This document shows positions 1 to 64,000 of a stretch of 64,000 nt of DNA, piece by piece (within the stretch, counting starts at the first letter, position 1; each line of letters opens with the position of its first letter). The stretch spans positions 1 through 64,000 of the forward strand of contig NZ_FNQE01000012.1 in assembly GCF_900107485.1 (NCBI RefSeq), given 5' to 3'. The position numbers and the translations under genes were made by a program. This DNA is from Proteiniborus ethanoligenes (GTDB taxonomy: Bacteria; Bacillota; Clostridia; Tissierellales; Proteiniboraceae). The notes below the pieces were generated by a model. That model was not told the origin of the DNA. It ran no database searches and was given only the letters and a program-made list of their open reading frames with translations.

Positions 1-6
1 TGATGA

Positions 7-126
7 ACAATTAGTAAAAGAGATATCCCAATCTTAACCGCTAACTGCAACCTCGCATTATTAGCATTCATCTTTGAAAACTACCTTGCTGTTGGTCTAA
101 TCAAAGAGATGCAGCAACTGAAGTAA
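7..126 (+). other. Short unrecognised open frame, possibly a decayed gene tail
   Basis: This frame is open for 39 codons after two adjacent TGA stops at the window edge and ends in TAA. It would end with the residues YLAVGLIKEMQQLK. I do not recognise it. It has no visible start or ribosome site of its own, so it is probably the remnant of a gene, or chance. The remaining sequence to position 284 shows nothing I can name, and in particular no FeoA or FeoB G-domain gene. Confidence 0.15.
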
Positions 127-284
127 GCAGAATATGACGAGTAAGTCAGGAAGCATGCTCTCTAAGCAATAACCAAATGGTTTTGCAAGGTGAGGAAGAA
201 TTATCCTTCGCTAACTATTCTTAATTCTATTTTAGCATTAGGATATCTCGATTAAACATTGTAATTAAAATTAAATAAAAATAA

Positions 285-322
285 ATATGCTTAGACACCT
301 GAAAATCTGGGTCTAAACATAT
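285..322 (+). promoter_or_regulatory. Hairpin in the leader of the FeoB-type gene
   Basis: ATATG and TTAGAC on the left pair with GTCTAA and CATAT on the right, extended by CC/GG after one bulged base. The stem lies about 20 bases upstream of the ATG at 341 and just before its ribosome site. No long T tract follows it. It could be a DNA operator for the DtxR-type regulator encoded nearby or a leader hairpin; that role is inferred from position only. Confidence 0.35.
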
Positions 323-340
323 TATACGAGGTGTAGGAGT

Positions 341-1744
341 ATGAAGAACATAGTGTCTAAAGATTTTGATATAATTGAAGAATCAATCCTTAATAAAATA
401 GAGGATAAAGAATTCCTTGGTGATAGAATAGTTTTAAGCATATATGAAAGCGCTGAAAACATAGCTAAGTCAGCAGTATCAATAGATGACAAACGAAAAA
501 TCAACTGGGATAAAAAGCTAGATGATATATTAACCTCTAAAATCACCGGATATCCTATAATGCTCCTTCTTTTAGGAATAGTATTTTGGATAACTATAGA
601 GGGTGCAAACTATCCATCTCAATTACTTGCAAATATTCTATTTAGAATTGAAGATAATCTAAGTGACTTTTTCATATATATGAATGCACCTAACTGGCTG
701 CATGGGATATTAATACTGGGAATGTATAGAACCTTAGCCTGGGTAATTGCTGTAATGCTACCACCAATGGCTATATTTTTCCCATTGTTTACCCTACTAG
801 AAGATTTAGGATATCTGCCTAGAATAGCTTTTAATCTAGACAATGCCTTTAGAAAGGCAGGTACACACGGTAAACAGGCTTTAACTATGAGTATGGGATT
901 TGGTTGCAATGCTGCTGGAATAATTGCATGTAGAATTATAGATTCTCCTAGAGAAAGGCTTATTGCTATGATAACCAATAATTTTGTGCCATGTAACGGA
1001 AGATTTCCCACTCTCATAGCAATATCTACAATATTTTTTGGTGGATTAGGTATATATACTAATAGTTACAGCTCTATATTTGCTTCCTTCTCTGTGGTCT
1101 CTATGATACTTATAGGAATAATAGTTACTTTAATAGTATCTAAGCTTTTGTCATCTACTGTTTTAAAAGGAGTTCCATCCTCTTTTTCCTTAGAGCTTCC
1201 TCCATATAGAAGACCACAGCTAGGTAAAATATTGGTACGCTCACTTTTAGACAGAACTTTATTTGTATTAGGTCGTGCTATTGTAGTAGCTGCTCCAGCA
1301 GGAGCAATAACCTGGCTATTTGCCAACATAATTATAGGAGACACTAACTTGTTGAATTTGTGTGCTGGATTTCTTCAACCCTTTGGAAAACTCTTAGGCT
1401 TAGATGGGTTCATACTAATGGCATTTATACTAGGGCTTCCTGCTAATGAGATAGTACTTCCAATACTTATAATGAGCTATATGTCACAAGGTGCAATGCT
1501 GGAATTTGATAATCTACAGGCACTAAAAAGTCTTCTTCTTAACAATGGATGGACTTGGGTGACTGGACTTAATTTTATGCTTTTCTCTCTATTGCATTTC
1601 CCTTGTGCTACAACTCTTTTAACAATGCGTAAAGAATCAAATGGTATGAAATGGCCTTTGTTTACACTGGTATTGACAACAGGTATAGCAATAATAGTCA
1701 CTTTTATAATAAATACCATATTTAACACTCTAGGCCTTGTGTAA
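341..1744 (+). CDS. FeoB-type ferrous iron permease domain protein without a G domain
   Basis: This 467-aa protein carries the membrane half of a FeoB Fe2+ transporter. Two Gate-type signatures are visible, GCNAAGI near residue 190 and VPCNGRFP near residue 225, each embedded in conserved FeoB context (RIIDSPRERLIAMI lies between them). About eight to ten hydrophobic segments run from residue 75 to the end. Full FeoB proteins are about 650-800 aa and start with a GTPase domain; here the first 70 residues are a charged spacer and no G1-G4 motifs are present. Some clostridial FeoB proteins are split into separate GTPase and permease genes, so the GTPase may lie left of the window. The start is supported by GTGTAGGAG just before ATG. 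It converges on the DtxR-type gene, a plausible regulator. Nucleoside-recognition permease is a weaker alternative. Confidence 0.75.
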   Translation: MKNIVSKDFDIIEESILNKIEDKEFLGDRIVLSIYESAENIAKSAVSIDDKRKINWDKKLDDILTSKITGYPIMLLLLGIVFWITIEGANYPSQLLANILFRIEDNLSDFFIYMNAPNWLHGILILGMYRTLAWVIAVMLPPMAIFFPLFTLLEDLGYLPRIAFNLDNAFRKAGTHGKQALTMSMGFGCNAAGIIACRIIDSPRERLIAMITNNFVPCNGRFPTLIAISTIFFGGLGIYTNSYSSIFASFSVVSMILIGIIVTLIVSKLLSSTVLKGVPSSFSLELPPYRRPQLGKILVRSLLDRTLFVLGRAIVVAAPAGAITWLFANIIIGDTNLLNLCAGFLQPFGKLLGLDGFILMAFILGLPANEIVLPILIMSYMSQGAMLEFDNLQALKSLLLNNGWTWVTGLNFMLFSLLHFPCATTLLTMRKESNGMKWPLFTLVLTTGIAIIVTFIINTIFNTLGLV

Positions 1745-1748
1745 TATT

Positions 1749-1790
1749 ATAAAAGGGATACTTGCTTAATTCTGCAAATATCCCTTTTAT
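1749..1790. terminator. Bidirectional terminator between the FeoB-type and DtxR-type genes
   Basis: A 12-bp stem, ATAAAAGGGATA paired with TATCCCTTTTAT, has an 18-base loop. A/T runs on both sides let it serve both convergent genes. Its right arm reaches the stop codon of the minus-strand regulator. Confidence 0.7.
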
Positions 1791-2212
1791 TAATCATCTA
1801 ATATGCTGTCTATATTAAAGTTTCTGAACTCTAATAACAGGTCATAATTATTTGAAAAAAATTTTACCAGCTTTTCTATAGATTTAATAGTAGATGTAGT
1901 GAGATAATGCTCCATAGCTTCTGCTTCCTGCTTTATATCACAGTCTGCTCCTATCATCTCTATAAAATCCCTTAATATCTTATTTCTCTCTACTAAAAAA
2001 CATCCTTTTTCCTTCCCTTTGTCTGTCAGTTCTATTTTTTCATAAGGTCTGTATACTATGTAGCCCAATCTACTTAGCTTTCTAAGGCCTTTAACCACAG
2101 AGGGCATAGACACATTTAAGCAATAGGCTATATCAGTTATTCTTATATCTTTACTGTTTACACTTAGCCTATACACTTCCTCTAAATAGTCTTCAGAGCT
2201 TGGTGACAGCAT
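1790..2212 (-). CDS. DtxR/MntR-family metal-dependent transcriptional regulator
   Basis: This 140-aa protein has the layout of the DtxR/MntR family. An N-terminal winged helix-turn-helix (SSEDYLEEVYRLS, then DIAYCLNVSMPSVVKGLRKL) is followed by the wing (GYIVYRPYEKIELTDKGKE) and a helical metal-binding and dimerisation domain with E-x-x-M-E-H. The length matches the short MntR-like class without an SH3 domain. An AAAGGGGGATATACT ribosome site precedes the ATG. It sits among iron and manganese transport genes, so it is likely to repress one or more of them when loaded with Fe2+ or Mn2+. Which metal it senses cannot be decided from sequence. Confidence 0.88.
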   Translation of the reverse strand: MLSPSSEDYLEEVYRLSVNSKDIRITDIAYCLNVSMPSVVKGLRKLSRLGYIVYRPYEKIELTDKGKEKGCFLVERNKILRDFIEMIGADCDIKQEAEAMEHYLTTSTIKSIEKLVKFFSNNYDLLLEFRNFNIDSILDD

Positions 2213-2310
2213 AGTATATCCCCCTTTCCCTACTCTTATGAATAATAAATAATAGCTTCATAAAGAGTCCTAATCAGTATATACTATTTAAAAAAGAGAA
2301 TGTTTATTCT

Positions 2311-2430
2311 TTATTTTTCTGGAAATAACTTAGATAATAATTTTATAGAAAAATAAAATATAATTAATATCGAAAAGGTAGTTCCAATGCCATATAGCAT
2401 CATTTCTAACCCTACTCCAATATTCTCCAT
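2311..2430 (-). CDS. Tiny OadG-like single-span membrane protein (39 aa)
   Basis: This short gene starts one base after the stop codon of the OadB-like gene and has its own GGAGGT site six bases upstream. The product is 39 aa: a short N-terminus, one transmembrane helix of about 20 residues (roughly 13-32), and a short basic tail ending FPEK. Sodium-translocating decarboxylases have a small gamma (OadG) subunit with one N-terminal membrane helix, usually about 80-110 aa. This one would be only the membrane anchor. Position directly after beta supports a gamma-like role. It lacks the soluble Zn-binding tail of typical OadG. Confidence 0.6.
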   Translation of the reverse strand: MENIGVGLEMMLYGIGTTFSILIIFYFSIKLLSKLFPEK

Positions 2431-2431
2431 A

Positions 2432-3556
2432 CTAAAAACCTCCTTTAGATAGCAAAGCAACTATTACACTTCCTGCTATTATAGAACCTATCTGTCCTGC
2501 CACATTTGCACTAACAGCCTGCATCAAGACAAAATTCGTAGGATCTTCTTCCTTTGCAAGCTTTTGTATTACCCTTGCAGACATAGGAAAAGCTGATATG
2601 CCTGCTGCTCCTACCATTGGGTTATATTTTTTCTTTACAAATAGGTTTAAAAACTTTGCAAACAATACTCCACCTGCAGTATCAAATATAAATGCAAAAA
2701 GTCCTAATCCCAGTATCATTAATGTCTCAAGCCTTAAAAATTCTTCTGCGAACATTGTAGAGCCTATTGTAATACCTAAAAGTAATGTAACTAGGTTTGC
2801 TAATTCATTTTGAGCAGATTGAGAGAGTCTTTCGAGGACACCTGATTCTCTTATAAGATTTCCAAACATTAATAGTCCAACTAAAGTAACACTAATAGGA
2901 GCTATGATTCCAGCTACAATTGTGACGATAATAGGGAAAAGTATCTTTACTGTTTTAGAAACCTTCACTTCTTTATATTCCATTCTAATTTTTCTCTCTG
3001 CTTTCGTAGTCAATAGTTTAATCACTGGTGGCTGTATTATAGGTACAAGAGCCATATAAGAGTATGCAGCTACAGATATGGCGCCAAAATATTTAGGAGA
3101 AAACCTGCTGGCAACAAAAATAGAAGTAGGTCCATCGGCGGCTCCTATAATACCTATAGAAGCTGCATCTTTAATATCAAATCCAAGAAGCAAAGCAAAT
3201 ATTAAGGTCATAAAAATTCCAAACTGTGCAGCTGCACCAAAAAATAACATTGAAGGCATCTTCAACAGAGGCTCAAAATCTATCATTGCTCCCACAGCTA
3301 TAAATATTAGTGCAGGAAACAATTCTGTGGTTATACCTGCGTTTTTTAATAATCCTAAAACACCTTCTGGACTAGATATGCCTGGTATTCCCTCAATAAC
3401 AGGAAGATTTGCCAATATTGCTCCGAACCCAATAGGTAGAAGAAGCATTGGTTCAAATTCTTTTTTTATCGCTAGATAAATTAATACACCTCCTACAATA
3501 AACATAACCACATTTCCAATTGAAAGATTTTTGATTCCCATCATTAGTTGTTCCAA
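2432..3556 (-). CDS. oadB: Sodium ion-translocating decarboxylase beta subunit-like membrane protein
   Basis: The 374-aa hydrophobic protein matches the OadB/MmdB/GcdB family. It contains GIIGAADGPTSIFVASRF with the membrane Asp of the family's ADGPT motif, and ends in the conserved GAAGISAFPMSARVIQKLA and AVSANVAGQIGSIIAG segments. I place the start at a TTG at 3556, preceded by AAGGAGG at eight-base spacing; an upstream ATG would lie inside the terminator of the leader. No alpha (carboxyltransferase) or biotin-carrier gene is in the window, so it may act apart from the classic decarboxylase. Its leader is a yybP-ykoY riboswitch, which points to Mn2+ control. A 39-aa OadG-like gene follows immediately. 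Confidence 0.82.
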   Translation of the reverse strand: MEQLMMGIKNLSIGNVVMFIVGGVLIYLAIKKEFEPMLLLPIGFGAILANLPVIEGIPGISSPEGVLGLLKNAGITTELFPALIFIAVGAMIDFEPLLKMPSMLFFGAAAQFGIFMTLIFALLLGFDIKDAASIGIIGAADGPTSIFVASRFSPKYFGAISVAAYSYMALVPIIQPPVIKLLTTKAERKIRMEYKEVKVSKTVKILFPIIVTIVAGIIAPISVTLVGLLMFGNLIRESGVLERLSQSAQNELANLVTLLLGITIGSTMFAEEFLRLETLMILGLGLFAFIFDTAGGVLFAKFLNLFVKKKYNPMVGAAGISAFPMSARVIQKLAKEEDPTNFVLMQAVSANVAGQIGSIIAGSVIVALLSKGGF

Positions 3557-3588
3557 GTTTATTTCCTCCTTATTTTTATTGTTTTGTA

Positions 3589-3634
3589 TAAAAAAAGACC
3601 TTTGTTTAAACACAATAAAGGCTTAAACAAAGGT
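3589..3634 (-). terminator. Riboswitch-controlled intrinsic terminator ahead of the oadB-like gene
   Basis: In the minus-strand RNA, GACCUUUGUUUAA pairs with UUUAAACAAAGGUC and a run of seven U follows. The left arm reuses the CCUUU that closes helix P1 of the riboswitch aptamer just upstream. Aptamer folding and terminator folding are therefore mutually exclusive, which predicts an ON switch when ligand is bound. Confidence 0.8.
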
Positions 3635-3712
3635 CTCGCTATAAATAATTAGCCGGGCTTTAAGCCGTATTGACGACTAATTAAACAGTTTTCTGCCAGC
3701 TACTCCCCTTTA
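3628..3712 (-). promoter_or_regulatory. yybP-ykoY family (Mn2+) riboswitch aptamer
   Basis: The minus-strand leader shows the family hallmarks in order: AAAGGGGAGUAGCUGG at the 5' side, an internal GUCGUCAAUACGGC block, and the closing GCGAGACCUUUG. AAAGG and CCUUU form helix P1. Members of this RNA class sense Mn2+ and usually control Mn exporters (MntP, P-type ATPases, UPF0016) or TerC-like proteins. Here it lies upstream of the OadB-like gene and points away from mntP, which is divergently transcribed. The downstream terminator shares P1 sequence, so Mn2+ should turn the operon on. Confidence 0.82.
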
Positions 3713-3839
3713 TTCTCCAATCTTACCTTAATTATAATATTATATAAGATTTTTTACAATATACATTAATATTATATACCCTATCTTTAATATTATAGTT
3801 GTAGTTATAACTTTTTAAGAATTTCTTAGGAGGAATATT

Positions 3840-4391
3840 ATGTGCTTTTATGATTTAAGCATTATTTCTATAGCACTTGGGCTTGATGCTTTTAGTATGG
3901 CTTTTTCTGTAGGCCTTAGCAATAAAATCAATCGAAAAAAAGCCCTTATAACAATAGTAATTTTTGGTTTTTTTCAATTTCTATTTGCTACTATGGGTGG
4001 TTACTTAGGCGGATACTTCAATATGTACATATTTCATCTATCTTCTAAGCTTGGCGGAGTAATAGTATTATTGGTTGGATTGTTAATGTTTAAGGAAGGC
4101 CTGTCAAAGGAAGATAATTTAAAGGACCTAAACTTTTTTATAATAATGATTTTAGGAATATGTGTCAGCATAGATGCTTTAGTTATAGGATTTACTCTGT
4201 TTTGCAATATGAGTTTGGAAAATCTTATACTAAAAAGTTCTTCAATTGTAGGCATCATATGTTCTTTTCTTACAGCTACAGGCTTCTTAATAAGTAAAAA
4301 AATCAGAAGAAACTCATTTTTAAAAGAATATGCCAATCTTTTAGGTGGGCTTATGTTAATATTTTTTGGCCTTAAAATGATATTGTTTTAA
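3840..4391 (+). CDS. mntP: Manganese efflux pump MntP (YebN/DUF204)
   Basis: The 183-aa protein consists of two DUF204 halves. The first carries LGLDAFSMAFSVGL (membrane Asp near residue 16). The second carries CVSIDALVIGFTL with the matching Asp near residue 107. Six hydrophobic spans fit MntP, which exports Mn2+ from the cytoplasm. An AGGAGG site six bases before the ATG fixes the start. It is divergent from the riboswitch/oadB unit and shares a roughly 125-bp AT-rich intergenic region with it. I see no yybP-ykoY element on its own strand; several AT-rich palindromes there could bind the DtxR/MntR regulator. Confidence 0.88.
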   Translation: MCFYDLSIISIALGLDAFSMAFSVGLSNKINRKKALITIVIFGFFQFLFATMGGYLGGYFNMYIFHLSSKLGGVIVLLVGLLMFKEGLSKEDNLKDLNFFIIMILGICVSIDALVIGFTLFCNMSLENLILKSSSIVGIICSFLTATGFLISKKIRRNSFLKEYANLLGGLMLIFFGLKMILF

Positions 4392-4538
4392 TTTATAGTT
4401 ATCCTTTTCAAAAATGTATATTTTATGTATATCTTGCCACTGTAATCCACTAATAGCTAAAATTACTTGGTTTACTGAAATAAAATCTACATATAATACT
4501 ATCACAAGCATTAAATAACTAATGAAGGGAGGATAACA

Positions 4539-4760
4539 ATGCCTAATAACAGCACTAGTAATAAAATAGTAGTCCCAGCTGCTCGTCAAGCTCTAAATCA
4601 AATGAAAACTGAAATAGCTAGTGAACTTGGTATGAGCAACTATGAATCATTAGATAAAGGTAATCTTTCAGCTAGACAAAATGGTTATGTTGGTGGATAT
4701 ATGACAAAAAGATTAGTAGAAATGGCTCAAAGAAGCATGGGTGGAACTACAACTAGATAG
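4539..4760 (+). CDS. Alpha/beta-type small acid-soluble spore protein (SASP)
   Basis: This 73-aa protein carries the SASP signatures: PAARQALNQMKTEIASELG with the GPR protease site region, and a C-terminal GYVGGYMTKRLVEMAQ block. Alpha/beta SASPs coat spore DNA, keep it in A-like form and protect it from UV and heat; the GPR protease degrades them at germination. The length and both motif blocks are complete. An AGGGAGGATAACA ribosome site precedes the ATG. It is the main evidence that the host sporulates, and expression is expected under the forespore sigma factor SigG. Confidence 0.93.
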   Translation: MPNNSTSNKIVVPAARQALNQMKTEIASELGMSNYESLDKGNLSARQNGYVGGYMTKRLVEMAQRSMGGTTTR

Positions 4761-4856
4761 TAATAAAACGTCCATATAATATATAAAAACAAAGGTAAGC
4801 ATAAGTCCACAGTATCATAGGGACAATTTAAGAAAAGCAAACTGAATACGGAAAAC

Positions 4857-4890
4857 AAGCAGCGGGAGCCAATGATGGCCCCCGCTGCTT
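4857..4890 (-). terminator. Terminator after the surface-protein gene
   Basis: AAGCAGCGGGAGCC pairs with GGCCCCCGCTGCTT around a six-base loop, just after the stop of the minus-strand gene. A short T-rich stretch (TTGTTTT) follows on the minus strand. Confidence 0.75.
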
Positions 4891-4902
4891 ATTTTCTGAT
4901 TA

Positions 4903-7900
4903 CTATTTGTTTTTTCTTACCCCATTATCATCTACCTCATGACCATCAATGGTGGTGTTCTTGGCAAGGGAGCCATCGACACCCAAGTAATACCATTTGT
5001 CGTCAATTTGGAGCCACTTACCAGAGATCATATTGCCGTTGGTTTCAAAATAATAGGTCTTTTTTGTAGCATCGCTGCCGATGTCCCACCATCCAGTGAG
5101 TATCTTGTTACCTGAGTAATACCTCCAGTTGTCAACTTCCTTAACCCAGCCAGTTTTCAGTGTACCGTTGGTGTTAAATAAATACTTCATGCCGTCAATG
5201 GTCTGCGTGCTGGTGAGAGCCTTGCCCTCTTTGTAGTACAGCCACTGTCCCACATCGTTCAGTGCCCATCCCTGTGCGGTGACGGGGTCGATGGTCAGTT
5301 TAATATAGCGGTGCAGCATAGAGGAAACCTCTGCACGGGTGGCACTGGCTTTGGGATTAAACTTATTGTCTGTGCCGCCCATCATAATTCCTGCCTGCTG
5401 CATAGCCATTACCGCCGTTTTGTAAGCACTACCTATACTGGAAGCGTCTGAATAGGTGGTTGCCTCACGGATCACAGGCAGTTTGTAGCCAGTGGATTTG
5501 GCGTAGTTTGCGAAGATGACCGCAATTTCTTCACGGGTAATTGCCCGGTCAGGTGCAAACTGCTGCTTGCCGATGCCATGCACGATGCCCTTTTGGTATG
5601 CCCATTCGATATAAGGACGGAAGTCACTGTCGGCTTTTACATCGGTAAAGCTGTTTGTGGTATAGAGCTTGGTGTCCACTCCTGCCAGTCTTCCGAGAGC
5701 CGTCACCAGCATTCCCCGTGTCATGGCGGTATTGGGCGCGAAGGTGGTTTCTGAGGTACCAGAGAGCAGTCCCCTGCCTACCACATAGTCGATGGCTTCC
5801 TTGTTCCAATGTGTGCTGATGTCGGTAAACTTTGCGCTTGGAGCTGTGTAGCCTACGCCGTACACCGAGAAATGGTTGGTAGAAAGTAGGATAGCCCCTA
5901 CGTTGGTGTCGTAGGTGGAGCCGTCAATCTGGGTCGCTTTGCCCTTTGCATCTACATACACGCCGAACAGATAGCCTACGGCTTCGTTTTTGCCGGGCGT
6001 GTAATGGATCAACAGGGTTGCCGTACCGTTGCCAAGACTGTTTACATTGGTGGTTTTCCCATCCTTCACGGTGCTGATGGTGATGTTATACACTGGCCGA
6101 TTGCCCATAAGAGCCTTTGCTTCCTTGGAAAGCTCGGTTGCTGGAGCTATGCTGATCGTAATATTTCCACCACTCTGTTTCTGGATTTCCTTGAGGGCGG
6201 TGAGGTCAAGTCCGAGAGAAACTGGTGCACCATTGATTTCAAGGCTGATTACTCCTGCACTGACAAGGCTGTTCAGGGAATTTGGGGTCAGAGTTACTGT
6301 CAGGGCAGTTGCACCCTGCGGCATGGTAACATTCAATGCAACAGAGGTTCCGTTGACAGTCTTTCCCTGTGACTTGGCATCAGCCTGTGCCTTTGCGATG
6401 GTATCTGTAATGATTTTATCCGTTATCGCTGCGTTGGCTGTGCCGCCTGTTCCCGCTGTTGCCGTGACAGGAGCCGATGCCGTAATAGGCTGGTTCGGTT
6501 TGTTTCCCGGTGTTATTGTGATTGGTGTAGTCGTGCTTCCACCGGAGGGACCACCGGAACCAGAGCCATTACCACCGCCACCATTGCCTTCATTGCCATC
6601 GCTAGTTGTTGTAGCAGATACCATCGTATAGGCCGCCATGCCCATCTTATCATCTGTGACGATTACATTAAAATAGTAGGTCGTATTCGGTGATAAGCCG
6701 CTGACAGCATAGGTGTTAATGTCGCTGGGTTCGCCGTTCAACAGCAATTCCGGGTGACTAGTACATTCGCTTACTGTAGAAATGTTTGCACCTTTGGATT
6801 GAAACACTACATATTTCAAACCGCCTTCAACCGTTCTAGTTGCATTTGCCCAGTTAAGGGTTAGGGAGTTTTCTGTGATGTCAGTTACGGTGATTATTCC
6901 CGAATCGCCTGGTATTGGTACACTGCTTGTGCCGGTTCCTGTAATCGTGCAAGTAATATCTATCTTACCCTGCACAGGATTTATCGTGTAAATACTGCCT
7001 GTGCTGCTAATTGTGTCCGTGCCATGAGTACCGCTCCATCTGTAGGTGTAGCTTTCTGCACCCATACCAGTAGCGGCGAAAGATGCTTTATCGCCTTTTA
7101 TGAGGTAACTAATGTTATCTAACTCAACCCCATCCAAAGTTGTTACGGACAGTTCAATTCTTCCCTCACTAGTTGTTCCTTCTTTTGTGGCAGAATATTT
7201 GACAGTATAATAATCTAGGGTTCCACTAGTAGGGGCATCATTTATAGTAATATTTACACCTGTGTAGATGTCATCAAAATTTTCATACACTTTCCAGGTA
7301 CCTTTAGGCACTTCGGCCGTCCTCGTCGCTCCGGAACCATTCATGGCGAATGCCATGGATTCATCTCCTTCAAGTTTTAGCGTATATCCGCCCACTTGAC
7401 TAGTAAATGGGGAATCATCTAGATTGATATTTAATGTGGCAGTGTAGACAGTGCTCATATCACCCATATCTAAAACATACATTTTGCCAGTTCCATTATA
7501 TTTTTTTGCTTCTGCCAGCCCATCGGGGTAGGTTATAGTGCAGCCTACATACAATCCGATAGCACTATATTCACCCTTGGTGCTATCTGCAATAATTTTT
7601 CCCTTAAGGTTCTTTAGGTTAATGCCAGTTTGTGTCCCAGAAATACTGGCATTTTGCCCTATGCCATGTTGGCAATTACTGCCCCCGATAAATTCTACAT
7701 CCCCTGATGTAGAAATGGTTAAACATTCAGTAAAGTTAAGACCATCTCCACCGTACTCTAGGGACACGCCATTTCCACCTGTAAAGCTGGGGGAGGCATT
7801 ACCAGATATAGTTGCACTGTCATATAAAGAGATACCATGACCGGCGTATGATTTCTCTTTTGAGACTGAGCCCCCCTTAAATTTAGGGCTGCCTGCTGTT

Positions 7901-9792
7901 ATCTCCAATTTGTGTGCCCAAGCACCATTAGCTCTGTAACTATTCTCCTTACCATCAGCACCTATAAACTCCGGGCTGCCAGCGGAGGATATGTGAATGC
8001 CTCCATATACAAATGCACCGTTAGAACCACTATCATTAAAAGAACCGCCAATTAATTTGGGGCTGCCAGAGCTTATGATAAGATCTTTCAGATTATCATC
8101 TCTACCTACAAGTGCACCATAAGAGCTATAGCCCTTGCCTCCTTGGAATATGGGACTGCCACCATCTAGTGTAAGATTGCCACTTTGTACCCACACGGCG
8201 GAGCCGCTTAAATTGAAATCTTCGCTGGCATCTCCAGCAGTAATTTTAGTGCCGTCACTGGCAGTAATAGTCAAGTCGATACCACTAAATACCCCTGACA
8301 TACCTAAATAACCTATTCCATTTCCACCATTGATTTCCACCTTGCCTATAGTTTTAAGCTTACCTCCAGTAGACAAACGAATAGCCTCCGAATCATCTGG
8401 CCCTTGCACTGTTATATCCTTTAAAGTAAGATTTATTTCTTTACCAAACCACAATCTCCCGTTAATAGTATGACCATTGCCCTCTATAGTAAGGTTCGAC
8501 AAATCAGTAGTTCTGGAAAGATTCCCAGTTACATCTTCGCCCAAAATAATAATATCGCCATCTTTTATTTCTGTATTAGGATTAGCAATTAAAGCCTCCC
8601 AGCCAGTCTGGTCTATTGTGGCTTGTGCTTTAACTTTTTCAGCATAATCGCCCAATGCAGACTTGTATTCATCCACACTGCCTGAGGGCACATAGATATT
8701 CATCAGATTATTGCAGTACGAAAATATTTTATTTCCTACAATCGGCGGTGTATCACCTAAGAAGGTTATGCTTGTAAAATTCGAATGTAAAAATGCTTCA
8801 TCACCAATGGTTTCTATCGAATCAAGTACAATTACATCTATTAAATTACCTGCACCATAAAAGGCACATTCTTCAATTTTTGTTACCGTATTAGATATCT
8901 CAAAAGTTGTCTCTGATTTACCGGGTGCATACCTTATTAAAGTAGTTTTGCCCTTATTATAAAGGATATTATCCTCTGTCATATAATTTGCATTATCTGA
9001 ATCTACCGTTAAATTTTTTAATACGGGGACATTGTAAATTGCATTAGTCCTTATTGATTCTACATTTTTGCCTATACTGATACTTTCTAATTCATAACAG
9101 CCAAAAACCCATCTTCCTAGGGTCTTTAGTGAATCGGGCAGACTAATCTCTTCTAACGAATTACAATAGCTAAAAACACCATCTTCTATGGTTTCTAAGG
9201 AGGAGTTTGCCGAAAAATTTACTTCCGTCAAGTCCATACATGAGTAGAAAGCATTCTCGCCGATGGTCTTTACAAAATCCCCAATATCAATGCCCACCAA
9301 GGCAGAGCTATTAAAGGCACTTTTACTTATGGTCACTACATTTGTAGTGTCTATCTGGGTTAGGTTTTTATTAGCAGCAAAAGCTCCTTCTCCGATAGTT
9401 TTTACAGCATTACCCAGTGTAATATTGACTATATTATCGCTATACTTAAATGCACCTTTTCCGATATTCTCCACATTATCGCCTATTACAACTGCTGTCA
9501 GTTCGTTGCACCAATTAAAGGCATCTTCTCCAATTTCCGTTATGCTGTAGTTTATGCCATTGTTATATACTGCCTCCGCCACGGTAAGCGTACCTGTCGG
9601 TTCACTTCCTGCATATCCCACAAGAACCACTGTGCCGGTTTTAGCCTCTTTATCCTCCGTCAATACCTTATAAGCAAGATTTTCGATAGTAAACTCATCA
9701 CCCCCTCCAGCAAAAACTGCTCCCGGTAGCATGCTAACTACCATACATAATGCGAGAACCAAGCTGCCGATTCGTTTCCATGTTTGTTTCAT
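4903..9792 (-). CDS. Large secreted BspA-type leucine-rich repeat / FN3 / SLH surface protein
   Basis: This 1629-aa protein starts with a signal peptide (basic MKQTWKR, hydrophobic core, VFAGG cleavage region). Residues of about 60-390 are BspA-type (LRR_5) repeats with recurring TIGEGAF/IGENAFY phrases. About 420-800 is a repetitive beta-rich stretch with many GSPKF/GGS motifs, probably a beta-helix. A fibronectin type III-like domain (GLSPNTTYYFNVIVTDD) comes near residue 1040-1060, then a Gly/Ser-rich linker. Three S-layer homology domains follow (FTDISTHWNKEAIDYV, DFRPYIEWAYQKGIV, AYKTAVMAMQQAGIM). The end carries choline-binding-like aromatic repeats (GWVKEVDNWRYYSG, WYYLGVDGS). It is therefore exported and held on the wall, probably as an adhesin. 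The AAGGAGG site supports the start. GC is higher than in the core genes. Confidence 0.88.
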   Translation of the reverse strand: MKQTWKRIGSLVLALCMVVSMLPGAVFAGGGDEFTIENLAYKVLTEDKEAKTGTVVLVGYAGSEPTGTLTVAEAVYNNGINYSITEIGEDAFNWCNELTAVVIGDNVENIGKGAFKYSDNIVNITLGNAVKTIGEGAFAANKNLTQIDTTNVVTISKSAFNSSALVGIDIGDFVKTIGENAFYSCMDLTEVNFSANSSLETIEDGVFSYCNSLEEISLPDSLKTLGRWVFGCYELESISIGKNVESIRTNAIYNVPVLKNLTVDSDNANYMTEDNILYNKGKTTLIRYAPGKSETTFEISNTVTKIEECAFYGAGNLIDVIVLDSIETIGDEAFLHSNFTSITFLGDTPPIVGNKIFSYCNNLMNIYVPSGSVDEYKSALGDYAEKVKAQATIDQTGWEALIANPNTEIKDGDIIILGEDVTGNLSRTTDLSNLTIEGNGHTINGRLWFGKEINLTLKDITVQGPDDSEAIRLSTGGKLKTIGKVEINGGNGIGYLGMSGVFSGIDLTITASDGTKITAGDASEDFNLSGSAVWVQSGNLTLDGGSPIFQGGKGYSSYGALVGRDDNLKDLIISSGSPKLIGGSFNDSGSNGAFVYGGIHISSAGSPEFIGADGKENSYRANGAWAHKLEITAGSPKFKGGSVSKEKSYAGHGISLYDSATISGNASPSFTGGNGVSLEYGGDGLNFTECLTISTSGDVEFIGGSNCQHGIGQNASISGTQTGINLKNLKGKIIADSTKGEYSAIGLYVGCTITYPDGLAEAKKYNGTGKMYVLDMGDMSTVYTATLNINLDDSPFTSQVGGYTLKLEGDESMAFAMNGSGATRTAEVPKGTWKVYENFDDIYTGVNITINDAPTSGTLDYYTVKYSATKEGTTSEGRIELSVTTLDGVELDNISYLIKGDKASFAATGMGAESYTYRWSGTHGTDTISSTGSIYTINPVQGKIDITCTITGTGTSSVPIPGDSGIITVTDITENSLTLNWANATRTVEGGLKYVVFQSKGANISTVSECTSHPELLLNGEPSDINTYAVSGLSPNTTYYFNVIVTDDKMGMAAYTMVSATTTSDGNEGNGGGGNGSGSGGPSGGSTTTPITITPGNKPNQPITASAPVTATAGTGGTANAAITDKIITDTIAKAQADAKSQGKTVNGTSVALNVTMPQGATALTVTLTPNSLNSLVSAGVISLEINGAPVSLGLDLTALKEIQKQSGGNITISIAPATELSKEAKALMGNRPVYNITISTVKDGKTTNVNSLGNGTATLLIHYTPGKNEAVGYLFGVYVDAKGKATQIDGSTYDTNVGAILLSTNHFSVYGVGYTAPSAKFTDISTHWNKEAIDYVVGRGLLSGTSETTFAPNTAMTRGMLVTALGRLAGVDTKLYTTNSFTDVKADSDFRPYIEWAYQKGIVHGIGKQQFAPDRAITREEIAVIFANYAKSTGYKLPVIREATTYSDASSIGSAYKTAVMAMQQAGIMMGGTDNKFNPKASATRAEVSSMLHRYIKLTIDPVTAQGWALNDVGQWLYYKEGKALTSTQTIDGMKYLFNTNGTLKTGWVKEVDNWRYYSGNKILTGWWDIGSDATKKTYYFETNGNMISGKWLQIDDKWYYLGVDGSLAKNTTIDGHEVDDNGVRKNK

Positions 9793-9811
9793 TCAACTAT
9801 TACCTCCTTTT

Positions 9812-10075
9812 TTAATAGGACTCTCCGAGAGTCATTCTCATAATTTCATCGTAGGCAAGCTCTGCCACAGGTACAGTGCAGCCACTTTTGTACCAGTGAA
9901 CAAAACCGCCATCCGTGTCTGCAGAGTACCAGATTTCTGGGTGCTGTAACACGCCGAACCGAAACCCGATAAAACGGGGCTTCATATTCACCGTCACATG
10001 GTTTCCAGTGTCAAAAGTCACCTGCAAAATTCCGTTTTCCAACGGCTCTACTTTTGTTATAGGCTGCCCTTTCAT
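9812..10075 (-). CDS. DUF2442-like small protein
   Basis: The 87-aa product reads like DUF2442 proteins: short beta strands (ITKVEPLENGILQVTFDTG) with a terminal EIMRM segment. The start at 10075 is chosen because AGGAGGTGGATAT lies directly before it; an upstream in-frame ATG overlaps that site. It lies between the LuxR regulator and the surface-protein gene, all on the minus strand, and shares their higher GC. Its function is unknown. Confidence 0.55.
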   Translation of the reverse strand: MKGQPITKVEPLENGILQVTFDTGNHVTVNMKPRFIGFRFGVLQHPEIWYSADTDGGFVHWYKSGCTVPVAELAYDEIMRMTLGESY

Positions 10076-10100
10076 ATATCCACCTCCTGTCAAAATAAAA

Positions 10101-10137
10101 GAACGCCACCGTACAGTTTAATTGTACAGTGGCGTTC
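10101..10137 (-). terminator. Intrinsic terminator after the LuxR-type regulator gene
   Basis: GAACGCCAC and GTGGCGTTC flank a GTACA/TGTAC inner stem, with a TTTTATTTT tail on the minus strand. It ends the regulator transcript 26 bases after the stop codon and separates it from the DUF2442 gene. Confidence 0.8.
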
Positions 10138-10163
10138 TCATTTTGTAGTGTGACCATTTGTCA

Positions 10164-12680
10164 CTATTTTTTTATTTTCAGCAAATCTTCAAGCAAGTTG
10201 CGCTTATTTTTGCCTTCTCCCCCAATGCCCAGCTTATCAAAAATCCGCGATAGCTGGTTGCGAACAGTTCCCTCGGCAAGGTGAAGCTCCTCGGCAATCT
10301 CCAGATTGGTTTTGCGCCTTGCAGCTAACCTTGCGATTTCAAGCTCCCGTTCGGACAGTCCGTAGGTTTCGTTTTCTCCCAAATACTCTCGGCGAATGTT
10401 CTCCCTTGCAGTGCGAAATTGTTCCGCCAAAGGCAGAATATGCTCGATTTCCTCTGCATATACACCTATGCCTTGCAGTTCCTTCAGCAGTTCAAGAATG
10501 TATATCTCGCTTTCGGCAAAGGGCAAAAGTATATCATCGGGAAGTGCTAATTGTAATGCCAACCTCAGCTCCCTGCGGGCTCCTTCATGTCTGCCAAGCT
10601 GTTCAAGGGCTGCAGCAAGCTGGATGTGAAGCCAAATTTCGCAGAGGACATTGTGGTAGACGACGTAGAGCCTTTCGCATTCCTCACGTCGTGCCAATAC
10701 CGCCGTCCATTCTCCCTGTGCCAACAGCAGTTGGTTATAGAAGGTGTGCAGCATAGGCGTAGCGGGGAACATGACCAAGGCTTCGGACAGCTTTCCCTCA
10801 GCGAACCATTTAGGTGCAAATTCTGGGATACACAGCAGGGCATGGAGAAAGCCCATGCACATATCCAAGGTATTCAAAAGCGTGTATTGCCGTTCCTTAT
10901 AAAGCCATTCCCGTATCTCTGTACTTCTCTGTTTGACTTTTTCATAATCGCCGTGAAACAGTGCGATACGCAGGTCGAGAAACTCGCAACACAGCATAAC
11001 ACTGTGCTGATTTTTTCGCCTCGCCGCCGACAGTGCCATACGGTTTGAGATGTCAGCATCGATCATTTCCCCCCGTTCATAGAACAAATCCGCAGCAAAG
11101 CTGTATTCTGCACCGTTTCCATGACCATCCGACACCTGATAGTAGTATGGCATGCATTCTTTCATCTCAGCAGTTTCACTGTCCGCATATCCTGGCTGAC
11201 GGTGGTACATCATCAGAATGGACGGTGCTGAAAATGTCCATGCCCCTTTCGGGTCTATGCTCATGGTGGTGCGGTCAAGCAAAGAGCAAGCCCTGCGGTG
11301 GTAAGCACTCATGGCTGAGATATCATTGTAAGCAAGAAAGCTCTCCGCCACCTCCGCATCGCCGAGTAGGTTGTCACGCTCTTGTGGGGTCAGGTCGGTA
11401 TCCTGCTCCAGTGCCTTGAGAAGCAGTGACTTCATCCGCTTGATTTCAGGAATGTTGTGAAAGGAAAACATCTTGACCATGCAGACGACGAGGGCGGGTG
11501 GATGCTTCAAAAGGATTTCCTCTGGGCATTCGGTAAGCCAGTCAAAAAACGCCTGACTATGCTCACTGTTTAGGCTTTTTGCCTTATCCTTTGTCAGCGT
11601 TGCTAATAGTCCTGGGAAATCTGTCGCAGCTGCAAAGGCAAAATAAGAGGGTATGTACTCCTGCTGACCCAAATGCCAGTTTCCCAACCGTGAATAGCTT
11701 TCTCGTCGGTAATCCTCTGGCTTTTCAGCAAACATCAGCCGGACACAGTGTCGCAGCATATGATGGCAGCGGTAAATCCCATTTTCATTTCTTGTAATAA
11801 AGGCGTTGTTTTTAGAAAGGGAATCCAGCAAATCCTCCGCATCGAGGTCCTGCCACAGGTAAGCCGCCTGTTCGGCTGTAAATTCATCGGTCATGCCGAC
11901 GAGAATGAGAAATTCCCGCTGACGTTCTGGCAGAGGCGTGAGCAGCACCTGGTGAATAAGTGTGAAAATATCTGATGAGCCGGACAGCCAATGCCCGCTC
12001 TGTGTATAGGATTTAAAGTTAAGATAGACCATAGAAATCCATCCCTCGCTGGTCAGTGCGAGAGTGTCCATCTCCTCGGAGGATGCCGCAAGGCCACAGC
12101 GATAGGCGTAGGCCTCCAACTCCTGCCGATTAAGCCTCAAGTCATCCGCTCCGATTTCACAGTTCAGATTGCCCAGGCACATCCGATCTTTCTCATTGAA
12201 AATCTGATTGCGGGACAAGAGAATGAGATGTACATAGTCGGGCAGGTTTCGGGAAAGCAACAGAAGAAGAGGGGTGACTATGCTTTTCTCCAAAAGGTGG
12301 AGATCGTCCATGATGAAATAAACTGGGCAAGCACTTTGTGATAAGGCATCGCTAAGCATCTCTGCAAGTAGGGATATGGCCTGAGCATCCTTAGGGTAGC
12401 CGAGGGCCTTCATCTGTTCGGTCAGTTCAGGATAGCTCTTGAATGCTCGGCAAAATCCGCTCCAGAAATCGGTCACACTGTCCGTGACAATCATCTGGCG
12501 TAAGACTGTTAATTTATTGTGTTTTTTTGCCAGTCGCTTTGCCCACCAGTTTACTGCCGTTGTTTTTCCAAAACCCATCGGGGCGGTGACGGTGGTGATT
12601 GGATGGTTACTGATTTCAAAAAGCCGTTCTTTTAATCGCTCAGTGATATAGATGTCGTTTAAATGTGGGTAATAACCCAT
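10164..12680 (-). CDS. MalT-type LuxR-family ATP-dependent transcriptional regulator
   Basis: This 838-aa protein has the MalT/LAL layout. An N-terminal P-loop NTPase (TAPMGFGKTTAVNWWAK, near residue 35) and VYFIMDDLHLLE (Walker B) are followed by a winged-helix and TPR-like helical middle. The C-terminal LuxR helix-turn-helix is GLSERELEIARLAARRKTNLEIAEELHLAEGT split over residues 765-800. I choose the start at 12680, where AAAGGAGGTACCCTC precedes ATG; an upstream in-frame ATG exists but has no such site. LAL regulators are typically activated by an inducer and ATP. It may control the adjacent surface-protein gene, inferred from shared block, strand and base composition. Confidence 0.85.
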   Translation of the reverse strand: MGYYPHLNDIYITERLKERLFEISNHPITTVTAPMGFGKTTAVNWWAKRLAKKHNKLTVLRQMIVTDSVTDFWSGFCRAFKSYPELTEQMKALGYPKDAQAISLLAEMLSDALSQSACPVYFIMDDLHLLEKSIVTPLLLLLSRNLPDYVHLILLSRNQIFNEKDRMCLGNLNCEIGADDLRLNRQELEAYAYRCGLAASSEEMDTLALTSEGWISMVYLNFKSYTQSGHWLSGSSDIFTLIHQVLLTPLPERQREFLILVGMTDEFTAEQAAYLWQDLDAEDLLDSLSKNNAFITRNENGIYRCHHMLRHCVRLMFAEKPEDYRRESYSRLGNWHLGQQEYIPSYFAFAAATDFPGLLATLTKDKAKSLNSEHSQAFFDWLTECPEEILLKHPPALVVCMVKMFSFHNIPEIKRMKSLLLKALEQDTDLTPQERDNLLGDAEVAESFLAYNDISAMSAYHRRACSLLDRTTMSIDPKGAWTFSAPSILMMYHRQPGYADSETAEMKECMPYYYQVSDGHGNGAEYSFAADLFYERGEMIDADISNRMALSAARRKNQHSVMLCCEFLDLRIALFHGDYEKVKQRSTEIREWLYKERQYTLLNTLDMCMGFLHALLCIPEFAPKWFAEGKLSEALVMFPATPMLHTFYNQLLLAQGEWTAVLARREECERLYVVYHNVLCEIWLHIQLAAALEQLGRHEGARRELRLALQLALPDDILLPFAESEIYILELLKELQGIGVYAEEIEHILPLAEQFRTARENIRREYLGENETYGLSERELEIARLAARRKTNLEIAEELHLAEGTVRNQLSRIFDKLGIGGEGKNKRNLLEDLLKIKK

Positions 12681-13148
12681 GAGGGTACCTCCTTTCCTCA
12701 ATTTATTTGTTTGCACCAGGCTTGCACCCATTTCTTTTCCGTATGTCCTCCGGGCGAACGGCATCCTTGGGAATAAGCCATATATTTGCAATCATCTGTG
12801 CATCCTCAATGCACTCGTTTACATAGTAGTAATTTATCATCCGCGTGGTTTAATCCATTATATTTCTTATACAAGAAATAATCAAGAAAATATATAGCCA
12901 AGGTATATTTAACTGCCTGTGTGTTTAGTTATCCGTTCCACGGACTGCTGGATAATATTATCGAGCAGGCTGATAGCCAGAAAGCATCGATAGATGTGGC
13001 CTAAACGATAAACGGCAGACAGCGATAATTCACTGTCTGCCAATACATACGGCCCAGCCTTCGCCACGGTTTAGAAAATGTCCCTATGACACCATGGAGA
13101 ATGCCACCTTTGTTTTTTTAGTTGTCGGTTATAGGTACGATGTAGTTA
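12681..13148. other. Noncoding stretch between LuxR-type and ferritin genes
   Basis: No credible gene is seen. It holds a hairpin (GGCAGACAG at 13014-13022 paired with CTGTCTGCC at 13033-13041) and, from 13079, the right-hand conserved block of the candidate acquired segment. The sequence from about 12900 to 13070 has the higher GC of the acquired block. Confidence 0.5.
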
Positions 13149-13661
13149 TTATTCTGCAGCTACTGGAGGTGTAAATACACGTGCAGCTAGTTCTTGGTCT
13201 AACGCATATACTGCGTGGTTATCATCACCAATTCTTTGTAACTTTTTAATAATAGTACTCATGCTTGCTTCTTCTTCAACTTGTTCATCTATAAACCAGT
13301 TTAAGAAGCTAATAGTAGCATATTCTTTTTCTTCAGTAGCTATATCCATAAGATTATAAATTCTCTTAGTTACTTCCTTCTCGTGAGCTAATGCAACTTC
13401 AAATACATCTACATATGATTTGAACTCATTTTGTGGCTCACTTATAGCTTGAATTGTAGCTCTCTCTTCCATTTCATTAATAAAATTATAGAATTTCATA
13501 GCATGGAATCTTTCTTCTGCTGCTTGCATAATAAAAAAGTTCCCAAATCCGCTTAAATCCTGGTCTTCAAAATATGCAGCCATTGCAAGATAGTAGTGGG
13601 CAGATAAAAATTCATAGTTCATTTGATCATTTAATGCTTTTGCTAATTTTTCTGATAACAT
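13149..13661 (-). CDS. ftnA: Ferritin (non-haem iron storage)
   Basis: The 170-aa four-helix protein carries the ferritin di-iron ligands Glu17 (MNYEFLSAHYY), Glu50 and His53 (EERFHAMKFYNFI), and a Glu in the second pair of helices (FEVALAHEKEVTKRI; WFIDEQVEEE). Length and order match bacterial FtnA, which oxidises Fe2+ and stores ferric mineral inside a 24-mer. An AGGAGGTATACTAA site precedes the ATG. It fits the iron and manganese genes to its left but is separated from them by the acquired block. Confidence 0.93.
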   Translation of the reverse strand: MLSEKLAKALNDQMNYEFLSAHYYLAMAAYFEDQDLSGFGNFFIMQAAEERFHAMKFYNFINEMEERATIQAISEPQNEFKSYVDVFEVALAHEKEVTKRIYNLMDIATEEKEYATISFLNWFIDEQVEEEASMSTIIKKLQRIGDDNHAVYALDQELAARVFTPPVAAE

Positions 13662-13791
13662 TTAGTATACCTCCTATATATTCTTAAATAAGTTGTTTAG
13701 ATTTTCATCATTGTCATGTTATATGTATACCCTTATTTCTATTTAATAATCATAAGTATAAAACATCTTATTATTTTTTTAACAAGCTTAA

Positions 13792-14535
13792 CTAATCCAT
13801 TAATACTATATTAAGCTTTTTATATGCATCAGGTCCTATTCTATCACTAACAGGCATTTTATTATCCTTATAAAATTTAGCAACAGCCTCCTTCATTCCA
13901 TAACCAAATATACCATCTATAGCTCCATTATAATATCCTAGCTGCTTTAATCTTTTCTGAACCTCTTGTACATCTGCTCCTCTATCTCCATGCATTAAGG
14001 TTCTAAACCCATAATTAAATGGACCATAAGGACCTCCCACAATAGCAACTCTAGTTCCATATTTAACAAGACTATATAGCTCCTCTATATCTCTATTATT
14101 CATTCTAATACAGCCTTGAGAAGAGCTATAGCCTATGGACTGTGGCTTGTTAGTTCCATGTATGCCGTATTTACCCCAGGGTACATCCAAACCCATCCAC
14201 CTAGTACCAAAGCCTTCTCCCCATATAGCTTTATGTACTATCTTAAAGCTTCCTATGGGAGTGGGAGTATCTTTTTTGCCTGTAGCTACAACATATTTTT
14301 TGATAATTTCATTAGTATCTGTATCGATTAAATATAATAGCTTTGAGTCTATCTCAATTAATATTGAAAGATTTCTATTTTTTATATCATCTTGTTTCTT
14401 ATATATTTCTACTAGCTTTTCACCATTACTCTTGCTTTTGTAGGTACTTGAATTTGTTATAATTAGGTCCCCTATAAGAAGAACTGCTAATATGCATAAA
14501 AAGCCTACTGTAACTATCATAGTCCGTCTTGACAT
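13792..14535 (-). CDS. L,D-transpeptidase (YkuD) with peptidoglycan-binding domain
   Basis: This 247-aa protein begins with a single membrane anchor (residues about 5-25). The YkuD catalytic domain follows, with GIHGTNKP and the nucleophile block SQGCIRMNNRDIEEL (His and Cys of the L,D-transpeptidase signature). A C-terminal PG_binding_1 repeat (GDRGADVQEVQKRLKQLGYY) ends it. It should form 3-3 crosslinks or attach proteins to peptidoglycan on the outer face. The start at 14535 is supported by GGGGAGGGG eight bases upstream; an in-frame ATG further upstream overlaps that site. A decayed copy of its 5' half and promoter lies 46.9 kb away at 61.34-61.50 kb, beyond the defence island. Confidence 0.9.
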   Translation of the reverse strand: MSRRTMIVTVGFLCILAVLLIGDLIITNSSTYKSKSNGEKLVEIYKKQDDIKNRNLSILIEIDSKLLYLIDTDTNEIIKKYVVATGKKDTPTPIGSFKIVHKAIWGEGFGTRWMGLDVPWGKYGIHGTNKPQSIGYSSSQGCIRMNNRDIEELYSLVKYGTRVAIVGGPYGPFNYGFRTLMHGDRGADVQEVQKRLKQLGYYNGAIDGIFGYGMKEAVAKFYKDNKMPVSDRIGPDAYKKLNIVLMD

Positions 14536-14570
14536 AAACAAACCCCTCCCCATTATAGTTACATTATATG

Positions 14571-14602
14571 GGGAATATGTGTGAAATAAAACTTGTACTA
14601 GG
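14571..14602 (-). repeat. Left copy of direct repeat bracketing the defence island
   Basis: This 32-bp stretch, in the promoter region of the L,D-transpeptidase gene, matches 61471-61502 at 28 of 32 positions without gaps, including 17 identical bases ending ACTTGTACTAGG. The matching copy adjoins a decayed fragment of the same gene, so this is part of a larger duplicated locus. From here to 14828 I see nothing else but AT-rich sequence. Confidence 0.7.
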
Positions 14603-14828
14603 AGGAAAATTGTGAAGTAATAATTCAGGCATGACCCCTATGCTTCTCTAACATCAAGTATTATTTTTCTTAACACAAATCTATCAAGTAATATCAGTTT
14701 GTTTAAATCTTCTTTCATTCAAAACTCAAGATAGATAAAGAGCTTATAACTTGAGAAAAATCAAAAAATAAGCCCAAGATTATATCTCTTGAGCTCATCG
14801 ATTGTTATAATGAGTTTTTATTCATGGA

Positions 14829-16886
14829 TTATTCTACCCCTAAAGCCTTAAACACCGCATCCTCAACACTCTGATAAAACGAAATCTGGAACTTTGCAAA
14901 CAACTCTGGTGGTACTGTACTTATATCAGCTGCCGATGCCATTGGAAGAAGTATCTTTTTTGCTCCTGCATCAAGGCATACCTGTAGTGTGCTTGCTAGC
15001 TCTTCTACTTTTGTAATAGTACCACCTATGCTCATGGAGCCTAGAACTACCATTTGCCCTTGAACTGGCTTCTTTAATGCACCAGAACACATTGCAATAA
15101 AGGCGGCAAGAGATAATTCTGAAGTCACACCTATCCCCTGTAAGTCTTGAATATGCATTAGATAATCGAAATTTTGTATTGAGATGGTCCCACTGATATT
15201 CTTCTTATTTGCTTTAAAATAGTTAAATGCTGTATTAATACTTTCTTTTGCTTCTCTATTAGAACCTAGTCCACTTCTTTCAAACTTGCCTGAACCAGGT
15301 ACTACTTCAGTTTCTATTTTGAAAACTCCAATCATACCAGTTTCTCCGTGTCCTACTACATATATATGTCCTGGCTTACCCATTCCTTCTGGAATAAGCT
15401 TTCCTCCACCCTGTTCAGGTACTGATACAAATTCTTCAGTAAATGTCTCTTTGTCTATATAGGAAAAACGTACATCATAAAATTCCATTCCACCGATTTT
15501 CTTTAACTGCTCTTTTACTCTTCTTCTTCCAATCAAAGCATATTCTAATATTTGTTCAATATCCTCTTTTTCATACTCACCATTTGGATATATCAACTTT
15601 ACAAGTCCAGAAACAGTTTTTCTTACAGCAATTACATCTCTTTGGTTGAGATTATTACCAAGAATATAGTATTTATCTATAGCATCAGAAAATGATCTTT
15701 TTCTCATTTCCCTAAAAAATTCTGATATGTAATCTGTAATAAATCCATACTCATTAGTAAAAAACTCTGGCCTATATTTAGGTATCTCCCATCCTGGAAC
15801 ATAATAGTGCATACGATCAAAGAAAGCAGAGTCATATGCCATAGCTTCAGGAAATGGTTCAAATAAGTGAGAGGTTTTTAATAATACATCAACACTTTGG
15901 TTTATATTACCAACAAAAACCATAGATGCTGAAGCTGCTTTTTCTTCTCTTCCTCTTGCAAAGGAACCAGAAGCCATGTAATCCTTCATTATCTGAACTC
16001 CATCCCTATCATTAAATGAAATTCCTGCAACTTCATCAAAAGCCACTACATCCCATAGTCCTACAAGTCCTACTTTCTTGCTGGCCATATTATAAAATAG
16101 ATTTGCAACAGTAGTTTGTCCACCAGAGACTAATATAGAGTTTGGAGATATCTCTTTGTATATATGTGATTTACCTGTACCTCTTGGTCCTAGCTCACAA
16201 AGATTATAATTGTTTTCCACTAAAGGAATCATTCTAGCTAATAAATGCCATTTAACATTGTCCTCTAATTGGGTAGGTTCCATACCAATTGACCTTAATA
16301 AAACATCTATCCATTCATCCTTAGTAAAGTATTTTCTTCCTTCTATTATTTCCTCCATATCTAAGTTAGGCATTTGAATAGGTGTTAAATTTCCAATATT
16401 AAAAGGACTTACATCTCTAATTTCTTCATCATAATAATAATTCATCTTTAATATGCACCAGATACCACCTGCTAATAGTTTTTCATATTCTTTTACATAG
16501 TGAGATGCTATTTGCACTCCTCTTAAACCTAAATTAGAAAATTCTGCTTCATAAATATCTTTCTTTTCGTTGAGTTTTACTGTTATTTTATCAATAACTG
16601 TATATTGTCCTAGTTCTCTGATCTTTGACTTTACCTTTTCTGCTTCATCAGGACGAACAAAATTATCAGTAAGAATATTTTTTACCCGTTCTACTCCTTC
16701 ATTTATGCTATCCTCATCATCTGTAGCACAATACATTCCTAGAAGGTATTCTAATACATATACAGGTACATTAGCACCTTCTTTAATTTTTTTAGTTAAG
16801 TCCTTTCTCACTACTCTGCCAGCAAAATGTTTATTTAATTTTTCATTTAAGCTTATTTCCTTATCTATGATTTCCACGTAGCTCAC
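14829..16886 (-). CDS. brxL: BREX type I Lon-like protease BrxL
   Basis: The 685-aa protein is the last gene of the BREX operon. It has an AAA+ core with Walker A LGPRGTGKSHIYKE (about residue 235) and Walker B WDVVAFDEVAGI. The C-terminal Lon-like protease domain has the serine region GVTSELSLAAFIAM (about 590) and conserved lysines in GGTITKVEEL and AGAKKILLP. BrxL is required for phage defence in several type I systems and forms DNA-binding AAA+ rings. The GTG at 16886 is the longest start; a GTG at 16877, preceded by AGGTGAG, is equally likely. It begins 10 bases after pglZ. Confidence 0.93.
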   Translation of the reverse strand: MSYVEIIDKEISLNEKLNKHFAGRVVRKDLTKKIKEGANVPVYVLEYLLGMYCATDDEDSINEGVERVKNILTDNFVRPDEAEKVKSKIRELGQYTVIDKITVKLNEKKDIYEAEFSNLGLRGVQIASHYVKEYEKLLAGGIWCILKMNYYYDEEIRDVSPFNIGNLTPIQMPNLDMEEIIEGRKYFTKDEWIDVLLRSIGMEPTQLEDNVKWHLLARMIPLVENNYNLCELGPRGTGKSHIYKEISPNSILVSGGQTTVANLFYNMASKKVGLVGLWDVVAFDEVAGISFNDRDGVQIMKDYMASGSFARGREEKAASASMVFVGNINQSVDVLLKTSHLFEPFPEAMAYDSAFFDRMHYYVPGWEIPKYRPEFFTNEYGFITDYISEFFREMRKRSFSDAIDKYYILGNNLNQRDVIAVRKTVSGLVKLIYPNGEYEKEDIEQILEYALIGRRRVKEQLKKIGGMEFYDVRFSYIDKETFTEEFVSVPEQGGGKLIPEGMGKPGHIYVVGHGETGMIGVFKIETEVVPGSGKFERSGLGSNREAKESINTAFNYFKANKKNISGTISIQNFDYLMHIQDLQGIGVTSELSLAAFIAMCSGALKKPVQGQMVVLGSMSIGGTITKVEELASTLQVCLDAGAKKILLPMASAADISTVPPELFAKFQISFYQSVEDAVFKALGVE

Positions 16887-16896
16887 CTACCTACTA

Positions 16897-19452
16897 TTAA
16901 AATCCAAAGTCATTTACAATTGCTAAATCAATCATAAATGGTACTTTGTCGTAGACCTTTTCTACTGTTTCATCCTCATCTTCCATAACTAAATAGTATT
17001 TTTTACCCTTATCATAAGCTTGATCCTTTAATGTAAATTTCTCTCTAAATGAACGTTCTTCAGGTTTGGATGACCTACTATCAGCAATAATAATATTTTC
17101 ATTAGAAATTCTGTTGTCTTCCTCATCTACAAAGTAAAGTTTCAACCTAATAGGAGTTTTCTTTTCTTCTACCTTTTCGGTTTGGAAGAATTCTAGGTAG
17201 GTAATCCTATTTGTAATCTTTCTCGATATATTAGTAAGCTTTACTTCTACTTTAGATGATTTGAATTCATCTTTTCTGATATTTTTAAATTTAATTACAG
17301 GAATGATTATTTCCTGAAGAGCACCGCCACCATGGACATAATTATCACCAGCACCTTGTACTTTAAATCTAGTAACACCTTTTGGAATAATTGCATTTAT
17401 TTTTCTTTCTTCTCCAAGTAAATAGTTCATAGGTATAGTTAGCAGTCCCTGCTCTTCAATCTTGTCTTCAGAAAGAATAAATCTTCTTCCCTCATCTATC
17501 GCCTTCACATCTGCTTTACCTATCTTATTATACTCTTGTAATGATGACCTTCTGTAGATAAATCCATGATCCGCTGTAATAAAAATATTTGTAGCACTTA
17601 CATTGTTGACTAAACTCTTGATTAAGTTATTTAAATCCCCAAATGTCTTTTCAACTGCTGCAAATACATCTCTTTCCGTAGAGGCCTTGTCCCCAATGGT
17701 GTCAATAGCATTGTGATAAATATAGATTAGCTTCTTTCCATCAAAAATTTCCTTGTATTCTGCTCTATTCATATCTTTAATATGGTTATATTGTATAGCT
17801 ACTGCATCTGCTGAATAGTTTAAAAGTATTTTTTGCCTGTTTTCTGTTCCTGATGAATTTAAGCCATCTACTATTACCTCGGATTTATCATTAATCTCTA
17901 TTTTCTTATGTGGAAGTAGTGTTGCCATTCCTAGCTTTGTATAAGAAGGTATGACTCCCTGCATAAATGAAAGCTCAGCCTTACCTCGTCTATCTCTATT
18001 TAGTATATCGCTAAATTCCACAGCGGCTTCATATCTGAATGCATCTGATATGATTACAAATACTCTTTCCTCATTTCTTATATATGGTGAAACATATTGA
18101 GAATAAAAATCCTGCTGCTTTGTAAGTCCACTAATTCTTATATCACTAATGAGTTCATTTTCAATAGTTTGAGACCATTTCATAGACAGTTCTTCTAAAT
18201 ACCAATTTGTATATGTATTTTCAATTACGTGAACAAGCTCGGAAAATCTGTCTTTATTATCTATGTTGTCATAGGCTAAATAGAATTTCCTATAAAAATA
18301 GTCGAAAAGATAATAGGTTTTAGTATAGTTATCTACTAGTTCATATGCCGTTGAACCTTTAATAGATTTCTGTAATTCGTTTTCTAGCCTTAAAATTTCC
18401 ATTCCGTAGTATAGTGTTTCATACTCGTTACTTAATTTATTGTACCAATGAGTAGTTTTTCTTCTGTTAATGATCTTTCTATAATTCTCATATTCTCCAG
18501 TATTTTCTACTAAATTTGTAATTAATCTACTTATTATTTCTTCATCAAAAGCTTTGAAGTTATCACATTTAATATAGTCTTCTATGTCCCATTTCTTGGT
18601 ATATTCCTTTATATTTAGCTTTTTCTCCATATTATTAGCCATAGCATCATACATTTCATGGTCTACTGTATGGCTCATGAAATGATCAATAAATATAATG
18701 ACATCGCTTTTCTTTGAGGAAATGAACTTCTCCCAAGTATTTGGTATCTTTGCTTCTAAACTATAGCTTAAGCTTGTTATTAAGAACATAAGCATTAGCT
18801 GTTCAAGGCTTCTTTCTTCTAGATGATATCCATATCTTTTCCCTACTAGGCTCCAGAATACATCTATATCTCCAAACTTATTAATGTCTTCTAAATATCT
18901 ATCCTCACCCTTTATTTCTTCTATAAGCAAGGTTTTGACTACTAACTCAAAGTCTATAATTGGTAGTTTACAAAGAGAAGATAAAACTCCAATTTCAACC
19001 TTTTCCTCTGTATAGTTTTCAATATTATATGAGGCAAACTTTTTATATCTTTCCTTGTTGTTAAAGAATTTTATATGTTTCTTAAATACATTTCTTAGAG
19101 TTTCATCCTTTACCCCTAGATTTCTCATAATGACAGTTGCTTTGTCAGTTGAAAACTGTGTACTGTATTTTTCAATGTCTAATAGCCAATTTTCTCTTGG
19201 TAATGGCTTAGGTTTAGGTGAAAAAACTAGATAATTTGAAGTTGTGTCCTCTTTTTCGAGTATATACTTTATATAAAAGCTGTTTCTATCAGTTAAGTGC
19301 AAAACCTTAGCGTTTTCAAGTTTTAGCTCATTAATTTCCTCTGTGAATTCTCCATCTGAGTCATACCAGAATACTATATTTCTACGTTTTCCATCATATG
19401 GTTCTTTATTAAAATTTTCTTCTAATATCTTTTTTATTTCTGTTAAGTTCAC
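16897..19452 (-). CDS. pglZ: BREX type I PglZ alkaline phosphatase-superfamily protein
   Basis: This 851-aa protein has the PglZ domain in its middle-to-C-terminal half: VIISDAFRYEAAVEF near residue 470 and FITADHGFIYRR near residue 630, the metal-binding signatures of the alkaline phosphatase-like fold. The N-terminal 400 residues are charged and helical, as in type I BREX PglZ. The start is GTG with AGGTGATGAA ahead of it. It follows the Toprim gene by 16 bases and precedes brxL by 10. PglZ is a core component of every BREX type and contacts BrxB in the defence/methylation complex. Confidence 0.92.
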   Translation of the reverse strand: MNLTEIKKILEENFNKEPYDGKRRNIVFWYDSDGEFTEEINELKLENAKVLHLTDRNSFYIKYILEKEDTTSNYLVFSPKPKPLPRENWLLDIEKYSTQFSTDKATVIMRNLGVKDETLRNVFKKHIKFFNNKERYKKFASYNIENYTEEKVEIGVLSSLCKLPIIDFELVVKTLLIEEIKGEDRYLEDINKFGDIDVFWSLVGKRYGYHLEERSLEQLMLMFLITSLSYSLEAKIPNTWEKFISSKKSDVIIFIDHFMSHTVDHEMYDAMANNMEKKLNIKEYTKKWDIEDYIKCDNFKAFDEEIISRLITNLVENTGEYENYRKIINRRKTTHWYNKLSNEYETLYYGMEILRLENELQKSIKGSTAYELVDNYTKTYYLFDYFYRKFYLAYDNIDNKDRFSELVHVIENTYTNWYLEELSMKWSQTIENELISDIRISGLTKQQDFYSQYVSPYIRNEERVFVIISDAFRYEAAVEFSDILNRDRRGKAELSFMQGVIPSYTKLGMATLLPHKKIEINDKSEVIVDGLNSSGTENRQKILLNYSADAVAIQYNHIKDMNRAEYKEIFDGKKLIYIYHNAIDTIGDKASTERDVFAAVEKTFGDLNNLIKSLVNNVSATNIFITADHGFIYRRSSLQEYNKIGKADVKAIDEGRRFILSEDKIEEQGLLTIPMNYLLGEERKINAIIPKGVTRFKVQGAGDNYVHGGGALQEIIIPVIKFKNIRKDEFKSSKVEVKLTNISRKITNRITYLEFFQTEKVEEKKTPIRLKLYFVDEEDNRISNENIIIADSRSSKPEERSFREKFTLKDQAYDKGKKYYLVMEDEDETVEKVYDKVPFMIDLAIVNDFGF

Positions 19453-19468
19453 TTCATCACCTACTTAT

Positions 19469-20203
19469 TTATATTTCTTCTAGCTTTCTAAATCCTTCTT
19501 GTATTGTCCTATATTCTTCCCAGTTAATATCTTTTAGCATAGAATCAATAGGTGTAAAGGTTTTTTGAGGAAACATTGTTCCAAGAGTAACAGCTAACTC
19601 ACCTTTTAGTTTTAGTCTTTCATTAAACAAATATTTTGCTAATCTAAAATTCGAAATAAATTCTTTACTTTTATTTACTATAAGGCTTTCTTCTTCTCCC
19701 ATTTCAGTTATAGCCTCCAGTAAAAATGTCTCTAATGCTCCATGTTTGTTAAAAGGAATAATTATTGGTAGTATTTTCACATTAATTAAATCATTAAATT
19801 CATTAATATATTCCACTTCATTCCAGTTATTGTTTTCTAGCCTTACCACATCTAGGCACTCACTTAATTCCTGCAAGATACTATCGATATCTTCTGTATT
19901 ATCTCTATCTCTTAATATCACAATCTTATCGAATGCCCTTTCTCTTTTCTCAAATCTAATATTCTTTAAAACTTCATTTATGGAATAACGAAGATTATCT
20001 TTTCCCCCAACACCCCAGATAACTAATAAATCGTCATTCAGGCTATACCACTTTACTTCTTCATTCTCTTGGTTTCTTACGGGAATAGTAATTTTACGTT
20101 TATCTTTTTTATTGCTAAACTCCCATCCTTTGGTTTTATTAAGGTAATAACTAATTAATATAGCGTCAGATTTGCCTTCACATAATAATATACTTTTCAT
20201 CAT
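19469..20203 (-). CDS. Toprim-fold (DUF3226/DUF4435-like) nuclease partner of an OLD-type ATPase
   Basis: The 244-aa protein opens with SILLCEGKSDAILISYYLN, the conserved Glu of a Toprim fold, followed by KIVILRDRDNTEDID with the acidic D-x-D. This is the pattern of Toprim proteins encoded next to ABC-type ATPases (OLD split systems, PARIS AriB). Its ATG overlaps the stop of the upstream ATPase gene by four bases (ATGA), so the two are translationally coupled. Neither gene is part of the standard six-gene type I BREX set. It is probably an effector nuclease of a nested anti-phage or anti-anti-defence pair; substrate and trigger are unknown. Confidence 0.7.
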   Translation of the reverse strand: MMKSILLCEGKSDAILISYYLNKTKGWEFSNKKDKRKITIPVRNQENEEVKWYSLNDDLLVIWGVGGKDNLRYSINEVLKNIRFEKRERAFDKIVILRDRDNTEDIDSILQELSECLDVVRLENNNWNEVEYINEFNDLINVKILPIIIPFNKHGALETFLLEAITEMGEEESLIVNKSKEFISNFRLAKYLFNERLKLKGELAVTLGTMFPQKTFTPIDSMLKDINWEEYRTIQEGFRKLEEI

Positions 20204-21237
20204 CTCAACTCCATATTAAAATCTTCTCTTAGCTCATATGCCTTTAATCCGTCAATATTTCTGACCTTTGTTTTCTTTTCATCTAAACTATTTCTAATTG
20301 TTATTATCCTTATTAAATCTCTTAACACTTTCAGTCTATCTACATCATTTTGACTTTCTAATAAAGAATCAATTACCTCTATGCTATGTGTAGTCATAAA
20401 AACTTGAACTTTATGTCTTTTACATGCCTTTATAAACCATTTAAATATATCAACTAAAGCATCTATATGAATTGCAGTTTCAACTTCATCTATTAACAAA
20501 ACTCCATTCTCTGCCTTTATAATAGATGAACCTAGCAGGAGTACTTTTTTTGTTCCCTCACCATAGGTAGACAATGGCATTAGTCCGAACTTTTTATGTT
20601 GTAAATAAGGTATGGTTTTTCCATTCTCCTCTAACATTTCCAGTCCTACAATATTCTTATCAAATATCTTAAGTAAATCTACTAGCTCCTTTTTCTTTCC
20701 TTTTTTGATAACTTCATTTGGGATATTATTCGTCAAATGTTCAATAGATGTAACATACTCCATAGAAACTGTCTGAAGCTTATTATCCAATACAAATTCT
20801 TTATCCTTTTGAGATATTGTTACATTCTCTACTATTTTTTTCTCACCATAATTAACTTTTATCTTACCTTCAAATCTTTCAATTTCTTTAGAATATGTTT
20901 CCTCTGTCAACATGTGAACCCTGTTCCCATTTATATCTAGATCAAACTCTTGTCCTTCTATATTTGCAGAGATATTTATACTATTAGAATCAGCATTCAA
21001 CATATTTTTAAAAATTGTATAATATGAGCTCTTATTGTTCAATATTTCCCTCAATCCACCAACCCTAATGATATTGCCTAGTTCAGTAGGTCTTTCTATA
21101 ATGGCTATAGCCTCTAATACAGATGTCTTACCAGCATTGTTTTCACCAACTATAACATTTACTACTCCTAGGTCTGATAATTCCAAATCCCTAATTCCTC
21201 TAAAATTTTTAATATGTAGTTCCTTAATATAACTCAT
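20200..21237 (-). CDS. OLD/RecF-like AAA ATPase nested in the BREX operon
   Basis: This 345-aa ABC-type ATPase carries Walker A VGENNAGKTSVLEAIA after the typical IKNFRGIRDLEL opening. It also has Walker B GVLLIDEVETAIHID and the His switch MTTHSIEVID. A helical insert lies at about residues 95-190. It is shorter than PARIS AriA (about 500 aa) or full-length OLD (with a fused Toprim), and its nuclease is encoded by the overlapping downstream gene. It sits between pglX (16 bases upstream) and the Toprim/pglZ genes on one transcript. The likely role is a sensor ATPase controlling the Toprim partner. Confidence 0.78.
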   Translation of the reverse strand: MSYIKELHIKNFRGIRDLELSDLGVVNVIVGENNAGKTSVLEAIAIIERPTELGNIIRVGGLREILNNKSSYYTIFKNMLNADSNSINISANIEGQEFDLDINGNRVHMLTEETYSKEIERFEGKIKVNYGEKKIVENVTISQKDKEFVLDNKLQTVSMEYVTSIEHLTNNIPNEVIKKGKKKELVDLLKIFDKNIVGLEMLEENGKTIPYLQHKKFGLMPLSTYGEGTKKVLLLGSSIIKAENGVLLIDEVETAIHIDALVDIFKWFIKACKRHKVQVFMTTHSIEVIDSLLESQNDVDRLKVLRDLIRIITIRNSLDEKKTKVRNIDGLKAYELREDFNMELR

Positions 21238-21252
21238 TCAATCACCCCCGTA

Positions 21253-24200
21253 CTATATCTTAGCTAATAAATCAGCTTTTAATGGTTTCTTTCCTTCCCC
21301 TTGTGAAACCTCAACCTCTTGGAATTTTCCATAGTTAACTTTTACTCCATCATCTAAGTCAATTTCTATTTTCTGATTTGCAACATGGGCTATTACTTGG
21401 TCGTAGGCTAGACACTCCCCAATTTGTTTATTTATAGTGTCCTTTTTCTTCATTGCAGCAGCTTTTTCTCTTGGTAATAGATTAGATTCTATAAGTATAT
21501 CTAGTCTCCTTACCTCTGCTTCGTACATTTTCTGTAGCTTATGAAGATAATCTGTTCTAACCCTTGCTACTGTTGATGAATCATAGCGGTGCATGTATAT
21601 AAGAGCTTTAAATCCGTTTTGTTTTCCACTATCAAATAGCCAGTAAATAGGTCGTTTTTGATAAGTTCTTACATGATCATTGTAGAAGTCTTTTAAGAAG
21701 TATCTTCTTATAGCCTGTCTTGAGGTCTCACCAGTTTTTTGTCCTAATGTTTCTGCTATATAGTCTATATTTTCCTCTAGTGTCTTTTCTCCAAAGGTAA
21801 TCTTTACAAACTCTACAAATCTATTTACTATATCATCTTCAAAGTAATCATCTTCTACTATAGGAATTACGTTATCCATAGTGACATCTATTGAAGAATT
21901 TTTCCATCCTTCCGTTGTATTAATTCTCAATTCTCCATTCTCAATTCTGAATTGTTTTCCAAATTCCCCACCTGCATAGATTAGGCCTTCTTCATCTAAG
22001 GAGTATCTACCAAACATACAGCCTACTGCATAGGAGATGAAGGATTTTATGTCTTTTTCTTGTTTAGCAATATTTATTGTTATATCATCTTGATCAACTT
22101 CGGGTGTCAATTCACCTTTGAGCTTATAAGTATTAATAAAAATTTCATTTAGTTTTTCTTCACTTTCCTTCAATAAATAAAATTGTTTTCTAGTAAAATT
22201 TAGCCAGTTATTAAAAGAATATTCTATAGCACCTAAGATACCTTTATGACTTAATAAAGGATGTTTTTGGAAACCCCAAGATATTTCATAGGAATCCCAA
22301 TCTTCTTTTGTTATGTCTAAGCATTTACTAGTTAATTGTTCAATTTGTTTTTTATACTCTTCTTCTATCTCAATTAATGGTATATTCTTTATATCACCAA
22401 TCTGATAGTTCATTGTTGGAGCAAGTATTCTAGCAATTTCCTTGCAAATCTTAGAATTTACAAATCCAAAAATGATATCGCTAAATTCATTTTCTCTAAA
22501 AATGATTGCAGGACTAGCATCATCAAAGTATACATCGTCTGGGTCCTTTCTAAATGTGATGTCTAATGTAGTTACTTTTGACCAAACAATATGAGGTAAA
22601 CCATAATACTTCGATGCTCCCATACCACTCTTTTCATAGCTTTTTAATTCATAACCATTATTCTCCCATTTAATTACATACAGGGAATTCCCGTACCATT
22701 TTCTATATGGGCCTCCTTTGGAATACTTGTTCCACTTTCTATTGACCATATCCAAACTATTAACTTCATACCAGTATCTTATAAATCTATCATTATTTCC
22801 TGTAAAAATTCCTTTTGTTACTGCTAGCACTTTATTTTCAAGTCTCTTACCTTTCTTAAAGACATTAAGAAATTCCTTACTAATCCAATATGATAAAATA
22901 TAATTGGGTACTTGTTTAAAATCTGATTGATTTAACTTCTTGTATCTATTAATGGGATTGAAAAACTGGGATTCTTTTTCATGTCGTCTTGAATCATAAT
23001 AATCAACTAATCTAACATTATGTGACGTCAAGCTTATATTAACTTTCCTAACAATAAATGCGCATGTTTGCACTACTTTGCCAATGATATTTTCAAATGC
23101 TTCGTAACCCAAATGTAAGATGCTGTATATCCCATAATTGTCTACTATATTTCTCCTAAGCTCCTTAAATGAGTCTAAGAACATCCATGAGTGCATTGTT
23201 ATCATTGAATTAAATCCTTTTAATTTTAAGAAATTAAATCCATTTTCGATAAATACAGAAAATAGGTCTTGCTTACTGCCTTTATAGTTCTTGTCTACAA
23301 ATTCGATTAATTTTTTATTCATTCCTTGTCTACCTAAATAAGGTGGATTAGTACACACCACATCATACTTCTCACTCATTATCCTACCCTGTTTAACAAG
23401 AGGTGGAAACTTTTCTAATATTACCTCTTTATACTCAAACTCAAATAAATTTAATGCTTCTCCATCTCTAATCTCTTCTATCCTTCTCTCAATAGCATCG
23501 AAATCTATTTTATTGACATCTAATATTGAGCCATACTCCTTTGCATCAGTAAATACTTCAATTAAATATTCTACACCCTCTTTATGAATATGTTTTTCTA
23601 ATGCAGTATCTTTCGGGCTAACTAAATACTCAATAGCTTCCTTTGTTATCCCATTACTTTCCTGAATCGAACAAACATTTAACTCTACTTTTCTTCTAAA
23701 TATTCTCCTATTCTTACTCCTTGCTTTCATCATAAGTGCAAAGGCTGCTAGTTGTCCTGCTCTATCATCTATATCTAGTCCGTATAGGTTTTTCTCTAAT
23801 ATTAGTTGTGGTATATCTCTTTCTGAATATCCTGCTTTTAGGTAGATATCATACAGTACATCAAAGGCATATACTAAAATATGTCCACTTCCCATAGCTG
23901 GGTCTAGTACTTTTATATTTTCTGGATTTAAGTTAGGGTCTTTAAGTTCATCAAGTTTCTTTTGTACCTCTGGTTCTTGTTCTGCTTCTTCTAAGTAATA
24001 TTTCCATTGTGCTTTTAACTCTTCGTCTGGATGGGATTCTAGCCATAGTCTACCTAGTGAGTTTTCTACCATATACTTTACTATCCACTTTGGAGTAAAT
24101 AGCTGGGTTGCAGCAGGTATATTTTCTTTTGTAATCTTCTTGTTTTTCTTTAAATCTGCAAATACTTCATCTTTCTTTTCGGATATATAGTATTGATAAA

Positions 24201-24840
24201 GCCAGCCTATAATCTCTACTTGATCTTTGTAGTCCTCTTCCTCTATAGACTCTACTAAATCCCTTATTACAGATCCTTCTCCTAATAAATTATCTGGTAT
24301 TAGTAGTTCTGTGTAGTCAGATATTTCTTCAAATACCATAGGCATTATTTTACCTAATTCATTACATTGTTTTATTAAAAGATATTTATATAAGTCCTGT
24401 GTATCATTAGAATCTATTAATCTATATATTATTTCCTTATCTAAGTCTAAGTCTACATTTAACGCTTCTTTTATAATATCTGGCTCTATTTTTCCTTCTT
24501 CTATTGATGATAGCACTCTTACACCTGTAGGAAGGTATTCATTGACCTCCATAAAACGGAGGGCAATGAATCTATTAAACCATGTATAGGCAACCTCTTC
24601 TATTACTTGTTCAAATCCTTTTGTCTTTATGTTAGATATTAGTTTTTCTCTTTGTTTTATTTCATACTTCTTATAGACTTTGCTATTTTCAATCCCTTTT
24701 ACTCTAAATCCACCCTCAAAGGTTTCTATATCCTTTATTTCATTTTTTGTAATACCTAGTTCATATGATTTTTGAGTAATATCTTCTATAAGTTTATTCC
24801 TAGCTCTTACTGCAAAGTTTTTTATAGCAGATTTGTTCAT
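21253..24840 (-). CDS. pglX: BREX type I DNA adenine methyltransferase PglX
   Basis: The 1195-aa protein is a gamma-class N6-adenine methyltransferase. It has motif I VLDPAMGSGHILVYAFD (about residue 315) and the catalytic CTNPPYLGRQ (about residue 500), separated by a long insert. A C-terminal half with target-recognition character follows (YQIGDIKNIPLIEI). Length is typical for PglX. It methylates one strand of a nonpalindromic site to mark self DNA. The start is supported by GCAGGAGGGTC before ATG. It follows brxC by 17 bases. The target site cannot be read from sequence. Confidence 0.94.
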   Translation of the reverse strand: MNKSAIKNFAVRARNKLIEDITQKSYELGITKNEIKDIETFEGGFRVKGIENSKVYKKYEIKQREKLISNIKTKGFEQVIEEVAYTWFNRFIALRFMEVNEYLPTGVRVLSSIEEGKIEPDIIKEALNVDLDLDKEIIYRLIDSNDTQDLYKYLLIKQCNELGKIMPMVFEEISDYTELLIPDNLLGEGSVIRDLVESIEEEDYKDQVEIIGWLYQYYISEKKDEVFADLKKNKKITKENIPAATQLFTPKWIVKYMVENSLGRLWLESHPDEELKAQWKYYLEEAEQEPEVQKKLDELKDPNLNPENIKVLDPAMGSGHILVYAFDVLYDIYLKAGYSERDIPQLILEKNLYGLDIDDRAGQLAAFALMMKARSKNRRIFRRKVELNVCSIQESNGITKEAIEYLVSPKDTALEKHIHKEGVEYLIEVFTDAKEYGSILDVNKIDFDAIERRIEEIRDGEALNLFEFEYKEVILEKFPPLVKQGRIMSEKYDVVCTNPPYLGRQGMNKKLIEFVDKNYKGSKQDLFSVFIENGFNFLKLKGFNSMITMHSWMFLDSFKELRRNIVDNYGIYSILHLGYEAFENIIGKVVQTCAFIVRKVNISLTSHNVRLVDYYDSRRHEKESQFFNPINRYKKLNQSDFKQVPNYILSYWISKEFLNVFKKGKRLENKVLAVTKGIFTGNNDRFIRYWYEVNSLDMVNRKWNKYSKGGPYRKWYGNSLYVIKWENNGYELKSYEKSGMGASKYYGLPHIVWSKVTTLDITFRKDPDDVYFDDASPAIIFRENEFSDIIFGFVNSKICKEIARILAPTMNYQIGDIKNIPLIEIEEEYKKQIEQLTSKCLDITKEDWDSYEISWGFQKHPLLSHKGILGAIEYSFNNWLNFTRKQFYLLKESEEKLNEIFINTYKLKGELTPEVDQDDITINIAKQEKDIKSFISYAVGCMFGRYSLDEEGLIYAGGEFGKQFRIENGELRINTTEGWKNSSIDVTMDNVIPIVEDDYFEDDIVNRFVEFVKITFGEKTLEENIDYIAETLGQKTGETSRQAIRRYFLKDFYNDHVRTYQKRPIYWLFDSGKQNGFKALIYMHRYDSSTVARVRTDYLHKLQKMYEAEVRRLDILIESNLLPREKAAAMKKKDTINKQIGECLAYDQVIAHVANQKIEIDLDDGVKVNYGKFQEVEVSQGEGKKPLKADLLAKI

Positions 24841-24857
24841 ATATGACCCTCCTGCCC

Positions 24858-27800
24858 TTAGATTAGTTTTAGTTTTGTGTTTTCAGTTAGCTGCTCTTTT
24901 AGACTCTTACGAATTTGCTCTAATACTTCTTCTATATCTTTATCAGTCTCGATTTCCTTTGCACCATGCAGTATGTTAGATATACTTACATGTATAGTTT
25001 TTTTAGTTACATATGGTGGTGTCTCTCCTTCTCCTGAAGTTGTTGGTGGTACATTGTCTATTACAGGTGGTTTTCTCCTCTGCTTTTCTCTGTTTATTTC
25101 ATCAAAGCAGCGAATCTTTATTCTATCTGATTCTTCCTTCATTGCGATTGCTTCATAGAAGTTATTTGCACTGTCTAGGCGTTTTAATAGATTATCGAAC
25201 ATGCCTTTAAATCTACCGTAAAATTCATCCTTAAATTCATATATAGATAATTCATTTAATACCTTTTCACAATCACTTTTAATTACATTTCTAACTGGCT
25301 TACATTCTTCTTCCAGTAACTCTGTAAATTTGTTTATAAATTGTTCTATTAAATTAGGTAATTTATGAATTTCAGAGTATGGCTCTTTTGATTTAACTAT
25401 TCTTTCTATTTCACCAATTAACTTGATAGTTTCTTTGTCAACTACATAGGTGCTATTGTGTTTGTATATGTCTAACTGCTTAACAGCATTGTCAAACTGT
25501 TCTCTTTGATTTTTGAAAAACTTCTTTACTTCAAATACGTCTTCTTCATAATTTAATAGCTCATCTTTTAACTCATATACTTTTTCATAAAACTCTGTGC
25601 TATCCCTTAGGGCTAATATTTCTTCAAATAGCTTTTGACCTCTTTCTAATACTTCTTTTCCTGGATAGTATATATTATTTTTGTAATTCTCTAGCAGAAA
25701 ATATATTCCATAATCATTTGTATCTATACTTCTCATGTTTAGTTCTTGCTCACATAGCTTTTTAAATCTTTCCATTAAACCATCTTCATCATTTGGCATT
25801 GCCGTAATATCAAAGACTTCCTTGGCTAAGTTTTTTACGTTGTTTATATATTTTGCTGGAACTTTAGTTCTTTTCTTAATGACTAGTCTATCTTGATAGT
25901 CTCTTTTAGTGAGATAATTGATTAAATCCTTATCAAATATATTGATATATTCACTTCCAAGCTGTAGCTTCACTTCTTGAGCTTTAAATAGTCTTAGTAC
26001 TATGCCTACTATATCTAAGTCTTTCCATCCATAAGGAGCCTTTGAATATAGACTAACTATAGACTTTATTGTCATAGGAATATTTCTATCTGTGTTTCTC
26101 TCAACAAAACCACCAACCTCATCCACTGCTAATTTGTTTGGCATATCATCTGTTATTTTTAGCTGCATGTCATCTTCTAATATAATATCGTTTAGATCTT
26201 TGTTGCTTTCCACAAATGTTGTAATGTAACTAAGTTTATTGTACATACTCTCAATAAGTACTTTAAATCCTTCGTTTATTCTCTCTACTGGGTTCTTTGC
26301 CCTAATGTCTAGTTTTTGTGAGTTAGCATAGAGTTCTGCTGATTTTATAGCTTCAATAAGTGATGACTTTACTCTGTCTCCTCTTTCCTTTACTTCCCTA
26401 GATTTTCTAATCTTAATTTCCTCTATTTCTGGAGTAGCTGCAGCTCCACCTTTTCTCATTAAATAGGTTTTTATCTTTAATACCTCTTCCATTTCCTCTA
26501 AGAAAGTAGTGTCCATAGGCAGCTTTACAATTAGATTGTTTTCCCTTGTGGACATCAATTTAAGCTCTTGGTCTGTTAGTTCTACACCTGTATCATAATA
26601 TGGAGTTATAATCTTTAATCCTATTTCGTGCTTTTGAGGTGATAATAACCTATCGTCTATTATCTTATTAAAGTCAAAATGATACCTGGTATTATATCTG
26701 TATTTCTTTTCATCATAAATTCCCTCAAAGATTTCTTCTCCTATTTTTAATATAGTTTCACTCATATCAATAGGTATATTTTGAATTTCCTTGTTTACAT
26801 CCTGTTCTTCATGAGTAAGGAAAATATACTCGTCACCATTTTTTTGGATTAGAGTTTCTTTTAATAGTCTCTTTAAGGATTCTTCTATTTGTTTTTTTAG
26901 TTCAATTTTGTCATCGTCAATATGTCTAACCATTAAAGTAGCTATGTTTTCTATATTTGAAGGCATTTCCTTTACATATTTAATTAAAAATAGTACTTTT
27001 AAGACTTCTACATCTTCTTTTGTTAAACGTTCATTATCCTCGGCTTTTATTATGACTGTTCTAATATTTGAATCTAAAAATGCTTCCACAGTTTCATAAA
27101 AAGCCCCAAATGGTATAAGTGTACCTATTTCACTATCTGCATAGATAATAGCCGATTCTTGGAATGCACTAAGTAATGAACGTTCTCCTTCTGACAAGTG
27201 TTTACCACTAGCTCCATGTAGCCTAATACCTGTAAATACGGATTGAAGCAAATTAAATTGATATGGTATAAATGGATATACATTTACAAAGTCTTCTTCT
27301 GTTTTGTAAATCTTCATTTCTGGTGTATCAGCTGAAAAAGTGATTAGATTTTTTAGGATAGCTTCTTTATCTTGATATAGTAGTTTTAATGTATCTTTAG
27401 CAACATCCGTTTTACGAAGAATTCTTTTCTTTATTACTTCGTCTACATTTGCTGAGGATAGAATAAGTCTAGTATTAAATCTTCCTTGAATTTTTGAAAA
27501 ATCGTTTCCTTTTACTTTAGTAATAGAGTCTATATCCTGTTGTGATGTAACAATTACCCATGCTCTTCCTCCGCAGTGTGTACCTAAGTCCTCTACTACT
27601 GTTTGGAGATTAAGCATTAGGCCTACATCATCTCCTATGTATTGTCCTATTTCATCCGCTAGAAAAACAACATGATGATTGTTTCCCTTTGATTCTATAT
27701 ATTCCTTTACTAGGTTAGCGAACTTTTCTATACTTAATGTGTAGTTTTGTTCTGCTTTGTTGTACCAGCTTCTAGCTGCTTCCTCGCTCATTTTTGTTGT

Positions 27801-28439
27801 TTCTGATAGTGCTTTTACTATATTATCTTCTTCAAAATAAAAGTCTTCTCTTGAATCTTCCCAAGTGTTACCTGATAGCTCTTCAAATTTGGCTTTGAAA
27901 GTTTCATATGTACCATCCTTTACTAATTGCCTCTCTAGTTCTGCAACCCAGGGAAGTGCAGCACAAAAGCCTTGCATTTCATTAAATACTTTCATAAAAA
28001 CTTTAACAATAGCATCTTTATTCGCTTTTGAAGTAGAGTCTGATTTGGAATCTATATTAAATAAAATCACATCTGCACTAGTGTCTCCAGCCATTTTTAT
28101 GTCAGCTAGCACCATAGAATCCTCTATTTTATCATCAAAATAATGAATAGCTTTTTGACCCTTTACTTCTTTATTTTCTAATAGATATGATAGTATCTTT
28201 AAAAAGTGTGATTTACCGCTTCCAAAGAAGCCTGATATCCATACTCCAATTTTATCTGTGTAGCTATTTATGCCTTTTTTATATGCTTCAAAGAATTCAC
28301 TAAAGTGTTTAGCCAATTCTCTAGTTACAACATACTCTTCAAGCTCTTGATAGACATTTGATTCATCATCTTGTCCAATTTTAATAACTCCTTTAATATC
28401 TCTATCAATCTCTTTATAAAACATTTTCCTAAGTTGCAT
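24858..28439 (-). CDS. brxC: BREX type I ATPase BrxC
   Basis: This 1193-aa protein has an N-terminal P-loop (GFFGSGKSHFLKILSYLL near residue 75) and the VFLADEIGQYIGDD Walker B region. Long helical and coiled segments to the end match BrxC/PglY (DUF499-like) proteins. I start it at 28439, where AAAGGGGAGATTTT precedes ATG; an ATG six codons upstream lies before that site. It follows brxB almost directly. BrxC is an essential ATPase of BREX and is a known target of phage inhibitors in some hosts. Confidence 0.92.
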   Translation of the reverse strand: MQLRKMFYKEIDRDIKGVIKIGQDDESNVYQELEEYVVTRELAKHFSEFFEAYKKGINSYTDKIGVWISGFFGSGKSHFLKILSYLLENKEVKGQKAIHYFDDKIEDSMVLADIKMAGDTSADVILFNIDSKSDSTSKANKDAIVKVFMKVFNEMQGFCAALPWVAELERQLVKDGTYETFKAKFEELSGNTWEDSREDFYFEEDNIVKALSETTKMSEEAARSWYNKAEQNYTLSIEKFANLVKEYIESKGNNHHVVFLADEIGQYIGDDVGLMLNLQTVVEDLGTHCGGRAWVIVTSQQDIDSITKVKGNDFSKIQGRFNTRLILSSANVDEVIKKRILRKTDVAKDTLKLLYQDKEAILKNLITFSADTPEMKIYKTEEDFVNVYPFIPYQFNLLQSVFTGIRLHGASGKHLSEGERSLLSAFQESAIIYADSEIGTLIPFGAFYETVEAFLDSNIRTVIIKAEDNERLTKEDVEVLKVLFLIKYVKEMPSNIENIATLMVRHIDDDKIELKKQIEESLKRLLKETLIQKNGDEYIFLTHEEQDVNKEIQNIPIDMSETILKIGEEIFEGIYDEKKYRYNTRYHFDFNKIIDDRLLSPQKHEIGLKIITPYYDTGVELTDQELKLMSTRENNLIVKLPMDTTFLEEMEEVLKIKTYLMRKGGAAATPEIEEIKIRKSREVKERGDRVKSSLIEAIKSAELYANSQKLDIRAKNPVERINEGFKVLIESMYNKLSYITTFVESNKDLNDIILEDDMQLKITDDMPNKLAVDEVGGFVERNTDRNIPMTIKSIVSLYSKAPYGWKDLDIVGIVLRLFKAQEVKLQLGSEYINIFDKDLINYLTKRDYQDRLVIKKRTKVPAKYINNVKNLAKEVFDITAMPNDEDGLMERFKKLCEQELNMRSIDTNDYGIYFLLENYKNNIYYPGKEVLERGQKLFEEILALRDSTEFYEKVYELKDELLNYEEDVFEVKKFFKNQREQFDNAVKQLDIYKHNSTYVVDKETIKLIGEIERIVKSKEPYSEIHKLPNLIEQFINKFTELLEEECKPVRNVIKSDCEKVLNELSIYEFKDEFYGRFKGMFDNLLKRLDSANNFYEAIAMKEESDRIKIRCFDEINREKQRRKPPVIDNVPPTTSGEGETPPYVTKKTIHVSISNILHGAKEIETDKDIEEVLEQIRKSLKEQLTENTKLKLI

Positions 28440-28457
28440 AAAATCTCCCCTTTTCAT

Positions 28458-29036
28458 TTATCTTTCAATCAACTTAAATGCCCTATAATAATTGTCGTCC
28501 TTTATTTCATCAAATAACTTAAGCTCAAGTCCATCATATACCCCTGGAAAAAACATTATGAGTGGTACTTCATCTATTACTGAATGTAGTGTGTTTAAAA
28601 CTGTATGTGATCTGATAATAGGCCATGCTTTCCCTACACCTGTTAAAAATACTATGTCATTTTTTTCTACTCTATCTCTTATATACTCTACTACTAGATC
28701 ATTATTTTGAGTTAATCTAAGGGTTTTCTTAATAGCGTTTAGTATGTGCTCTGTGCCTTTTTGTTTTTCCATATCAAGAACCTTGTTTAAGTACCCTTTG
28801 CTTTCTAGAACCTCTAACATGATCTCATATAGATCGAACTCTTTTATTTTTATTTCTGAGCTTTCATTATTTATTTTCTGCTTTAGGTATTTAATATGCT
28901 CCCTAACTATAAGCTCATCACTAGGGTCATAGTCAAATATATAATATCCTATTTCATTGCCTAGTCCTTTGTTTTCTCTAAATCTCTTCTCCTGTAGCTT
29001 TGGAAGAATCTTGTCTAGTCTTTCATATATATCCAT
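28458..29036 (-). CDS. brxB: BREX type I protein BrxB (DUF1788)
   Basis: This 192-aa protein matches BrxB: an N-terminal helical part, then DIVFLTGVGKAWPIIRSHTVLN and VPLIMFFPGVYDGLELKLFD, the conserved core of DUF1788. Its ATG follows the stop codon of brxA with no gap, and GGGGGAGATGTAA provides the ribosome site. BrxB is a small core protein of type I BREX that bridges PglZ to the complex. Confidence 0.92.
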   Translation of the reverse strand: MDIYERLDKILPKLQEKRFRENKGLGNEIGYYIFDYDPSDELIVREHIKYLKQKINNESSEIKIKEFDLYEIMLEVLESKGYLNKVLDMEKQKGTEHILNAIKKTLRLTQNNDLVVEYIRDRVEKNDIVFLTGVGKAWPIIRSHTVLNTLHSVIDEVPLIMFFPGVYDGLELKLFDEIKDDNYYRAFKLIER

Positions 29037-29633
29037 TTACATCTCCCCCAACATGACTTCTAGGTATACTCTATCACCTATATCTATTAGATGATTTTTA
29101 ACTTCTTCCTCTATTATCTGAGGTATAATTTTTACTTCATTTTTTGTGTTTTTGATGAATCCTGCTTCTGATAGAATTCTTTTATATACTTGTTTAAGCT
29201 TGTAATAGGTATAATCCTGCCATGATGCAACTTTTTCACTTTGCTCCGCTTTTCTTCTAAAGAATATATTAAAATCTTTGTCGTCTATGCTGTAATCTTT
29301 TAATAGTATCTTTTCTCTATAGACTTCTTTCATAAATTCGAAAAAAAGCCTGTCTGTTTTGAGTATGCTATAAATAGTTAGCTGCTTGCTTGTTTGTAAG
29401 CTACCATTTACGATTTTATCTAATATGTAATCATCTAATACTTGTATTCTATTAATAACTGCTGAAGCAATTTCTTTTTTTCTGGTTTCTGTATTGACAG
29501 AGAAAATATTCTCTTCTAATGATTTGTTTTTTATATCTAGTTCACTAAATCCTTGAATTTTCAATGATATGGCTTTTTTTAGTTCTAGATATAGAAAAGG
29601 TCTGGCTTTCAAAATCGATGTATATTGTAACAT
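29037..29633 (-). CDS. brxA: BREX type I protein BrxA (DUF1819)
   Basis: The 198-aa product is a helical BrxA-type protein (family DUF1819). It has the usual N-terminal KARPFLYLELKKAISLKIQG and a central YSILKTDRLFFEFMKEVYREKI. BrxA is a small DNA-binding protein that opens many type I BREX operons, as it does here. AAGGAAGTGATT lies upstream of the ATG. No WYL-type BrxR regulator is encoded next to it. Confidence 0.9.
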   Translation of the reverse strand: MLQYTSILKARPFLYLELKKAISLKIQGFSELDIKNKSLEENIFSVNTETRKKEIASAVINRIQVLDDYILDKIVNGSLQTSKQLTIYSILKTDRLFFEFMKEVYREKILLKDYSIDDKDFNIFFRRKAEQSEKVASWQDYTYYKLKQVYKRILSEAGFIKNTKNEVKIIPQIIEEEVKNHLIDIGDRVYLEVMLGEM

Positions 29634-29677
29634 ATTTTACAATCACTTCCTTTCAGATGGGCCACTTTGATAGTTAT

Positions 29678-29705
29678 ATTATATCATTGTGGGTGGAGAT
29701 GTCTA
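29678..29705 (-). promoter_or_regulatory. Candidate promoter of the BREX operon
   Basis: On the minus strand, TAGACA (29700-29705) and TATAAT (29678-29683) are separated by 16 bases, about 45 bases upstream of brxA. This is a good SigA-type match. The rest of the gap to 29949 shows no gene. Confidence 0.6.
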
Positions 29706-29949
29706 GTAAGAAAATGAAAAACGCTAAGGTGACAGAAATTATATTTAATCTTACCTATCTAATTAACTATATAAAAAGTTTGTCAAAGCACATTTACTAG
29801 AATGAATGAGTTATTGTTATTATCACATCCCTTAATGCTTCTTTTTAGTCTGTAAAAATAGAGTTTTACACTCATATCACTTATTATGAAGGAATTTTAT
29901 TGATATTGTGGAATTAAGGTATAAGATATAAAAAATGGGGGTATAAACT

Positions 29950-30491
29950 ATGATCAATAAAGATGATTTAATGGGAAATCAAACTATTCAAAATGCTATA
30001 GTTCCTTACGTTGAAAACATTCATAGTGATAAAAGTCAGAAAAAAAATGAAGCATTTTATAAAAAATACGTAAAAAGATAGATTCTTGGATTAAAGACAA
30101 GAATTGCCCAGATACCTTGAAAAGTATAATTATATTAGTTCCAGACTTATTCTATTTACTATGGAAAATATCTTTAGACCCCTCGCTCCCCCAAAAATAT
30201 AAAGGAAAAGTTGTATATGCTATTTTATATTTCTTAAGCCCTATCGATATCATACCCGATGCATTAGGAGCTTGGGCACTTATAGATGATGCCTTTGTTG
30301 CAATAACTATTATAAACGCTTTAATAAATGAACTTGATCAAGAATATATTCAACAATTCTGGTATGGCGATCCTAATGTGTTAAGTAATTTGCAAGCCTT
30401 AGTAAAAGAATGTGATAACCTACTTGTATTCATTGATAAAGAACTCATCCCTAGGGTGCTTGGGAAAAATGATGAACCATTAATTAAATGA
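29950..30491 (+). pseudogene. DUF1232 (YkvA-like) membrane protein gene with a frameshift
   Basis: An ATG at 29950, preceded by GGGGGTATAAACT, opens a 43-codon frame that stops at 30081. A second frame carries on as a 124-aa stretch from a TTG at 30117 with the DUF1232 hallmark YFLSPIDIIPDALG. Adding one A in the A5 run near 30073 joins the frames into one product of about 180 aa (KKIDSWIKDKN at the joint). Either the gene is broken by a homopolymer indel, the shift is programmed, or the base is a sequencing error. DUF1232 proteins are small membrane proteins of unknown role. It reads divergently from BREX. Confidence 0.6.
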
Positions 30492-30606
30492 TTTTATTTA
30501 TTCCCAAATAGAATGCCAAGGAGACAAGTTGATAATGGGTCCCAATCCTCATCTCCTTAGCAGAATAGTCTAAGACAACATTATTCTGATCAAATATCTA
30601 CGCTAG

Positions 30607-30770
30607 TCTATTTATACAAACCTACATATATTCATATAGGCCCATATTAATAAAATAACACATTCATGTTCCAACAAGTCAGATGCATAGAACTTAGATA
30701 ACCTCCTAAAAATAGTAATATGAATGCTAATAGGATCAGAGGATGCAATTTTGAGCATCCTCTGTTTTTT
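30607..30770. repeat. Dispersed 165-bp repeat, copy 1
   Basis: It matches copy 2 (47263-47427) along its whole length and copy 3 (55178-55260) over its first half. Shared blocks include TACAAACCTACATATATTCAT, TAACACATTC and TCTAACAAGCCTGATGC-like sequence. It ends in a 10-bp hairpin (CAGAGGATGC/GCATCCTCTG) followed by six T, a good plus-strand terminator. All three copies have the same orientation. Read on the minus strand, the copies also share a short peptide-like frame (ASDLLEHECVILLI versus ASGLLENECVTLFI), so it could derive from an old coding sequence. Confidence 0.7.
30737..30770 (+). terminator. Terminator hairpin at the end of repeat copy 1
   Basis: CAGAGGATGC pairs with GCATCCTCTG around an eight-base loop, followed by TTTTTT. 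It may terminate the DUF1232 transcript or an RNA made from the repeat itself. Confidence 0.7.
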
Positions 30771-31211
30771 CATAGACAAGTAATTGTTTTAGTATACACT
30801 CTCCGAGTATATATGGTAGAATACGAATCAAGTAAAATGGAAGATAAAAACCTAGGCAAAATAGGAGTTCCCATTACAACCTCTCTAAAATAGTAATTGT
30901 TAATTAATCATTTGATTCCAGTAAAATCCTCATGCTTTTATTAAGTTAGTTGCTAATAACTAGTAACTAATAGGTTAAACAAAAAATAATCTACAAATTA
31001 TATCCCTTACAACTCAAAACGTCTCTGTGTTTACTACATCCCTGAATTGAACCTGTCTGTCATTTCCTTAATAGGCTTCGCTCCCTATGAAGAGATATAG
31101 TGCATTAGCTTATCCTTATACACGAACGACCCGCCTTCAGCTCACATGCTATTACATAAGATTTGCAGTACATATTCCTTTAAATGTTGTTCCACTTAAG
31201 TTTAATGACGT
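30771..31211. other. Noncoding, scar-like stretch
   Basis: No open frame with a ribosome site is seen. The part from about 31020 to 31180 has higher GC than its surroundings and resembles neither neighbour, which suggests leftover mobile-element DNA. I cannot assign it. Confidence 0.4.
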
Positions 31212-31534
31212 TCTAAGCAGGCTAGAATTGAAGAAGAGAACGAAATATTAAAAAAAGCCATGGCAGTATTTGCAAAGAAGTAAGCTCAATATATAAGTTC
31301 ATTACTGACAATAGACATATCCATGATATAAAACTAATGTACAAAGTTCTAAAGGTTTCTAGAAGCTCATATTATAAGCATCTCAATAAAAAAGAAAGTA
31401 AAAGGAGCATTGAAAATCGATTTCTAGAAAATGAAATTCTGCATATATTTAAAACTAGTAAATCTAGATATGGAGCTCCTAAGATATATGAAAATTTAAG
31501 AGCTAATGGTGTATTTATAAGTCTTAAAATATGA
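31212..31534 (+). mobile_element. Truncated IS3-family transposase remnant
   Basis: The first part ends an OrfA-type frame (ARIEEENEILKKAMAVFAKK, stop near 31284). The next frame is the N-terminus of an OrfB-type IS3 transposase: KVLKVSRSSYYKHLNKKES followed by FKTSKSRYGAPKIYENL. The DDE catalytic core is missing, because the frame breaks off at about 31530 where a minus-strand gene fragment begins. No inverted repeats could be paired. It is a dead remnant. Confidence 0.8.
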
Positions 31535-31936
31535 ACAAGCTAGGTATTGTAAATCATAAAATTTATTTCCCAATTCCTCAGGGGTTAGACCACTAGCTAT
31601 ATCCGGTTTAACCACTACTAAAGCATCCACATCACTGATTCCTTCTACAAAAGTTTTTTTAGATAGAGATCCTCCAAATAAAATTTGTTCTATTCCTTCT
31701 ATCTCTTTGCCAAGTGTTTTCTCAATTTCATTCAAATGCGATCTGATAGCTGGACCATCATATCCACCACTATCTATAAATAAAAAATCTGTTAATGGAT
31801 ACTCATTAATATTAGATGGCATTAAATTATAATATATATCATATGAACTGATTAAATAGGTATGATATAGATACTTGTCCAACATTAAAATCAGTTCATA
31901 ATTATCAGAAATAATTTTTTCTCCATCGCTTATCAA
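31496..31936 (-). pseudogene. Truncated Pol-beta-type nucleotidyltransferase fragment
   Basis: This 146-aa frame contains FGGSLSKKTFVEGISDVDALVVV, a nucleotidyltransferase-superfamily signature (GS followed by D-x-D), as in CD-NTases and Abi-type adenylyltransferases. The C-terminus is replaced by IS3-remnant sequence, and only about 145 residues remain of a family usually 250 aa or longer. The likely start is TTG with AAAGGAAATATA upstream. An IS21-type end lies 48 bases upstream, so the N-terminus may be lost too. In a defence island it may be a relic of a nucleotide-signalling system; that is inference. Confidence 0.5.
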
Positions 31937-31983
31937 TATATTTCCTTTACTTGAGAATGAAGTATTGATTTACAATTAAAAGT

Positions 31984-32016
31984 GACCACTAGAAGGTCAA
32001 AATTACTTGACAAGCA
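31984..32016. repeat. Solo IS21-family terminal sequence
   Basis: Read on the minus strand it begins TGCTTGTCAAGTAATTTTGACC, close to the IS21-type end at 55261, and has a second GGTCACTTTTAAT-like unit behind it. Its orientation says the element body lay to the left of 32016, where only gene fragments remain. It is the scar of a deleted IS21-like insertion. Confidence 0.6.
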
Positions 32017-32019
32017 ATA

Positions 32020-32106
32020 TTATTTTCTTTTTTCTCCCATTTTACATTCTATAATGGATGTTTGTTTATTTATTTTAATGGTAACTGGTGATCGATTTAG
32101 AGCCAT
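32020..32106 (-). CDS. 28-aa ORF interrupted at an IS21 scar
   Basis: A GGAGGTATGAGAAA ribosome site precedes ATG at 32106. The frame (MALNRSPVTIKINKQTS...) stops at 32020, four bases from the IS21-type end. It is probably the surviving N-terminus of a gene truncated by the insertion. I do not recognise it. The remainder of the gap to 32255 is noncoding. Confidence 0.35.
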   Translation of the reverse strand: MALNRSPVTIKINKQTSIIECKMGEKRK

Positions 32107-32255
32107 TTTCTCATACCTCCAGAAATATAATTAGGCGAGCTAACAACATAAACTCACCTAGATTATACCACATTTTTGTATTTATTTTTGCTATATTAAT
32201 TAAGCCTCTAAACTTCTAAGTTTCTGCAGGGATCTCTACAATAGATAAAAATCTA

Positions 32256-34388
32256 TTAACTTATTTTTTCTATCCATTTTGATATCTGATTACTACTCAA
32301 AATATATAACTGATCTCGTGCTCTTGTCATAGCAACATATAATAATGAACGCTCCTTATTTTCATATTCTTCTATTTCTCTATGATATTCTAACTTGTCC
32401 AATTGATTCTTATATGGAATCATACTTTCGTTCATTCCAACCAGAAAAACTACTTTAAACTCAAATCCTTTGATTCCGTGCATAGTCCCTATATAAACAT
32501 TGTTTTGACTAATAGGATTAACTTCTTCAAGAGATATTGTTCTTATCATCGCCTTGTTCAAGGTATCTTTTATAATACTTAAGTAACTATTTACTCTCGA
32601 AACAATTGCAATTTCACTATAATTAATACCAGAACTAACTATCTTTCTTATTTCCTCAAGTACATAATTACTCTCTTCATATTGGCTAGGGAAATTATTA
32701 ATTATCGGTCTTTTACCTCTCATCACACACTTTGAAGACTTGTCTTGAAAAGTATCCGAATCAAAATCTGTGAAATTAACACCTCTAATAATTTTTTCTG
32801 CTTGCTGACTAATCTCCAAAGTATTCCTATAATTTATTTTAAGTTCTCTTGTTCTATTACCTTTAATATTAATGCCACATTTTGAAAAGTTAGAGTTTAC
32901 AGAATAAATTCTTTGTCTAATATCACCCACAATAAATAAATCATTTTCTTTTTCATCAATTAAAGCTCTTATTAGTCTATACTCTGGCATCCCAAAATCT
33001 TGAGCTTCATCAATAATTATGGCTGAATAGTTTATATCTTTTTTTCTACTTATCATATGTATTACATCCTTAATAATAATCCACCATTCAGTAAAATCAG
33101 ATTCATGAAGCATTTCAAGGTACTCAGATATAATATTCCAAACTTCTTTTCTTTGGCTTCTTCCAAGCTTTTTAAATGCACCGTTTCTACTTACTCTTAG
33201 GTATGAGTCCAAATCCATAACCTGGTGATAACTTAATACAACATCTATTTCTGTAATTACATCTGAAAGTGTATAGTCCTGTTCTAACCCTACTCTTGTT
33301 ATTGCTGATTCTATAAATATAGCACGAGTTTCATCATCAATTATTTTAAATGAGATATTATGTTCTTTAAGGTACTTAGCAATCCATGAATGCAAATTGA
33401 TCACTTCAATCCTATTCAAACTTTCTAAGTTGCACATATTTTTGAGGTTATACTCTACTGATTTAGTTAATTTTTTAGAGTATGTTGTAAATAGAATCTT
33501 ATCTTCTCTACTTGTATAAACATTTTCAGCAAGGTATTTAGCTCTATGCATTGCTACAACAGTCTTACCTGTTCCTGCAGATCCTTTTAGCTGAAAGCTC
33601 CCTTTATAATTTCCATTATTGCCTATTACATACTTGTTTTGTTGAGGATGTATAAAAATACGCCATAAGTCTATAGGGTCATCTAAGACTTTTGAAATTA
33701 CATCTTCCTCAGAAATAACTTTTATATAAGATTTATTAATATCTTTATTTATTGCTTCATGCATTGTTTTCGGTACAAAATCATTTTCAATACTGAAACA
33801 TTCTTTAATTTCTTCTATATCTATACCTTCTAGGCAAAAACTCAATATTTCATAGATATCCTCAGAAACATATTCCTTCACATGCTTCACCAAGTCTTCG
33901 TCAGTTTTGATAAAAGATAATACAGGAAGTACAAGTTTAGGAATACCTATTGAAATCAATTCATCTTGAGTGTATATGTCAGCTATACTTAATTCACCTT
34001 TGTCTTGACTCTCAATTTCTTCTTCTGATGGAACTACTTCTTTTTTTCCTATAGTTAGGTCTACTACCTGAATTGCCGAAGTGCTACTATTAACATTAAA
34101 GATCTTATTTTTAGCCCAATCCATTGCTTCATCATGATTGTCAATGTATACAAATAAATAAACATTTCCTTCAGGAGGATGAATGATAATTGCTCGGTAT
34201 TTTTGATCAATCCGAACGGTTCTCACTTTATCATCTTTCATATCAATAATATCTTCATAATTTATGGATGCAGAATCAGGGTTCAATTTGAATTTTTCGA
34301 AAAAGTTATTTGCTTTTTTTTGTTTTGATTTTGGTAGCTTAGACAACGCCGTTAAATAAGTTTTTGTTATTGCAATATCAACATTCAT
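32256..34388 (-). CDS. ParE/RelE-like domain fused to a UvrD/Rep-type superfamily 1 helicase
   Basis: The first 100 residues resemble a ParE/RelE-type fold (TVRIDQKYRAIIIHPPEGNVYLFVYIDNHDEAMDWA). After a linker comes an SF1 helicase: Walker A LKGSAGTGKTVVAMHRA (about 268-276), Walker B AIIIDEAQDFG (about 457), motif III/IV-like IVGDIRQRIYS, and C-terminal TMHGIKGFEFKVVFLVG and LYVAMTRARDQLYIL. At 710 aa it resembles single-strand-translocating UvrD relatives with an added N-terminal toxin-like domain. It is the third gene of an operon, 29 bases after the DEAH helicase. It could be a DNA-directed effector or processing helicase; whether the ParE-like part is active is unknown. Confidence 0.75.
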   Translation of the reverse strand: MNVDIAITKTYLTALSKLPKSKQKKANNFFEKFKLNPDSASINYEDIIDMKDDKVRTVRIDQKYRAIIIHPPEGNVYLFVYIDNHDEAMDWAKNKIFNVNSSTSAIQVVDLTIGKKEVVPSEEEIESQDKGELSIADIYTQDELISIGIPKLVLPVLSFIKTDEDLVKHVKEYVSEDIYEILSFCLEGIDIEEIKECFSIENDFVPKTMHEAINKDINKSYIKVISEEDVISKVLDDPIDLWRIFIHPQQNKYVIGNNGNYKGSFQLKGSAGTGKTVVAMHRAKYLAENVYTSREDKILFTTYSKKLTKSVEYNLKNMCNLESLNRIEVINLHSWIAKYLKEHNISFKIIDDETRAIFIESAITRVGLEQDYTLSDVITEIDVVLSYHQVMDLDSYLRVSRNGAFKKLGRSQRKEVWNIISEYLEMLHESDFTEWWIIIKDVIHMISRKKDINYSAIIIDEAQDFGMPEYRLIRALIDEKENDLFIVGDIRQRIYSVNSNFSKCGINIKGNRTRELKINYRNTLEISQQAEKIIRGVNFTDFDSDTFQDKSSKCVMRGKRPIINNFPSQYEESNYVLEEIRKIVSSGINYSEIAIVSRVNSYLSIIKDTLNKAMIRTISLEEVNPISQNNVYIGTMHGIKGFEFKVVFLVGMNESMIPYKNQLDKLEYHREIEEYENKERSLLYVAMTRARDQLYILSSNQISKWIEKIS

Positions 34389-34417
34389 TCTTATCTCCTC
34401 ATTGAAATCTTAATAAA

Positions 34418-37400
34418 TTAATCACTTAGACATTTATTTAAATTAAACTCATTAATGAAATAAGTTTTCCATCCTAAATCACTAAAAATATTTTTCTCTT
34501 CCTGTTGATCATCCAAAAATAATGCAATTTTCATTTCCACAAATGCAAGCTCCGCAATTGGTAAATCACCATTATCTAATTCTAACTCGTATCCTTCGAT
34601 TGGAACTTCTATATTCCTGTCTTTACAATACAAAATAATAGAGTTTATGTCAGTTTCTTTTGATGAAGCAATTTCCTTATATGAATTATTAATATTCTCC
34701 ATTACTCTAAAATAGTTTAAGGCTAGTCCCCTCTGAAGTATGTCATGATATGGTTGGTTAGAATAGTTTCTCAAACAACCATAGCAACTGGTTTCTTCAC
34801 CACATTCACATAATCCACTTACACGTTTTTTTGCTTCTTTTATTACCTTGTCCAATTCTATTCCAATTCTCTTAACATGACCAGCACCTCCTGGTACTTG
34901 ATCAAATAATATAAAGGATGGCATATCGGATTGACTTGTGTAATTCAAACACCCGTCAATCTCTCTTCTATCAATTCCTAGATAACCAGTTGCACCTTCA
35001 ATTAACGCATACAGTACTGAATAATAAAATGCTTCGCTAAAATTATTTACCACATTAGGTAATTCTATTTCAATAATATCTGTAATAATCTCATGTCCTA
35101 AATCTACCTTGTTCAAATACTTATTCCCACAATTGTTCCCATATTTGTTCTTATGTTCAAACTCTATGTCATAATCGTTAGTAGTAGCATAACCACACCA
35201 TGAACATACCCTAAAACTTCTACCATTGTTCCCTTGATTTACAATAAACAAGTTTCCTCTTGGAGAATAAGTATATTTTATAGGAATGTTATATACATCC
35301 ACTGTGCTTTGATAGTTTCTCTCATTATCATCATATTGATGAAAAAACACCTTACTACTATAGGAGGAAACTGGTTTTGATAATGTTGGTTTTTCTGGTT
35401 TACTATTATCAGTTGAGAACCCAAAAATAGGTTTTATAAATTTATGCATAGTTAATGGAGCTCCACATGCACAATATTTTTTATCTTCGTCTATGTCTGC
35501 TATTTTTAAATTATAATCACATGGTTCTTTATAAATAGTATGACACTCATCACATATTGCATATAAGTACGTTGGCCACCACTTAGACCTTGACATATTT
35601 ATAGAATAAGATTCCCACATTACTCCATTTGCTATTACCTTATTCCCTGGTGCAAATTCTGATATAGCTAATTTTAAATCTCGGCTTAGATTTACGTTCT
35701 TTGACGCTTCACCCAAATGTATTGTATCTAAATTTACAGAATCAATTGGAAAACCGTATCTAGGAAGTACATTATTTGAAGCTAAAAAATCGATTACACT
35801 CTTATCTAAAAATGTCTTTAGCATTTTAGTTATAGAATCTGTAGGTTTTCCTTTTGCAAAGTTATCATCTTTTATTTTTATAATGTCAGTTACGTCTTCA
35901 ATCCACTTCTCTTTCGAAATAATCAAATTCCCAGTATCCTTTAAAAGTCTTTCTTCTATCCATTTCCATCTTTCTATTTTAAAGACATCTTGAACTTCTT
36001 TAGTAAAAACGTTTCGCAAAGACTTTAAGATATCTTGTGGATGATTATTCAACTCTTCTCTTAACTTGATATCCACTGATGGATAGTCTTGATTATAGGC
36101 AAACAATTTTTCAACATTTGAAAAATAACATTCATCTTTTCTAAATAACCATGAAAATACAATAGAGCATAGATGTCTAAAAGCAATTTTGTCATTACTT
36201 TTCTCTATATATGGAGGTTTAATCTTGCCCTCAATAATTTTCTCAGGATTCTGAAAATAGTACAAATCATGAGATCTACGCTTTGCATATGTTAAAATGT
36301 ATGCTGTTGAAGCTGTTCTCCTACCTGCTCGTCCAGCTCTTTGGACATAATTAGCTGTCTCTGGAGGTATATTCCGTAAAAATACTGCCTCTAGGCTTCC
36401 TACATCAACACCCATTTCAAAGGTAGTTGAGCAACTTAAAATATTTACCTTGCCTTGTTCGAATTTAGTTTGTATTTCAGAGGCATGCCTACTTGTTAGC
36501 TGAGCTGTATGCTCTTTTATAACCATTGGAATTCTTTTGATATTATTATAAATATCAGAGTAATATGTGTGCCTTGAAACCTCTTCCCTAAATAGCTCTA
36601 ATTGTCCATTACATCTATATGATGAACATACTCCCTCAATATTAATGTGTGTTTTTTTACCACAAATATTGCAACGATAAAGTACTTGATTCTTTTTAAA
36701 TAGCCACTTATTGTAGTTCAATTGATAAACATTGCCTTCATTTGGAATATATCTAGATATATATACTCCTCTATCAATCATTAATCTAATAAAATTTGAA
36801 TCATTAAATATTTTTTCAAGAAAAATATCTGCTTTCTCTTTAGCAACTTTTTTATTATCACCTAATTCAGTGAATATTTTTACTAAGTATTCAAATCTCA
36901 TGTTACTATAGTTTTCTTTTGGCCTGATACTCATAATTCCCTTTTGAGGATTAGAATCTTCATATCTAAAATAAATAGGTTTAGTACGTTGACCAAATAG
37001 TGGATGTTCATGTCGCAAATCTTCAGGATAATTTACGCACCTATAAATTCTCAGACCATGGAAAAACTGCTCTACTACTTGCCAAACTTGATTACTATTC
37101 AATCCACAAAGTTCAAGTCCCTGAGGCCACCAATCTGGTTTTGGGAAGCTGAACGATAGCATGCCAACTCCTTCTAATCCAATTTCTCTTTCATATGACA
37201 TTAGTTCATACATTATATAAGCAGAAATTGTTTCATCAATATCCTCTAATTTATCAATAAGTAAATCTTTTTGTGATTCTATATCTTTATATATTCTTGT
37301 ATGCAATTTATTAACTGTAATCTCTTCATCGTCAAGAGAATCAATTGCATCTAGGATAATCTTTCTCCACAAATAATTGTTATACCTAATATCCATATAA

Positions 37401-39487
37401 GTTGCAAAATAAGCTGCCTCTTTTCGACTATCTGAAAAAGCTAATAGTTTTCTTCCATTTATATCTTGACTAGTTTTTTCTTCTACCGTATCAAAGAAAT
37501 TAAAGTTTCCAAAGAGACTTTCGCTTTCAGTTTCAGTCAAGTCATTATCTTCTTCGGATGCAAATGTGACTTTTTCTCCTGGTATATTCTGATAGAGCGT
37601 CCTCCCTAACATTTCGGTTGTTGGTGCGTCAGCATTTACAAGTCTTTTTACAATGCTTCTTCCATAACTACCGCAATCTAAACAAGTATTAATCGAACCT
37701 TTATGATTGACTTTATATACAATGATAAGATTAGGATTTTTGCAACATTCTTTGTCTGTCCTATTAGCATATGGAGCAACTTTCCCGCATTTTGTGCATA
37801 AAATATATCTCTCAGCATTGTTTGCTTTGAAATCATCACCTAATAATTCGTCATCTTCAACTAAAGAATCTTCATTTAATTCTATATTTGAGTAGTCCTC
37901 TTTAAGTAAAAAGTATTCAAGTCTTTCTTTAGTTTCTCCATTAAAAAAGCCAGATGATTGTTTTAGATATCCGTTTTCTATCTTGCCTATAAGGTACTCT
38001 TGTCCACATTTCTGGCAATTGGCTAATTCAAAGATGCCAACTTTTTCTGTTCCAATATTCTCATACTCTTTACGATTCAAGAAAACTTTTTTTGTTGGGT
38101 ATAATCTTACAAATCCACCTTCTATAGCCTTAGAAAATGTGTGATATCTTGCAGGTAGTAACACATCTGAGTTATCTTCTTTTTTAGCTTTAGCAGCTAA
38201 ATCTACCATTGCTAGAAAAGCATCAATATTTTCATTATTCACAGCCCCATAAACATCCACTATAACTTCTTCAATCAACTTTGTTTTGTTCTCAATAACG
38301 ATCTTTAACTTATTTACATAATAATCCTGAATTAATGTGTCATAAAGAACTTCATATGACTCACTTTTAGGGTTTATAGATTCATATATGCCTTCCTTAT
38401 TAATTGCCTCTGCTAATTCTCTTCCAGTATATTTTTCAGTTAACATTAAGATTTTCTTGTATGTATCCAATGGTGGTTTGATTAAATTTGCATTTGCGTT
38501 AGTTCTTACTCTTTCAGATGTAATTATACAGTCTTCGCTAAAGTCCTCTCCAAATAAATCCTCAGCATACTTTACAACATGTTTAATTTCTTCTTTACTG
38601 CTGCTTAATGTTGCACTAGTAGCAATAAAGTTTATCTTGCCTTTTTCTCCATCAACTACCCTATCTTTTAATCTAGCTATCAAATATGAAATTTCGCTTC
38701 CCAAAGAACCAGAATAAACATGAGCCTCATCTAAAACAATATACTTCCAATAATCTTTATATAATCCATCAAAAAATACATTGTCATCAGGACGTAGTAA
38801 TAGATATTCTAACATTGCATAATTTGTTAATAAAATATGTGGTGGATTTGACCGCATTTCCTCTCTAGATAATAATTCGTTTTTTAAAAGTGGTTGGTCT
38901 GGATTCATTTTCTTGAAATTATCAAGAGCTTCACTTTTCTTTTCTTTGGTTTCACCTGTATATCTTCCGAAAGTAATTTCTGGATAATCCGCTAATAAGC
39001 TTCTTAATCTTTTTAGTTGATCATTTGCTAATGCATTCATAGGATAAAGAATCAGTGCTCTAACTCCTGGAGTTAATTCATTATTACTATGTTGTTCTGC
39101 TAAGTGATTGAGGATCGGTATCAAGAAACTTTCAGTTTTACCACTGCCTGTACCAGTAGCAACGATCATATTCTTTTTCTCAACAACTGCTTTCTTAATT
39201 GCTTTTTCTTGATGTAAGTGTAGTGGAAATTCTCCAATCCTAGGGATTAGCTTTACAAAGTTTTTATGTAATATTTTTTCATTTGCTAATTGTTTTAAAT
39301 CCTTACCACTTTTATACATTGCTGTTGATTCAAGATAGGGACCTTTTACTAATTCAGATTTATTAAGTTCAATTGCCTTATCCGCTGATTCCCTTAATTC
39401 CTTATTTTTAAATAAGAACATGGATTTCAGATATTTAGTGTACTCTTCCCTTATATTTTCTGTAGTTGCAATTGGGTTAATGCTCAT
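34418..39487 (-). CDS. Large DEAH helicase with DUF1998-type C-terminus (Druantia DruE/MrfA-like)
   Basis: The 1689-aa protein has an SF2 helicase core: Walker A IVATGTGSGKTESFLIPIL (about 110-118), DEAH in VLDEAHVYSG (253-256), FIATSATL (about 290), and motif VI YVQRAGRAGRRT in the second RecA lobe. Several zinc-binding Cys pairs lie between and after (CQKCGQEY, CTKCGKVA, CNICGK, CSWCGY). The C-terminus is DUF1998-like: FDQVPGGAGHVKRIG, then CECGEETSCYGCLRNY. DruE of Druantia and DrmB-associated proteins share this tail. It follows the 1357-aa gene by 11 bases. It probably remodels or unwinds phage DNA as the motor of the three-gene system. Confidence 0.82.
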   Translation of the reverse strand: MSINPIATTENIREEYTKYLKSMFLFKNKELRESADKAIELNKSELVKGPYLESTAMYKSGKDLKQLANEKILHKNFVKLIPRIGEFPLHLHQEKAIKKAVVEKKNMIVATGTGSGKTESFLIPILNHLAEQHSNNELTPGVRALILYPMNALANDQLKRLRSLLADYPEITFGRYTGETKEKKSEALDNFKKMNPDQPLLKNELLSREEMRSNPPHILLTNYAMLEYLLLRPDDNVFFDGLYKDYWKYIVLDEAHVYSGSLGSEISYLIARLKDRVVDGEKGKINFIATSATLSSSKEEIKHVVKYAEDLFGEDFSEDCIITSERVRTNANANLIKPPLDTYKKILMLTEKYTGRELAEAINKEGIYESINPKSESYEVLYDTLIQDYYVNKLKIVIENKTKLIEEVIVDVYGAVNNENIDAFLAMVDLAAKAKKEDNSDVLLPARYHTFSKAIEGGFVRLYPTKKVFLNRKEYENIGTEKVGIFELANCQKCGQEYLIGKIENGYLKQSSGFFNGETKERLEYFLLKEDYSNIELNEDSLVEDDELLGDDFKANNAERYILCTKCGKVAPYANRTDKECCKNPNLIIVYKVNHKGSINTCLDCGSYGRSIVKRLVNADAPTTEMLGRTLYQNIPGEKVTFASEEDNDLTETESESLFGNFNFFDTVEEKTSQDINGRKLLAFSDSRKEAAYFATYMDIRYNNYLWRKIILDAIDSLDDEEITVNKLHTRIYKDIESQKDLLIDKLEDIDETISAYIMYELMSYEREIGLEGVGMLSFSFPKPDWWPQGLELCGLNSNQVWQVVEQFFHGLRIYRCVNYPEDLRHEHPLFGQRTKPIYFRYEDSNPQKGIMSIRPKENYSNMRFEYLVKIFTELGDNKKVAKEKADIFLEKIFNDSNFIRLMIDRGVYISRYIPNEGNVYQLNYNKWLFKKNQVLYRCNICGKKTHINIEGVCSSYRCNGQLELFREEVSRHTYYSDIYNNIKRIPMVIKEHTAQLTSRHASEIQTKFEQGKVNILSCSTTFEMGVDVGSLEAVFLRNIPPETANYVQRAGRAGRRTASTAYILTYAKRRSHDLYYFQNPEKIIEGKIKPPYIEKSNDKIAFRHLCSIVFSWLFRKDECYFSNVEKLFAYNQDYPSVDIKLREELNNHPQDILKSLRNVFTKEVQDVFKIERWKWIEERLLKDTGNLIISKEKWIEDVTDIIKIKDDNFAKGKPTDSITKMLKTFLDKSVIDFLASNNVLPRYGFPIDSVNLDTIHLGEASKNVNLSRDLKLAISEFAPGNKVIANGVMWESYSINMSRSKWWPTYLYAICDECHTIYKEPCDYNLKIADIDEDKKYCACGAPLTMHKFIKPIFGFSTDNSKPEKPTLSKPVSSYSSKVFFHQYDDNERNYQSTVDVYNIPIKYTYSPRGNLFIVNQGNNGRSFRVCSWCGYATTNDYDIEFEHKNKYGNNCGNKYLNKVDLGHEIITDIIEIELPNVVNNFSEAFYYSVLYALIEGATGYLGIDRREIDGCLNYTSQSDMPSFILFDQVPGGAGHVKRIGIELDKVIKEAKKRVSGLCECGEETSCYGCLRNYSNQPYHDILQRGLALNYFRVMENINNSYKEIASSKETDINSIILYCKDRNIEVPIEGYELELDNGDLPIAELAFVEMKIALFLDDQQEEKNIFSDLGWKTYFINEFNLNKCLSD

Positions 39488-39498
39488 ATATCTTCCCC

Positions 39499-42400
39499 CT
39501 ATATAAATATCAATTTGAAAAATGCCCTATATCTTTCAAATAATTCCCATCGTTTCCCAAAGTATTCTTCCATAATCATTTTGTAGTAATCATCATCAGA
39601 CATAGTCTCGACTGGAACAATCGACAAAAATGCAGAAATTAATAAGGAACGATAATAATCATTCATGTTAGTTTCAAGCAGATCTTTAATGGTATTGAAT
39701 TGCTCTTTAGTGATCTTATAACGATTAGCTAATTCTTCTGGTAACTTAAAGTATGAGCAGTTGTTGTCACACTTAATATTTTCAACAAGATCATCAATTT
39801 TATTTCCATTCACTTTCATTGTAGAAATATCTTTTTCAAATTCATAAATCCTAAAAGCTCTTGGTAGAGAATAATCATATTTAAGAATATAACTGTTTTT
39901 ATATTCTGTTATCCAACTCCAGAAAGAGTTGATTATTTCAATCTCATTTCTTACAACATTTGAAATTTCTTTGTGTTTTCTAGCAATAGATAAAAGCTCT
40001 CTTTCAAAAGTTGATACACAACGACTTTTTAAATTGCTAGTAAGTGCCCCACTTCCATTTTTCACACTACATAAGGCATCTATTATGTTTATTTCAGATA
40101 ATAAATCGATTTTTTCATTAGAAATTTCTTTATCTTTTCTCGTTGCTAGCAACATTGTAACACATAGTTTCATATCTTGATTATTGAGATAGTTAGTCAT
40201 ATTAAGTAAACCATTTAAAACTCTTTCATATCCCTCTCTACTAATAATTAAGTTCAGTATTCTAAATGAATCTTTTATAAATGTCTCTACATGATTCTGA
40301 TCAACAGTAAAATATCTCATCTGAGTAAGGGTCATAAATACTTTACTGATTGATAAAGCACTTGTATTTTTCAAGCCTTCAAATAATTGTGAATTGTTAG
40401 ACTGCCCATTTGCGTAACACTGCAATAGCTCACCCAAAATAAAGTCTTCATTCTCCACTTTTATTGCTATATCATTAGCGATTATATTTTTTATATCATT
40501 CTTTTTGAAGAAATCCCTTTTCTCTTGAATATTGTCAAAAAGACTATATTCTTTTTTATAATCTAACACTGGTAAATAGTAACCATAGTCTATTTTATCA
40601 AGTGCCACTATCACCTCTGTAATACCATCGGAAAGTTCAAACTCCAAAGGGTTCTTCCAAGGATTAATATAATTATAGAGTTTCAGGATCCTTGATTTAT
40701 TGGAGTATTCTTCATCCCATGATATAATCAGGACATTCTCAATAAATTCCGATTTTAAATTAAGCATCTTTATTTTTTTTGCTACATTCAAGATAATTTG
40801 TTCATATAAGATTTCTTGTTCCTCATTTAAGACAACTATCTTGATTGAAATATTATGAAAATCAATCAACCTATCTCTGATATTCTTAAACTGAAAGTTA
40901 AACTGATCCCCATAACCTAGCTTTCTAGTTTCAACTATACTTTCATTATTATTTATTTCTTTTATCTCTAGCTTATATGTTAATGTTTTATATCTATAAT
41001 CGTAATTAATAATCTGTAAACGGATGTCACTATTATCAAAAGCTTGTTTAGATATTTCTCTTACCTGGTTATGATCCTTGTTGTCTACAACAGTTTCTAA
41101 TCCAGTAATATCCCACCTTATTGGCAGTATAACCTTAGAAATAGGTACTGTAATTCCATGAACTAGTAGATTAAATCTTACCTTAGCAACATTTGAAGGT
41201 TCGATATAATAATTATTCATATCTTCAGATACAAGACATGTTATATGAGATGGTTCAATTTGATAATGTAAACCTTTCTCTAAAATGAATTTTTCATGCT
41301 TATTGTTTATTTTTTCATAAGACATACCAAATCCATCATTGTACTCAATTGGATCTATAAGAATAAAGGTCTCCTTCGTGATGGTTCTTTCCTTACAACT
41401 TATTAATAAGCTATAGTATCCTTTAGGTAATTTGTCTTTATCAAAATCTATTTCGATACTATTAGAGTTCTTCTGCCTTATTCTATAGCACGATGAATAT
41501 TCAAAGTTATTATTATTGTTTAATGGTCTTAACCGAACTTCTATATCATTCGCATCTATATTTGGCGCATGAAAACTAAAGGTTCCAATATCTTCGTATA
41601 TATTAATACCCTCAAAATTATGTGGGCTAGTTTCCCGCTTTTCAAATGCTAACTTGTATGAGTTTCTTTTTACACTAGGTCGATCATCAATTTCAAAAAT
41701 AATTTCTTTTCCAGAACCACTGAATACTATCTCTCGTTGACTTATATCTTCTAAATCTAAATAGTAGAAGATATAACCCTTCCAATTCTTTAAGGTGATC
41801 TTATCAAGCACATGAACTTGATCTTTATATTCTGAGTTTATAATTCCAATTACACATTTACTTCTATTTAATTTATCACTTTTCAAATAATAACCATATT
41901 CATTAAATAAAATAAACGAATTGGTATTTTCAATTTGCCACTTGCCTACTACTTTATTATTAAAGACATACTCAATCTTTATATTTTCATAATAAGTTAA
42001 TTCAATCTCTTCATCTAGTACTATATAAACTCCATCTTTACGCTTAATAATTCGTCCATCAATAAATTTTTTTGGTGAATCATCAATAAAAATATTCCAA
42101 CCACAAATTTCATCACTATAAGTTTTACTTCTTTGTTGTGGCAACATCAAAAGTAACTTCTCATTTGGTATATCAAAACGTATTCTCGGATTTGCAATGT
42201 AATATTCCTCCTTCTGGGAGTCAATATCTACTTTATCCGATTCAATCCATTTTTCAAAAGAGGTTAGAAAACGCTTTGGTAAATAATCAATAGCTTCAAT
42301 ATTTTCTTTATTATCTAGGCAATTATTAAACATTTCCATAATCTTATTAAATGGATTGTCAATAATTTTGTCTTCGGACAAGAAGAAAATTCCTGGCTTG

Positions 42401-43572
42401 TCTAGTCTATATGTGTTATCTTCTAAAAAAATATGCACACTAGCTATTCGTTGATTATTACTGTACCTGAAGTAATATTTATAAATAGCACTATAAATTT
42501 TTCGAATAGATACTTCAGGTATATAAATTTGCGAAAAAATTTCTGATAAATTAGTCTTTTCTAGGTAACGTCTATCTTCTGAGTTAATATTAAACTTATC
42601 TGCTACTTCTTTTAATACTTCCATAGCTAATAAGGCATCTTTATATTGATAATCACCCTTACCAAAAAATTCAGGCCAATATCCATTACTGTCCTCATCG
42701 TTATATCTATATATAGCTGTAAAAATTAATATCAATGATGTAACAAAAGGATAGTTTTGAACTGTTATCTTGATACCATACCTGTTTATATATGAATCAA
42801 ATTCCAGCTTTAATTTTACATAATCCTCATTCTTGAAGCTGAGCCAATCATAGGCTACCTCAAGACATATATGATTTTTTTTATTTAACATTTGATGGAA
42901 CTTTATTCTTTTTTCAAGTTTTTCCAATGATAAGAATTCTTCCTTATCTGATTGAAAGGCGCTATTATTGTATTCTTTTACAACTAGTGATTCTCCGTTT
43001 AGTAAGGCTTGGAGACAATTTGAGATATCGCGATATATTGTGTCTTTGTTGCTATAAATATATTTAACCCAATTCTTATCTATAATAATTTCATTTTGTC
43101 CTTGAGTTTCAAATAAATCATTGTTGCATTTCCATTCGCTGATCAAATAGTTATTCCAATAATTAAAACTAGCGTTAGTAATCTTATTGTTATCAATTGG
43201 ATTCCTTAGGTAGCTTAAAGATTTTTTCACCATGCCTAATAGTTTAATATTAACTTGTTTGTCGTTCATATACTTTAAAATCTGAGTAACATCTTCCTTC
43301 ATTGAAATCATAGAAAGACCATATTTGATTATTAAAGTGTTTTTTATTTCATTGAACAACTTTATTTCAGAAGATTGTTCTACTTTAGACAAATCAGTAT
43401 TCCAATACTCCGACACAATTTCATATGCGAAATCTAAATAGCTTAGTTTAGACTTCCCTTTAGTAACAATGTCTATTAATTTCTTTAAGCACATTAAATC
43501 AATTACCGAAATACTGTTGAATTCAGCAAAAATATTAGTTCTAACATCCCCTTGTTTGAATAGCACCTCCAT
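39499..43572 (-). CDS. 1357-aa protein of unknown function, partner of the DEAH helicase
   Basis: I recognise no enzymatic motif. The N-terminal 450 residues are helical and charged. About 480-950 is rich in beta strands of Ig-like character (YTLVIS-type strands such as GYYSLLISCKERTITKETF and VRFNLLVHGITVPISKVILPI). The C-terminal 350 residues are helical. It opens a three-gene operon with a GGGGGATTTGCAAA site before ATG. A very large domain-poor protein directly upstream of a DruE-like helicase is the layout of Druantia type III (DruH-DruE), so a DruH-like role is a reasonable guess; homology is not shown by anything I can see. Confidence 0.6.
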   Translation of the reverse strand: MEVLFKQGDVRTNIFAEFNSISVIDLMCLKKLIDIVTKGKSKLSYLDFAYEIVSEYWNTDLSKVEQSSEIKLFNEIKNTLIIKYGLSMISMKEDVTQILKYMNDKQVNIKLLGMVKKSLSYLRNPIDNNKITNASFNYWNNYLISEWKCNNDLFETQGQNEIIIDKNWVKYIYSNKDTIYRDISNCLQALLNGESLVVKEYNNSAFQSDKEEFLSLEKLEKRIKFHQMLNKKNHICLEVAYDWLSFKNEDYVKLKLEFDSYINRYGIKITVQNYPFVTSLILIFTAIYRYNDEDSNGYWPEFFGKGDYQYKDALLAMEVLKEVADKFNINSEDRRYLEKTNLSEIFSQIYIPEVSIRKIYSAIYKYYFRYSNNQRIASVHIFLEDNTYRLDKPGIFFLSEDKIIDNPFNKIMEMFNNCLDNKENIEAIDYLPKRFLTSFEKWIESDKVDIDSQKEEYYIANPRIRFDIPNEKLLLMLPQQRSKTYSDEICGWNIFIDDSPKKFIDGRIIKRKDGVYIVLDEEIELTYYENIKIEYVFNNKVVGKWQIENTNSFILFNEYGYYLKSDKLNRSKCVIGIINSEYKDQVHVLDKITLKNWKGYIFYYLDLEDISQREIVFSGSGKEIIFEIDDRPSVKRNSYKLAFEKRETSPHNFEGINIYEDIGTFSFHAPNIDANDIEVRLRPLNNNNNFEYSSCYRIRQKNSNSIEIDFDKDKLPKGYYSLLISCKERTITKETFILIDPIEYNDGFGMSYEKINNKHEKFILEKGLHYQIEPSHITCLVSEDMNNYYIEPSNVAKVRFNLLVHGITVPISKVILPIRWDITGLETVVDNKDHNQVREISKQAFDNSDIRLQIINYDYRYKTLTYKLEIKEINNNESIVETRKLGYGDQFNFQFKNIRDRLIDFHNISIKIVVLNEEQEILYEQIILNVAKKIKMLNLKSEFIENVLIISWDEEYSNKSRILKLYNYINPWKNPLEFELSDGITEVIVALDKIDYGYYLPVLDYKKEYSLFDNIQEKRDFFKKNDIKNIIANDIAIKVENEDFILGELLQCYANGQSNNSQLFEGLKNTSALSISKVFMTLTQMRYFTVDQNHVETFIKDSFRILNLIISREGYERVLNGLLNMTNYLNNQDMKLCVTMLLATRKDKEISNEKIDLLSEINIIDALCSVKNGSGALTSNLKSRCVSTFERELLSIARKHKEISNVVRNEIEIINSFWSWITEYKNSYILKYDYSLPRAFRIYEFEKDISTMKVNGNKIDDLVENIKCDNNCSYFKLPEELANRYKITKEQFNTIKDLLETNMNDYYRSLLISAFLSIVPVETMSDDDYYKMIMEEYFGKRWELFERYRAFFKLIFI

Positions 43573-44051
43573 TTTGCAAATCCCCCTTTATCCCAAAATC
43601 ATAAATTGATATTTTTACCTAAAAACTAATGACATCATAGGCTTTAAATTATATTATTAAATTACTATAGGTTATAATCTTTGACTTTTTTATCCTAGAC
43701 TTATAGAACAGATTAAATAAATGTTTTCAATTATAGGTCATCTATAATTCACATAAACTCAAGTAAATGGTAAGCATTTAAATACTTCTTGATATATTAT
43801 AACAGCCTCATTATTACAGAAGATTCACTATAGTATAAAAATTCCACAAACATATTCTAATATCCTTTATTTTATGTAAATGTAGCCAACAAAAGTAATA
43901 AAGGCATATATTTTATCTTTAACTCAACAGATTAAACATCAAGTATTCCATAACAATATCTTATATATTGACTTCTTTTTTTGTCGAGTTTCAAACCTTA
44001 GTCAAATAAAATAATTAAGATATACCTGTCTAATGCGTAAGAATCTCTTTT
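43573..44051. other. AT-rich intergenic region, probable promoter region of the helicase operon
   Basis: No gene is seen. The sequence is very AT-rich with several TATAAT-like strings on the minus strand (for example near 43655), but none has a convincing -35 partner. The helicase operon must be transcribed from here or from further upstream. Confidence 0.4.
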
Positions 44052-44246
44052 CTATAGCTTATTTTCATCTTCTATAGATACATTTATTCCATTTTTATCC
44101 ATACGAATTTTAAAACTATCACCAGTCTCCTCTAGAAAAGTTTCATATTCAAATTCTCTACCTAATGTTGAAATAACATACTTTACAAATTTATTAACTG
44201 AACTATTATAAAAATTATATCCCCTTATATACCCTATTGTATTAAT
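44052..44246 (-). CDS. Small 64-codon ORF with a non-standard start
   Basis: A GAGGAGGGG ribosome site at 44254-44261 is followed at normal spacing by ATT AAT ACA, not by ATG, GTG or TTG. The frame then stays open for 64 codons with good codon use (NFYNSSVNKFVKYVIS, then FLEETGDSFKIRMDKNG) and stops at 44052. It follows the glutamylcyclotransferase-fusion gene by 43 bases. Either ATT is used as a start, which would limit expression, or the start codon has mutated. The product is unknown. Confidence 0.4.
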   Translation of the reverse strand: MNTIGYIRGYNFYNSSVNKFVKYVISTLGREFEYETFLEETGDSFKIRMDKNGINVSIEDENKL

Positions 44247-44289
44247 TTATATCCCCTCCTCTAGTTTAATAGTACTACTTATTACCCCA

Positions 44290-46002
44290 TTATTTTATAA
44301 ATTTATCAATTGATTCTCTTTTATCTGGTATTGTATAATATATAGCCTCATCAGCATTCCAAGCTATACCACTTCTAACACTTCTCCCGTCCTGTTTTAT
44401 TAATTTTGTTTCAATTAAATCTTGAGCTGCACTAATAATACTTCTTATATCTTTATTTAAGTCATCACTAATCTTCTGGATTGTAACTCCATGTTCCTGT
44501 GCCCTTAGATATCTCAAAATACTAATACACTCTTCTTTTAGGTATCTCTTCATCAAACAAACATCTATATCTACATCCTTTAGTTTTGGATATGTCTCTC
44601 TAATTCCTGCTTTAATAACTTCAAGATAATCAATGCTTGGAATGACCTCTTGTATATCACGAAGTTCATGGGTAATGGTCTGAATTGGTATTCCTCCTTG
44701 AAATCCTAAATTTACTTTTTTATTATACCAAGATGGTCCATTTCCTTCCTGCTGATGAATCTCTTCAAACTGTTCTTTAGTGATTAAGTACATTTTTCCG
44801 TAGCTTTTACCTCTTTTACTTATATCAAGAAAAGCTACCCCTTTGTTATTCCATCTACTACTATGATTTGCAAAGTAAATTGGATATTTTACGATTATTG
44901 GTTTTTCGTCAACAGGAGGTGTTTTATCCCTACATCCACTCCTAATTGCATCTCCTAAAATATACTTCATAAAACGTTCTTTGTTAATATTAGATCCATA
45001 GCAAGCATACCACACATAATTTGTGTAGATGTATGCTACACCTTCAAACCAAGGTTGATACACAAAATCAATTTTGGTTTTACCTTCAATAGACTGATTA
45101 TATACATAAACATATGCGTCTATTTTCTCATTTTTATCGCTATAAACTTGAGCTATTACTCGTTTATACAGTAAGCCTTCTGCTTCATAGATATCAAGCT
45201 CATGAATCTTATCTTCTGATATATAATAAACTTCACCTTTTACTCTTCCATCTTTGCTCTCTACTATTCCAGGATAATATCCTAAATCATATAGAGAGTA
45301 ACCGCTCAAAATACCTTCTCCTCTAAACTCTGCTTCCTCTAAATAAGATTGCTTCTGTCTATTACTCTTCATTAATGTTCCATAAACAAACAAAAATACT
45401 TTTTTCTTATTATTCATTTTATTCAGTACATCCTCCATCCTCAATGAAAATTCCTCATCATAGTCAAATCGAGTGTTTCCCTCTTTCAATAATTTTTCAA
45501 TTTCTGATTTACTAAAATATATCAGTTCAGTAAATTTTTCATGTTTCTCGGGATATAGTTCAATAAATCTCATTATATCTGCCTTAAGCAAGGTTTTTAT
45601 TGCATTAATTCTAAAACTAAAGGAACTAAATCCATGACCAACAAGTTTTCCTTTTTCTAAAATGTTAAGAGCTCTAATAAGTGTGGTATCAAATCCCTTT
45701 AAATTATTACATAATTTAGGATAGTTTAATTGAAATTTAATCATAATTGAAGTGAATAATATAGTTGGATATTTCCAATATTCAACTTTTGCATCATATG
45801 GTATATCATCACTAGAAATTAGTCTCCAATATCCATCTGAATCTTGATTTGAGACTAGCTCTTCTATTAGCACGATTAGTGCTTGTACATCTGCTTTACC
45901 TTCAACCTGGTTAATAAATAAGTTGTAACTCTCTTCCATTTGGATTCTAAATTCATTAAAGTTCTCTCTGCTTGGATTTGCTTTGTTTAATAATTTTCTC
46001 AT
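44290..46002 (-). CDS. Double gamma-glutamylcyclotransferase-like protein with C-terminal winged helix
   Basis: The 570-aa protein is a fusion. The first 200 residues are helical and unrecognised (NQDSDGYWRLISSDDIPYDA). Residues about 205-305 form an AIG2/GGCT domain (VFLFVYGTLMKSNRQKQ, YYPGIVESKDGRVKGEVYYI). A second GGCT/ChaC-like domain follows at about 330-460 (YACYGSNINKERFMKYILG, then a K-x-Y-L-I block with a Glu in the following helix). A winged helix ends it (ILRYLRAQEHGVTIQKISDDL). GGCT enzymes cleave gamma-glutamyl amides and release 5-oxoproline. Two such domains plus a DNA-binding end suggest a regulated enzyme or a peptide/tRNA-modifying defence effector. GGGAGGTAATAAT fixes the start. 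Confidence 0.7.
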   Translation of the reverse strand: MRKLLNKANPSRENFNEFRIQMEESYNLFINQVEGKADVQALIVLIEELVSNQDSDGYWRLISSDDIPYDAKVEYWKYPTILFTSIMIKFQLNYPKLCNNLKGFDTTLIRALNILEKGKLVGHGFSSFSFRINAIKTLLKADIMRFIELYPEKHEKFTELIYFSKSEIEKLLKEGNTRFDYDEEFSLRMEDVLNKMNNKKKVFLFVYGTLMKSNRQKQSYLEEAEFRGEGILSGYSLYDLGYYPGIVESKDGRVKGEVYYISEDKIHELDIYEAEGLLYKRVIAQVYSDKNEKIDAYVYVYNQSIEGKTKIDFVYQPWFEGVAYIYTNYVWYACYGSNINKERFMKYILGDAIRSGCRDKTPPVDEKPIIVKYPIYFANHSSRWNNKGVAFLDISKRGKSYGKMYLITKEQFEEIHQQEGNGPSWYNKKVNLGFQGGIPIQTITHELRDIQEVIPSIDYLEVIKAGIRETYPKLKDVDIDVCLMKRYLKEECISILRYLRAQEHGVTIQKISDDLNKDIRSIISAAQDLIETKLIKQDGRSVRSGIAWNADEAIYYTIPDKRESIDKFIK

Positions 46003-46060
46003 ATTATTACCTCCCTGATTTATTCTCTATATAAAATATATCAAGGAATATATATCACGA

Positions 46061-46079
46061 AGGGTAGCTCAGCTACCCT
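46061..46079. promoter_or_regulatory. Palindrome between regulator and GGCT-fusion genes
   Basis: AGGGTAGCTCAGCTACCCT is a near-perfect palindrome about 60 bases upstream of the fusion gene. It has no T tract and a loop too short for a strong terminator, so it looks more like an operator, perhaps for the regulator encoded just upstream. Confidence 0.45.
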
Positions 46080-46097
46080 AAATTAAATATATATAGA

Positions 46098-47093
46098 TTA
46101 TATATAGTCATAATCAATCCTTAACACTTCATTAATATCTAATTTTCTTATCCTTGTCCCATATAATGAATCTTTGACAAATATATCTCCTTTAGCTATA
46201 TCGTAATCTATGTAACAATCCTTAATTATTTCCATGTCATCATTATTCATATGAATCGTACACTTGACTCCAGCCTTCCATAAATACAATATAGCATCTC
46301 TCTTTTTATCAATAATCATTTTCTCTTCATCTTTACTACCATTATATGTATCAAACTCATCTACATAGGGAAACCTGATTCCTAATTCTCTACCCTTCAT
46401 GTCAATCTTATTTCTTGCATAGTCAGATAGTTGGCAGTATATTTTGTTTGCTAAATCATCATAGGTTTTGCTTGCTATATTTCTTTGATCTTTTGAAAGG
46501 GATTTAAGCCCCATGATTAAATAGTATACCTCTGTCATGTTAAGTGGAAGGAATATCGGATGAATGGTAGATTGATAGGTTATTTTATTTTGTTCTTTTT
46601 GAATATCACGGATTTTTACCTCTTGTCCAAGAATTTTCGTGCCCATTACTAGCTGGTTTATGTCACTTTCCAATGGCTTTCTGCTAATACTATAATGATC
46701 CATTAACTCACTCTTCGTCATGCCTTTATTTAGTGTTTTTAATAAGTCTACTAGTCTTTCGTATGGGTTCAAAGTTTCTCTTTCAAATACTTTACCTAAT
46801 TCCAACTCTATTTTATATTTCTTCTGCAAATACTCTGAAAATGAAACAATTCTTTTCTGAGTATATTCTTTATTATTTCTTGTTTTCTTTAACAGCTCAT
46901 AGAATGCATCCACGATACTTGGTCTATATTCTTTTCTTGCCTGTAAAGATTCTAAACTAATATTATAGTGTACTTGCTCTTCTTTTAAATATGGGTCTAA
47001 TTCCCCTAACAAAAGCTTTGTCACCTGTTCTTTTTCTTCTTTGCCTTTTACCTTTTTGACAATGTATTCTTCTATTGCATGCCTAAGATCCAT
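46098..47093 (-). CDS. HTH/WYL-like transcriptional regulator
   Basis: The 331-aa protein has a helix-turn-helix-like segment in the middle (GMTKSELMDHYSISRKPLESDINQL). A beta-rich C-terminal third (CTIHMNNDDMEIIKDCYIDYD, GTRIRKLDINEVLRIDYDYI) resembles the WYL-type effector domain of defence-island regulators. The start at 47093 follows AAAGGGGCAAATAC; an in-frame ATG 20 codons upstream has no site. It sits just upstream of the GGCT-fusion gene, with a palindrome between them, and would be a plausible repressor of it. The WYL assignment is tentative, since the W-Y-L triplet is not seen. Confidence 0.5.
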   Translation of the reverse strand: MDLRHAIEEYIVKKVKGKEEKEQVTKLLLGELDPYLKEEQVHYNISLESLQARKEYRPSIVDAFYELLKKTRNNKEYTQKRIVSFSEYLQKKYKIELELGKVFERETLNPYERLVDLLKTLNKGMTKSELMDHYSISRKPLESDINQLVMGTKILGQEVKIRDIQKEQNKITYQSTIHPIFLPLNMTEVYYLIMGLKSLSKDQRNIASKTYDDLANKIYCQLSDYARNKIDMKGRELGIRFPYVDEFDTYNGSKDEEKMIIDKKRDAILYLWKAGVKCTIHMNNDDMEIIKDCYIDYDIAKGDIFVKDSLYGTRIRKLDINEVLRIDYDYI

Positions 47094-47262
47094 ATGTATT
47101 TGCCCCTTTCTGATACATATAATTGTTAAAAGATAACAACCATTCCCATTCAAATAGATTTATTTATTATTAATTCTATTTGAATTTATATATATCCTTC
47201 TATTTGATTTCATCTTCTTGCCTAGAAAGCTCTTAGCATTATTGCCATACCATCCACACTGA

Positions 47263-47427
47263 TCTATATCTGTACAAATCTATATATTCATATATGTGAT
47301 GTAGTATAAATAAAGTAACACATTCATTTTCTAACAAGCCTGATGCAAAGAGTTTAGATGAACTTCTAAAAATAATAATAGTAATGCTAATAAGAGAAGA
47401 GGATCAGTGACATCCTCTTCTCTTATT
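47263..47427. repeat. Dispersed 165-bp repeat, copy 2
   Basis: This full-length copy, related to 30607-30770 and 55178-55260, has the same orientation. It carries the shared blocks TGTACAAATCTATATATTCAT, AAAGTAACACATTC and CTAACAAGCCTGATGC. It ends in a perfect 16-bp hairpin. It separates the regulator/GGCT genes from the Hsp70 cluster. The flanking bases 47154-47262 and 47428-47514 hold nothing else that I can name. Confidence 0.72.
47389..47427. terminator. Perfect 16-bp bidirectional terminator
   Basis: AATAAGAGAAGAGGAT pairs exactly with ATCCTCTTCTCTTATT around a seven-base loop, with A and T runs on both sides. On the minus strand it lies downstream of the repeat-protein gene and can end the Hsp70 operon transcript. 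Confidence 0.75.
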
Positions 47428-47514
47428 GATACAAATTTATTGTTAGTCTTATCAATATAATCTAGTTACTAAAAAGATTCTATAGATTTTCCTTTAATCA
47501 TTTATTTACTAAGC

Positions 47515-47889
47515 TTATTTCTTAACTTTCTTAATATCTATTTCGTCATCTTCAGTTGCATTTTTACTGTTATTATTGTAAGTTATTCTTTTAATATCGA
47601 CTTCATCATCAGAAACAGCATTTCCTACAGCTTTTTTACCTATCTTTTTGATATCAACTTCTTCATCATCTGGTACATTTTTTTCTTTAGTTTTCTTACT
47701 TACTTTTTTGATGTCAACTTCTTCTATTGGAGTCGGCTTTTTAATATCTATCTCTTCCTTATCACTATCAATGTCGATTACCCTTAGTCTAGTAAATGGC
47801 GAAATAGTCCCTTCATTAATATTGTACTTCAATATTTGCTCTTCACTTATATCATATCTTTCTTTTTCTCCCAATTTTAGTGTACTCAT
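47515..47889 (-). CDS. Small protein with five [DE][VI]DIK repeats
   Basis: After an N-terminal segment of about 40 residues (LKLGEKERYDISEEQILKYN), the 124-aa product repeats a short motif five times at 10-24-residue spacing: EEIDIKKPTP, EEVDIKKVSKK, EEVDIKKIGKK, DEVDIKRITY, DEIDIKKVKK. The linkers are charged and probably disordered. Such spacing is typical of a multivalent ligand, here most simply for the Hsp70-like protein encoded 13 bases upstream or another operon member. AAAGGGGAGCATTAA supports the start. It is the last gene of the operon. I know of no family for it. Confidence 0.7.
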   Translation of the reverse strand: MSTLKLGEKERYDISEEQILKYNINEGTISPFTRLRVIDIDSDKEEIDIKKPTPIEEVDIKKVSKKTKEKNVPDDEEVDIKKIGKKAVGNAVSDDEVDIKRITYNNNSKNATEDDEIDIKKVKK

Positions 47890-47902
47890 TTAATGCTCCC
47901 CT

Positions 47903-49426
47903 TTATTTATTTATTTCAAAGAATCTATTCTCAATTGGTATATCTAGCTTTTCATCCCACATTGAATCGTAAATATGTAACTCTAATCTATCGCTATTTT
48001 CATCTATTGTAAAGTATAACTTGAAACTTGAATTTGTCATTTCTTTTTCAATGGGAATATATGCTTTCCCTATTTCTTCATCGTTTTCACAGATACTAAC
48101 TTTAAATGCGTTTCTCCCTCTAGCGTTTGTGGTTAACTCAAATTCCTTATAACATTCTTCTGTATTTAGTTCTTTTATTTTTTTACCTTTGTTAAGAACT
48201 GTTTCTATAATATCTTTTTGACCATATTCATCCTTCATTTTGACTCCATAGTCATGTTCCAGAATATCATTGTATTTGTTTGCATTTGGATCATAGCCCC
48301 TTAAAGCTAATCCTCTTGCAATACTTGTCATTGCATCCCCATTCACTTTTATTTTATCTCTGCCGAAAATTTCATATAAAAGTTCTTGTACAGCTGGGGT
48401 TAATGAACTTCCTCCCGCAAGTACGACTATGTCTATATCATTAGAATTAATTCCTGATTCATTTAAACAGTCCAACACTAATTCTCTTATTTCTCTAAGA
48501 TAGGAACTTATAGCTAATTCATATTCTTTTTTTGTAATCTCAATATTCATTTTTAGGTTTCCTTTTTCAAAGGCTATTGTCGTAAAGTCGTATCTTGATA
48601 ACTCTTCTTTTGCTATTCTAATTTGATTCATTAGTTCTATACCTTCTTGTACTGATAGCAGATCTTCTATCCTATTTATTCCCAGATCTCTTTTAAGACT
48701 TCTCATCCCGTATTTTTCTACAACGATATTTTCAAGTATAGCCTTGTCAAAGTCATCTCCACCAAGATTTAATCTGCCTTTTTTAGAAATAACATCATGA
48801 GGAGATATCTCGTTTGCATTTCTAATATTCTTCATATCCATTATAACTAAGTCTAAGGTTCCACCCCCAAAGTCAAAGACTAAAACTCTTTTGTCATCTT
48901 TTAATGATAAATTATAATTTAATACTGAAGCAATAGGTTCAGATACAAAAATTGTATTAGCTTTGGCAATGTTATAATCCTTATATATTCCTGATTTCAA
49001 CATAGCCCTTAAATACAACTCCTTGTCCTTGTCTTTAAAGCCAATAGGTATACCTATGGCCACTCCTCCTATTTGAGTACCATATGGAATTTGTGATTCA
49101 ATTTTTTTCATAATTGCGGATAGAAAATCAGAGACTATGTCTAAATCAGATTTGTTTTTAACACCTGCAATTTTAAGTGTATCGCTTACTATTTGCCTTT
49201 TTAGTGAATTAACAAATCCATATGGATATTCGTATGAGTGTATTAATGCATCTTCACCTATCCAATAATTAGTTTCATCCTTGTAGGTAATAATCGTTCT
49301 AATAGTATCACTTCTATCTAAATCAAAACATTCAGGACTAAATACAGACCAAATGTTATTATATTTCATATAAGCAACAGAAGTATTTGTAGTCCCAAAA
49401 TCTATACCTATAGAAATATTTTTCAT
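47903..49426 (-). CDS. Hsp70/DnaK-like ATPase of a putative defence operon
   Basis: This 507-aa protein has the actin-like ATPase signatures of Hsp70: phosphate-1 IGIDFGTTNTSVAYM at the N-terminus, phosphate-2 VLVFDFGGGTLDLVIMDM (about 190), GRLNLGGDDFDKAI, and adenosine motif IVVLAGGSSLTPAVQELLYEIFG (about 340). The ATPase domain runs to about residue 390. Only some 115 residues follow, so the substrate-binding part is much shorter than DnaK's and lacks a clear lid. No DnaJ or GrpE gene is near. Its ATG directly abuts the stop of the 924-aa gene. It is more likely a dedicated switch for this operon than a general chaperone. Confidence 0.85.
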   Translation of the reverse strand: MKNISIGIDFGTTNTSVAYMKYNNIWSVFSPECFDLDRSDTIRTIITYKDETNYWIGEDALIHSYEYPYGFVNSLKRQIVSDTLKIAGVKNKSDLDIVSDFLSAIMKKIESQIPYGTQIGGVAIGIPIGFKDKDKELYLRAMLKSGIYKDYNIAKANTIFVSEPIASVLNYNLSLKDDKRVLVFDFGGGTLDLVIMDMKNIRNANEISPHDVISKKGRLNLGGDDFDKAILENIVVEKYGMRSLKRDLGINRIEDLLSVQEGIELMNQIRIAKEELSRYDFTTIAFEKGNLKMNIEITKKEYELAISSYLREIRELVLDCLNESGINSNDIDIVVLAGGSSLTPAVQELLYEIFGRDKIKVNGDAMTSIARGLALRGYDPNANKYNDILEHDYGVKMKDEYGQKDIIETVLNKGKKIKELNTEECYKEFELTTNARGRNAFKVSICENDEEIGKAYIPIEKEMTNSSFKLYFTIDENSDRLELHIYDSMWDEKLDIPIENRFFEINK

Positions 49427-52201
49427 TTATATCCCCCTTATTTTTAGATTATTTAATAAAGTACTTAACATTATATTTTCATTATCAATTCTAATTCCTA
49501 AAGAATCTACTATTCCCTCGTCAATGCCTATTGGTTGATTGTTTTCATGCCTTTTATTATTAAAACTAACCTTTGTCCCATAATTATCTATATCTTCAAC
49601 TGTATCAATCCCAACCTCTTTTAATGATCTCCTTAATTTTCTAATATTCTCTATTAGTGTATCGCTTGTAACATCACTACTTCTAGTTATTATTGTTTTT
49701 TCTATATTACTTAAAGGTTTACTAATGCTTGTCCCTATTATTTTTAAAGTGCTTTTCTTTACTGAATCGTTTTCTTGCTTGCTTTGTAGAATGATTCTAT
49801 TATATTTATTCAATAAGATTAATAAGCTTTCTATTACTTCCACATATATTTCGTTGGGAAGGGTTTTAGTATCAATTATATCTAAAAACCATTCTATTCT
49901 ATCTTTAGTATTAGTTAGATTGGAAAAAAAGGACTCCATTTTTTCTCTACTACTATTAGAGCTTCTAGCGTTCAGCTCTTTATTGATATTATCCCAATAA
50001 TACTCCCATATAGTATTCTCAGAAGTATTTATCATTAGCTTTTTAATAATATAATCAACTATTCTCTTATCTAACTCCTGATGAAATGTTTCATCCTTTA
50101 CAAACTTATCGACTAGACTAAAAAGCTCTAACTTACTTACCAGTTTATCTAATAAGTCTGGTGCCCCTTCAACTTCAACACTAATATCTAGTAGGCTTAT
50201 ACTGATTAACGAATATGCTTTTATTTTAGCTATTGCTACAAGACCAGGATTGTTTATTCCATAACAACTTGATATCTTAAAAATATCTTCCAAGTCTTGT
50301 AAGCAATTGGCTTCAACTAATAATATTTCTTTAATTACGCTTACAATCTTTCCATTATCTCCTGATTTATGCCACATATCCATTAAATATTCTTTTTGTT
50401 CTGGTAATATTACATTTCTGTATAAAGTAATAGGTTCTATTCTAATCATGTCTAAAAAGTCTATAACTTCTTTTGTTAATTCAATCTCCTTCCGAGCTAA
50501 CATATCAAAAATCTCTTCTTTATATTTAGTTTCGCTAATTACATCTAGTGAAAGATTCCCCCATATATCTACTAGCATATAAAAATCATTTCTTAGCAGG
50601 CCTTCTACTATTATTAAGGAACAATTACGCCTAATATCCAGACTTTCTATTTTCTTAAGTACTTCAATAATATAGCGATTGTCTTTATTCGCTAAAGCCT
50701 GTTCAATTTCTTTAGCATAATGATCCTCAAGCAAACTTGGGTCTATCACTTCAATTGCTCCTTTAATGATTCCTTGATTTTTTTCCCCAAAGTCTTTGAT
50801 TTCCATTAGAACACTTTTATCCTCACACTCATAATCAAACATGAGCATAAGCTTTATATATTTTTTATCATCATCTAACTTATTCTTAATAATCTTGATA
50901 AAATATTCCATCATTATAGAATACAAAGCATTGTTTGAATCCCTCATCATACTCAAAAATAGGTAGTTTTCCTTAAGTGATTTTTTTCTAAAAAAGAGAA
51001 CTAGGATTTTAGGATTTAAGTCTTTATCTAATTCTAGATCTTCATCAGATTTATCTATCCTAACTATGAATTTATTTTCTTTTGTTTGTTCTAACTTATC
51101 ATAAATATACTTTTCCACATTTTTATTTCTAAGCAGTCGCAACTCCCCTTCAAATATCATATCAACTATTTCATAAAATCCCTTCATGGATTTTAGTTCT
51201 ACTAAAACTTCAAAAAAGTCATCTTTTAATTCCTTGTCATTTTTCATATGGTTCTTAATAATATCAGCAATTTTATCAGTGTTATCTTGACTTAGATTTT
51301 TGTCTCCTGCAATATAACTTACAATTTTAATTCCAATTTTTCTTCTTAATGTATCCGTCCCCAACAGGTTATCTGATAAGTAAATAAGCCATTCATATGA
51401 ATATGAACTTAAATCCTTGTTCATAATTTCATATTTAAGTCTATCTTCATCCTTGATATCAAACATCCAAGTTAATAGTAATAGTTCTTCCTTGTCTACC
51501 TCAAATTTGTATTGGCTAAGTAAATTGATGTTTTTTGCCAAAGTCATCAATGTGTTAAAATCCCTTAAAACTATATTCCTATTAATTGTATCAATCAAAT
51601 CGTCTTTAGCTTTATAATTATTTAATACTAGTTCTAAAATAGAATTACTATGGTAAGGCTGTAAGGTATTGATTTCATTTAGCATTTTCTCTGTGTCTAT
51701 CGAACCAGGAGATGTGCTATTGACATCACTTAATAGCCCATACAGATACCCTCTTTCTTGATCTTGGTGTAAACATATTTCATAAAGTTGCTTTTTTAAT
51801 TCCTGAGTTTCCGCTTCCATGATAATCCTTAGTGAGTACTCACAATCATTTGAATAAAGAACCTCAAATGTTCTTGATTTTAGTGTTGAGTCATTAATGC
51901 TTTTCATTAAGTCATAAAGAAAAGCTGCTATACTTTCTTTGAATTCCGATATCTTAAACTCATCAAATGAATTCACAATTTCTTCAAGAGTTTTTAGTTC
52001 ATCTCTTAGATTTCTAATCAAACTCTGTCTATCTTTTGAAGTTAGATGTTTGAAACTGTTAAGAATAACTTCTTTCCTATACTCAATTTTCCCAAACTTT
52101 GTTTTTTGTGAAGTATTTTCAATTAAGTCAGGATTCATTAGAAACTCTAGAATGTTTTTAAATTCTTTTGTACCTTTTTTGTCTAGAAAACTAAGATCCA
52201 T
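49427..52201 (-). CDS. 924-aa helical protein of unknown function
   Basis: No catalytic motif is visible. The sequence is almost entirely amphipathic helices with many Leu/Ile/Lys/Glu blocks (LLLTWMFDIKDEDRLKYEIM, KSMKGFYEIVDMIFEGELRLL), consistent with an alpha-solenoid or scaffold. The C-terminal 150 residues (ENIRKLRRSLKEVGIDTVEDID) differ and could be a binding segment. It is sandwiched without gaps between the zinc-ribbon protein and the Hsp70-like protein; both junctions are a stop codon followed directly by ATG, which implies tight stoichiometry. A sensor or scaffold role is inference. Confidence 0.6.
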   Translation of the reverse strand: MDLSFLDKKGTKEFKNILEFLMNPDLIENTSQKTKFGKIEYRKEVILNSFKHLTSKDRQSLIRNLRDELKTLEEIVNSFDEFKISEFKESIAAFLYDLMKSINDSTLKSRTFEVLYSNDCEYSLRIIMEAETQELKKQLYEICLHQDQERGYLYGLLSDVNSTSPGSIDTEKMLNEINTLQPYHSNSILELVLNNYKAKDDLIDTINRNIVLRDFNTLMTLAKNINLLSQYKFEVDKEELLLLTWMFDIKDEDRLKYEIMNKDLSSYSYEWLIYLSDNLLGTDTLRRKIGIKIVSYIAGDKNLSQDNTDKIADIIKNHMKNDKELKDDFFEVLVELKSMKGFYEIVDMIFEGELRLLRNKNVEKYIYDKLEQTKENKFIVRIDKSDEDLELDKDLNPKILVLFFRKKSLKENYLFLSMMRDSNNALYSIMMEYFIKIIKNKLDDDKKYIKLMLMFDYECEDKSVLMEIKDFGEKNQGIIKGAIEVIDPSLLEDHYAKEIEQALANKDNRYIIEVLKKIESLDIRRNCSLIIVEGLLRNDFYMLVDIWGNLSLDVISETKYKEEIFDMLARKEIELTKEVIDFLDMIRIEPITLYRNVILPEQKEYLMDMWHKSGDNGKIVSVIKEILLVEANCLQDLEDIFKISSCYGINNPGLVAIAKIKAYSLISISLLDISVEVEGAPDLLDKLVSKLELFSLVDKFVKDETFHQELDKRIVDYIIKKLMINTSENTIWEYYWDNINKELNARSSNSSREKMESFFSNLTNTKDRIEWFLDIIDTKTLPNEIYVEVIESLLILLNKYNRIILQSKQENDSVKKSTLKIIGTSISKPLSNIEKTIITRSSDVTSDTLIENIRKLRRSLKEVGIDTVEDIDNYGTKVSFNNKRHENNQPIGIDEGIVDSLGIRIDNENIMLSTLLNNLKIRGI

Positions 52202-52867
52202 TTAGTTGTCCCCCCTTGTATATTTGCAGTATATGCAATGATTAAAATCGCTGTATGTTTTCTCTCCACATTTGTTACATATAGCTCTTACGATTTTTTC
52301 TTCCTTAATAACATTTTCTCGAACATATTTTACCAATGGAACTTGTAACGTTTTTTTATTTATATCTAAATACTTTTTAGCAAAGTCTTCCAAGTCTAGT
52401 AATAAAGAATTTAGGATTATGGCTTCATGATCTGTGTTATTTTTTATTTCTTTCATATTATCTATAATGTATAGAGCATATTTTTTAATAAGATTAGAGA
52501 TATAATCTTTAAAGTTAATTTTATTTCTGTCAACCTGAACATTCCTAAGCGTTTTAAATTTGGGGTCATACCTATAATTAATATAACTTTCCTTATCTGC
52601 AAGAAGATATTTTTTTTGGTCATTAAGGAACTTAAGAAGAAGAGGAGTATGTATAACATTAGCCATGTCGTTAACGAGTTCTAGCCATCTGTCTATTTTA
52701 ATTAATTCTCTTAGAACTAATTGATATTCCTCTTCCTTCGATATCAGTTCAAGGTTATGCCTAACTTTTTTCTTAAATTCCTTAAATGAAATAGAATTTA
52801 TCCCCTTATCATACATCCTATTATTAAATATCTCCATATTATCCTCAGCATATTTTGCCCATCCCAT
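52202..52867 (-). CDS. Zinc-ribbon protein of the Hsp70 operon
   Basis: The 221-aa protein is helical over its first 190 residues (RHNLELISKEEEYQLVLRELIK). It ends in a four-cysteine zinc ribbon, CNKCGEKTYSDFNHCIYC, within the last 30 residues. The ribosome site GGGGG precedes ATG, and the stop directly abuts the next gene. A C-terminal ribbon usually serves nucleic-acid or protein binding. I do not recognise the family. A gap of 152 bases separates it from the SSB-tip gene upstream, which may hold a second promoter. Confidence 0.65.
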   Translation of the reverse strand: MGWAKYAEDNMEIFNNRMYDKGINSISFKEFKKKVRHNLELISKEEEYQLVLRELIKIDRWLELVNDMANVIHTPLLLKFLNDQKKYLLADKESYINYRYDPKFKTLRNVQVDRNKINFKDYISNLIKKYALYIIDNMKEIKNNTDHEAIILNSLLLDLEDFAKKYLDINKKTLQVPLVKYVRENVIKEEKIVRAICNKCGEKTYSDFNHCIYCKYTRGDN

Positions 52868-53019
52868 CTCGCATCCCCCTTCTTGCTCATCAATTTAATT
52901 ATAATACAATTATTTTAAATTTTCTGACATATTTTGTCGAAATTATATTGTGTCAATATTATTGTTGTACTTTATGTTAGATTATATTGTGATCTTGTAT
53001 TTTTAAGAAATCCATAATA
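52868..53019 (-). promoter_or_regulatory. Possible internal promoter/operator region
   Basis: On the minus strand a TTGACA (52951-52956) is followed 17 bases later by AATATG, a weak -10. TGACA and TGTCA lie in inverted order around it, which could be an operator. A separate TATAAT lies near the gene but without a -35 partner. Confidence 0.3.
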
Positions 53020-53691
53020 TTAAAATGGAATATCTTCATCATCATTGGAAGCGAATTGATTGTGAAATGATGCAAGATTAGGGATATTAATACTTGGCAT
53101 ATAATTTTTAAAGCGATTTAATATACTTCTAACTCTGTTGTCATACTTCATAAGTACATTTAAATCTATATCTGATATTTCGTACAATTCATTAGCTACA
53201 TGTTCTGATAAGTATGGATGAAGTAAATTTATAACTATATATTTATTATTTATAGCAAAGGTTTTGGCTTCTATGTTATTTTCTATATAAATCCTGAAAC
53301 TTCCAAGCAATTTATCTAATTGGTAGACATATGAATTGTTTTTTGAGATTGCTAATCTCTTTTGTTCTTCTTGTTCTTCATCAGTCCTTCCAAAACCGAA
53401 GTAAGCACAATCATCATACTCATTATATCCATCAAAAATATCAACACTACTAGCTTCATTCCAATTGTCAAATCCAACATTAACTATATCTTGTAAAATA
53501 TCTTCATCAATGTATTCTTCAAAATAATCTTCATTAGGTATCTTGCCATAGTTGATAAGCATAAAATCTTCTTCAATCTTTTTATGTGTTTTAGCTTGTT
53601 CATTTTCAATGTATGCATTTATTTCTTTATAATACTTTTTATTAGAAGGAAACATGCTACGTAAAGCATCTCCATCCTGCAAATCAATCAT
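53020..53691 (-). CDS. Acidic protein ending in an SSB-type C-terminal tip
   Basis: The 223-aa product is acidic throughout (YFEEYIDEDILQDIVN, GRTDEEQEEQKR). It ends exactly with ASNDDEDIPF, the same form as the C-terminal tip of bacterial single-stranded DNA-binding protein (D-D-x-[IL]-P-F). That tip recruits PriA, RecQ, RecO, exonuclease I and other repair proteins. I see no OB fold in the rest, so this is not an obvious SSB. It could borrow, mimic or compete for the SSB interaction network. Its ATG overlaps the stop of the lysine-rich gene by four bases. Confidence 0.65.
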   Translation of the reverse strand: MIDLQDGDALRSMFPSNKKYYKEINAYIENEQAKTHKKIEEDFMLINYGKIPNEDYFEEYIDEDILQDIVNVGFDNWNEASSVDIFDGYNEYDDCAYFGFGRTDEEQEEQKRLAISKNNSYVYQLDKLLGSFRIYIENNIEAKTFAINNKYIVINLLHPYLSEHVANELYEISDIDLNVLMKYDNRVRSILNRFKNYMPSINIPNLASFHNQFASNDDEDIPF

Positions 53692-54263
53692 ATCTTCAGC
53701 AGTATATACTTGGCTTTTTTCTTTTTTTGTTTTTTGAAGCTATTTTCTACAGAGAAAATTAAATTGAAGCTTCTTTCTTTCCTTTTATCTGGTATATATT
53801 CCATAAGTGCTATCCCATTATATTCAAAGCCTTCTTCCTTCTTTAGTTCATTATCTAATATATCGCAATATGAATAATCTTCTTTATGTTTAATCCTAAG
53901 CTGTCCATTAGTAATAGTTGATCCTGAAAATTTAACTAGGCTGATAATTCTCCATTTTTCCTTTCTTTGGTTAAATAAGTCCTCAAATGTAGCAAACTGC
54001 CAGCCTGATATTATTTTCATCTTTTCTAAAAATAGCTTTAAGTCTGTCTTGCCAATAGCTTTTGCATCTTTGAGGTCAAATTTAATAACTGAACTATTTC
54101 GTAAAACTTCAAATTTGTCACTGTCAACTTCAATTACATTGTATAAATGAAAATTTAAACCTGATTTGTTTGTTGATGTAAATTCATAATATTCATTTTC
54201 AACATAGTCCCACATATAAACTGATTTTTTCTTTTTACCCACAACTACAAAATGTTTCTTCAT
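53688..54263 (-). CDS. Lysine-rich 191-aa protein of unknown function
   Basis: The 191-aa protein starts MKKHFVVVGKKKKSVYMWD, has a beta-rich middle (NGQLRIKHKEDYSYCDILD), and ends in a very basic stretch, SFKKQKKKKAKYILLKI. The basic ends suggest nucleic-acid or membrane contact, and they contrast with the acidic partner translated next with a four-base overlap. An AAAGGAGG site lies before ATG, and the Smr-type gene ends four bases upstream. No family is recognised. The long A runs near its 3' end make it prone to frameshift, so its exact C-terminus is less certain. Confidence 0.55.
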   Translation of the reverse strand: MKKHFVVVGKKKKSVYMWDYVENEYYEFTSTNKSGLNFHLYNVIEVDSDKFEVLRNSSVIKFDLKDAKAIGKTDLKLFLEKMKIISGWQFATFEDLFNQRKEKWRIISLVKFSGSTITNGQLRIKHKEDYSYCDILDNELKKEEGFEYNGIALMEYIPDKRKERSFNLIFSVENSFKKQKKKKAKYILLKI

Positions 54264-54267
54264 AGAT

Positions 54268-54549
54268 CTATGCCTCCTTTAAATTTTCTCTAATGTTTCT
54301 TTTAATAATGAATGAAGTAACCCCAGGATTTAGCCACAAATATTTTCTACTTACATATTCTGATTCAAAATCATTTTGAACAAAATTCCGAAGCGCATCT
54401 CCCCCACGATATCCATGAATAACAACTATCTCATCTACGTTATCTAGAGTTAGTACTATACTTAGTTCTAAGTATCTTTTAGCTTCCTCAACTGTCATTC
54501 CATGAAGATCTAATTCAACGTGCTCTTTTGAAACAAAATAGGCTCTCAT
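54268..54549 (-). CDS. Small Smr-domain protein
   Basis: The 93-aa product is essentially one Smr (small MutS-related) domain. It has VELDLHGMTVEEAKRYLELS and EIVVIHGYRGGDALRNFV, matching the LDLHG and HGxxGxALR motifs. Smr domains are endonucleases or nucleic-acid binders, for example in MutS2 and ribosome-rescue SmrB-type nucleases. The start at 54549 has AAGGAGGGAAAAG upstream; a longer frame would run into the leader hairpin. It is the first gene of the putative operon and lies directly behind a folded leader RNA, on which it might act. Confidence 0.75.
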   Translation of the reverse strand: MRAYFVSKEHVELDLHGMTVEEAKRYLELSIVLTLDNVDEIVVIHGYRGGDALRNFVQNDFESEYVSRKYLWLNPGVTSFIIKRNIRENLKEA

Positions 54550-54574
54550 CTTTTCCCTCCTTATTTTTGTATAC

Positions 54575-54675
54575 AAAAAAGCACCAGCAACACTGATTAA
54601 GTCTAATTTCTGCACAACAAAATAGGCATCTATTTCGCTATGCAGTTACCAAAATTAATCACTATTGCTAGTGCT
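54575..54675 (-). ncRNA. Highly folded leader RNA with intrinsic terminator
   Basis: In the minus-strand RNA, AGCACUAGCAAUAGUGAUUAA pairs with UUAAUCAGUGUUGCUGGUGCU (one mismatch, two G-U pairs). Inside, a 16-bp hairpin is formed by CUGCAUAGCGAAAUAG and CUAUUUUGUUGUGCAG, all paired if G-U is allowed. Six U follow the outer stem. G-U pairs occur only in this orientation, so this strand is the one that folds. A promoter lies just upstream, placing the RNA's 5' end at the stem. It is either an attenuator for the Smr operon or a free small RNA of about 100 nt. I cannot match it to a known riboswitch class. Confidence 0.7.
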
Positions 54676-54682
54676 TGCATAA

Positions 54683-54711
54683 ATTATAGCATTGTTTATA
54701 TATTTTTACAA
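54683..54711 (-). promoter_or_regulatory. Promoter of the folded leader and Smr operon
   Basis: TTGTAA (54706-54711) and TATAAT (54683-54688) lie on the minus strand with a 17-base spacer. Transcription would start about seven bases later, at the foot of the leader's outer stem. Confidence 0.65.
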
Positions 54712-55177
54712 GCATTTTTTATTTTTTCTCAAATCTGCAGAAAAATCTTCAGTAAAGTTTCAAAATACATACTTACACTAAATTTTTAGTTTTTAATTCA
54801 CCTCGAGTAAATGTAGTTTCAAGTCTATGGTTTCTATGAAATTCAGCTAATTTATAAAGGGACATATCTAAGAGATTAAGTTTTCCTCTTAGACTATTAA
54901 TCAACTTATGCACCTTTTTCTCATTTTAATATATAAAAACTTGACTCGTTAGCCTATTATTTACCTTATTAAATACTTCATCTAAATTTTCTAATATGAA
55001 TGCTCCATATCCTTTCTAATTATATTTGTACTCAAGCTTTCCTATATATGCATAAAACTCTGATTCTTAATCTTCCTCTTGTCATAATGCTGTATTTTCT
55101 ATATTTCAAATTCTCGCCATACTTTCTAAATGCAAAGTTTCCATCTTGTCAATTTATAGTCATCATATAATGTTCGT
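54712..55177. other. Decayed coding sequence, unassigned
   Basis: On the minus strand several short in-frame stretches read like real protein (NSLRGKLNLLDMSLYKLAEF ending near 54790; GYGAFILENLDEVFNKVNN near 54970), but stops and frame changes separate them. This is probably one decayed gene. I cannot name it. No ribosome site or intact frame remains. Confidence 0.35.
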
Positions 55178-55260
55178 TCTATATTTGTACAAACCTACAT
55201 ATATTCATATAGGTGATGCATATGAACAAAGTAACACATTCTTTTTCTAACAAACCTGAT
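55178..55260. repeat. Dispersed repeat, copy 3, cut by an IS21-like element
   Basis: This copy matches the first half of copies 1 and 2 (TTTGTACAAACCTACATAT, AAAGTAACACATTC, CTAACAAACCTGAT) and stops abruptly at 55260, where the IS21-type end TGTTGATTGTCAAG begins. The second half with the terminator hairpin is missing from this site. Confidence 0.7.
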
Positions 55261-56918
55261 TGTTGATTGTCAAGTAAAATTGACCATCTGGCTAATATAT
55301 GTATTTGTCAATTAGAATTGTTTTTGAGTATTCCTCAATTTCTGTAGCCTCTTTATTTGTATTTGTTAATATGTAATCTTTATTTCTATTGCATAAAAGT
55401 TTTATTTTTTCTGTATTTATCCCTATTGGGCTTATTTTTTCTAAATCCTTAATTATGTTTTCTATTTTATCTAATCCGTATTGTGATATTATTTCTATTA
55501 GCTCTATGAAATCCTTTGGATTTTCTGTATAATATTTATTGTATATTGATTGAAGTCTGGGATTCATTTGTTGCATGGCTGTGCTTGAATGAATTGCCCC
55601 AGGCTTTCTTTTTAGTGTTTTTAGATAATGTTCAATTTTTATATTCCAAGTATGAGCACCATGATTTCTTATATGTTCAGCTACATTAATGTTGTTATGG
55701 TAAATTAATATTCTTTCTGGATATACTTTGGCTGTTACGAATTTGTCTACTAAAGCATCTGGTACTGAATATTTGTTTTCATCTATACTTACTACTGAAT
55801 ATTTACTAACCCTTATTTCAGCTGTCCTAGCAATATCATAACTCGGCATTAACTTTAGTAAATTTGGTAACTCTTCTTTTAAAATATCATTTGGGCTTTT
55901 ATCATCATATTGCTTATATATTTTGCTATTCAATTTATTTAATATTTCTTGTAAATATTTATTAGCTTCATCTAGTGTTTGGAATGAATCCTCTTTGCTA
56001 AAAACTTTTCTTCTTACATATTCAACGCTTTTTTCTACATGGCCCTTTTCATTGCCTCGCCTTGCATTACAGAATCGATATTTAAATCCATAGTAAATTG
56101 ATAATTTCAAAAGTTCTTCAGTTGGCTCTTTCTCTGTCCTGCTTACAAATTTAGCTACTGCTACTTTCATATTGTCATAAACTAGAGTTTTATGAACTCC
56201 ACCAACCCTATTGAAAAATTTTACATGGGAATCTAGGAAACTCTCCATCTTTTGATTTTGGTAGAGATGAGCAAATCTAAAATTTCCTTTTGCAGTTGTA
56301 AATACGGCCATTTGAACTATTTTAGGTTTATTACCTATTGTTAAATTTACATGGCCCCAATCAAACTCAGCTATGTCGCCTAATCCATATTCCTGCCTTA
56401 TATATGCTTCTTTTTCTAAATTTACCTTATCTCTTATGTAGTTACATACAGTTGGATAGCTTATATCGTAACCTTCATCTATTAGACATTCATAAATATC
56501 TATTTTCTTTTTCTGTTGCTTGCTTCTACCCGTTGATTTCTTTAATTCATTTTCTTTGTCAATCTTGTCTGTTATTTCATCAGTTAATTTTACCCTAGTT
56601 CTGCTGCTTGTATCATATTTGGGAGGTGTTACAATGTCTTCGGTTAAAACCAACCTATCTTCATTTGAATCCAATATTGCTTTTCTTTTTTCTTCATATT
56701 GATTAATATATTTTCTAATGGTTTTTCTATCAAATCCAGTTTGCCTATGAATATCCCATTGAGACTTTCCCTCTAAAAAATGTGATATTATTATTTCTTG
56801 CTTGTCCATTAAACTAATCATCCCCTTGCCCCCCTATGAAGTATCATAGGGTTATTTTATATTTCCTCTAGGGGAATTTTCAATTAGAATTTGGGGTAAT
56901 TTTAGATTAGCATAAACA
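55261..56918 (-). mobile_element. IS21-family element carrying istA only
   Basis: The lower end begins TGTTGATTGTCAAGTAAAA and TTGACCATC. A degenerate inverted match, GGGGTAATTTTAGATTAGCA then TAAACA, ends at 56918. Only istA lies between them, whereas IS21 elements normally carry istA and istB. The istA stop is inside the lower end. No clear target duplication is seen. It may be a deletion derivative that needs an IstB helper in trans. Confidence 0.6.
55292..56821 (-). CDS. istA: IS21-family transposase IstA
   Basis: The 509-aa protein has the IstA layout: an N-terminal helix-turn-helix (ISHFLEGKSQWDIHRQTGFDRKTIRKYI), and an rve-type DDE core with GDIAEFDWGHVNLTIG, LVYDNMKVAV and NARRGNEKGHVEKSVEYVRR. 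A Mu-transposase-like C-terminal beta domain follows (SVDENKYSVPDALVDKFVTAKVY). Length is typical. It appears intact. The downstream istB expected in an IS21 operon is absent; a truncated istB lies upstream instead. Confidence 0.92.
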   Translation of the reverse strand: MISLMDKQEIIISHFLEGKSQWDIHRQTGFDRKTIRKYINQYEEKRKAILDSNEDRLVLTEDIVTPPKYDTSSRTRVKLTDEITDKIDKENELKKSTGRSKQQKKKIDIYECLIDEGYDISYPTVCNYIRDKVNLEKEAYIRQEYGLGDIAEFDWGHVNLTIGNKPKIVQMAVFTTAKGNFRFAHLYQNQKMESFLDSHVKFFNRVGGVHKTLVYDNMKVAVAKFVSRTEKEPTEELLKLSIYYGFKYRFCNARRGNEKGHVEKSVEYVRRKVFSKEDSFQTLDEANKYLQEILNKLNSKIYKQYDDKSPNDILKEELPNLLKLMPSYDIARTAEIRVSKYSVVSIDENKYSVPDALVDKFVTAKVYPERILIYHNNINVAEHIRNHGAHTWNIKIEHYLKTLKRKPGAIHSSTAMQQMNPRLQSIYNKYYTENPKDFIELIEIISQYGLDKIENIIKDLEKISPIGINTEKIKLLCNRNKDYILTNTNKEATEIEEYSKTILIDKYIY

Positions 56919-56965
56919 ATATACTCATAAATTTAATATTTATATATTTCCAGGCGTCAATCTCA

Positions 56966-57025
56966 TGTTTTACATTTAAAATTGACCACCTGGATTAATT
57001 ATTTACGTTTAATTTTGACCACTTA
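56966..57025. repeat. Second IS21-type end with two internal repeats
   Basis: TGTTTTACATTTAAAATTGACC and then ACGTTTAATTTTGACCACTT lie in the same orientation as the end at 55261. Multiple spaced terminal repeats are characteristic of IS21 ends. They mark the right end of a second, truncated element whose body extends to the right. Confidence 0.6.
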
Positions 57026-57028
57026 AAT

Positions 57029-57463
57029 CTAGTTAATATTTATTTGGTATCCATCCTTTACTAAAGCTTGCTTATCAATCTCAATAGTCGCGGAATATCT
57101 ATTTAGTGTAATGTACTTGTTTAGCTCCAATAATTTTTCTTGCATTAGATCTCTGAATAGTAATTCCAGAATATCGTTGCTTCTAGTTGATAGAACTGGG
57201 GTTACAGGATCCATTGGAGTAATCCCTTTACTACATAATTCATCTAAACCCATAAATATTGACTCATCTTGTTTACTAGATTTTATGATTTTTCTATTTT
57301 CCTTATCATAACTATACTCAGGAGATTGCTTAATTCTTGATATTACTCCTCGAGGAGCTTTTATCCCATAGTTTTGTTGAATGTAGTCTATAGCTATTTT
57401 TTCTCCAGACTCATTGAATATATTAACTATTTTCTCATAGTCTTGTTTAGGAACATTTGCCAT
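57029..57463 (-). CDS. 144-aa accessory protein of an IS21-type element
   Basis: It starts immediately after the istB stop (TAG then ATG) and ends just inside the IS21-type end, so it is part of the element. The N-terminal half resembles a small helix-turn-helix protein (FNESGEKIAIDYIQQNYGIK, GVISRIKQSPEY). The C-terminal part (ILELLFRDLMQEKLLELNKYI) is helical. Some IS21 relatives carry a third gene after istB. I do not recognise the family; a DNA-binding helper is likely. Confidence 0.55.
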   Translation of the reverse strand: MANVPKQDYEKIVNIFNESGEKIAIDYIQQNYGIKAPRGVISRIKQSPEYSYDKENRKIIKSSKQDESIFMGLDELCSKGITPMDPVTPVLSTRSNDILELLFRDLMQEKLLELNKYITLNRYSATIEIDKQALVKDGYQININ

Positions 57464-57887
57464 CTATTTATCCTCCTTAGTATCTTTTCGATTACCTTCT
57501 AGATATTTCTCACCTTTGACACGGAAACTGTCGCCTGTTATACTAAGGATATGGCAATGATAAACTAATCTGTCTAGTATTGCGGTTGCTGCTAATTGAC
57601 CTGTAAATACTTCATCCCATCTACTTAGGGGAAGGTTAGTTATAATTATTAGGGAGCTTTTTTCATATCTTTGGCGGATAACTTGGAAAAATATGCTCTC
57701 TTTTTCTTTGTCCATTTTCAAGTAGGATAGTTCGTCTATTATTAACAATTCTACCTTGTTTAAAGCCTTTAAAGTCTGTTTTAGTATGTCTAAATCATTA
57801 AATAAAGATAATCTTAGATCTCGGTACTTGTTATAGAATATTTTCGTAATACTTTCTTGCTCTATTTCATTGGTTAAGTATAACTAA
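57464..57887 (-). pseudogene. istB: 5'-truncated IS21 helper ATPase gene istB
   Basis: The frame retains the C-terminal half of IstB: Walker B ELLIIDELSYLKMDKEK, sensor region SLIIITNLPLSRWDEVF, and AILDRLVYHCHILSITGDSFR. The Walker A half is missing. In-frame sequence continues upstream of the first ATG to about 57887 (DLDILKQTLKALNKVE) and then breaks at a join with a plus-strand gene fragment. The element is dead unless another copy supplies IstB. Confidence 0.8.
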
Positions 57888-58741
57888 TCTATTATAGAGT
57901 TTCTATTCCAGAGTTTTCTCCTGTTGCTTTCCGCGAGAGCCTTGTAAATGCATTTTGCCATAGAGATTATACTATATTAAGATTACTTATCGAAGACGAA
58001 GGAATGACAATTAGTAATCCTGGCGGATCTATTGAAGGAGTTAATCTTAATAACCTATTAACAGTTGAGCCACACGGGCGAAATCCAGCCTTAGCTGATG
58101 CACTAAAAAGAATTGGTTTGGCGGAAAGAACTAGGCAAGGCATATATAGAATTTTTGAAGGTTCTATTATGTACGGGATACCATGCCCCGATTATTCAGA
58201 ATCAACAGACAGGTATGTAAAGTTATTCATTCAACGTGCAAAACCAAATTTAGCTTTTACTAAAATGATTTCAAATGAAGAAAACAGAATGGGGAGATCA
58301 CTACCCATTTATTCTCTTTTGATATTATCTGCTTTGCAAAGTGAGAGAAGACTTGATATTCATAGTATTTCTGAAATAATTAATATTAGTGAAAGTAGAT
58401 CCAAATCAAATGTAGAAAGACTAATTGAAAGCGGGCTTATTGAGACAGTCGGTAGTGGAAAATCTAGGGCATATATTCTGAGTGCAAAAGTATACCGAGA
58501 AAATGATAATGCAGTTGGTTATGTTAGGCAAACAGGAATAGGTAGCATAAAATATGAGGAGTTAGTGCTTAAATTAGCACGAGAACAGAAGGGGATCACT
58601 ACTAGGGATAATGTAATTGAACTATTAAATGTATCAGATTCGCAGGCATATAGAATTCTCAAAAAATTTTACATTACTATTAGGATGCTTAACTCCGATG
58701 GAATATCGAAATCAAACATCCAACTGTGCATAGATATTTAA
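57888..58741 (+). pseudogene. 3' remnant of an AlbA_2/HATPase-type transcriptional regulator
   Basis: The open frame enters at the istB junction with SIPEFSPVAFRESLVNAFCHRDY, the ATPase part of AlbA_2-HATPase_c_4 regulators. It continues through ISNPGGSIEGV and GLAERTRQGIYRIFEGSIMYG to two C-terminal winged helices (DIHSISEIINISESRSKSNV; RDNVIELLNVSDSQAYRIL). The N-terminal AlbA_2 (Schlafen-like) domain is absent, and the extreme C-terminus departs from the family, suggesting a second lesion. An ATG at 58004 could start a 245-aa product, but without a ribosome site. The IS21-type insertion and deletion probably removed the 5' half. Confidence 0.7.
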
Positions 58742-58846
58742 TTAAATTACCTGTCTACTTGACAAGGGTCAGTTCAGATTAAATGCTCTCTTTTCTTATA
58801 ATCTCTTAGTTTTCATTCTAAACAAATGTAGTAATTCATAATTATA

Positions 58847-61072
58847 TTAATTTTTCTTTATTGGATAATAAAGACTGTGTTCACCAAAATAATCTTCCAA
58901 TACTTCTATTTCACTTTCTTCCAAATTTAATTCACTATAAAACATCTCATTAATCTGTACTGCTAAATTACTAATTTCATCATTATGTTGTGTAACATAG
59001 GAATTTTCTACTTCATCTATTTCTTCTATCTCACCTATTCCTTCTTTTTCATATGCATTATCTATACTTACTGCTACTTCCTCTATAATATTAATTTCAG
59101 TATTATTATTTGCTAAATTATCCATAAAAGACAAAAACTTCACTTCCTTAACTGCAATGTTTTTAATAATATCGTGAATTCTTCCTTCTTTATTCATCTT
59201 TTTTGATATAATAACTGGTAGATTTTTAATAACCTCAAGTTTTACAAAATTTAGCTCTTCATCTAATAACTGAGCATACCAAATTAATATTGCACTTTTC
59301 AACCATCCTGTTAGCGACTGCACAGTATATCTTTTTTTATAGGATTCTTTTATTCTTAATAATAAAATAGGTTTATCCAAAATTTTATCTATTATACTCC
59401 ATTTTTCATCGCTATCAATAAAATAACATCCTCCGTTAGGTAATACAATTATAGCTTGACCTGAATAATCTATTAATTCATCATGTTGTAAATCATATTC
59501 ATTAGTTCTTGGACAAGTACATCTTAAGTACGCATATGGTAAGTGAGGTGAAGAATTATCTGAAACTATATAAAGATTACCCGTATCTTTACCATTTCTA
59601 GCTATTCTATAGTTATTATCCACATCTCTATTTGATACAATATCAATATTACATATTTCACCAAGTTTAATTGAGTTGTTTTCAATTTTATTAAAAATAC
59701 TAAACTCAGTTCTGGATTTTTTTAGTTGATCTAGCTCTTTACTTAACCTAGATATTTTTTGACTAAGTACATCGTTAAATTTTGTAAATCTATCTATTAT
59801 TTTATCTTGTCCAATATTCATAATATCTTCTGGAGTGGCCTGCATTATTTTGTTATCCTTATATATATACGCATTATTTTTATAACAATAAATTGGATTT
59901 TTATCTCCATTTAAGTGCATAATAATTATATTTCTATTACCAGCAGGATAGATATTGCTAGCTACACGAAATCCATGGCTATTATATGATATTTCCTTAC
60001 AAATATTATCGATAATTTCAAAACATTCTTTACGTTCTTTCAATATTCCTGTTAAACTTTGATTTTCCTTATCAGTTCCAATTACAATACTTCCATAACC
60101 ATTGTTTAAAACAGCACATGTAGCTTTACATATGTCCAAAAAATTTTCCTCGGTAAAATCTTTAAAAGAAATACTTCTAGGATCATTTATTATTCTAACA
60201 ATTAAATTTCTTACTGCCGGATCGTGAGTAGGGCTTATGCTTTCTAAAGGAGTTAAAAAAGTATTATATAACGATTTAAAGTCTAGTTTCTCCATTTTAA
60301 AATATGTTATAGATAGCCTATTATTGTCTTCTCCATGATAATCAGAACTCTGAATAAACGCTATAGGCTTATTCCTTCTATACTCTTTACTATTATCATA
60401 TATTAATTTCATTTTAACTTCGTTATCAGGATTATTATATGAAATTCCCATTAAATAATCGGATGAAAAAACTTGTGCTCTATAAGTGCCCTTTTGTAGA
60501 TCATTATATATACCTTTTTTACTATCAGAATGAGCTGCTATAGTTATAGCTCCCAGTAATTCAGCTTTTTCTAAAGCTTGTAAAACATCATACCTAGATA
60601 TTCTATCAATGTTTTCTTTACCTTGTAAATCAGTAGTATATCCAGCATCTTCTAGAAATCTCTCGATGTTTTTTATTTCAATTTCAGGGTCAAAGACAAA
60701 CAACAAGTGTATTCCTGGTGAAGCTTCAAATTCAACTCCAGGTAATATTAATATGTCAGTAAACAACTCTAGTATTTGTTCAATTTTGTTGATTTCTTCT
60801 TGAAGCTCGGGAGCCTTGTCTACATGTTTTTTTAAATATTTTAACTCATTTAATTTATCTTCTTTTATTTGTAATAATCTTCGATATCCATCAATAGTGT
60901 TATGATCTGTAATTGCAATAACCCTAACTTTTTTTGTGTGATACGTTTCCAATATTTTAATAAATTCTTCTTCACATTTCTTTCCTTTATAACAGTTTGA
61001 TTCAGGTGTATGAACATGTAAGTCAACTCCAACAAAACCACTTTGTGTATTCAAGTTAATAACATTATTCAT
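58847..61072 (-). CDS. PHP phosphoesterase fused to an AlbA_2 domain
   Basis: The 741-aa protein begins with a PHP domain with its metal-binding motifs: VDLHVHTPES, IAITDHNTIDGY, ILPGVEFEAS, AHSDSKK and SSDYHGEDN (to about residue 260). An AlbA_2/Schlafen-like domain follows (FTEENFLDICKATCAVLNN, GSIVIGTDKENQ). Then comes a coiled coil near residue 430 and a segment like a target-recognition domain (AYLRCTCPRTNEYD, LKSAILIWYAQLLDEEL). The tail is acidic. CAGGAGGCAAAC precedes the ATG at 61072. PHP enzymes hydrolyse phosphoesters, and the fusion looks like a single-gene nuclease-type defence effector; that role is inference. Confidence 0.75.
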   Translation of the reverse strand: MNNVINLNTQSGFVGVDLHVHTPESNCYKGKKCEEEFIKILETYHTKKVRVIAITDHNTIDGYRRLLQIKEDKLNELKYLKKHVDKAPELQEEINKIEQILELFTDILILPGVEFEASPGIHLLFVFDPEIEIKNIERFLEDAGYTTDLQGKENIDRISRYDVLQALEKAELLGAITIAAHSDSKKGIYNDLQKGTYRAQVFSSDYLMGISYNNPDNEVKMKLIYDNSKEYRRNKPIAFIQSSDYHGEDNNRLSITYFKMEKLDFKSLYNTFLTPLESISPTHDPAVRNLIVRIINDPRSISFKDFTEENFLDICKATCAVLNNGYGSIVIGTDKENQSLTGILKERKECFEIIDNICKEISYNSHGFRVASNIYPAGNRNIIIMHLNGDKNPIYCYKNNAYIYKDNKIMQATPEDIMNIGQDKIIDRFTKFNDVLSQKISRLSKELDQLKKSRTEFSIFNKIENNSIKLGEICNIDIVSNRDVDNNYRIARNGKDTGNLYIVSDNSSPHLPYAYLRCTCPRTNEYDLQHDELIDYSGQAIIVLPNGGCYFIDSDEKWSIIDKILDKPILLLRIKESYKKRYTVQSLTGWLKSAILIWYAQLLDEELNFVKLEVIKNLPVIISKKMNKEGRIHDIIKNIAVKEVKFLSFMDNLANNNTEINIIEEVAVSIDNAYEKEGIGEIEEIDEVENSYVTQHNDEISNLAVQINEMFYSELNLEESEIEVLEDYFGEHSLYYPIKKN

Positions 61073-61342
61073 GTTTGCCTCCTGTTCCAAAGTATATATA
61101 TTATTGAACTAATCTTTATTATTTATCTAATTCTACAACTATATTATAAATCCTTTAAAATTCTCCATAAAATGTGATTTGATTTATATTAGTAAGATAT
61201 TAAACTTGCTTGAAATTTTACTTAATATCATATGGAAAATTAGTTCAAGTATTTAAAAGACTGTATATTCTTCATTCTGTTATCGTATATGGAAAGTTGA
61301 CTATTTCTCCATTATTTCATTTTTAGTTAGCTACAATTTAAA

Positions 61343-61502
61343 TTGTTATTTTCATATGCATGCCAAAGTACACCCAACCTTATCCACCTAATGCAAAGTC
61401 TTCTCCTTATGTTGCTTTTCACTATATTAAAACTTCCTATAGGATTATATGTCTCTTTCCCCATAGATATGGAATTATGTATGATATAAAACTTGTACTA
61501 GG
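61343..61502 (-). pseudogene. Decayed second copy of the L,D-transpeptidase 5' region and promoter
   Basis: Minus-strand sequence 61343-61440 aligns with the coding region at about 14150-14260 at roughly three quarters identity. PIGSFNIV matches PIGSFKIV, and a GGCATGCAT...AATAACAA stretch matches the GIHGTNK codons. The promoter part (61471-61502) matches 14571-14602 at 28 of 32. The codons between promoter and PIGSF are deleted, and a 13-base gap lies further on. It is in the same orientation as the intact gene, on the opposite side of the defence island. A plus-strand open frame over it is only its antisense. Confidence 0.75.
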
Positions 61503-61575
61503 GAAATTTATTAAGGTAAGGCTACAGGTATACACTGCCAAATGTTCTGACATCACTTATTTCAAGCTTACGAAT

Positions 61576-62403
61576 TTATAATAACGTAAACCCTATCTCA
61601 TCTAACCATTTAAGAATTTCTCTGCCAACAATTTCTGCACCAGTTTTATTGTCATTGCCTAAGAAATGATTCCCGCCAGGTTTTTCAACAACAGTAATAT
61701 TATGATATGGCAGTAGTTGTTTCCAGAGATGAGCTTGGATTAGATGGACTTCAGTATCATCTGAACCATGTAGTATCAATATTGGTAACTCGACATGTTT
61801 TCTAAAATATGTCCAATTATCATTAAGTTTAATTTCTTGCCAAAAACGAATAAGTGGTCCATCACCACGTGGTTTATTGACCTTTAGTATTTCTTCATAG
61901 GTCATACTTTCAAATTCTTCAACTTCCTCACGAAATTTATTCCATCTATTCTTGTCTTTTGTCATCAGAAGTGCATTATGAATTCGATTGGTACAGAGTC
62001 CACCGAGAATCACAACTCCCTGTGCTTCCTCAAGTGGTAAATGTGGAATATGGAGACTTCCTCCACTCCAACAAAATATAATTCTTGGTTTCTCGCAAGG
62101 CATTTTTTTGAATAACCTATTTAATTGTTCGATTATTACATTATGATCCACTTTCATGTATTCATTCCAATTTATTGATTCATGGTTTACACCGCTGCGA
62201 GTGTAACGTAGGGTGCTCCACCCGCCACTATTCAAAACCTTTGATAATCTTTTGTATAAGGACATACACCCTAATGGATATCTAGAATCGCATTTTGGTA
62301 TATTCCCATCTATGTCCATAGGTGCTGTGCCATGAACTAAAAGAATACTTCCCTTACTTCCTACTCCAACCGGATGATCCCATATTAAAATATCTTCCCC
62401 CAT
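61576..62403 (-). CDS. Alpha/beta hydrolase family protein
   Basis: The 275-aa protein has the alpha/beta hydrolase elements: oxyanion-side SILLVHGTAP, nucleophile elbow FCWSGGSLH (Ser in G-like S-G-G context), acid in LILHGSDDTEVH, and a late PGGNHFLG His. GTGACKIT-type specificity motifs are absent, so the substrate is unknown. TAGGAGGGGGAAA sits before the ATG. It lies just outside the right copy of the duplicated locus, with a long hairpin terminator between it and the ABC transporter gene. Confidence 0.82.
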   Translation of the reverse strand: MGEDILIWDHPVGVGSKGSILLVHGTAPMDIDGNIPKCDSRYPLGCMSLYKRLSKVLNSGGWSTLRYTRSGVNHESINWNEYMKVDHNVIIEQLNRLFKKMPCEKPRIIFCWSGGSLHIPHLPLEEAQGVVILGGLCTNRIHNALLMTKDKNRWNKFREEVEEFESMTYEEILKVNKPRGDGPLIRFWQEIKLNDNWTYFRKHVELPILILHGSDDTEVHLIQAHLWKQLLPYHNITVVEKPGGNHFLGNDNKTGAEIVGREILKWLDEIGFTLL

Positions 62404-62486
62404 TTTCCCCCTCCTAACAATTGGTAATTCTCATCCTCATTTTATCATTTCATGCATAGTCTTTCAACAAATCCCAATTAAATAAA

Positions 62487-62546
62487 GCTTATAATAAAAA
62501 CCAAGCGCAAAAGAATATTGTTAATGCTCCTGTTTTTATTATAAGC
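62487..62546. terminator. Long hairpin downstream of the ABC exporter gene
   Basis: GCTTATAATAAAAAC pairs perfectly with GTTTTTATTATAAGC (15 bp) around a 30-base loop containing a smaller AGC/GCT stem. A and T runs flank it. It can end the minus-strand ABC transporter transcript. The size and perfect arms would also fit a small repetitive element. Confidence 0.6.
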
Positions 62547-62564
62547 CTTTAATTTTAAAATACT

Positions 62565-64000
62565 TTATGCAACAAATTGGCTATTATAAAGCTCTGCATA
62601 AAATCCATTTTTCATTAGGAGTTCTTGGTGATTACCTTGCTCTATTATGTCTCCATCCTTCATGACAAGAATCAAATCTGCATCTCTTATAGTTGAAAGT
62701 CTATGGGCAATTATAAATGAAGTTCTTCCTTTCATTAGGTTTTCCATGGCTTTTTGTATAAGTATTTCTGTTCTAGTATCTACAGAGGATGTTGCTTCGT
62801 CTAATATTAGTATCTTAGGGTCTGAAAGGATTGCCCTAGCTATGGTTAGGAGCTGTTTTTGACCTTGAGATATGTTGTTAGCCTCTTCATTTATAACCAT
62901 GTTATATCCATCTGGTAAGGTTTGAATGAATCTATGAGCATGAGCAGATTTTGCTGCCTTTATTACCTCTTCATCTGTTGCATCTAGCCTCCCATACCTT
63001 ATGTTTTCCATTATAGTTCCCGAGAATAGCCATGTATCTTGAAGTACCATTCCAAAATTGTTCCTTAATTCTTCTCTTGTGAATTGACTTATATCATTAT
63101 TATCTATTAGTATTTTACCCTCCTTAAGGTCATAGAATCTCATTAACAGCTTAACTATTGTTGTCTTTCCAGCCCCAGTAGGACCCACTATGGCAATCTT
63201 CTGCCCTGGCTTTATATCTGCAGAGAAATTATTTATTATTATTTTATCTTCATTATATCCAAATTTGACGTTTTCAAAGATTACTCTTCCTTCTACTTCT
63301 TCTAATTTGACTGGCGCTTCGGATTCTTTGACTTCCTCCTCTTCATCTAAGAATTCAAATACCCTCTCAGCTGCAGCTATGGTAGATTGAAGCACATTAC
63401 TTATCTGGGCTACCTGTGCTATAGGCTGAGTAAAGCTTCTTATATATTGGATAAAGGAAAGTATATCTCCTACTTCTATAGTCCTTCTAATAGCAAACCA
63501 TCCCCCTAGAATAGAAACTGCTACATAGCCTATGTTCCCAACAAAGACCATAATAGGCATCATCATTCCAGAAAGAAACTGTGCCTTCCATGCGGAATTA
63601 TAAAGTTCTCCGTTAATCCTTCTAAATTCTGCAACTGCTTCTTCCTCTGCATTAAAGGCTTTCATTATGTTATGACCACTATAAACCTCTTCTATGTGTC
63701 CATTAACCTTACCCAAGGATTTTTGCTGCTCTTTAAAAAACTTTTGTGATCTTTTAATTATAGACATGACCAGTATCATTGAAATAGGCAGTATCAAAAT
63801 TACAGCAATGGTCATCTGCCAGCTTATAGATATCATCATAATAAGAACACCTACAAGTGTGGTAGCAGAAGTAATTATCTGGCTCATGCTTTGGTTTAAG
63901 GTCTGGCTTATGGTATCTACATCATTTGTGACCCTTGACAATACATCTCCATATGATACAGAATCAAAATATTTAAGTGGCAGCTTATTTACTTTTTCAG
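62565..64000 (-). CDS. ABC exporter (fused membrane and ATPase domains), partial
   Basis: The gene runs off the right edge; its N-terminus is missing, and in-frame codons (LPLKYFDSVSYGDVLSRVTNDV) continue to the border. The visible part has the last membrane spans (about residues 20-170 of the visible frame) and a complete nucleotide-binding domain: Walker A IVGPTGAGKTTIVKLL, Q-loop MVLQDTWLFSG, signature NNISQGQKQLLTIARA, Walker B ILILDEATSSVD and switch IIAHRLSTI. It belongs to the MsbA/MDR-like heterodimeric or homodimeric exporters, which often come in pairs in Firmicutes; a partner may lie to the right. Substrate is unknown. Confidence 0.93.
   Translation of the reverse strand, partial: EKVNKLPLKYFDSVSYGDVLSRVTNDVDTISQTLNQSMSQIITSATTLVGVLIMMISISWQMTIAVILILPISMILVMSIIKRSQKFFKEQQKSLGKVNGHIEEVYSGHNIMKAFNAEEEAVAEFRRINGELYNSAWKAQFLSGMMMPIMVFVGNIGYVAVSILGGWFAIRRTIEVGDILSFIQYIRSFTQPIAQVAQISNVLQSTIAAAERVFEFLDEEEEVKESEAPVKLEEVEGRVIFENVKFGYNEDKIIINNFSADIKPGQKIAIVGPTGAGKTTIVKLLMRFYDLKEGKILIDNNDISQFTREELRNNFGMVLQDTWLFSGTIMENIRYGRLDATDEEVIKAAKSAHAHRFIQTLPDGYNMVINEEANNISQGQKQLLTIARAILSDPKILILDEATSSVDTRTEILIQKAMENLMKGRTSFIIAHRLSTIRDADLILVMKDGDIIEQGNHQELLMKNGFYAELYNSQFVA

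Follow-up and report, generated by a model that had tools for sequence, protein, structure and literature searches.

Seven genes lying head to tail on one strand of a phage-defence island in Proteiniborus ethanoligenes appear to form two separable modules placed side by side, rather than one system. The downstream module, called module B, is read here as a self-contained accessory operon in which a private Hsp70-type ATPase would serve as a nucleotide-driven switch, not as a general chaperone. We advance these two proposals jointly and tentatively, granting them together somewhat less than an even chance of being correct. A sequence-only reading of the window (the whole stretch of DNA that was analysed, 64,000 nucleotides in length) had treated the seven open reading frames (ORFs) as a single system. 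All seven were found on the minus strand, with the following layout:

54268..54549 (longer ORF to 54615), minus strand: Smr-domain protein, module A gene 1 (PF01713, 1e-6), 93 aa from the likelier start
53688..54263, minus strand: lysine-rich basic protein, module A gene 2, 191 aa
53020..53691, minus strand: acidic protein, module A gene 3, 223 aa, pI 4.4, ending NDDEDIPF (the SSB-tip protein)
52868..53019, minus strand: intergenic boundary between the modules, 152 bp, with promoter-like sites inside
52202..52867, minus strand: zinc-ribbon basic protein, module B gene 1, 221 aa, with a C-terminal CxxC-x10-CxxC
49427..52201, minus strand: HEAT/ARM-like alpha-solenoid (predicted), module B gene 2, 924 aa, with a conserved C-terminal tail (about 800-924)
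47903..49426, minus strand: Hsp70-like ATPase, module B gene 3, 507 aa, linker and lid lost (PF00012, 5.9e-31)
47515..47889, minus strand: DIK protein, module B gene 4, 124 aa, an N-terminal domain of ~40 aa followed by five repeats
47389..47427: likely module B terminator 3′ of the DIK gene, a perfect 16-bp stem with a 7-nt loop, T-rich beyond on the minus strand

Most gene junctions had been described as overlapping or abutting. This holds for the zinc ribbon/924-aa and 924-aa/Hsp70 junctions, where a stop codon is followed by ATG with zero gap, and for the junction between the lysine-rich and SSB-tip genes, which overlap by 4 nt; the Hsp70 and DIK genes are separated by 13 nt. The description fails between the SSB-tip and zinc-ribbon genes, where the 152-bp gap lies. 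Promoter-like sites occur within this gap at 52940-52912 and 52930-52901, in a region whose number of such sites is no higher than in shuffled sequences. The adjacent modules share a strand, and they may be co-transcribed here. The cluster had also been given an extent of 47515-54711. Although the ORFs are present, the Smr gene probably starts at the ATG at 54549, judging from its 59%-identical relative at locus G219, which begins at the same methionine, and position 54711 marks the 5′ boundary of a promoter-like site (54711-54683). The stem-loop at 47389-47427 was recovered as an inverted self-match and is missing from the list produced by a stricter consensus scan.

The surroundings of the cluster bear out its earlier placement in a defence island flanked by a dispersed repeat. 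PADLOC matches in the island comprise BrxL, PglZ, an ATPase/toprim-like pair (PDC-M38), a UvrD-like helicase and a DruE-like helicase, and the genes that we call brxA, brxB, brxC and pglX are putative assignments from gene order and sequence. The PDC-M38A/B pair (19469-21237) is inserted between the BREX genes pglX and pglZ. At 34418-43572, the DruE-like helicase (PADLOC DruE1, 1.4e-187) adjoins a protein of 1357 aa that neither Pfam nor PADLOC matches, and this pair is perhaps a Druantia variant with an uncharacterised large partner. The Druantia-like operon is headed by a WYL/PafC-like regulator (46098-47153) just downstream of module B. Also inside the island is a 570-aa protein with a gamma-glutamyl cyclotransferase (AIG2-like) domain (44290-46002; PF06094, 8.4e-28), and a 747-aa protein carrying a Schlafen AlbA_2 domain (PF04326) and a PHP-like N-terminus lies at the island edge (58847-61090). 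The repeat has three copies, all in this island:

30592..30748: island repeat copy 1, 5′ of the minus-strand BREX operon
47248..47425: island repeat copy 2, bordering the cluster on its downstream side and 5′ of the WYL/Druantia-like operon (blastn; nhmmer 8.8e-42 with a profile built from the three copies themselves)
55159..55260: island repeat copy 3, upstream of module A and truncated at 55260, immediately ahead of an IS21-type transposase gene

The copies span ~100-160 bp with 77-87% pairwise identity, and the rest of the 3.16-Mb genome holds no sequence of comparable similarity. The repeat may serve as an operator common to the island operons or mark a cassette boundary. The IS21-type element starts right after copy 3 (55261-57750, with an istA gene and a separate istB-like fragment at 57464-57748).

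Module B is a very rare four-gene unit, with three loci known. When 84,980 species genomes were scanned with segments of the Hsp70 picked outside the general DnaK motifs, patterns that miss divergent relatives, two loci were returned, L041 and L042. Among 248 other genomes of the order, a single one (G193, whose contig sequence is the same as L041) was found to encode the 924-aa protein, which is absent from both other same-genus genomes searched, and module B is therefore accessory. At L042, a locus from Bacillota, the zinc ribbon, a 922-aa solenoid, Hsp70 and DIK protein are complete and in the window's order with tight junctions; a single frame change, either genuine or introduced by assembly, interrupts the zinc-ribbon gene there and leaves the cysteines in place. 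These conserved partners agree with the earlier suggestion that the Hsp70 is a dedicated one. L041 carries a decayed version of the module, having lost the zinc ribbon, solenoid residues 1-192 and the end of the DIK protein.

Other searches brought no further relatives to light. None was found in a scan of genome contigs with the 924-aa protein alone, by tblastn with this protein in plasmids and phages, or by degenerate-pattern scans of viral contigs with five queries, and tblastn with the Hsp70 in plasmids and phages gave DnaK-level matches only. A phylum-sample search with a 924-aa profile produced two short weak matches that we judged to be due to chance. Hsp70-like proteins with conflict-type neighbours at two loci, L009 and L013, proved not to be close relatives of the module B Hsp70.

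Because module B sits in an island in the window, neighbours a GmrSD_N gene in L041 and is patchily distributed, the role that this context makes likeliest is defence against phages or mobile elements. We give this assignment only moderate weight because the L042 neighbourhood is of the envelope/polysaccharide type. On its 8.4-kb contig, L042 lies between the end of galE upstream and VanZ and LytR-CpsA-Psr genes downstream, and no defence neighbourhood is visible. L041 follows murJ-like and VanZ genes and precedes an HTH gene and the GmrSD_N gene. By its own terms, the sequence-only reading would be refuted by homologues lying mostly apart, and the homologues of the two halves do lie apart; the context of module B is mixed, pointing to defence in the window and L041 but not in L042.

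Module B may instead have a stress or envelope-linked role. In its full form, this explanation holds that the module is an envelope or stress Hsp70 machine, acting on cell wall or polysaccharide, that was captured by the island and is not a defence unit. We regard it as unlikely, but it draws support from the L042 and L041 flanks and from their VanZ genes (L041:864-1304 and L042:5843-6316), whose proteins are 47% identical. However, these VanZ genes adjoin module B on opposite sides, no such genes are near module B in the window, and the distribution is patchy. Moreover, the junction in L041 falls within the solenoid gene and may therefore be an insertion scar. The presence of VanZ beside module B in both loci, which come from metagenome-assembled genomes, could reflect an integration hot spot, a functional link or chance.

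The other half of the cluster, module A, is known from two loci. The relative, at locus G219, has a Smr gene followed by one protein that fuses the lysine-rich and acidic parts. The lysine-rich protein is 33% identical to the N-terminal part of this fusion (E 8.6e-23), its one relative in the order, and the SSB-tip protein shares about 25% identity with the C-terminal part. A class sample of 391 genomes held no further relative of the lysine-rich protein, and tblastn in plasmids with the SSB-tip protein, the lysine-rich protein and the G219 fusion found none. In G219, the genes form an array (L049:8450-13409) of DarT1, a NADAR antitoxin, Smr, the fused lysine-rich/acidic protein and an ADP-ribosylglycohydrolase, downstream of ZorA/B-like and NYN genes. 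Database matches cover OmpA, NYN, DarT, NADAR and ADP-ribosylglycohydrolase, whereas the labels ZorA-like and OmpA-family ZorB-like are our own provisional reading. The only relative of module A thus adjoins DarT1 and NADAR-DarT1, resembling DarTG1 (DarT1 plus NADAR) neighbourhoods (PMC11543638, PMC11125620), although no DarT or NADAR was recognised among the window neighbours scanned. Module A is probably a separate nucleic-acid-processing unit of defence islands, which here happens to lie upstream of module B.

No module B gene is present in the 20-kb G219 stretch. Given that L042 has module B on its own and G219 has module A on its own, the dividing line of the cluster lies in the 152-bp gap. 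That all seven genes instead make up one defence operon, with the relatives being partial versions, is quite improbable: the genes do share a strand, short gaps at all junctions but one and a position between repeat copies 2 and 3, but each half occurs without the other in its own intact neighbourhood, the split coincides with the sole long intergenic gap, and none of the three module A proteins turned up in the genomes of L041, L042 and G193 (a search without a positive control there). We reject the proposed link from the Hsp70 machine to phage DNA through the SSB-tip protein because of the split and of a lost tip. The SSB-like tip itself is real, in that the window protein ends NDDEDIPF and the genome's own SSB ends DDDDIPF, but the only relative ends in the non-canonical NNEEGF, so that an acidic DDIPF-type end is not conserved.

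The body of the solenoid is the fastest-changing part of module B, and the Hsp70 and the solenoid tail are the best conserved. The Hsp70 is 67-72% identical to the L042 and L041 copies. It belongs to the Hsp70/actin-like superfamily by its PF00012 match and the motifs GIDFGTTNTS, VFDFGGGTLDL and GGSSLTPAVQ. In an alignment with the genome's own DnaK, K76, E163, D185 and T190 correspond to K70, E171, D194 and T199, and all are kept in the three copies. The protein therefore has in common with the DnaK/GrpE/DnaJ machine an actin-like ATPase fold and the K, E, D and T catalytic residues. It differs in being 507 aa long, with the VLLLD-type linker replaced by NDILEHDYG and a C-terminal part of ~125 aa from which the helical lid is gone, and in being encoded in an operon where Pfam and further family-model searches gave no match to a J-domain or GrpE family. 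Because the ATPase residues are kept and the linker and lid are missing, the protein is probably a functional ATPase, but one that DnaJ does not drive in the usual manner.

The 924-aa protein is 41-42% identical to the L042 and L041 versions. An AlphaFold2 model built from three sequences only consists entirely of helical repeats (mean pLDDT 72.9), with confident prediction for most of residues 1-370 and 490-730 and low confidence in the centre and tail. Foldseek matches this model to Kap121, SF3B1, CAND1 and other HEAT proteins, with E values down to 1.6e-5 and a probability of 1.00; the TM-scores are low because of flexible curvature and the weak centre. The predicted superhelix of antiparallel helix pairs is that of a HEAT/ARM alpha-solenoid. 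Identity to the relatives is 56-58% over the last 77 residues and 34-45% in the body (31% in the shortest stretch).

The solenoid tail has a putative, unproven likeness to the end of GrpE, reading as a helix pair followed by V-x-F-N-x-x-x-H-E and a beta hairpin. An hhalign comparison of the two gives P 0.026, with 3 of 300 and 7 of 400 column shuffles scoring as high and the unrelated HrcA at 17.2 versus 18.8, and these figures overstate any likeness because the comparison was picked after the pattern was seen. A model of the tail fragment has a pLDDT of 49, and GrpE is not among the 50 best Foldseek matches listed. A BAG domain was considered for this fragment and rejected (Foldseek E above 2, from a low-confidence model).

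The two remaining proteins of module B are small. The earlier identification of the CxxC-x10-CxxC ribbon and of five DIK repeats proved sound. The zinc-ribbon protein is 43% identical to its L042 relative and matches Zn_ribbon_15 (Pfam) below the cut-off. Copies of [E/D/G][V/I]DIK[K/R] number five in the window, four in L042 and two in the truncated L041, and the N-terminal domain of the DIK protein (~40 residues) is 62-76% identical among the copies. Putative weak relatives of this domain occur in short clostridial proteins that stand alone at L055 and L057 (per-genome E 2e-4 to 8e-4). The N-terminus of these proteins (L055:1501-1776 and L057:1360-1704) is of a KYxLKxGxxSPFTRxxI type, as in the DIK protein, though only partly so in L057. 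They also have a common C-terminus, [I/L]DIS[A/S]GVD, and belong to no Pfam family.

From these parts and the conservation observed among them, we infer a set of contacts and a ligand that could make module B a switch. The Hsp70 would cycle between nucleotide states as a dedicated switch. The fast-evolving solenoid body, together with the zinc ribbon, would form a recognition scaffold that meets a variable ligand, and the conserved solenoid tail would dock on the Hsp70, perhaps determining which nucleotide state the latter adopts. The DIK repeats would provide a multivalent peptide, either a client or a tether, to be bound by the C-terminal domain of the Hsp70 or by the solenoid, and their occupancy or release could constitute the output or clamp. 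No nuclease or other effector is recognisable among the module B proteins.

HspBP1 and Fes1 are ARM/HEAT-type nucleotide exchange factors of Hsp70, and thus offer a precedent for a helical-repeat partner. The predicted solenoid would be such a partner in module B, but it is much larger and has no sequence match to them. A more specific version of the scheme, which we think improbable, is a stand-alone immune switch wherein the HEAT solenoid drives the lidless Hsp70 with its own nucleotide-exchange-like tail. The DIK protein would then be a built-in polyvalent client that replaces both a J-protein and foreign substrates, making a sensor-relay without its own nuclease.

No described system has the composition of this cluster in Pfam, NCBIfam, PADLOC, PHROGs or the open-access literature searched, in agreement with the sequence-only reading. 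Confident family calls from these four resources were obtained for only two of the seven proteins, the Hsp70 and the Smr protein. PADLOC (PADLOC-DB of 2023) assigns no named defence system, giving 27.8 bits for the Hsp70 against PDC-M61B, in the generic ATPase region, and a weak Cmr5 match.

Two predicted classes come closest to module B. Type III-A CoCoNuTs combine Hsp70 and HEAT-like units and occur in superoperons with BREX and Druantia III, and CoCoNuTs are defined by an NxD McrB-type GTPase and McrC, with the Hsp70 unit CnuD fused to CnuC and its Walker A-like motif degenerate (PMC11090510). Some predicted conflict systems centred on GAP1-N2 GTPases carry Hsp70 and GrpE, also in Firmicutes (PMC7159879). 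Module B shares with CnuCD an Hsp70-like unit and a HEAT-like helical region, and with the GAP1-N2 systems a dedicated Hsp70, and perhaps works like the Hsp70 arm of these systems, by analogy. However, no GTPase match exists in the seven proteins. Since both classes are defined by GTPases that are unmatched here, we do not file module B as a member of either. It also lacks matches to FNIII, DnaJ and GrpE, its partners being the solenoid, zinc ribbon and DIK proteins.

That module B is a reduced relative of CnuCD or of the GAP1-N2 Hsp70/GrpE systems, acting as their RNA- or assembly-sensing arm, is suggested by the pairing of an Hsp70-like unit with HEAT-like helices or GrpE in those systems and by the CoCoNuT superoperons with BREX and Druantia III, but is very unlikely, as neither module B nor its scanned neighbours have a Pfam match to McrB, McrC/DUF2357 or a GAP1-N2-type family, and its Hsp70 is free-standing with intact phosphate-binding and catalytic residues, which sets it apart from CnuD as described.

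To our knowledge, Hsp70-type units recur in predicted bacterial conflict systems, namely CoCoNuTs and GAP1-N2 systems, always together with GTPases or nucleases. The two-module split proposed here keeps the SSB-tip and Smr proteins out of the Hsp70 mechanism. A compact four-gene unit in which the ATPase residues are intact and only a single scaffold and a single repeat-peptide protein are present would allow direct tests of what the Hsp70 itself does in conflict systems.
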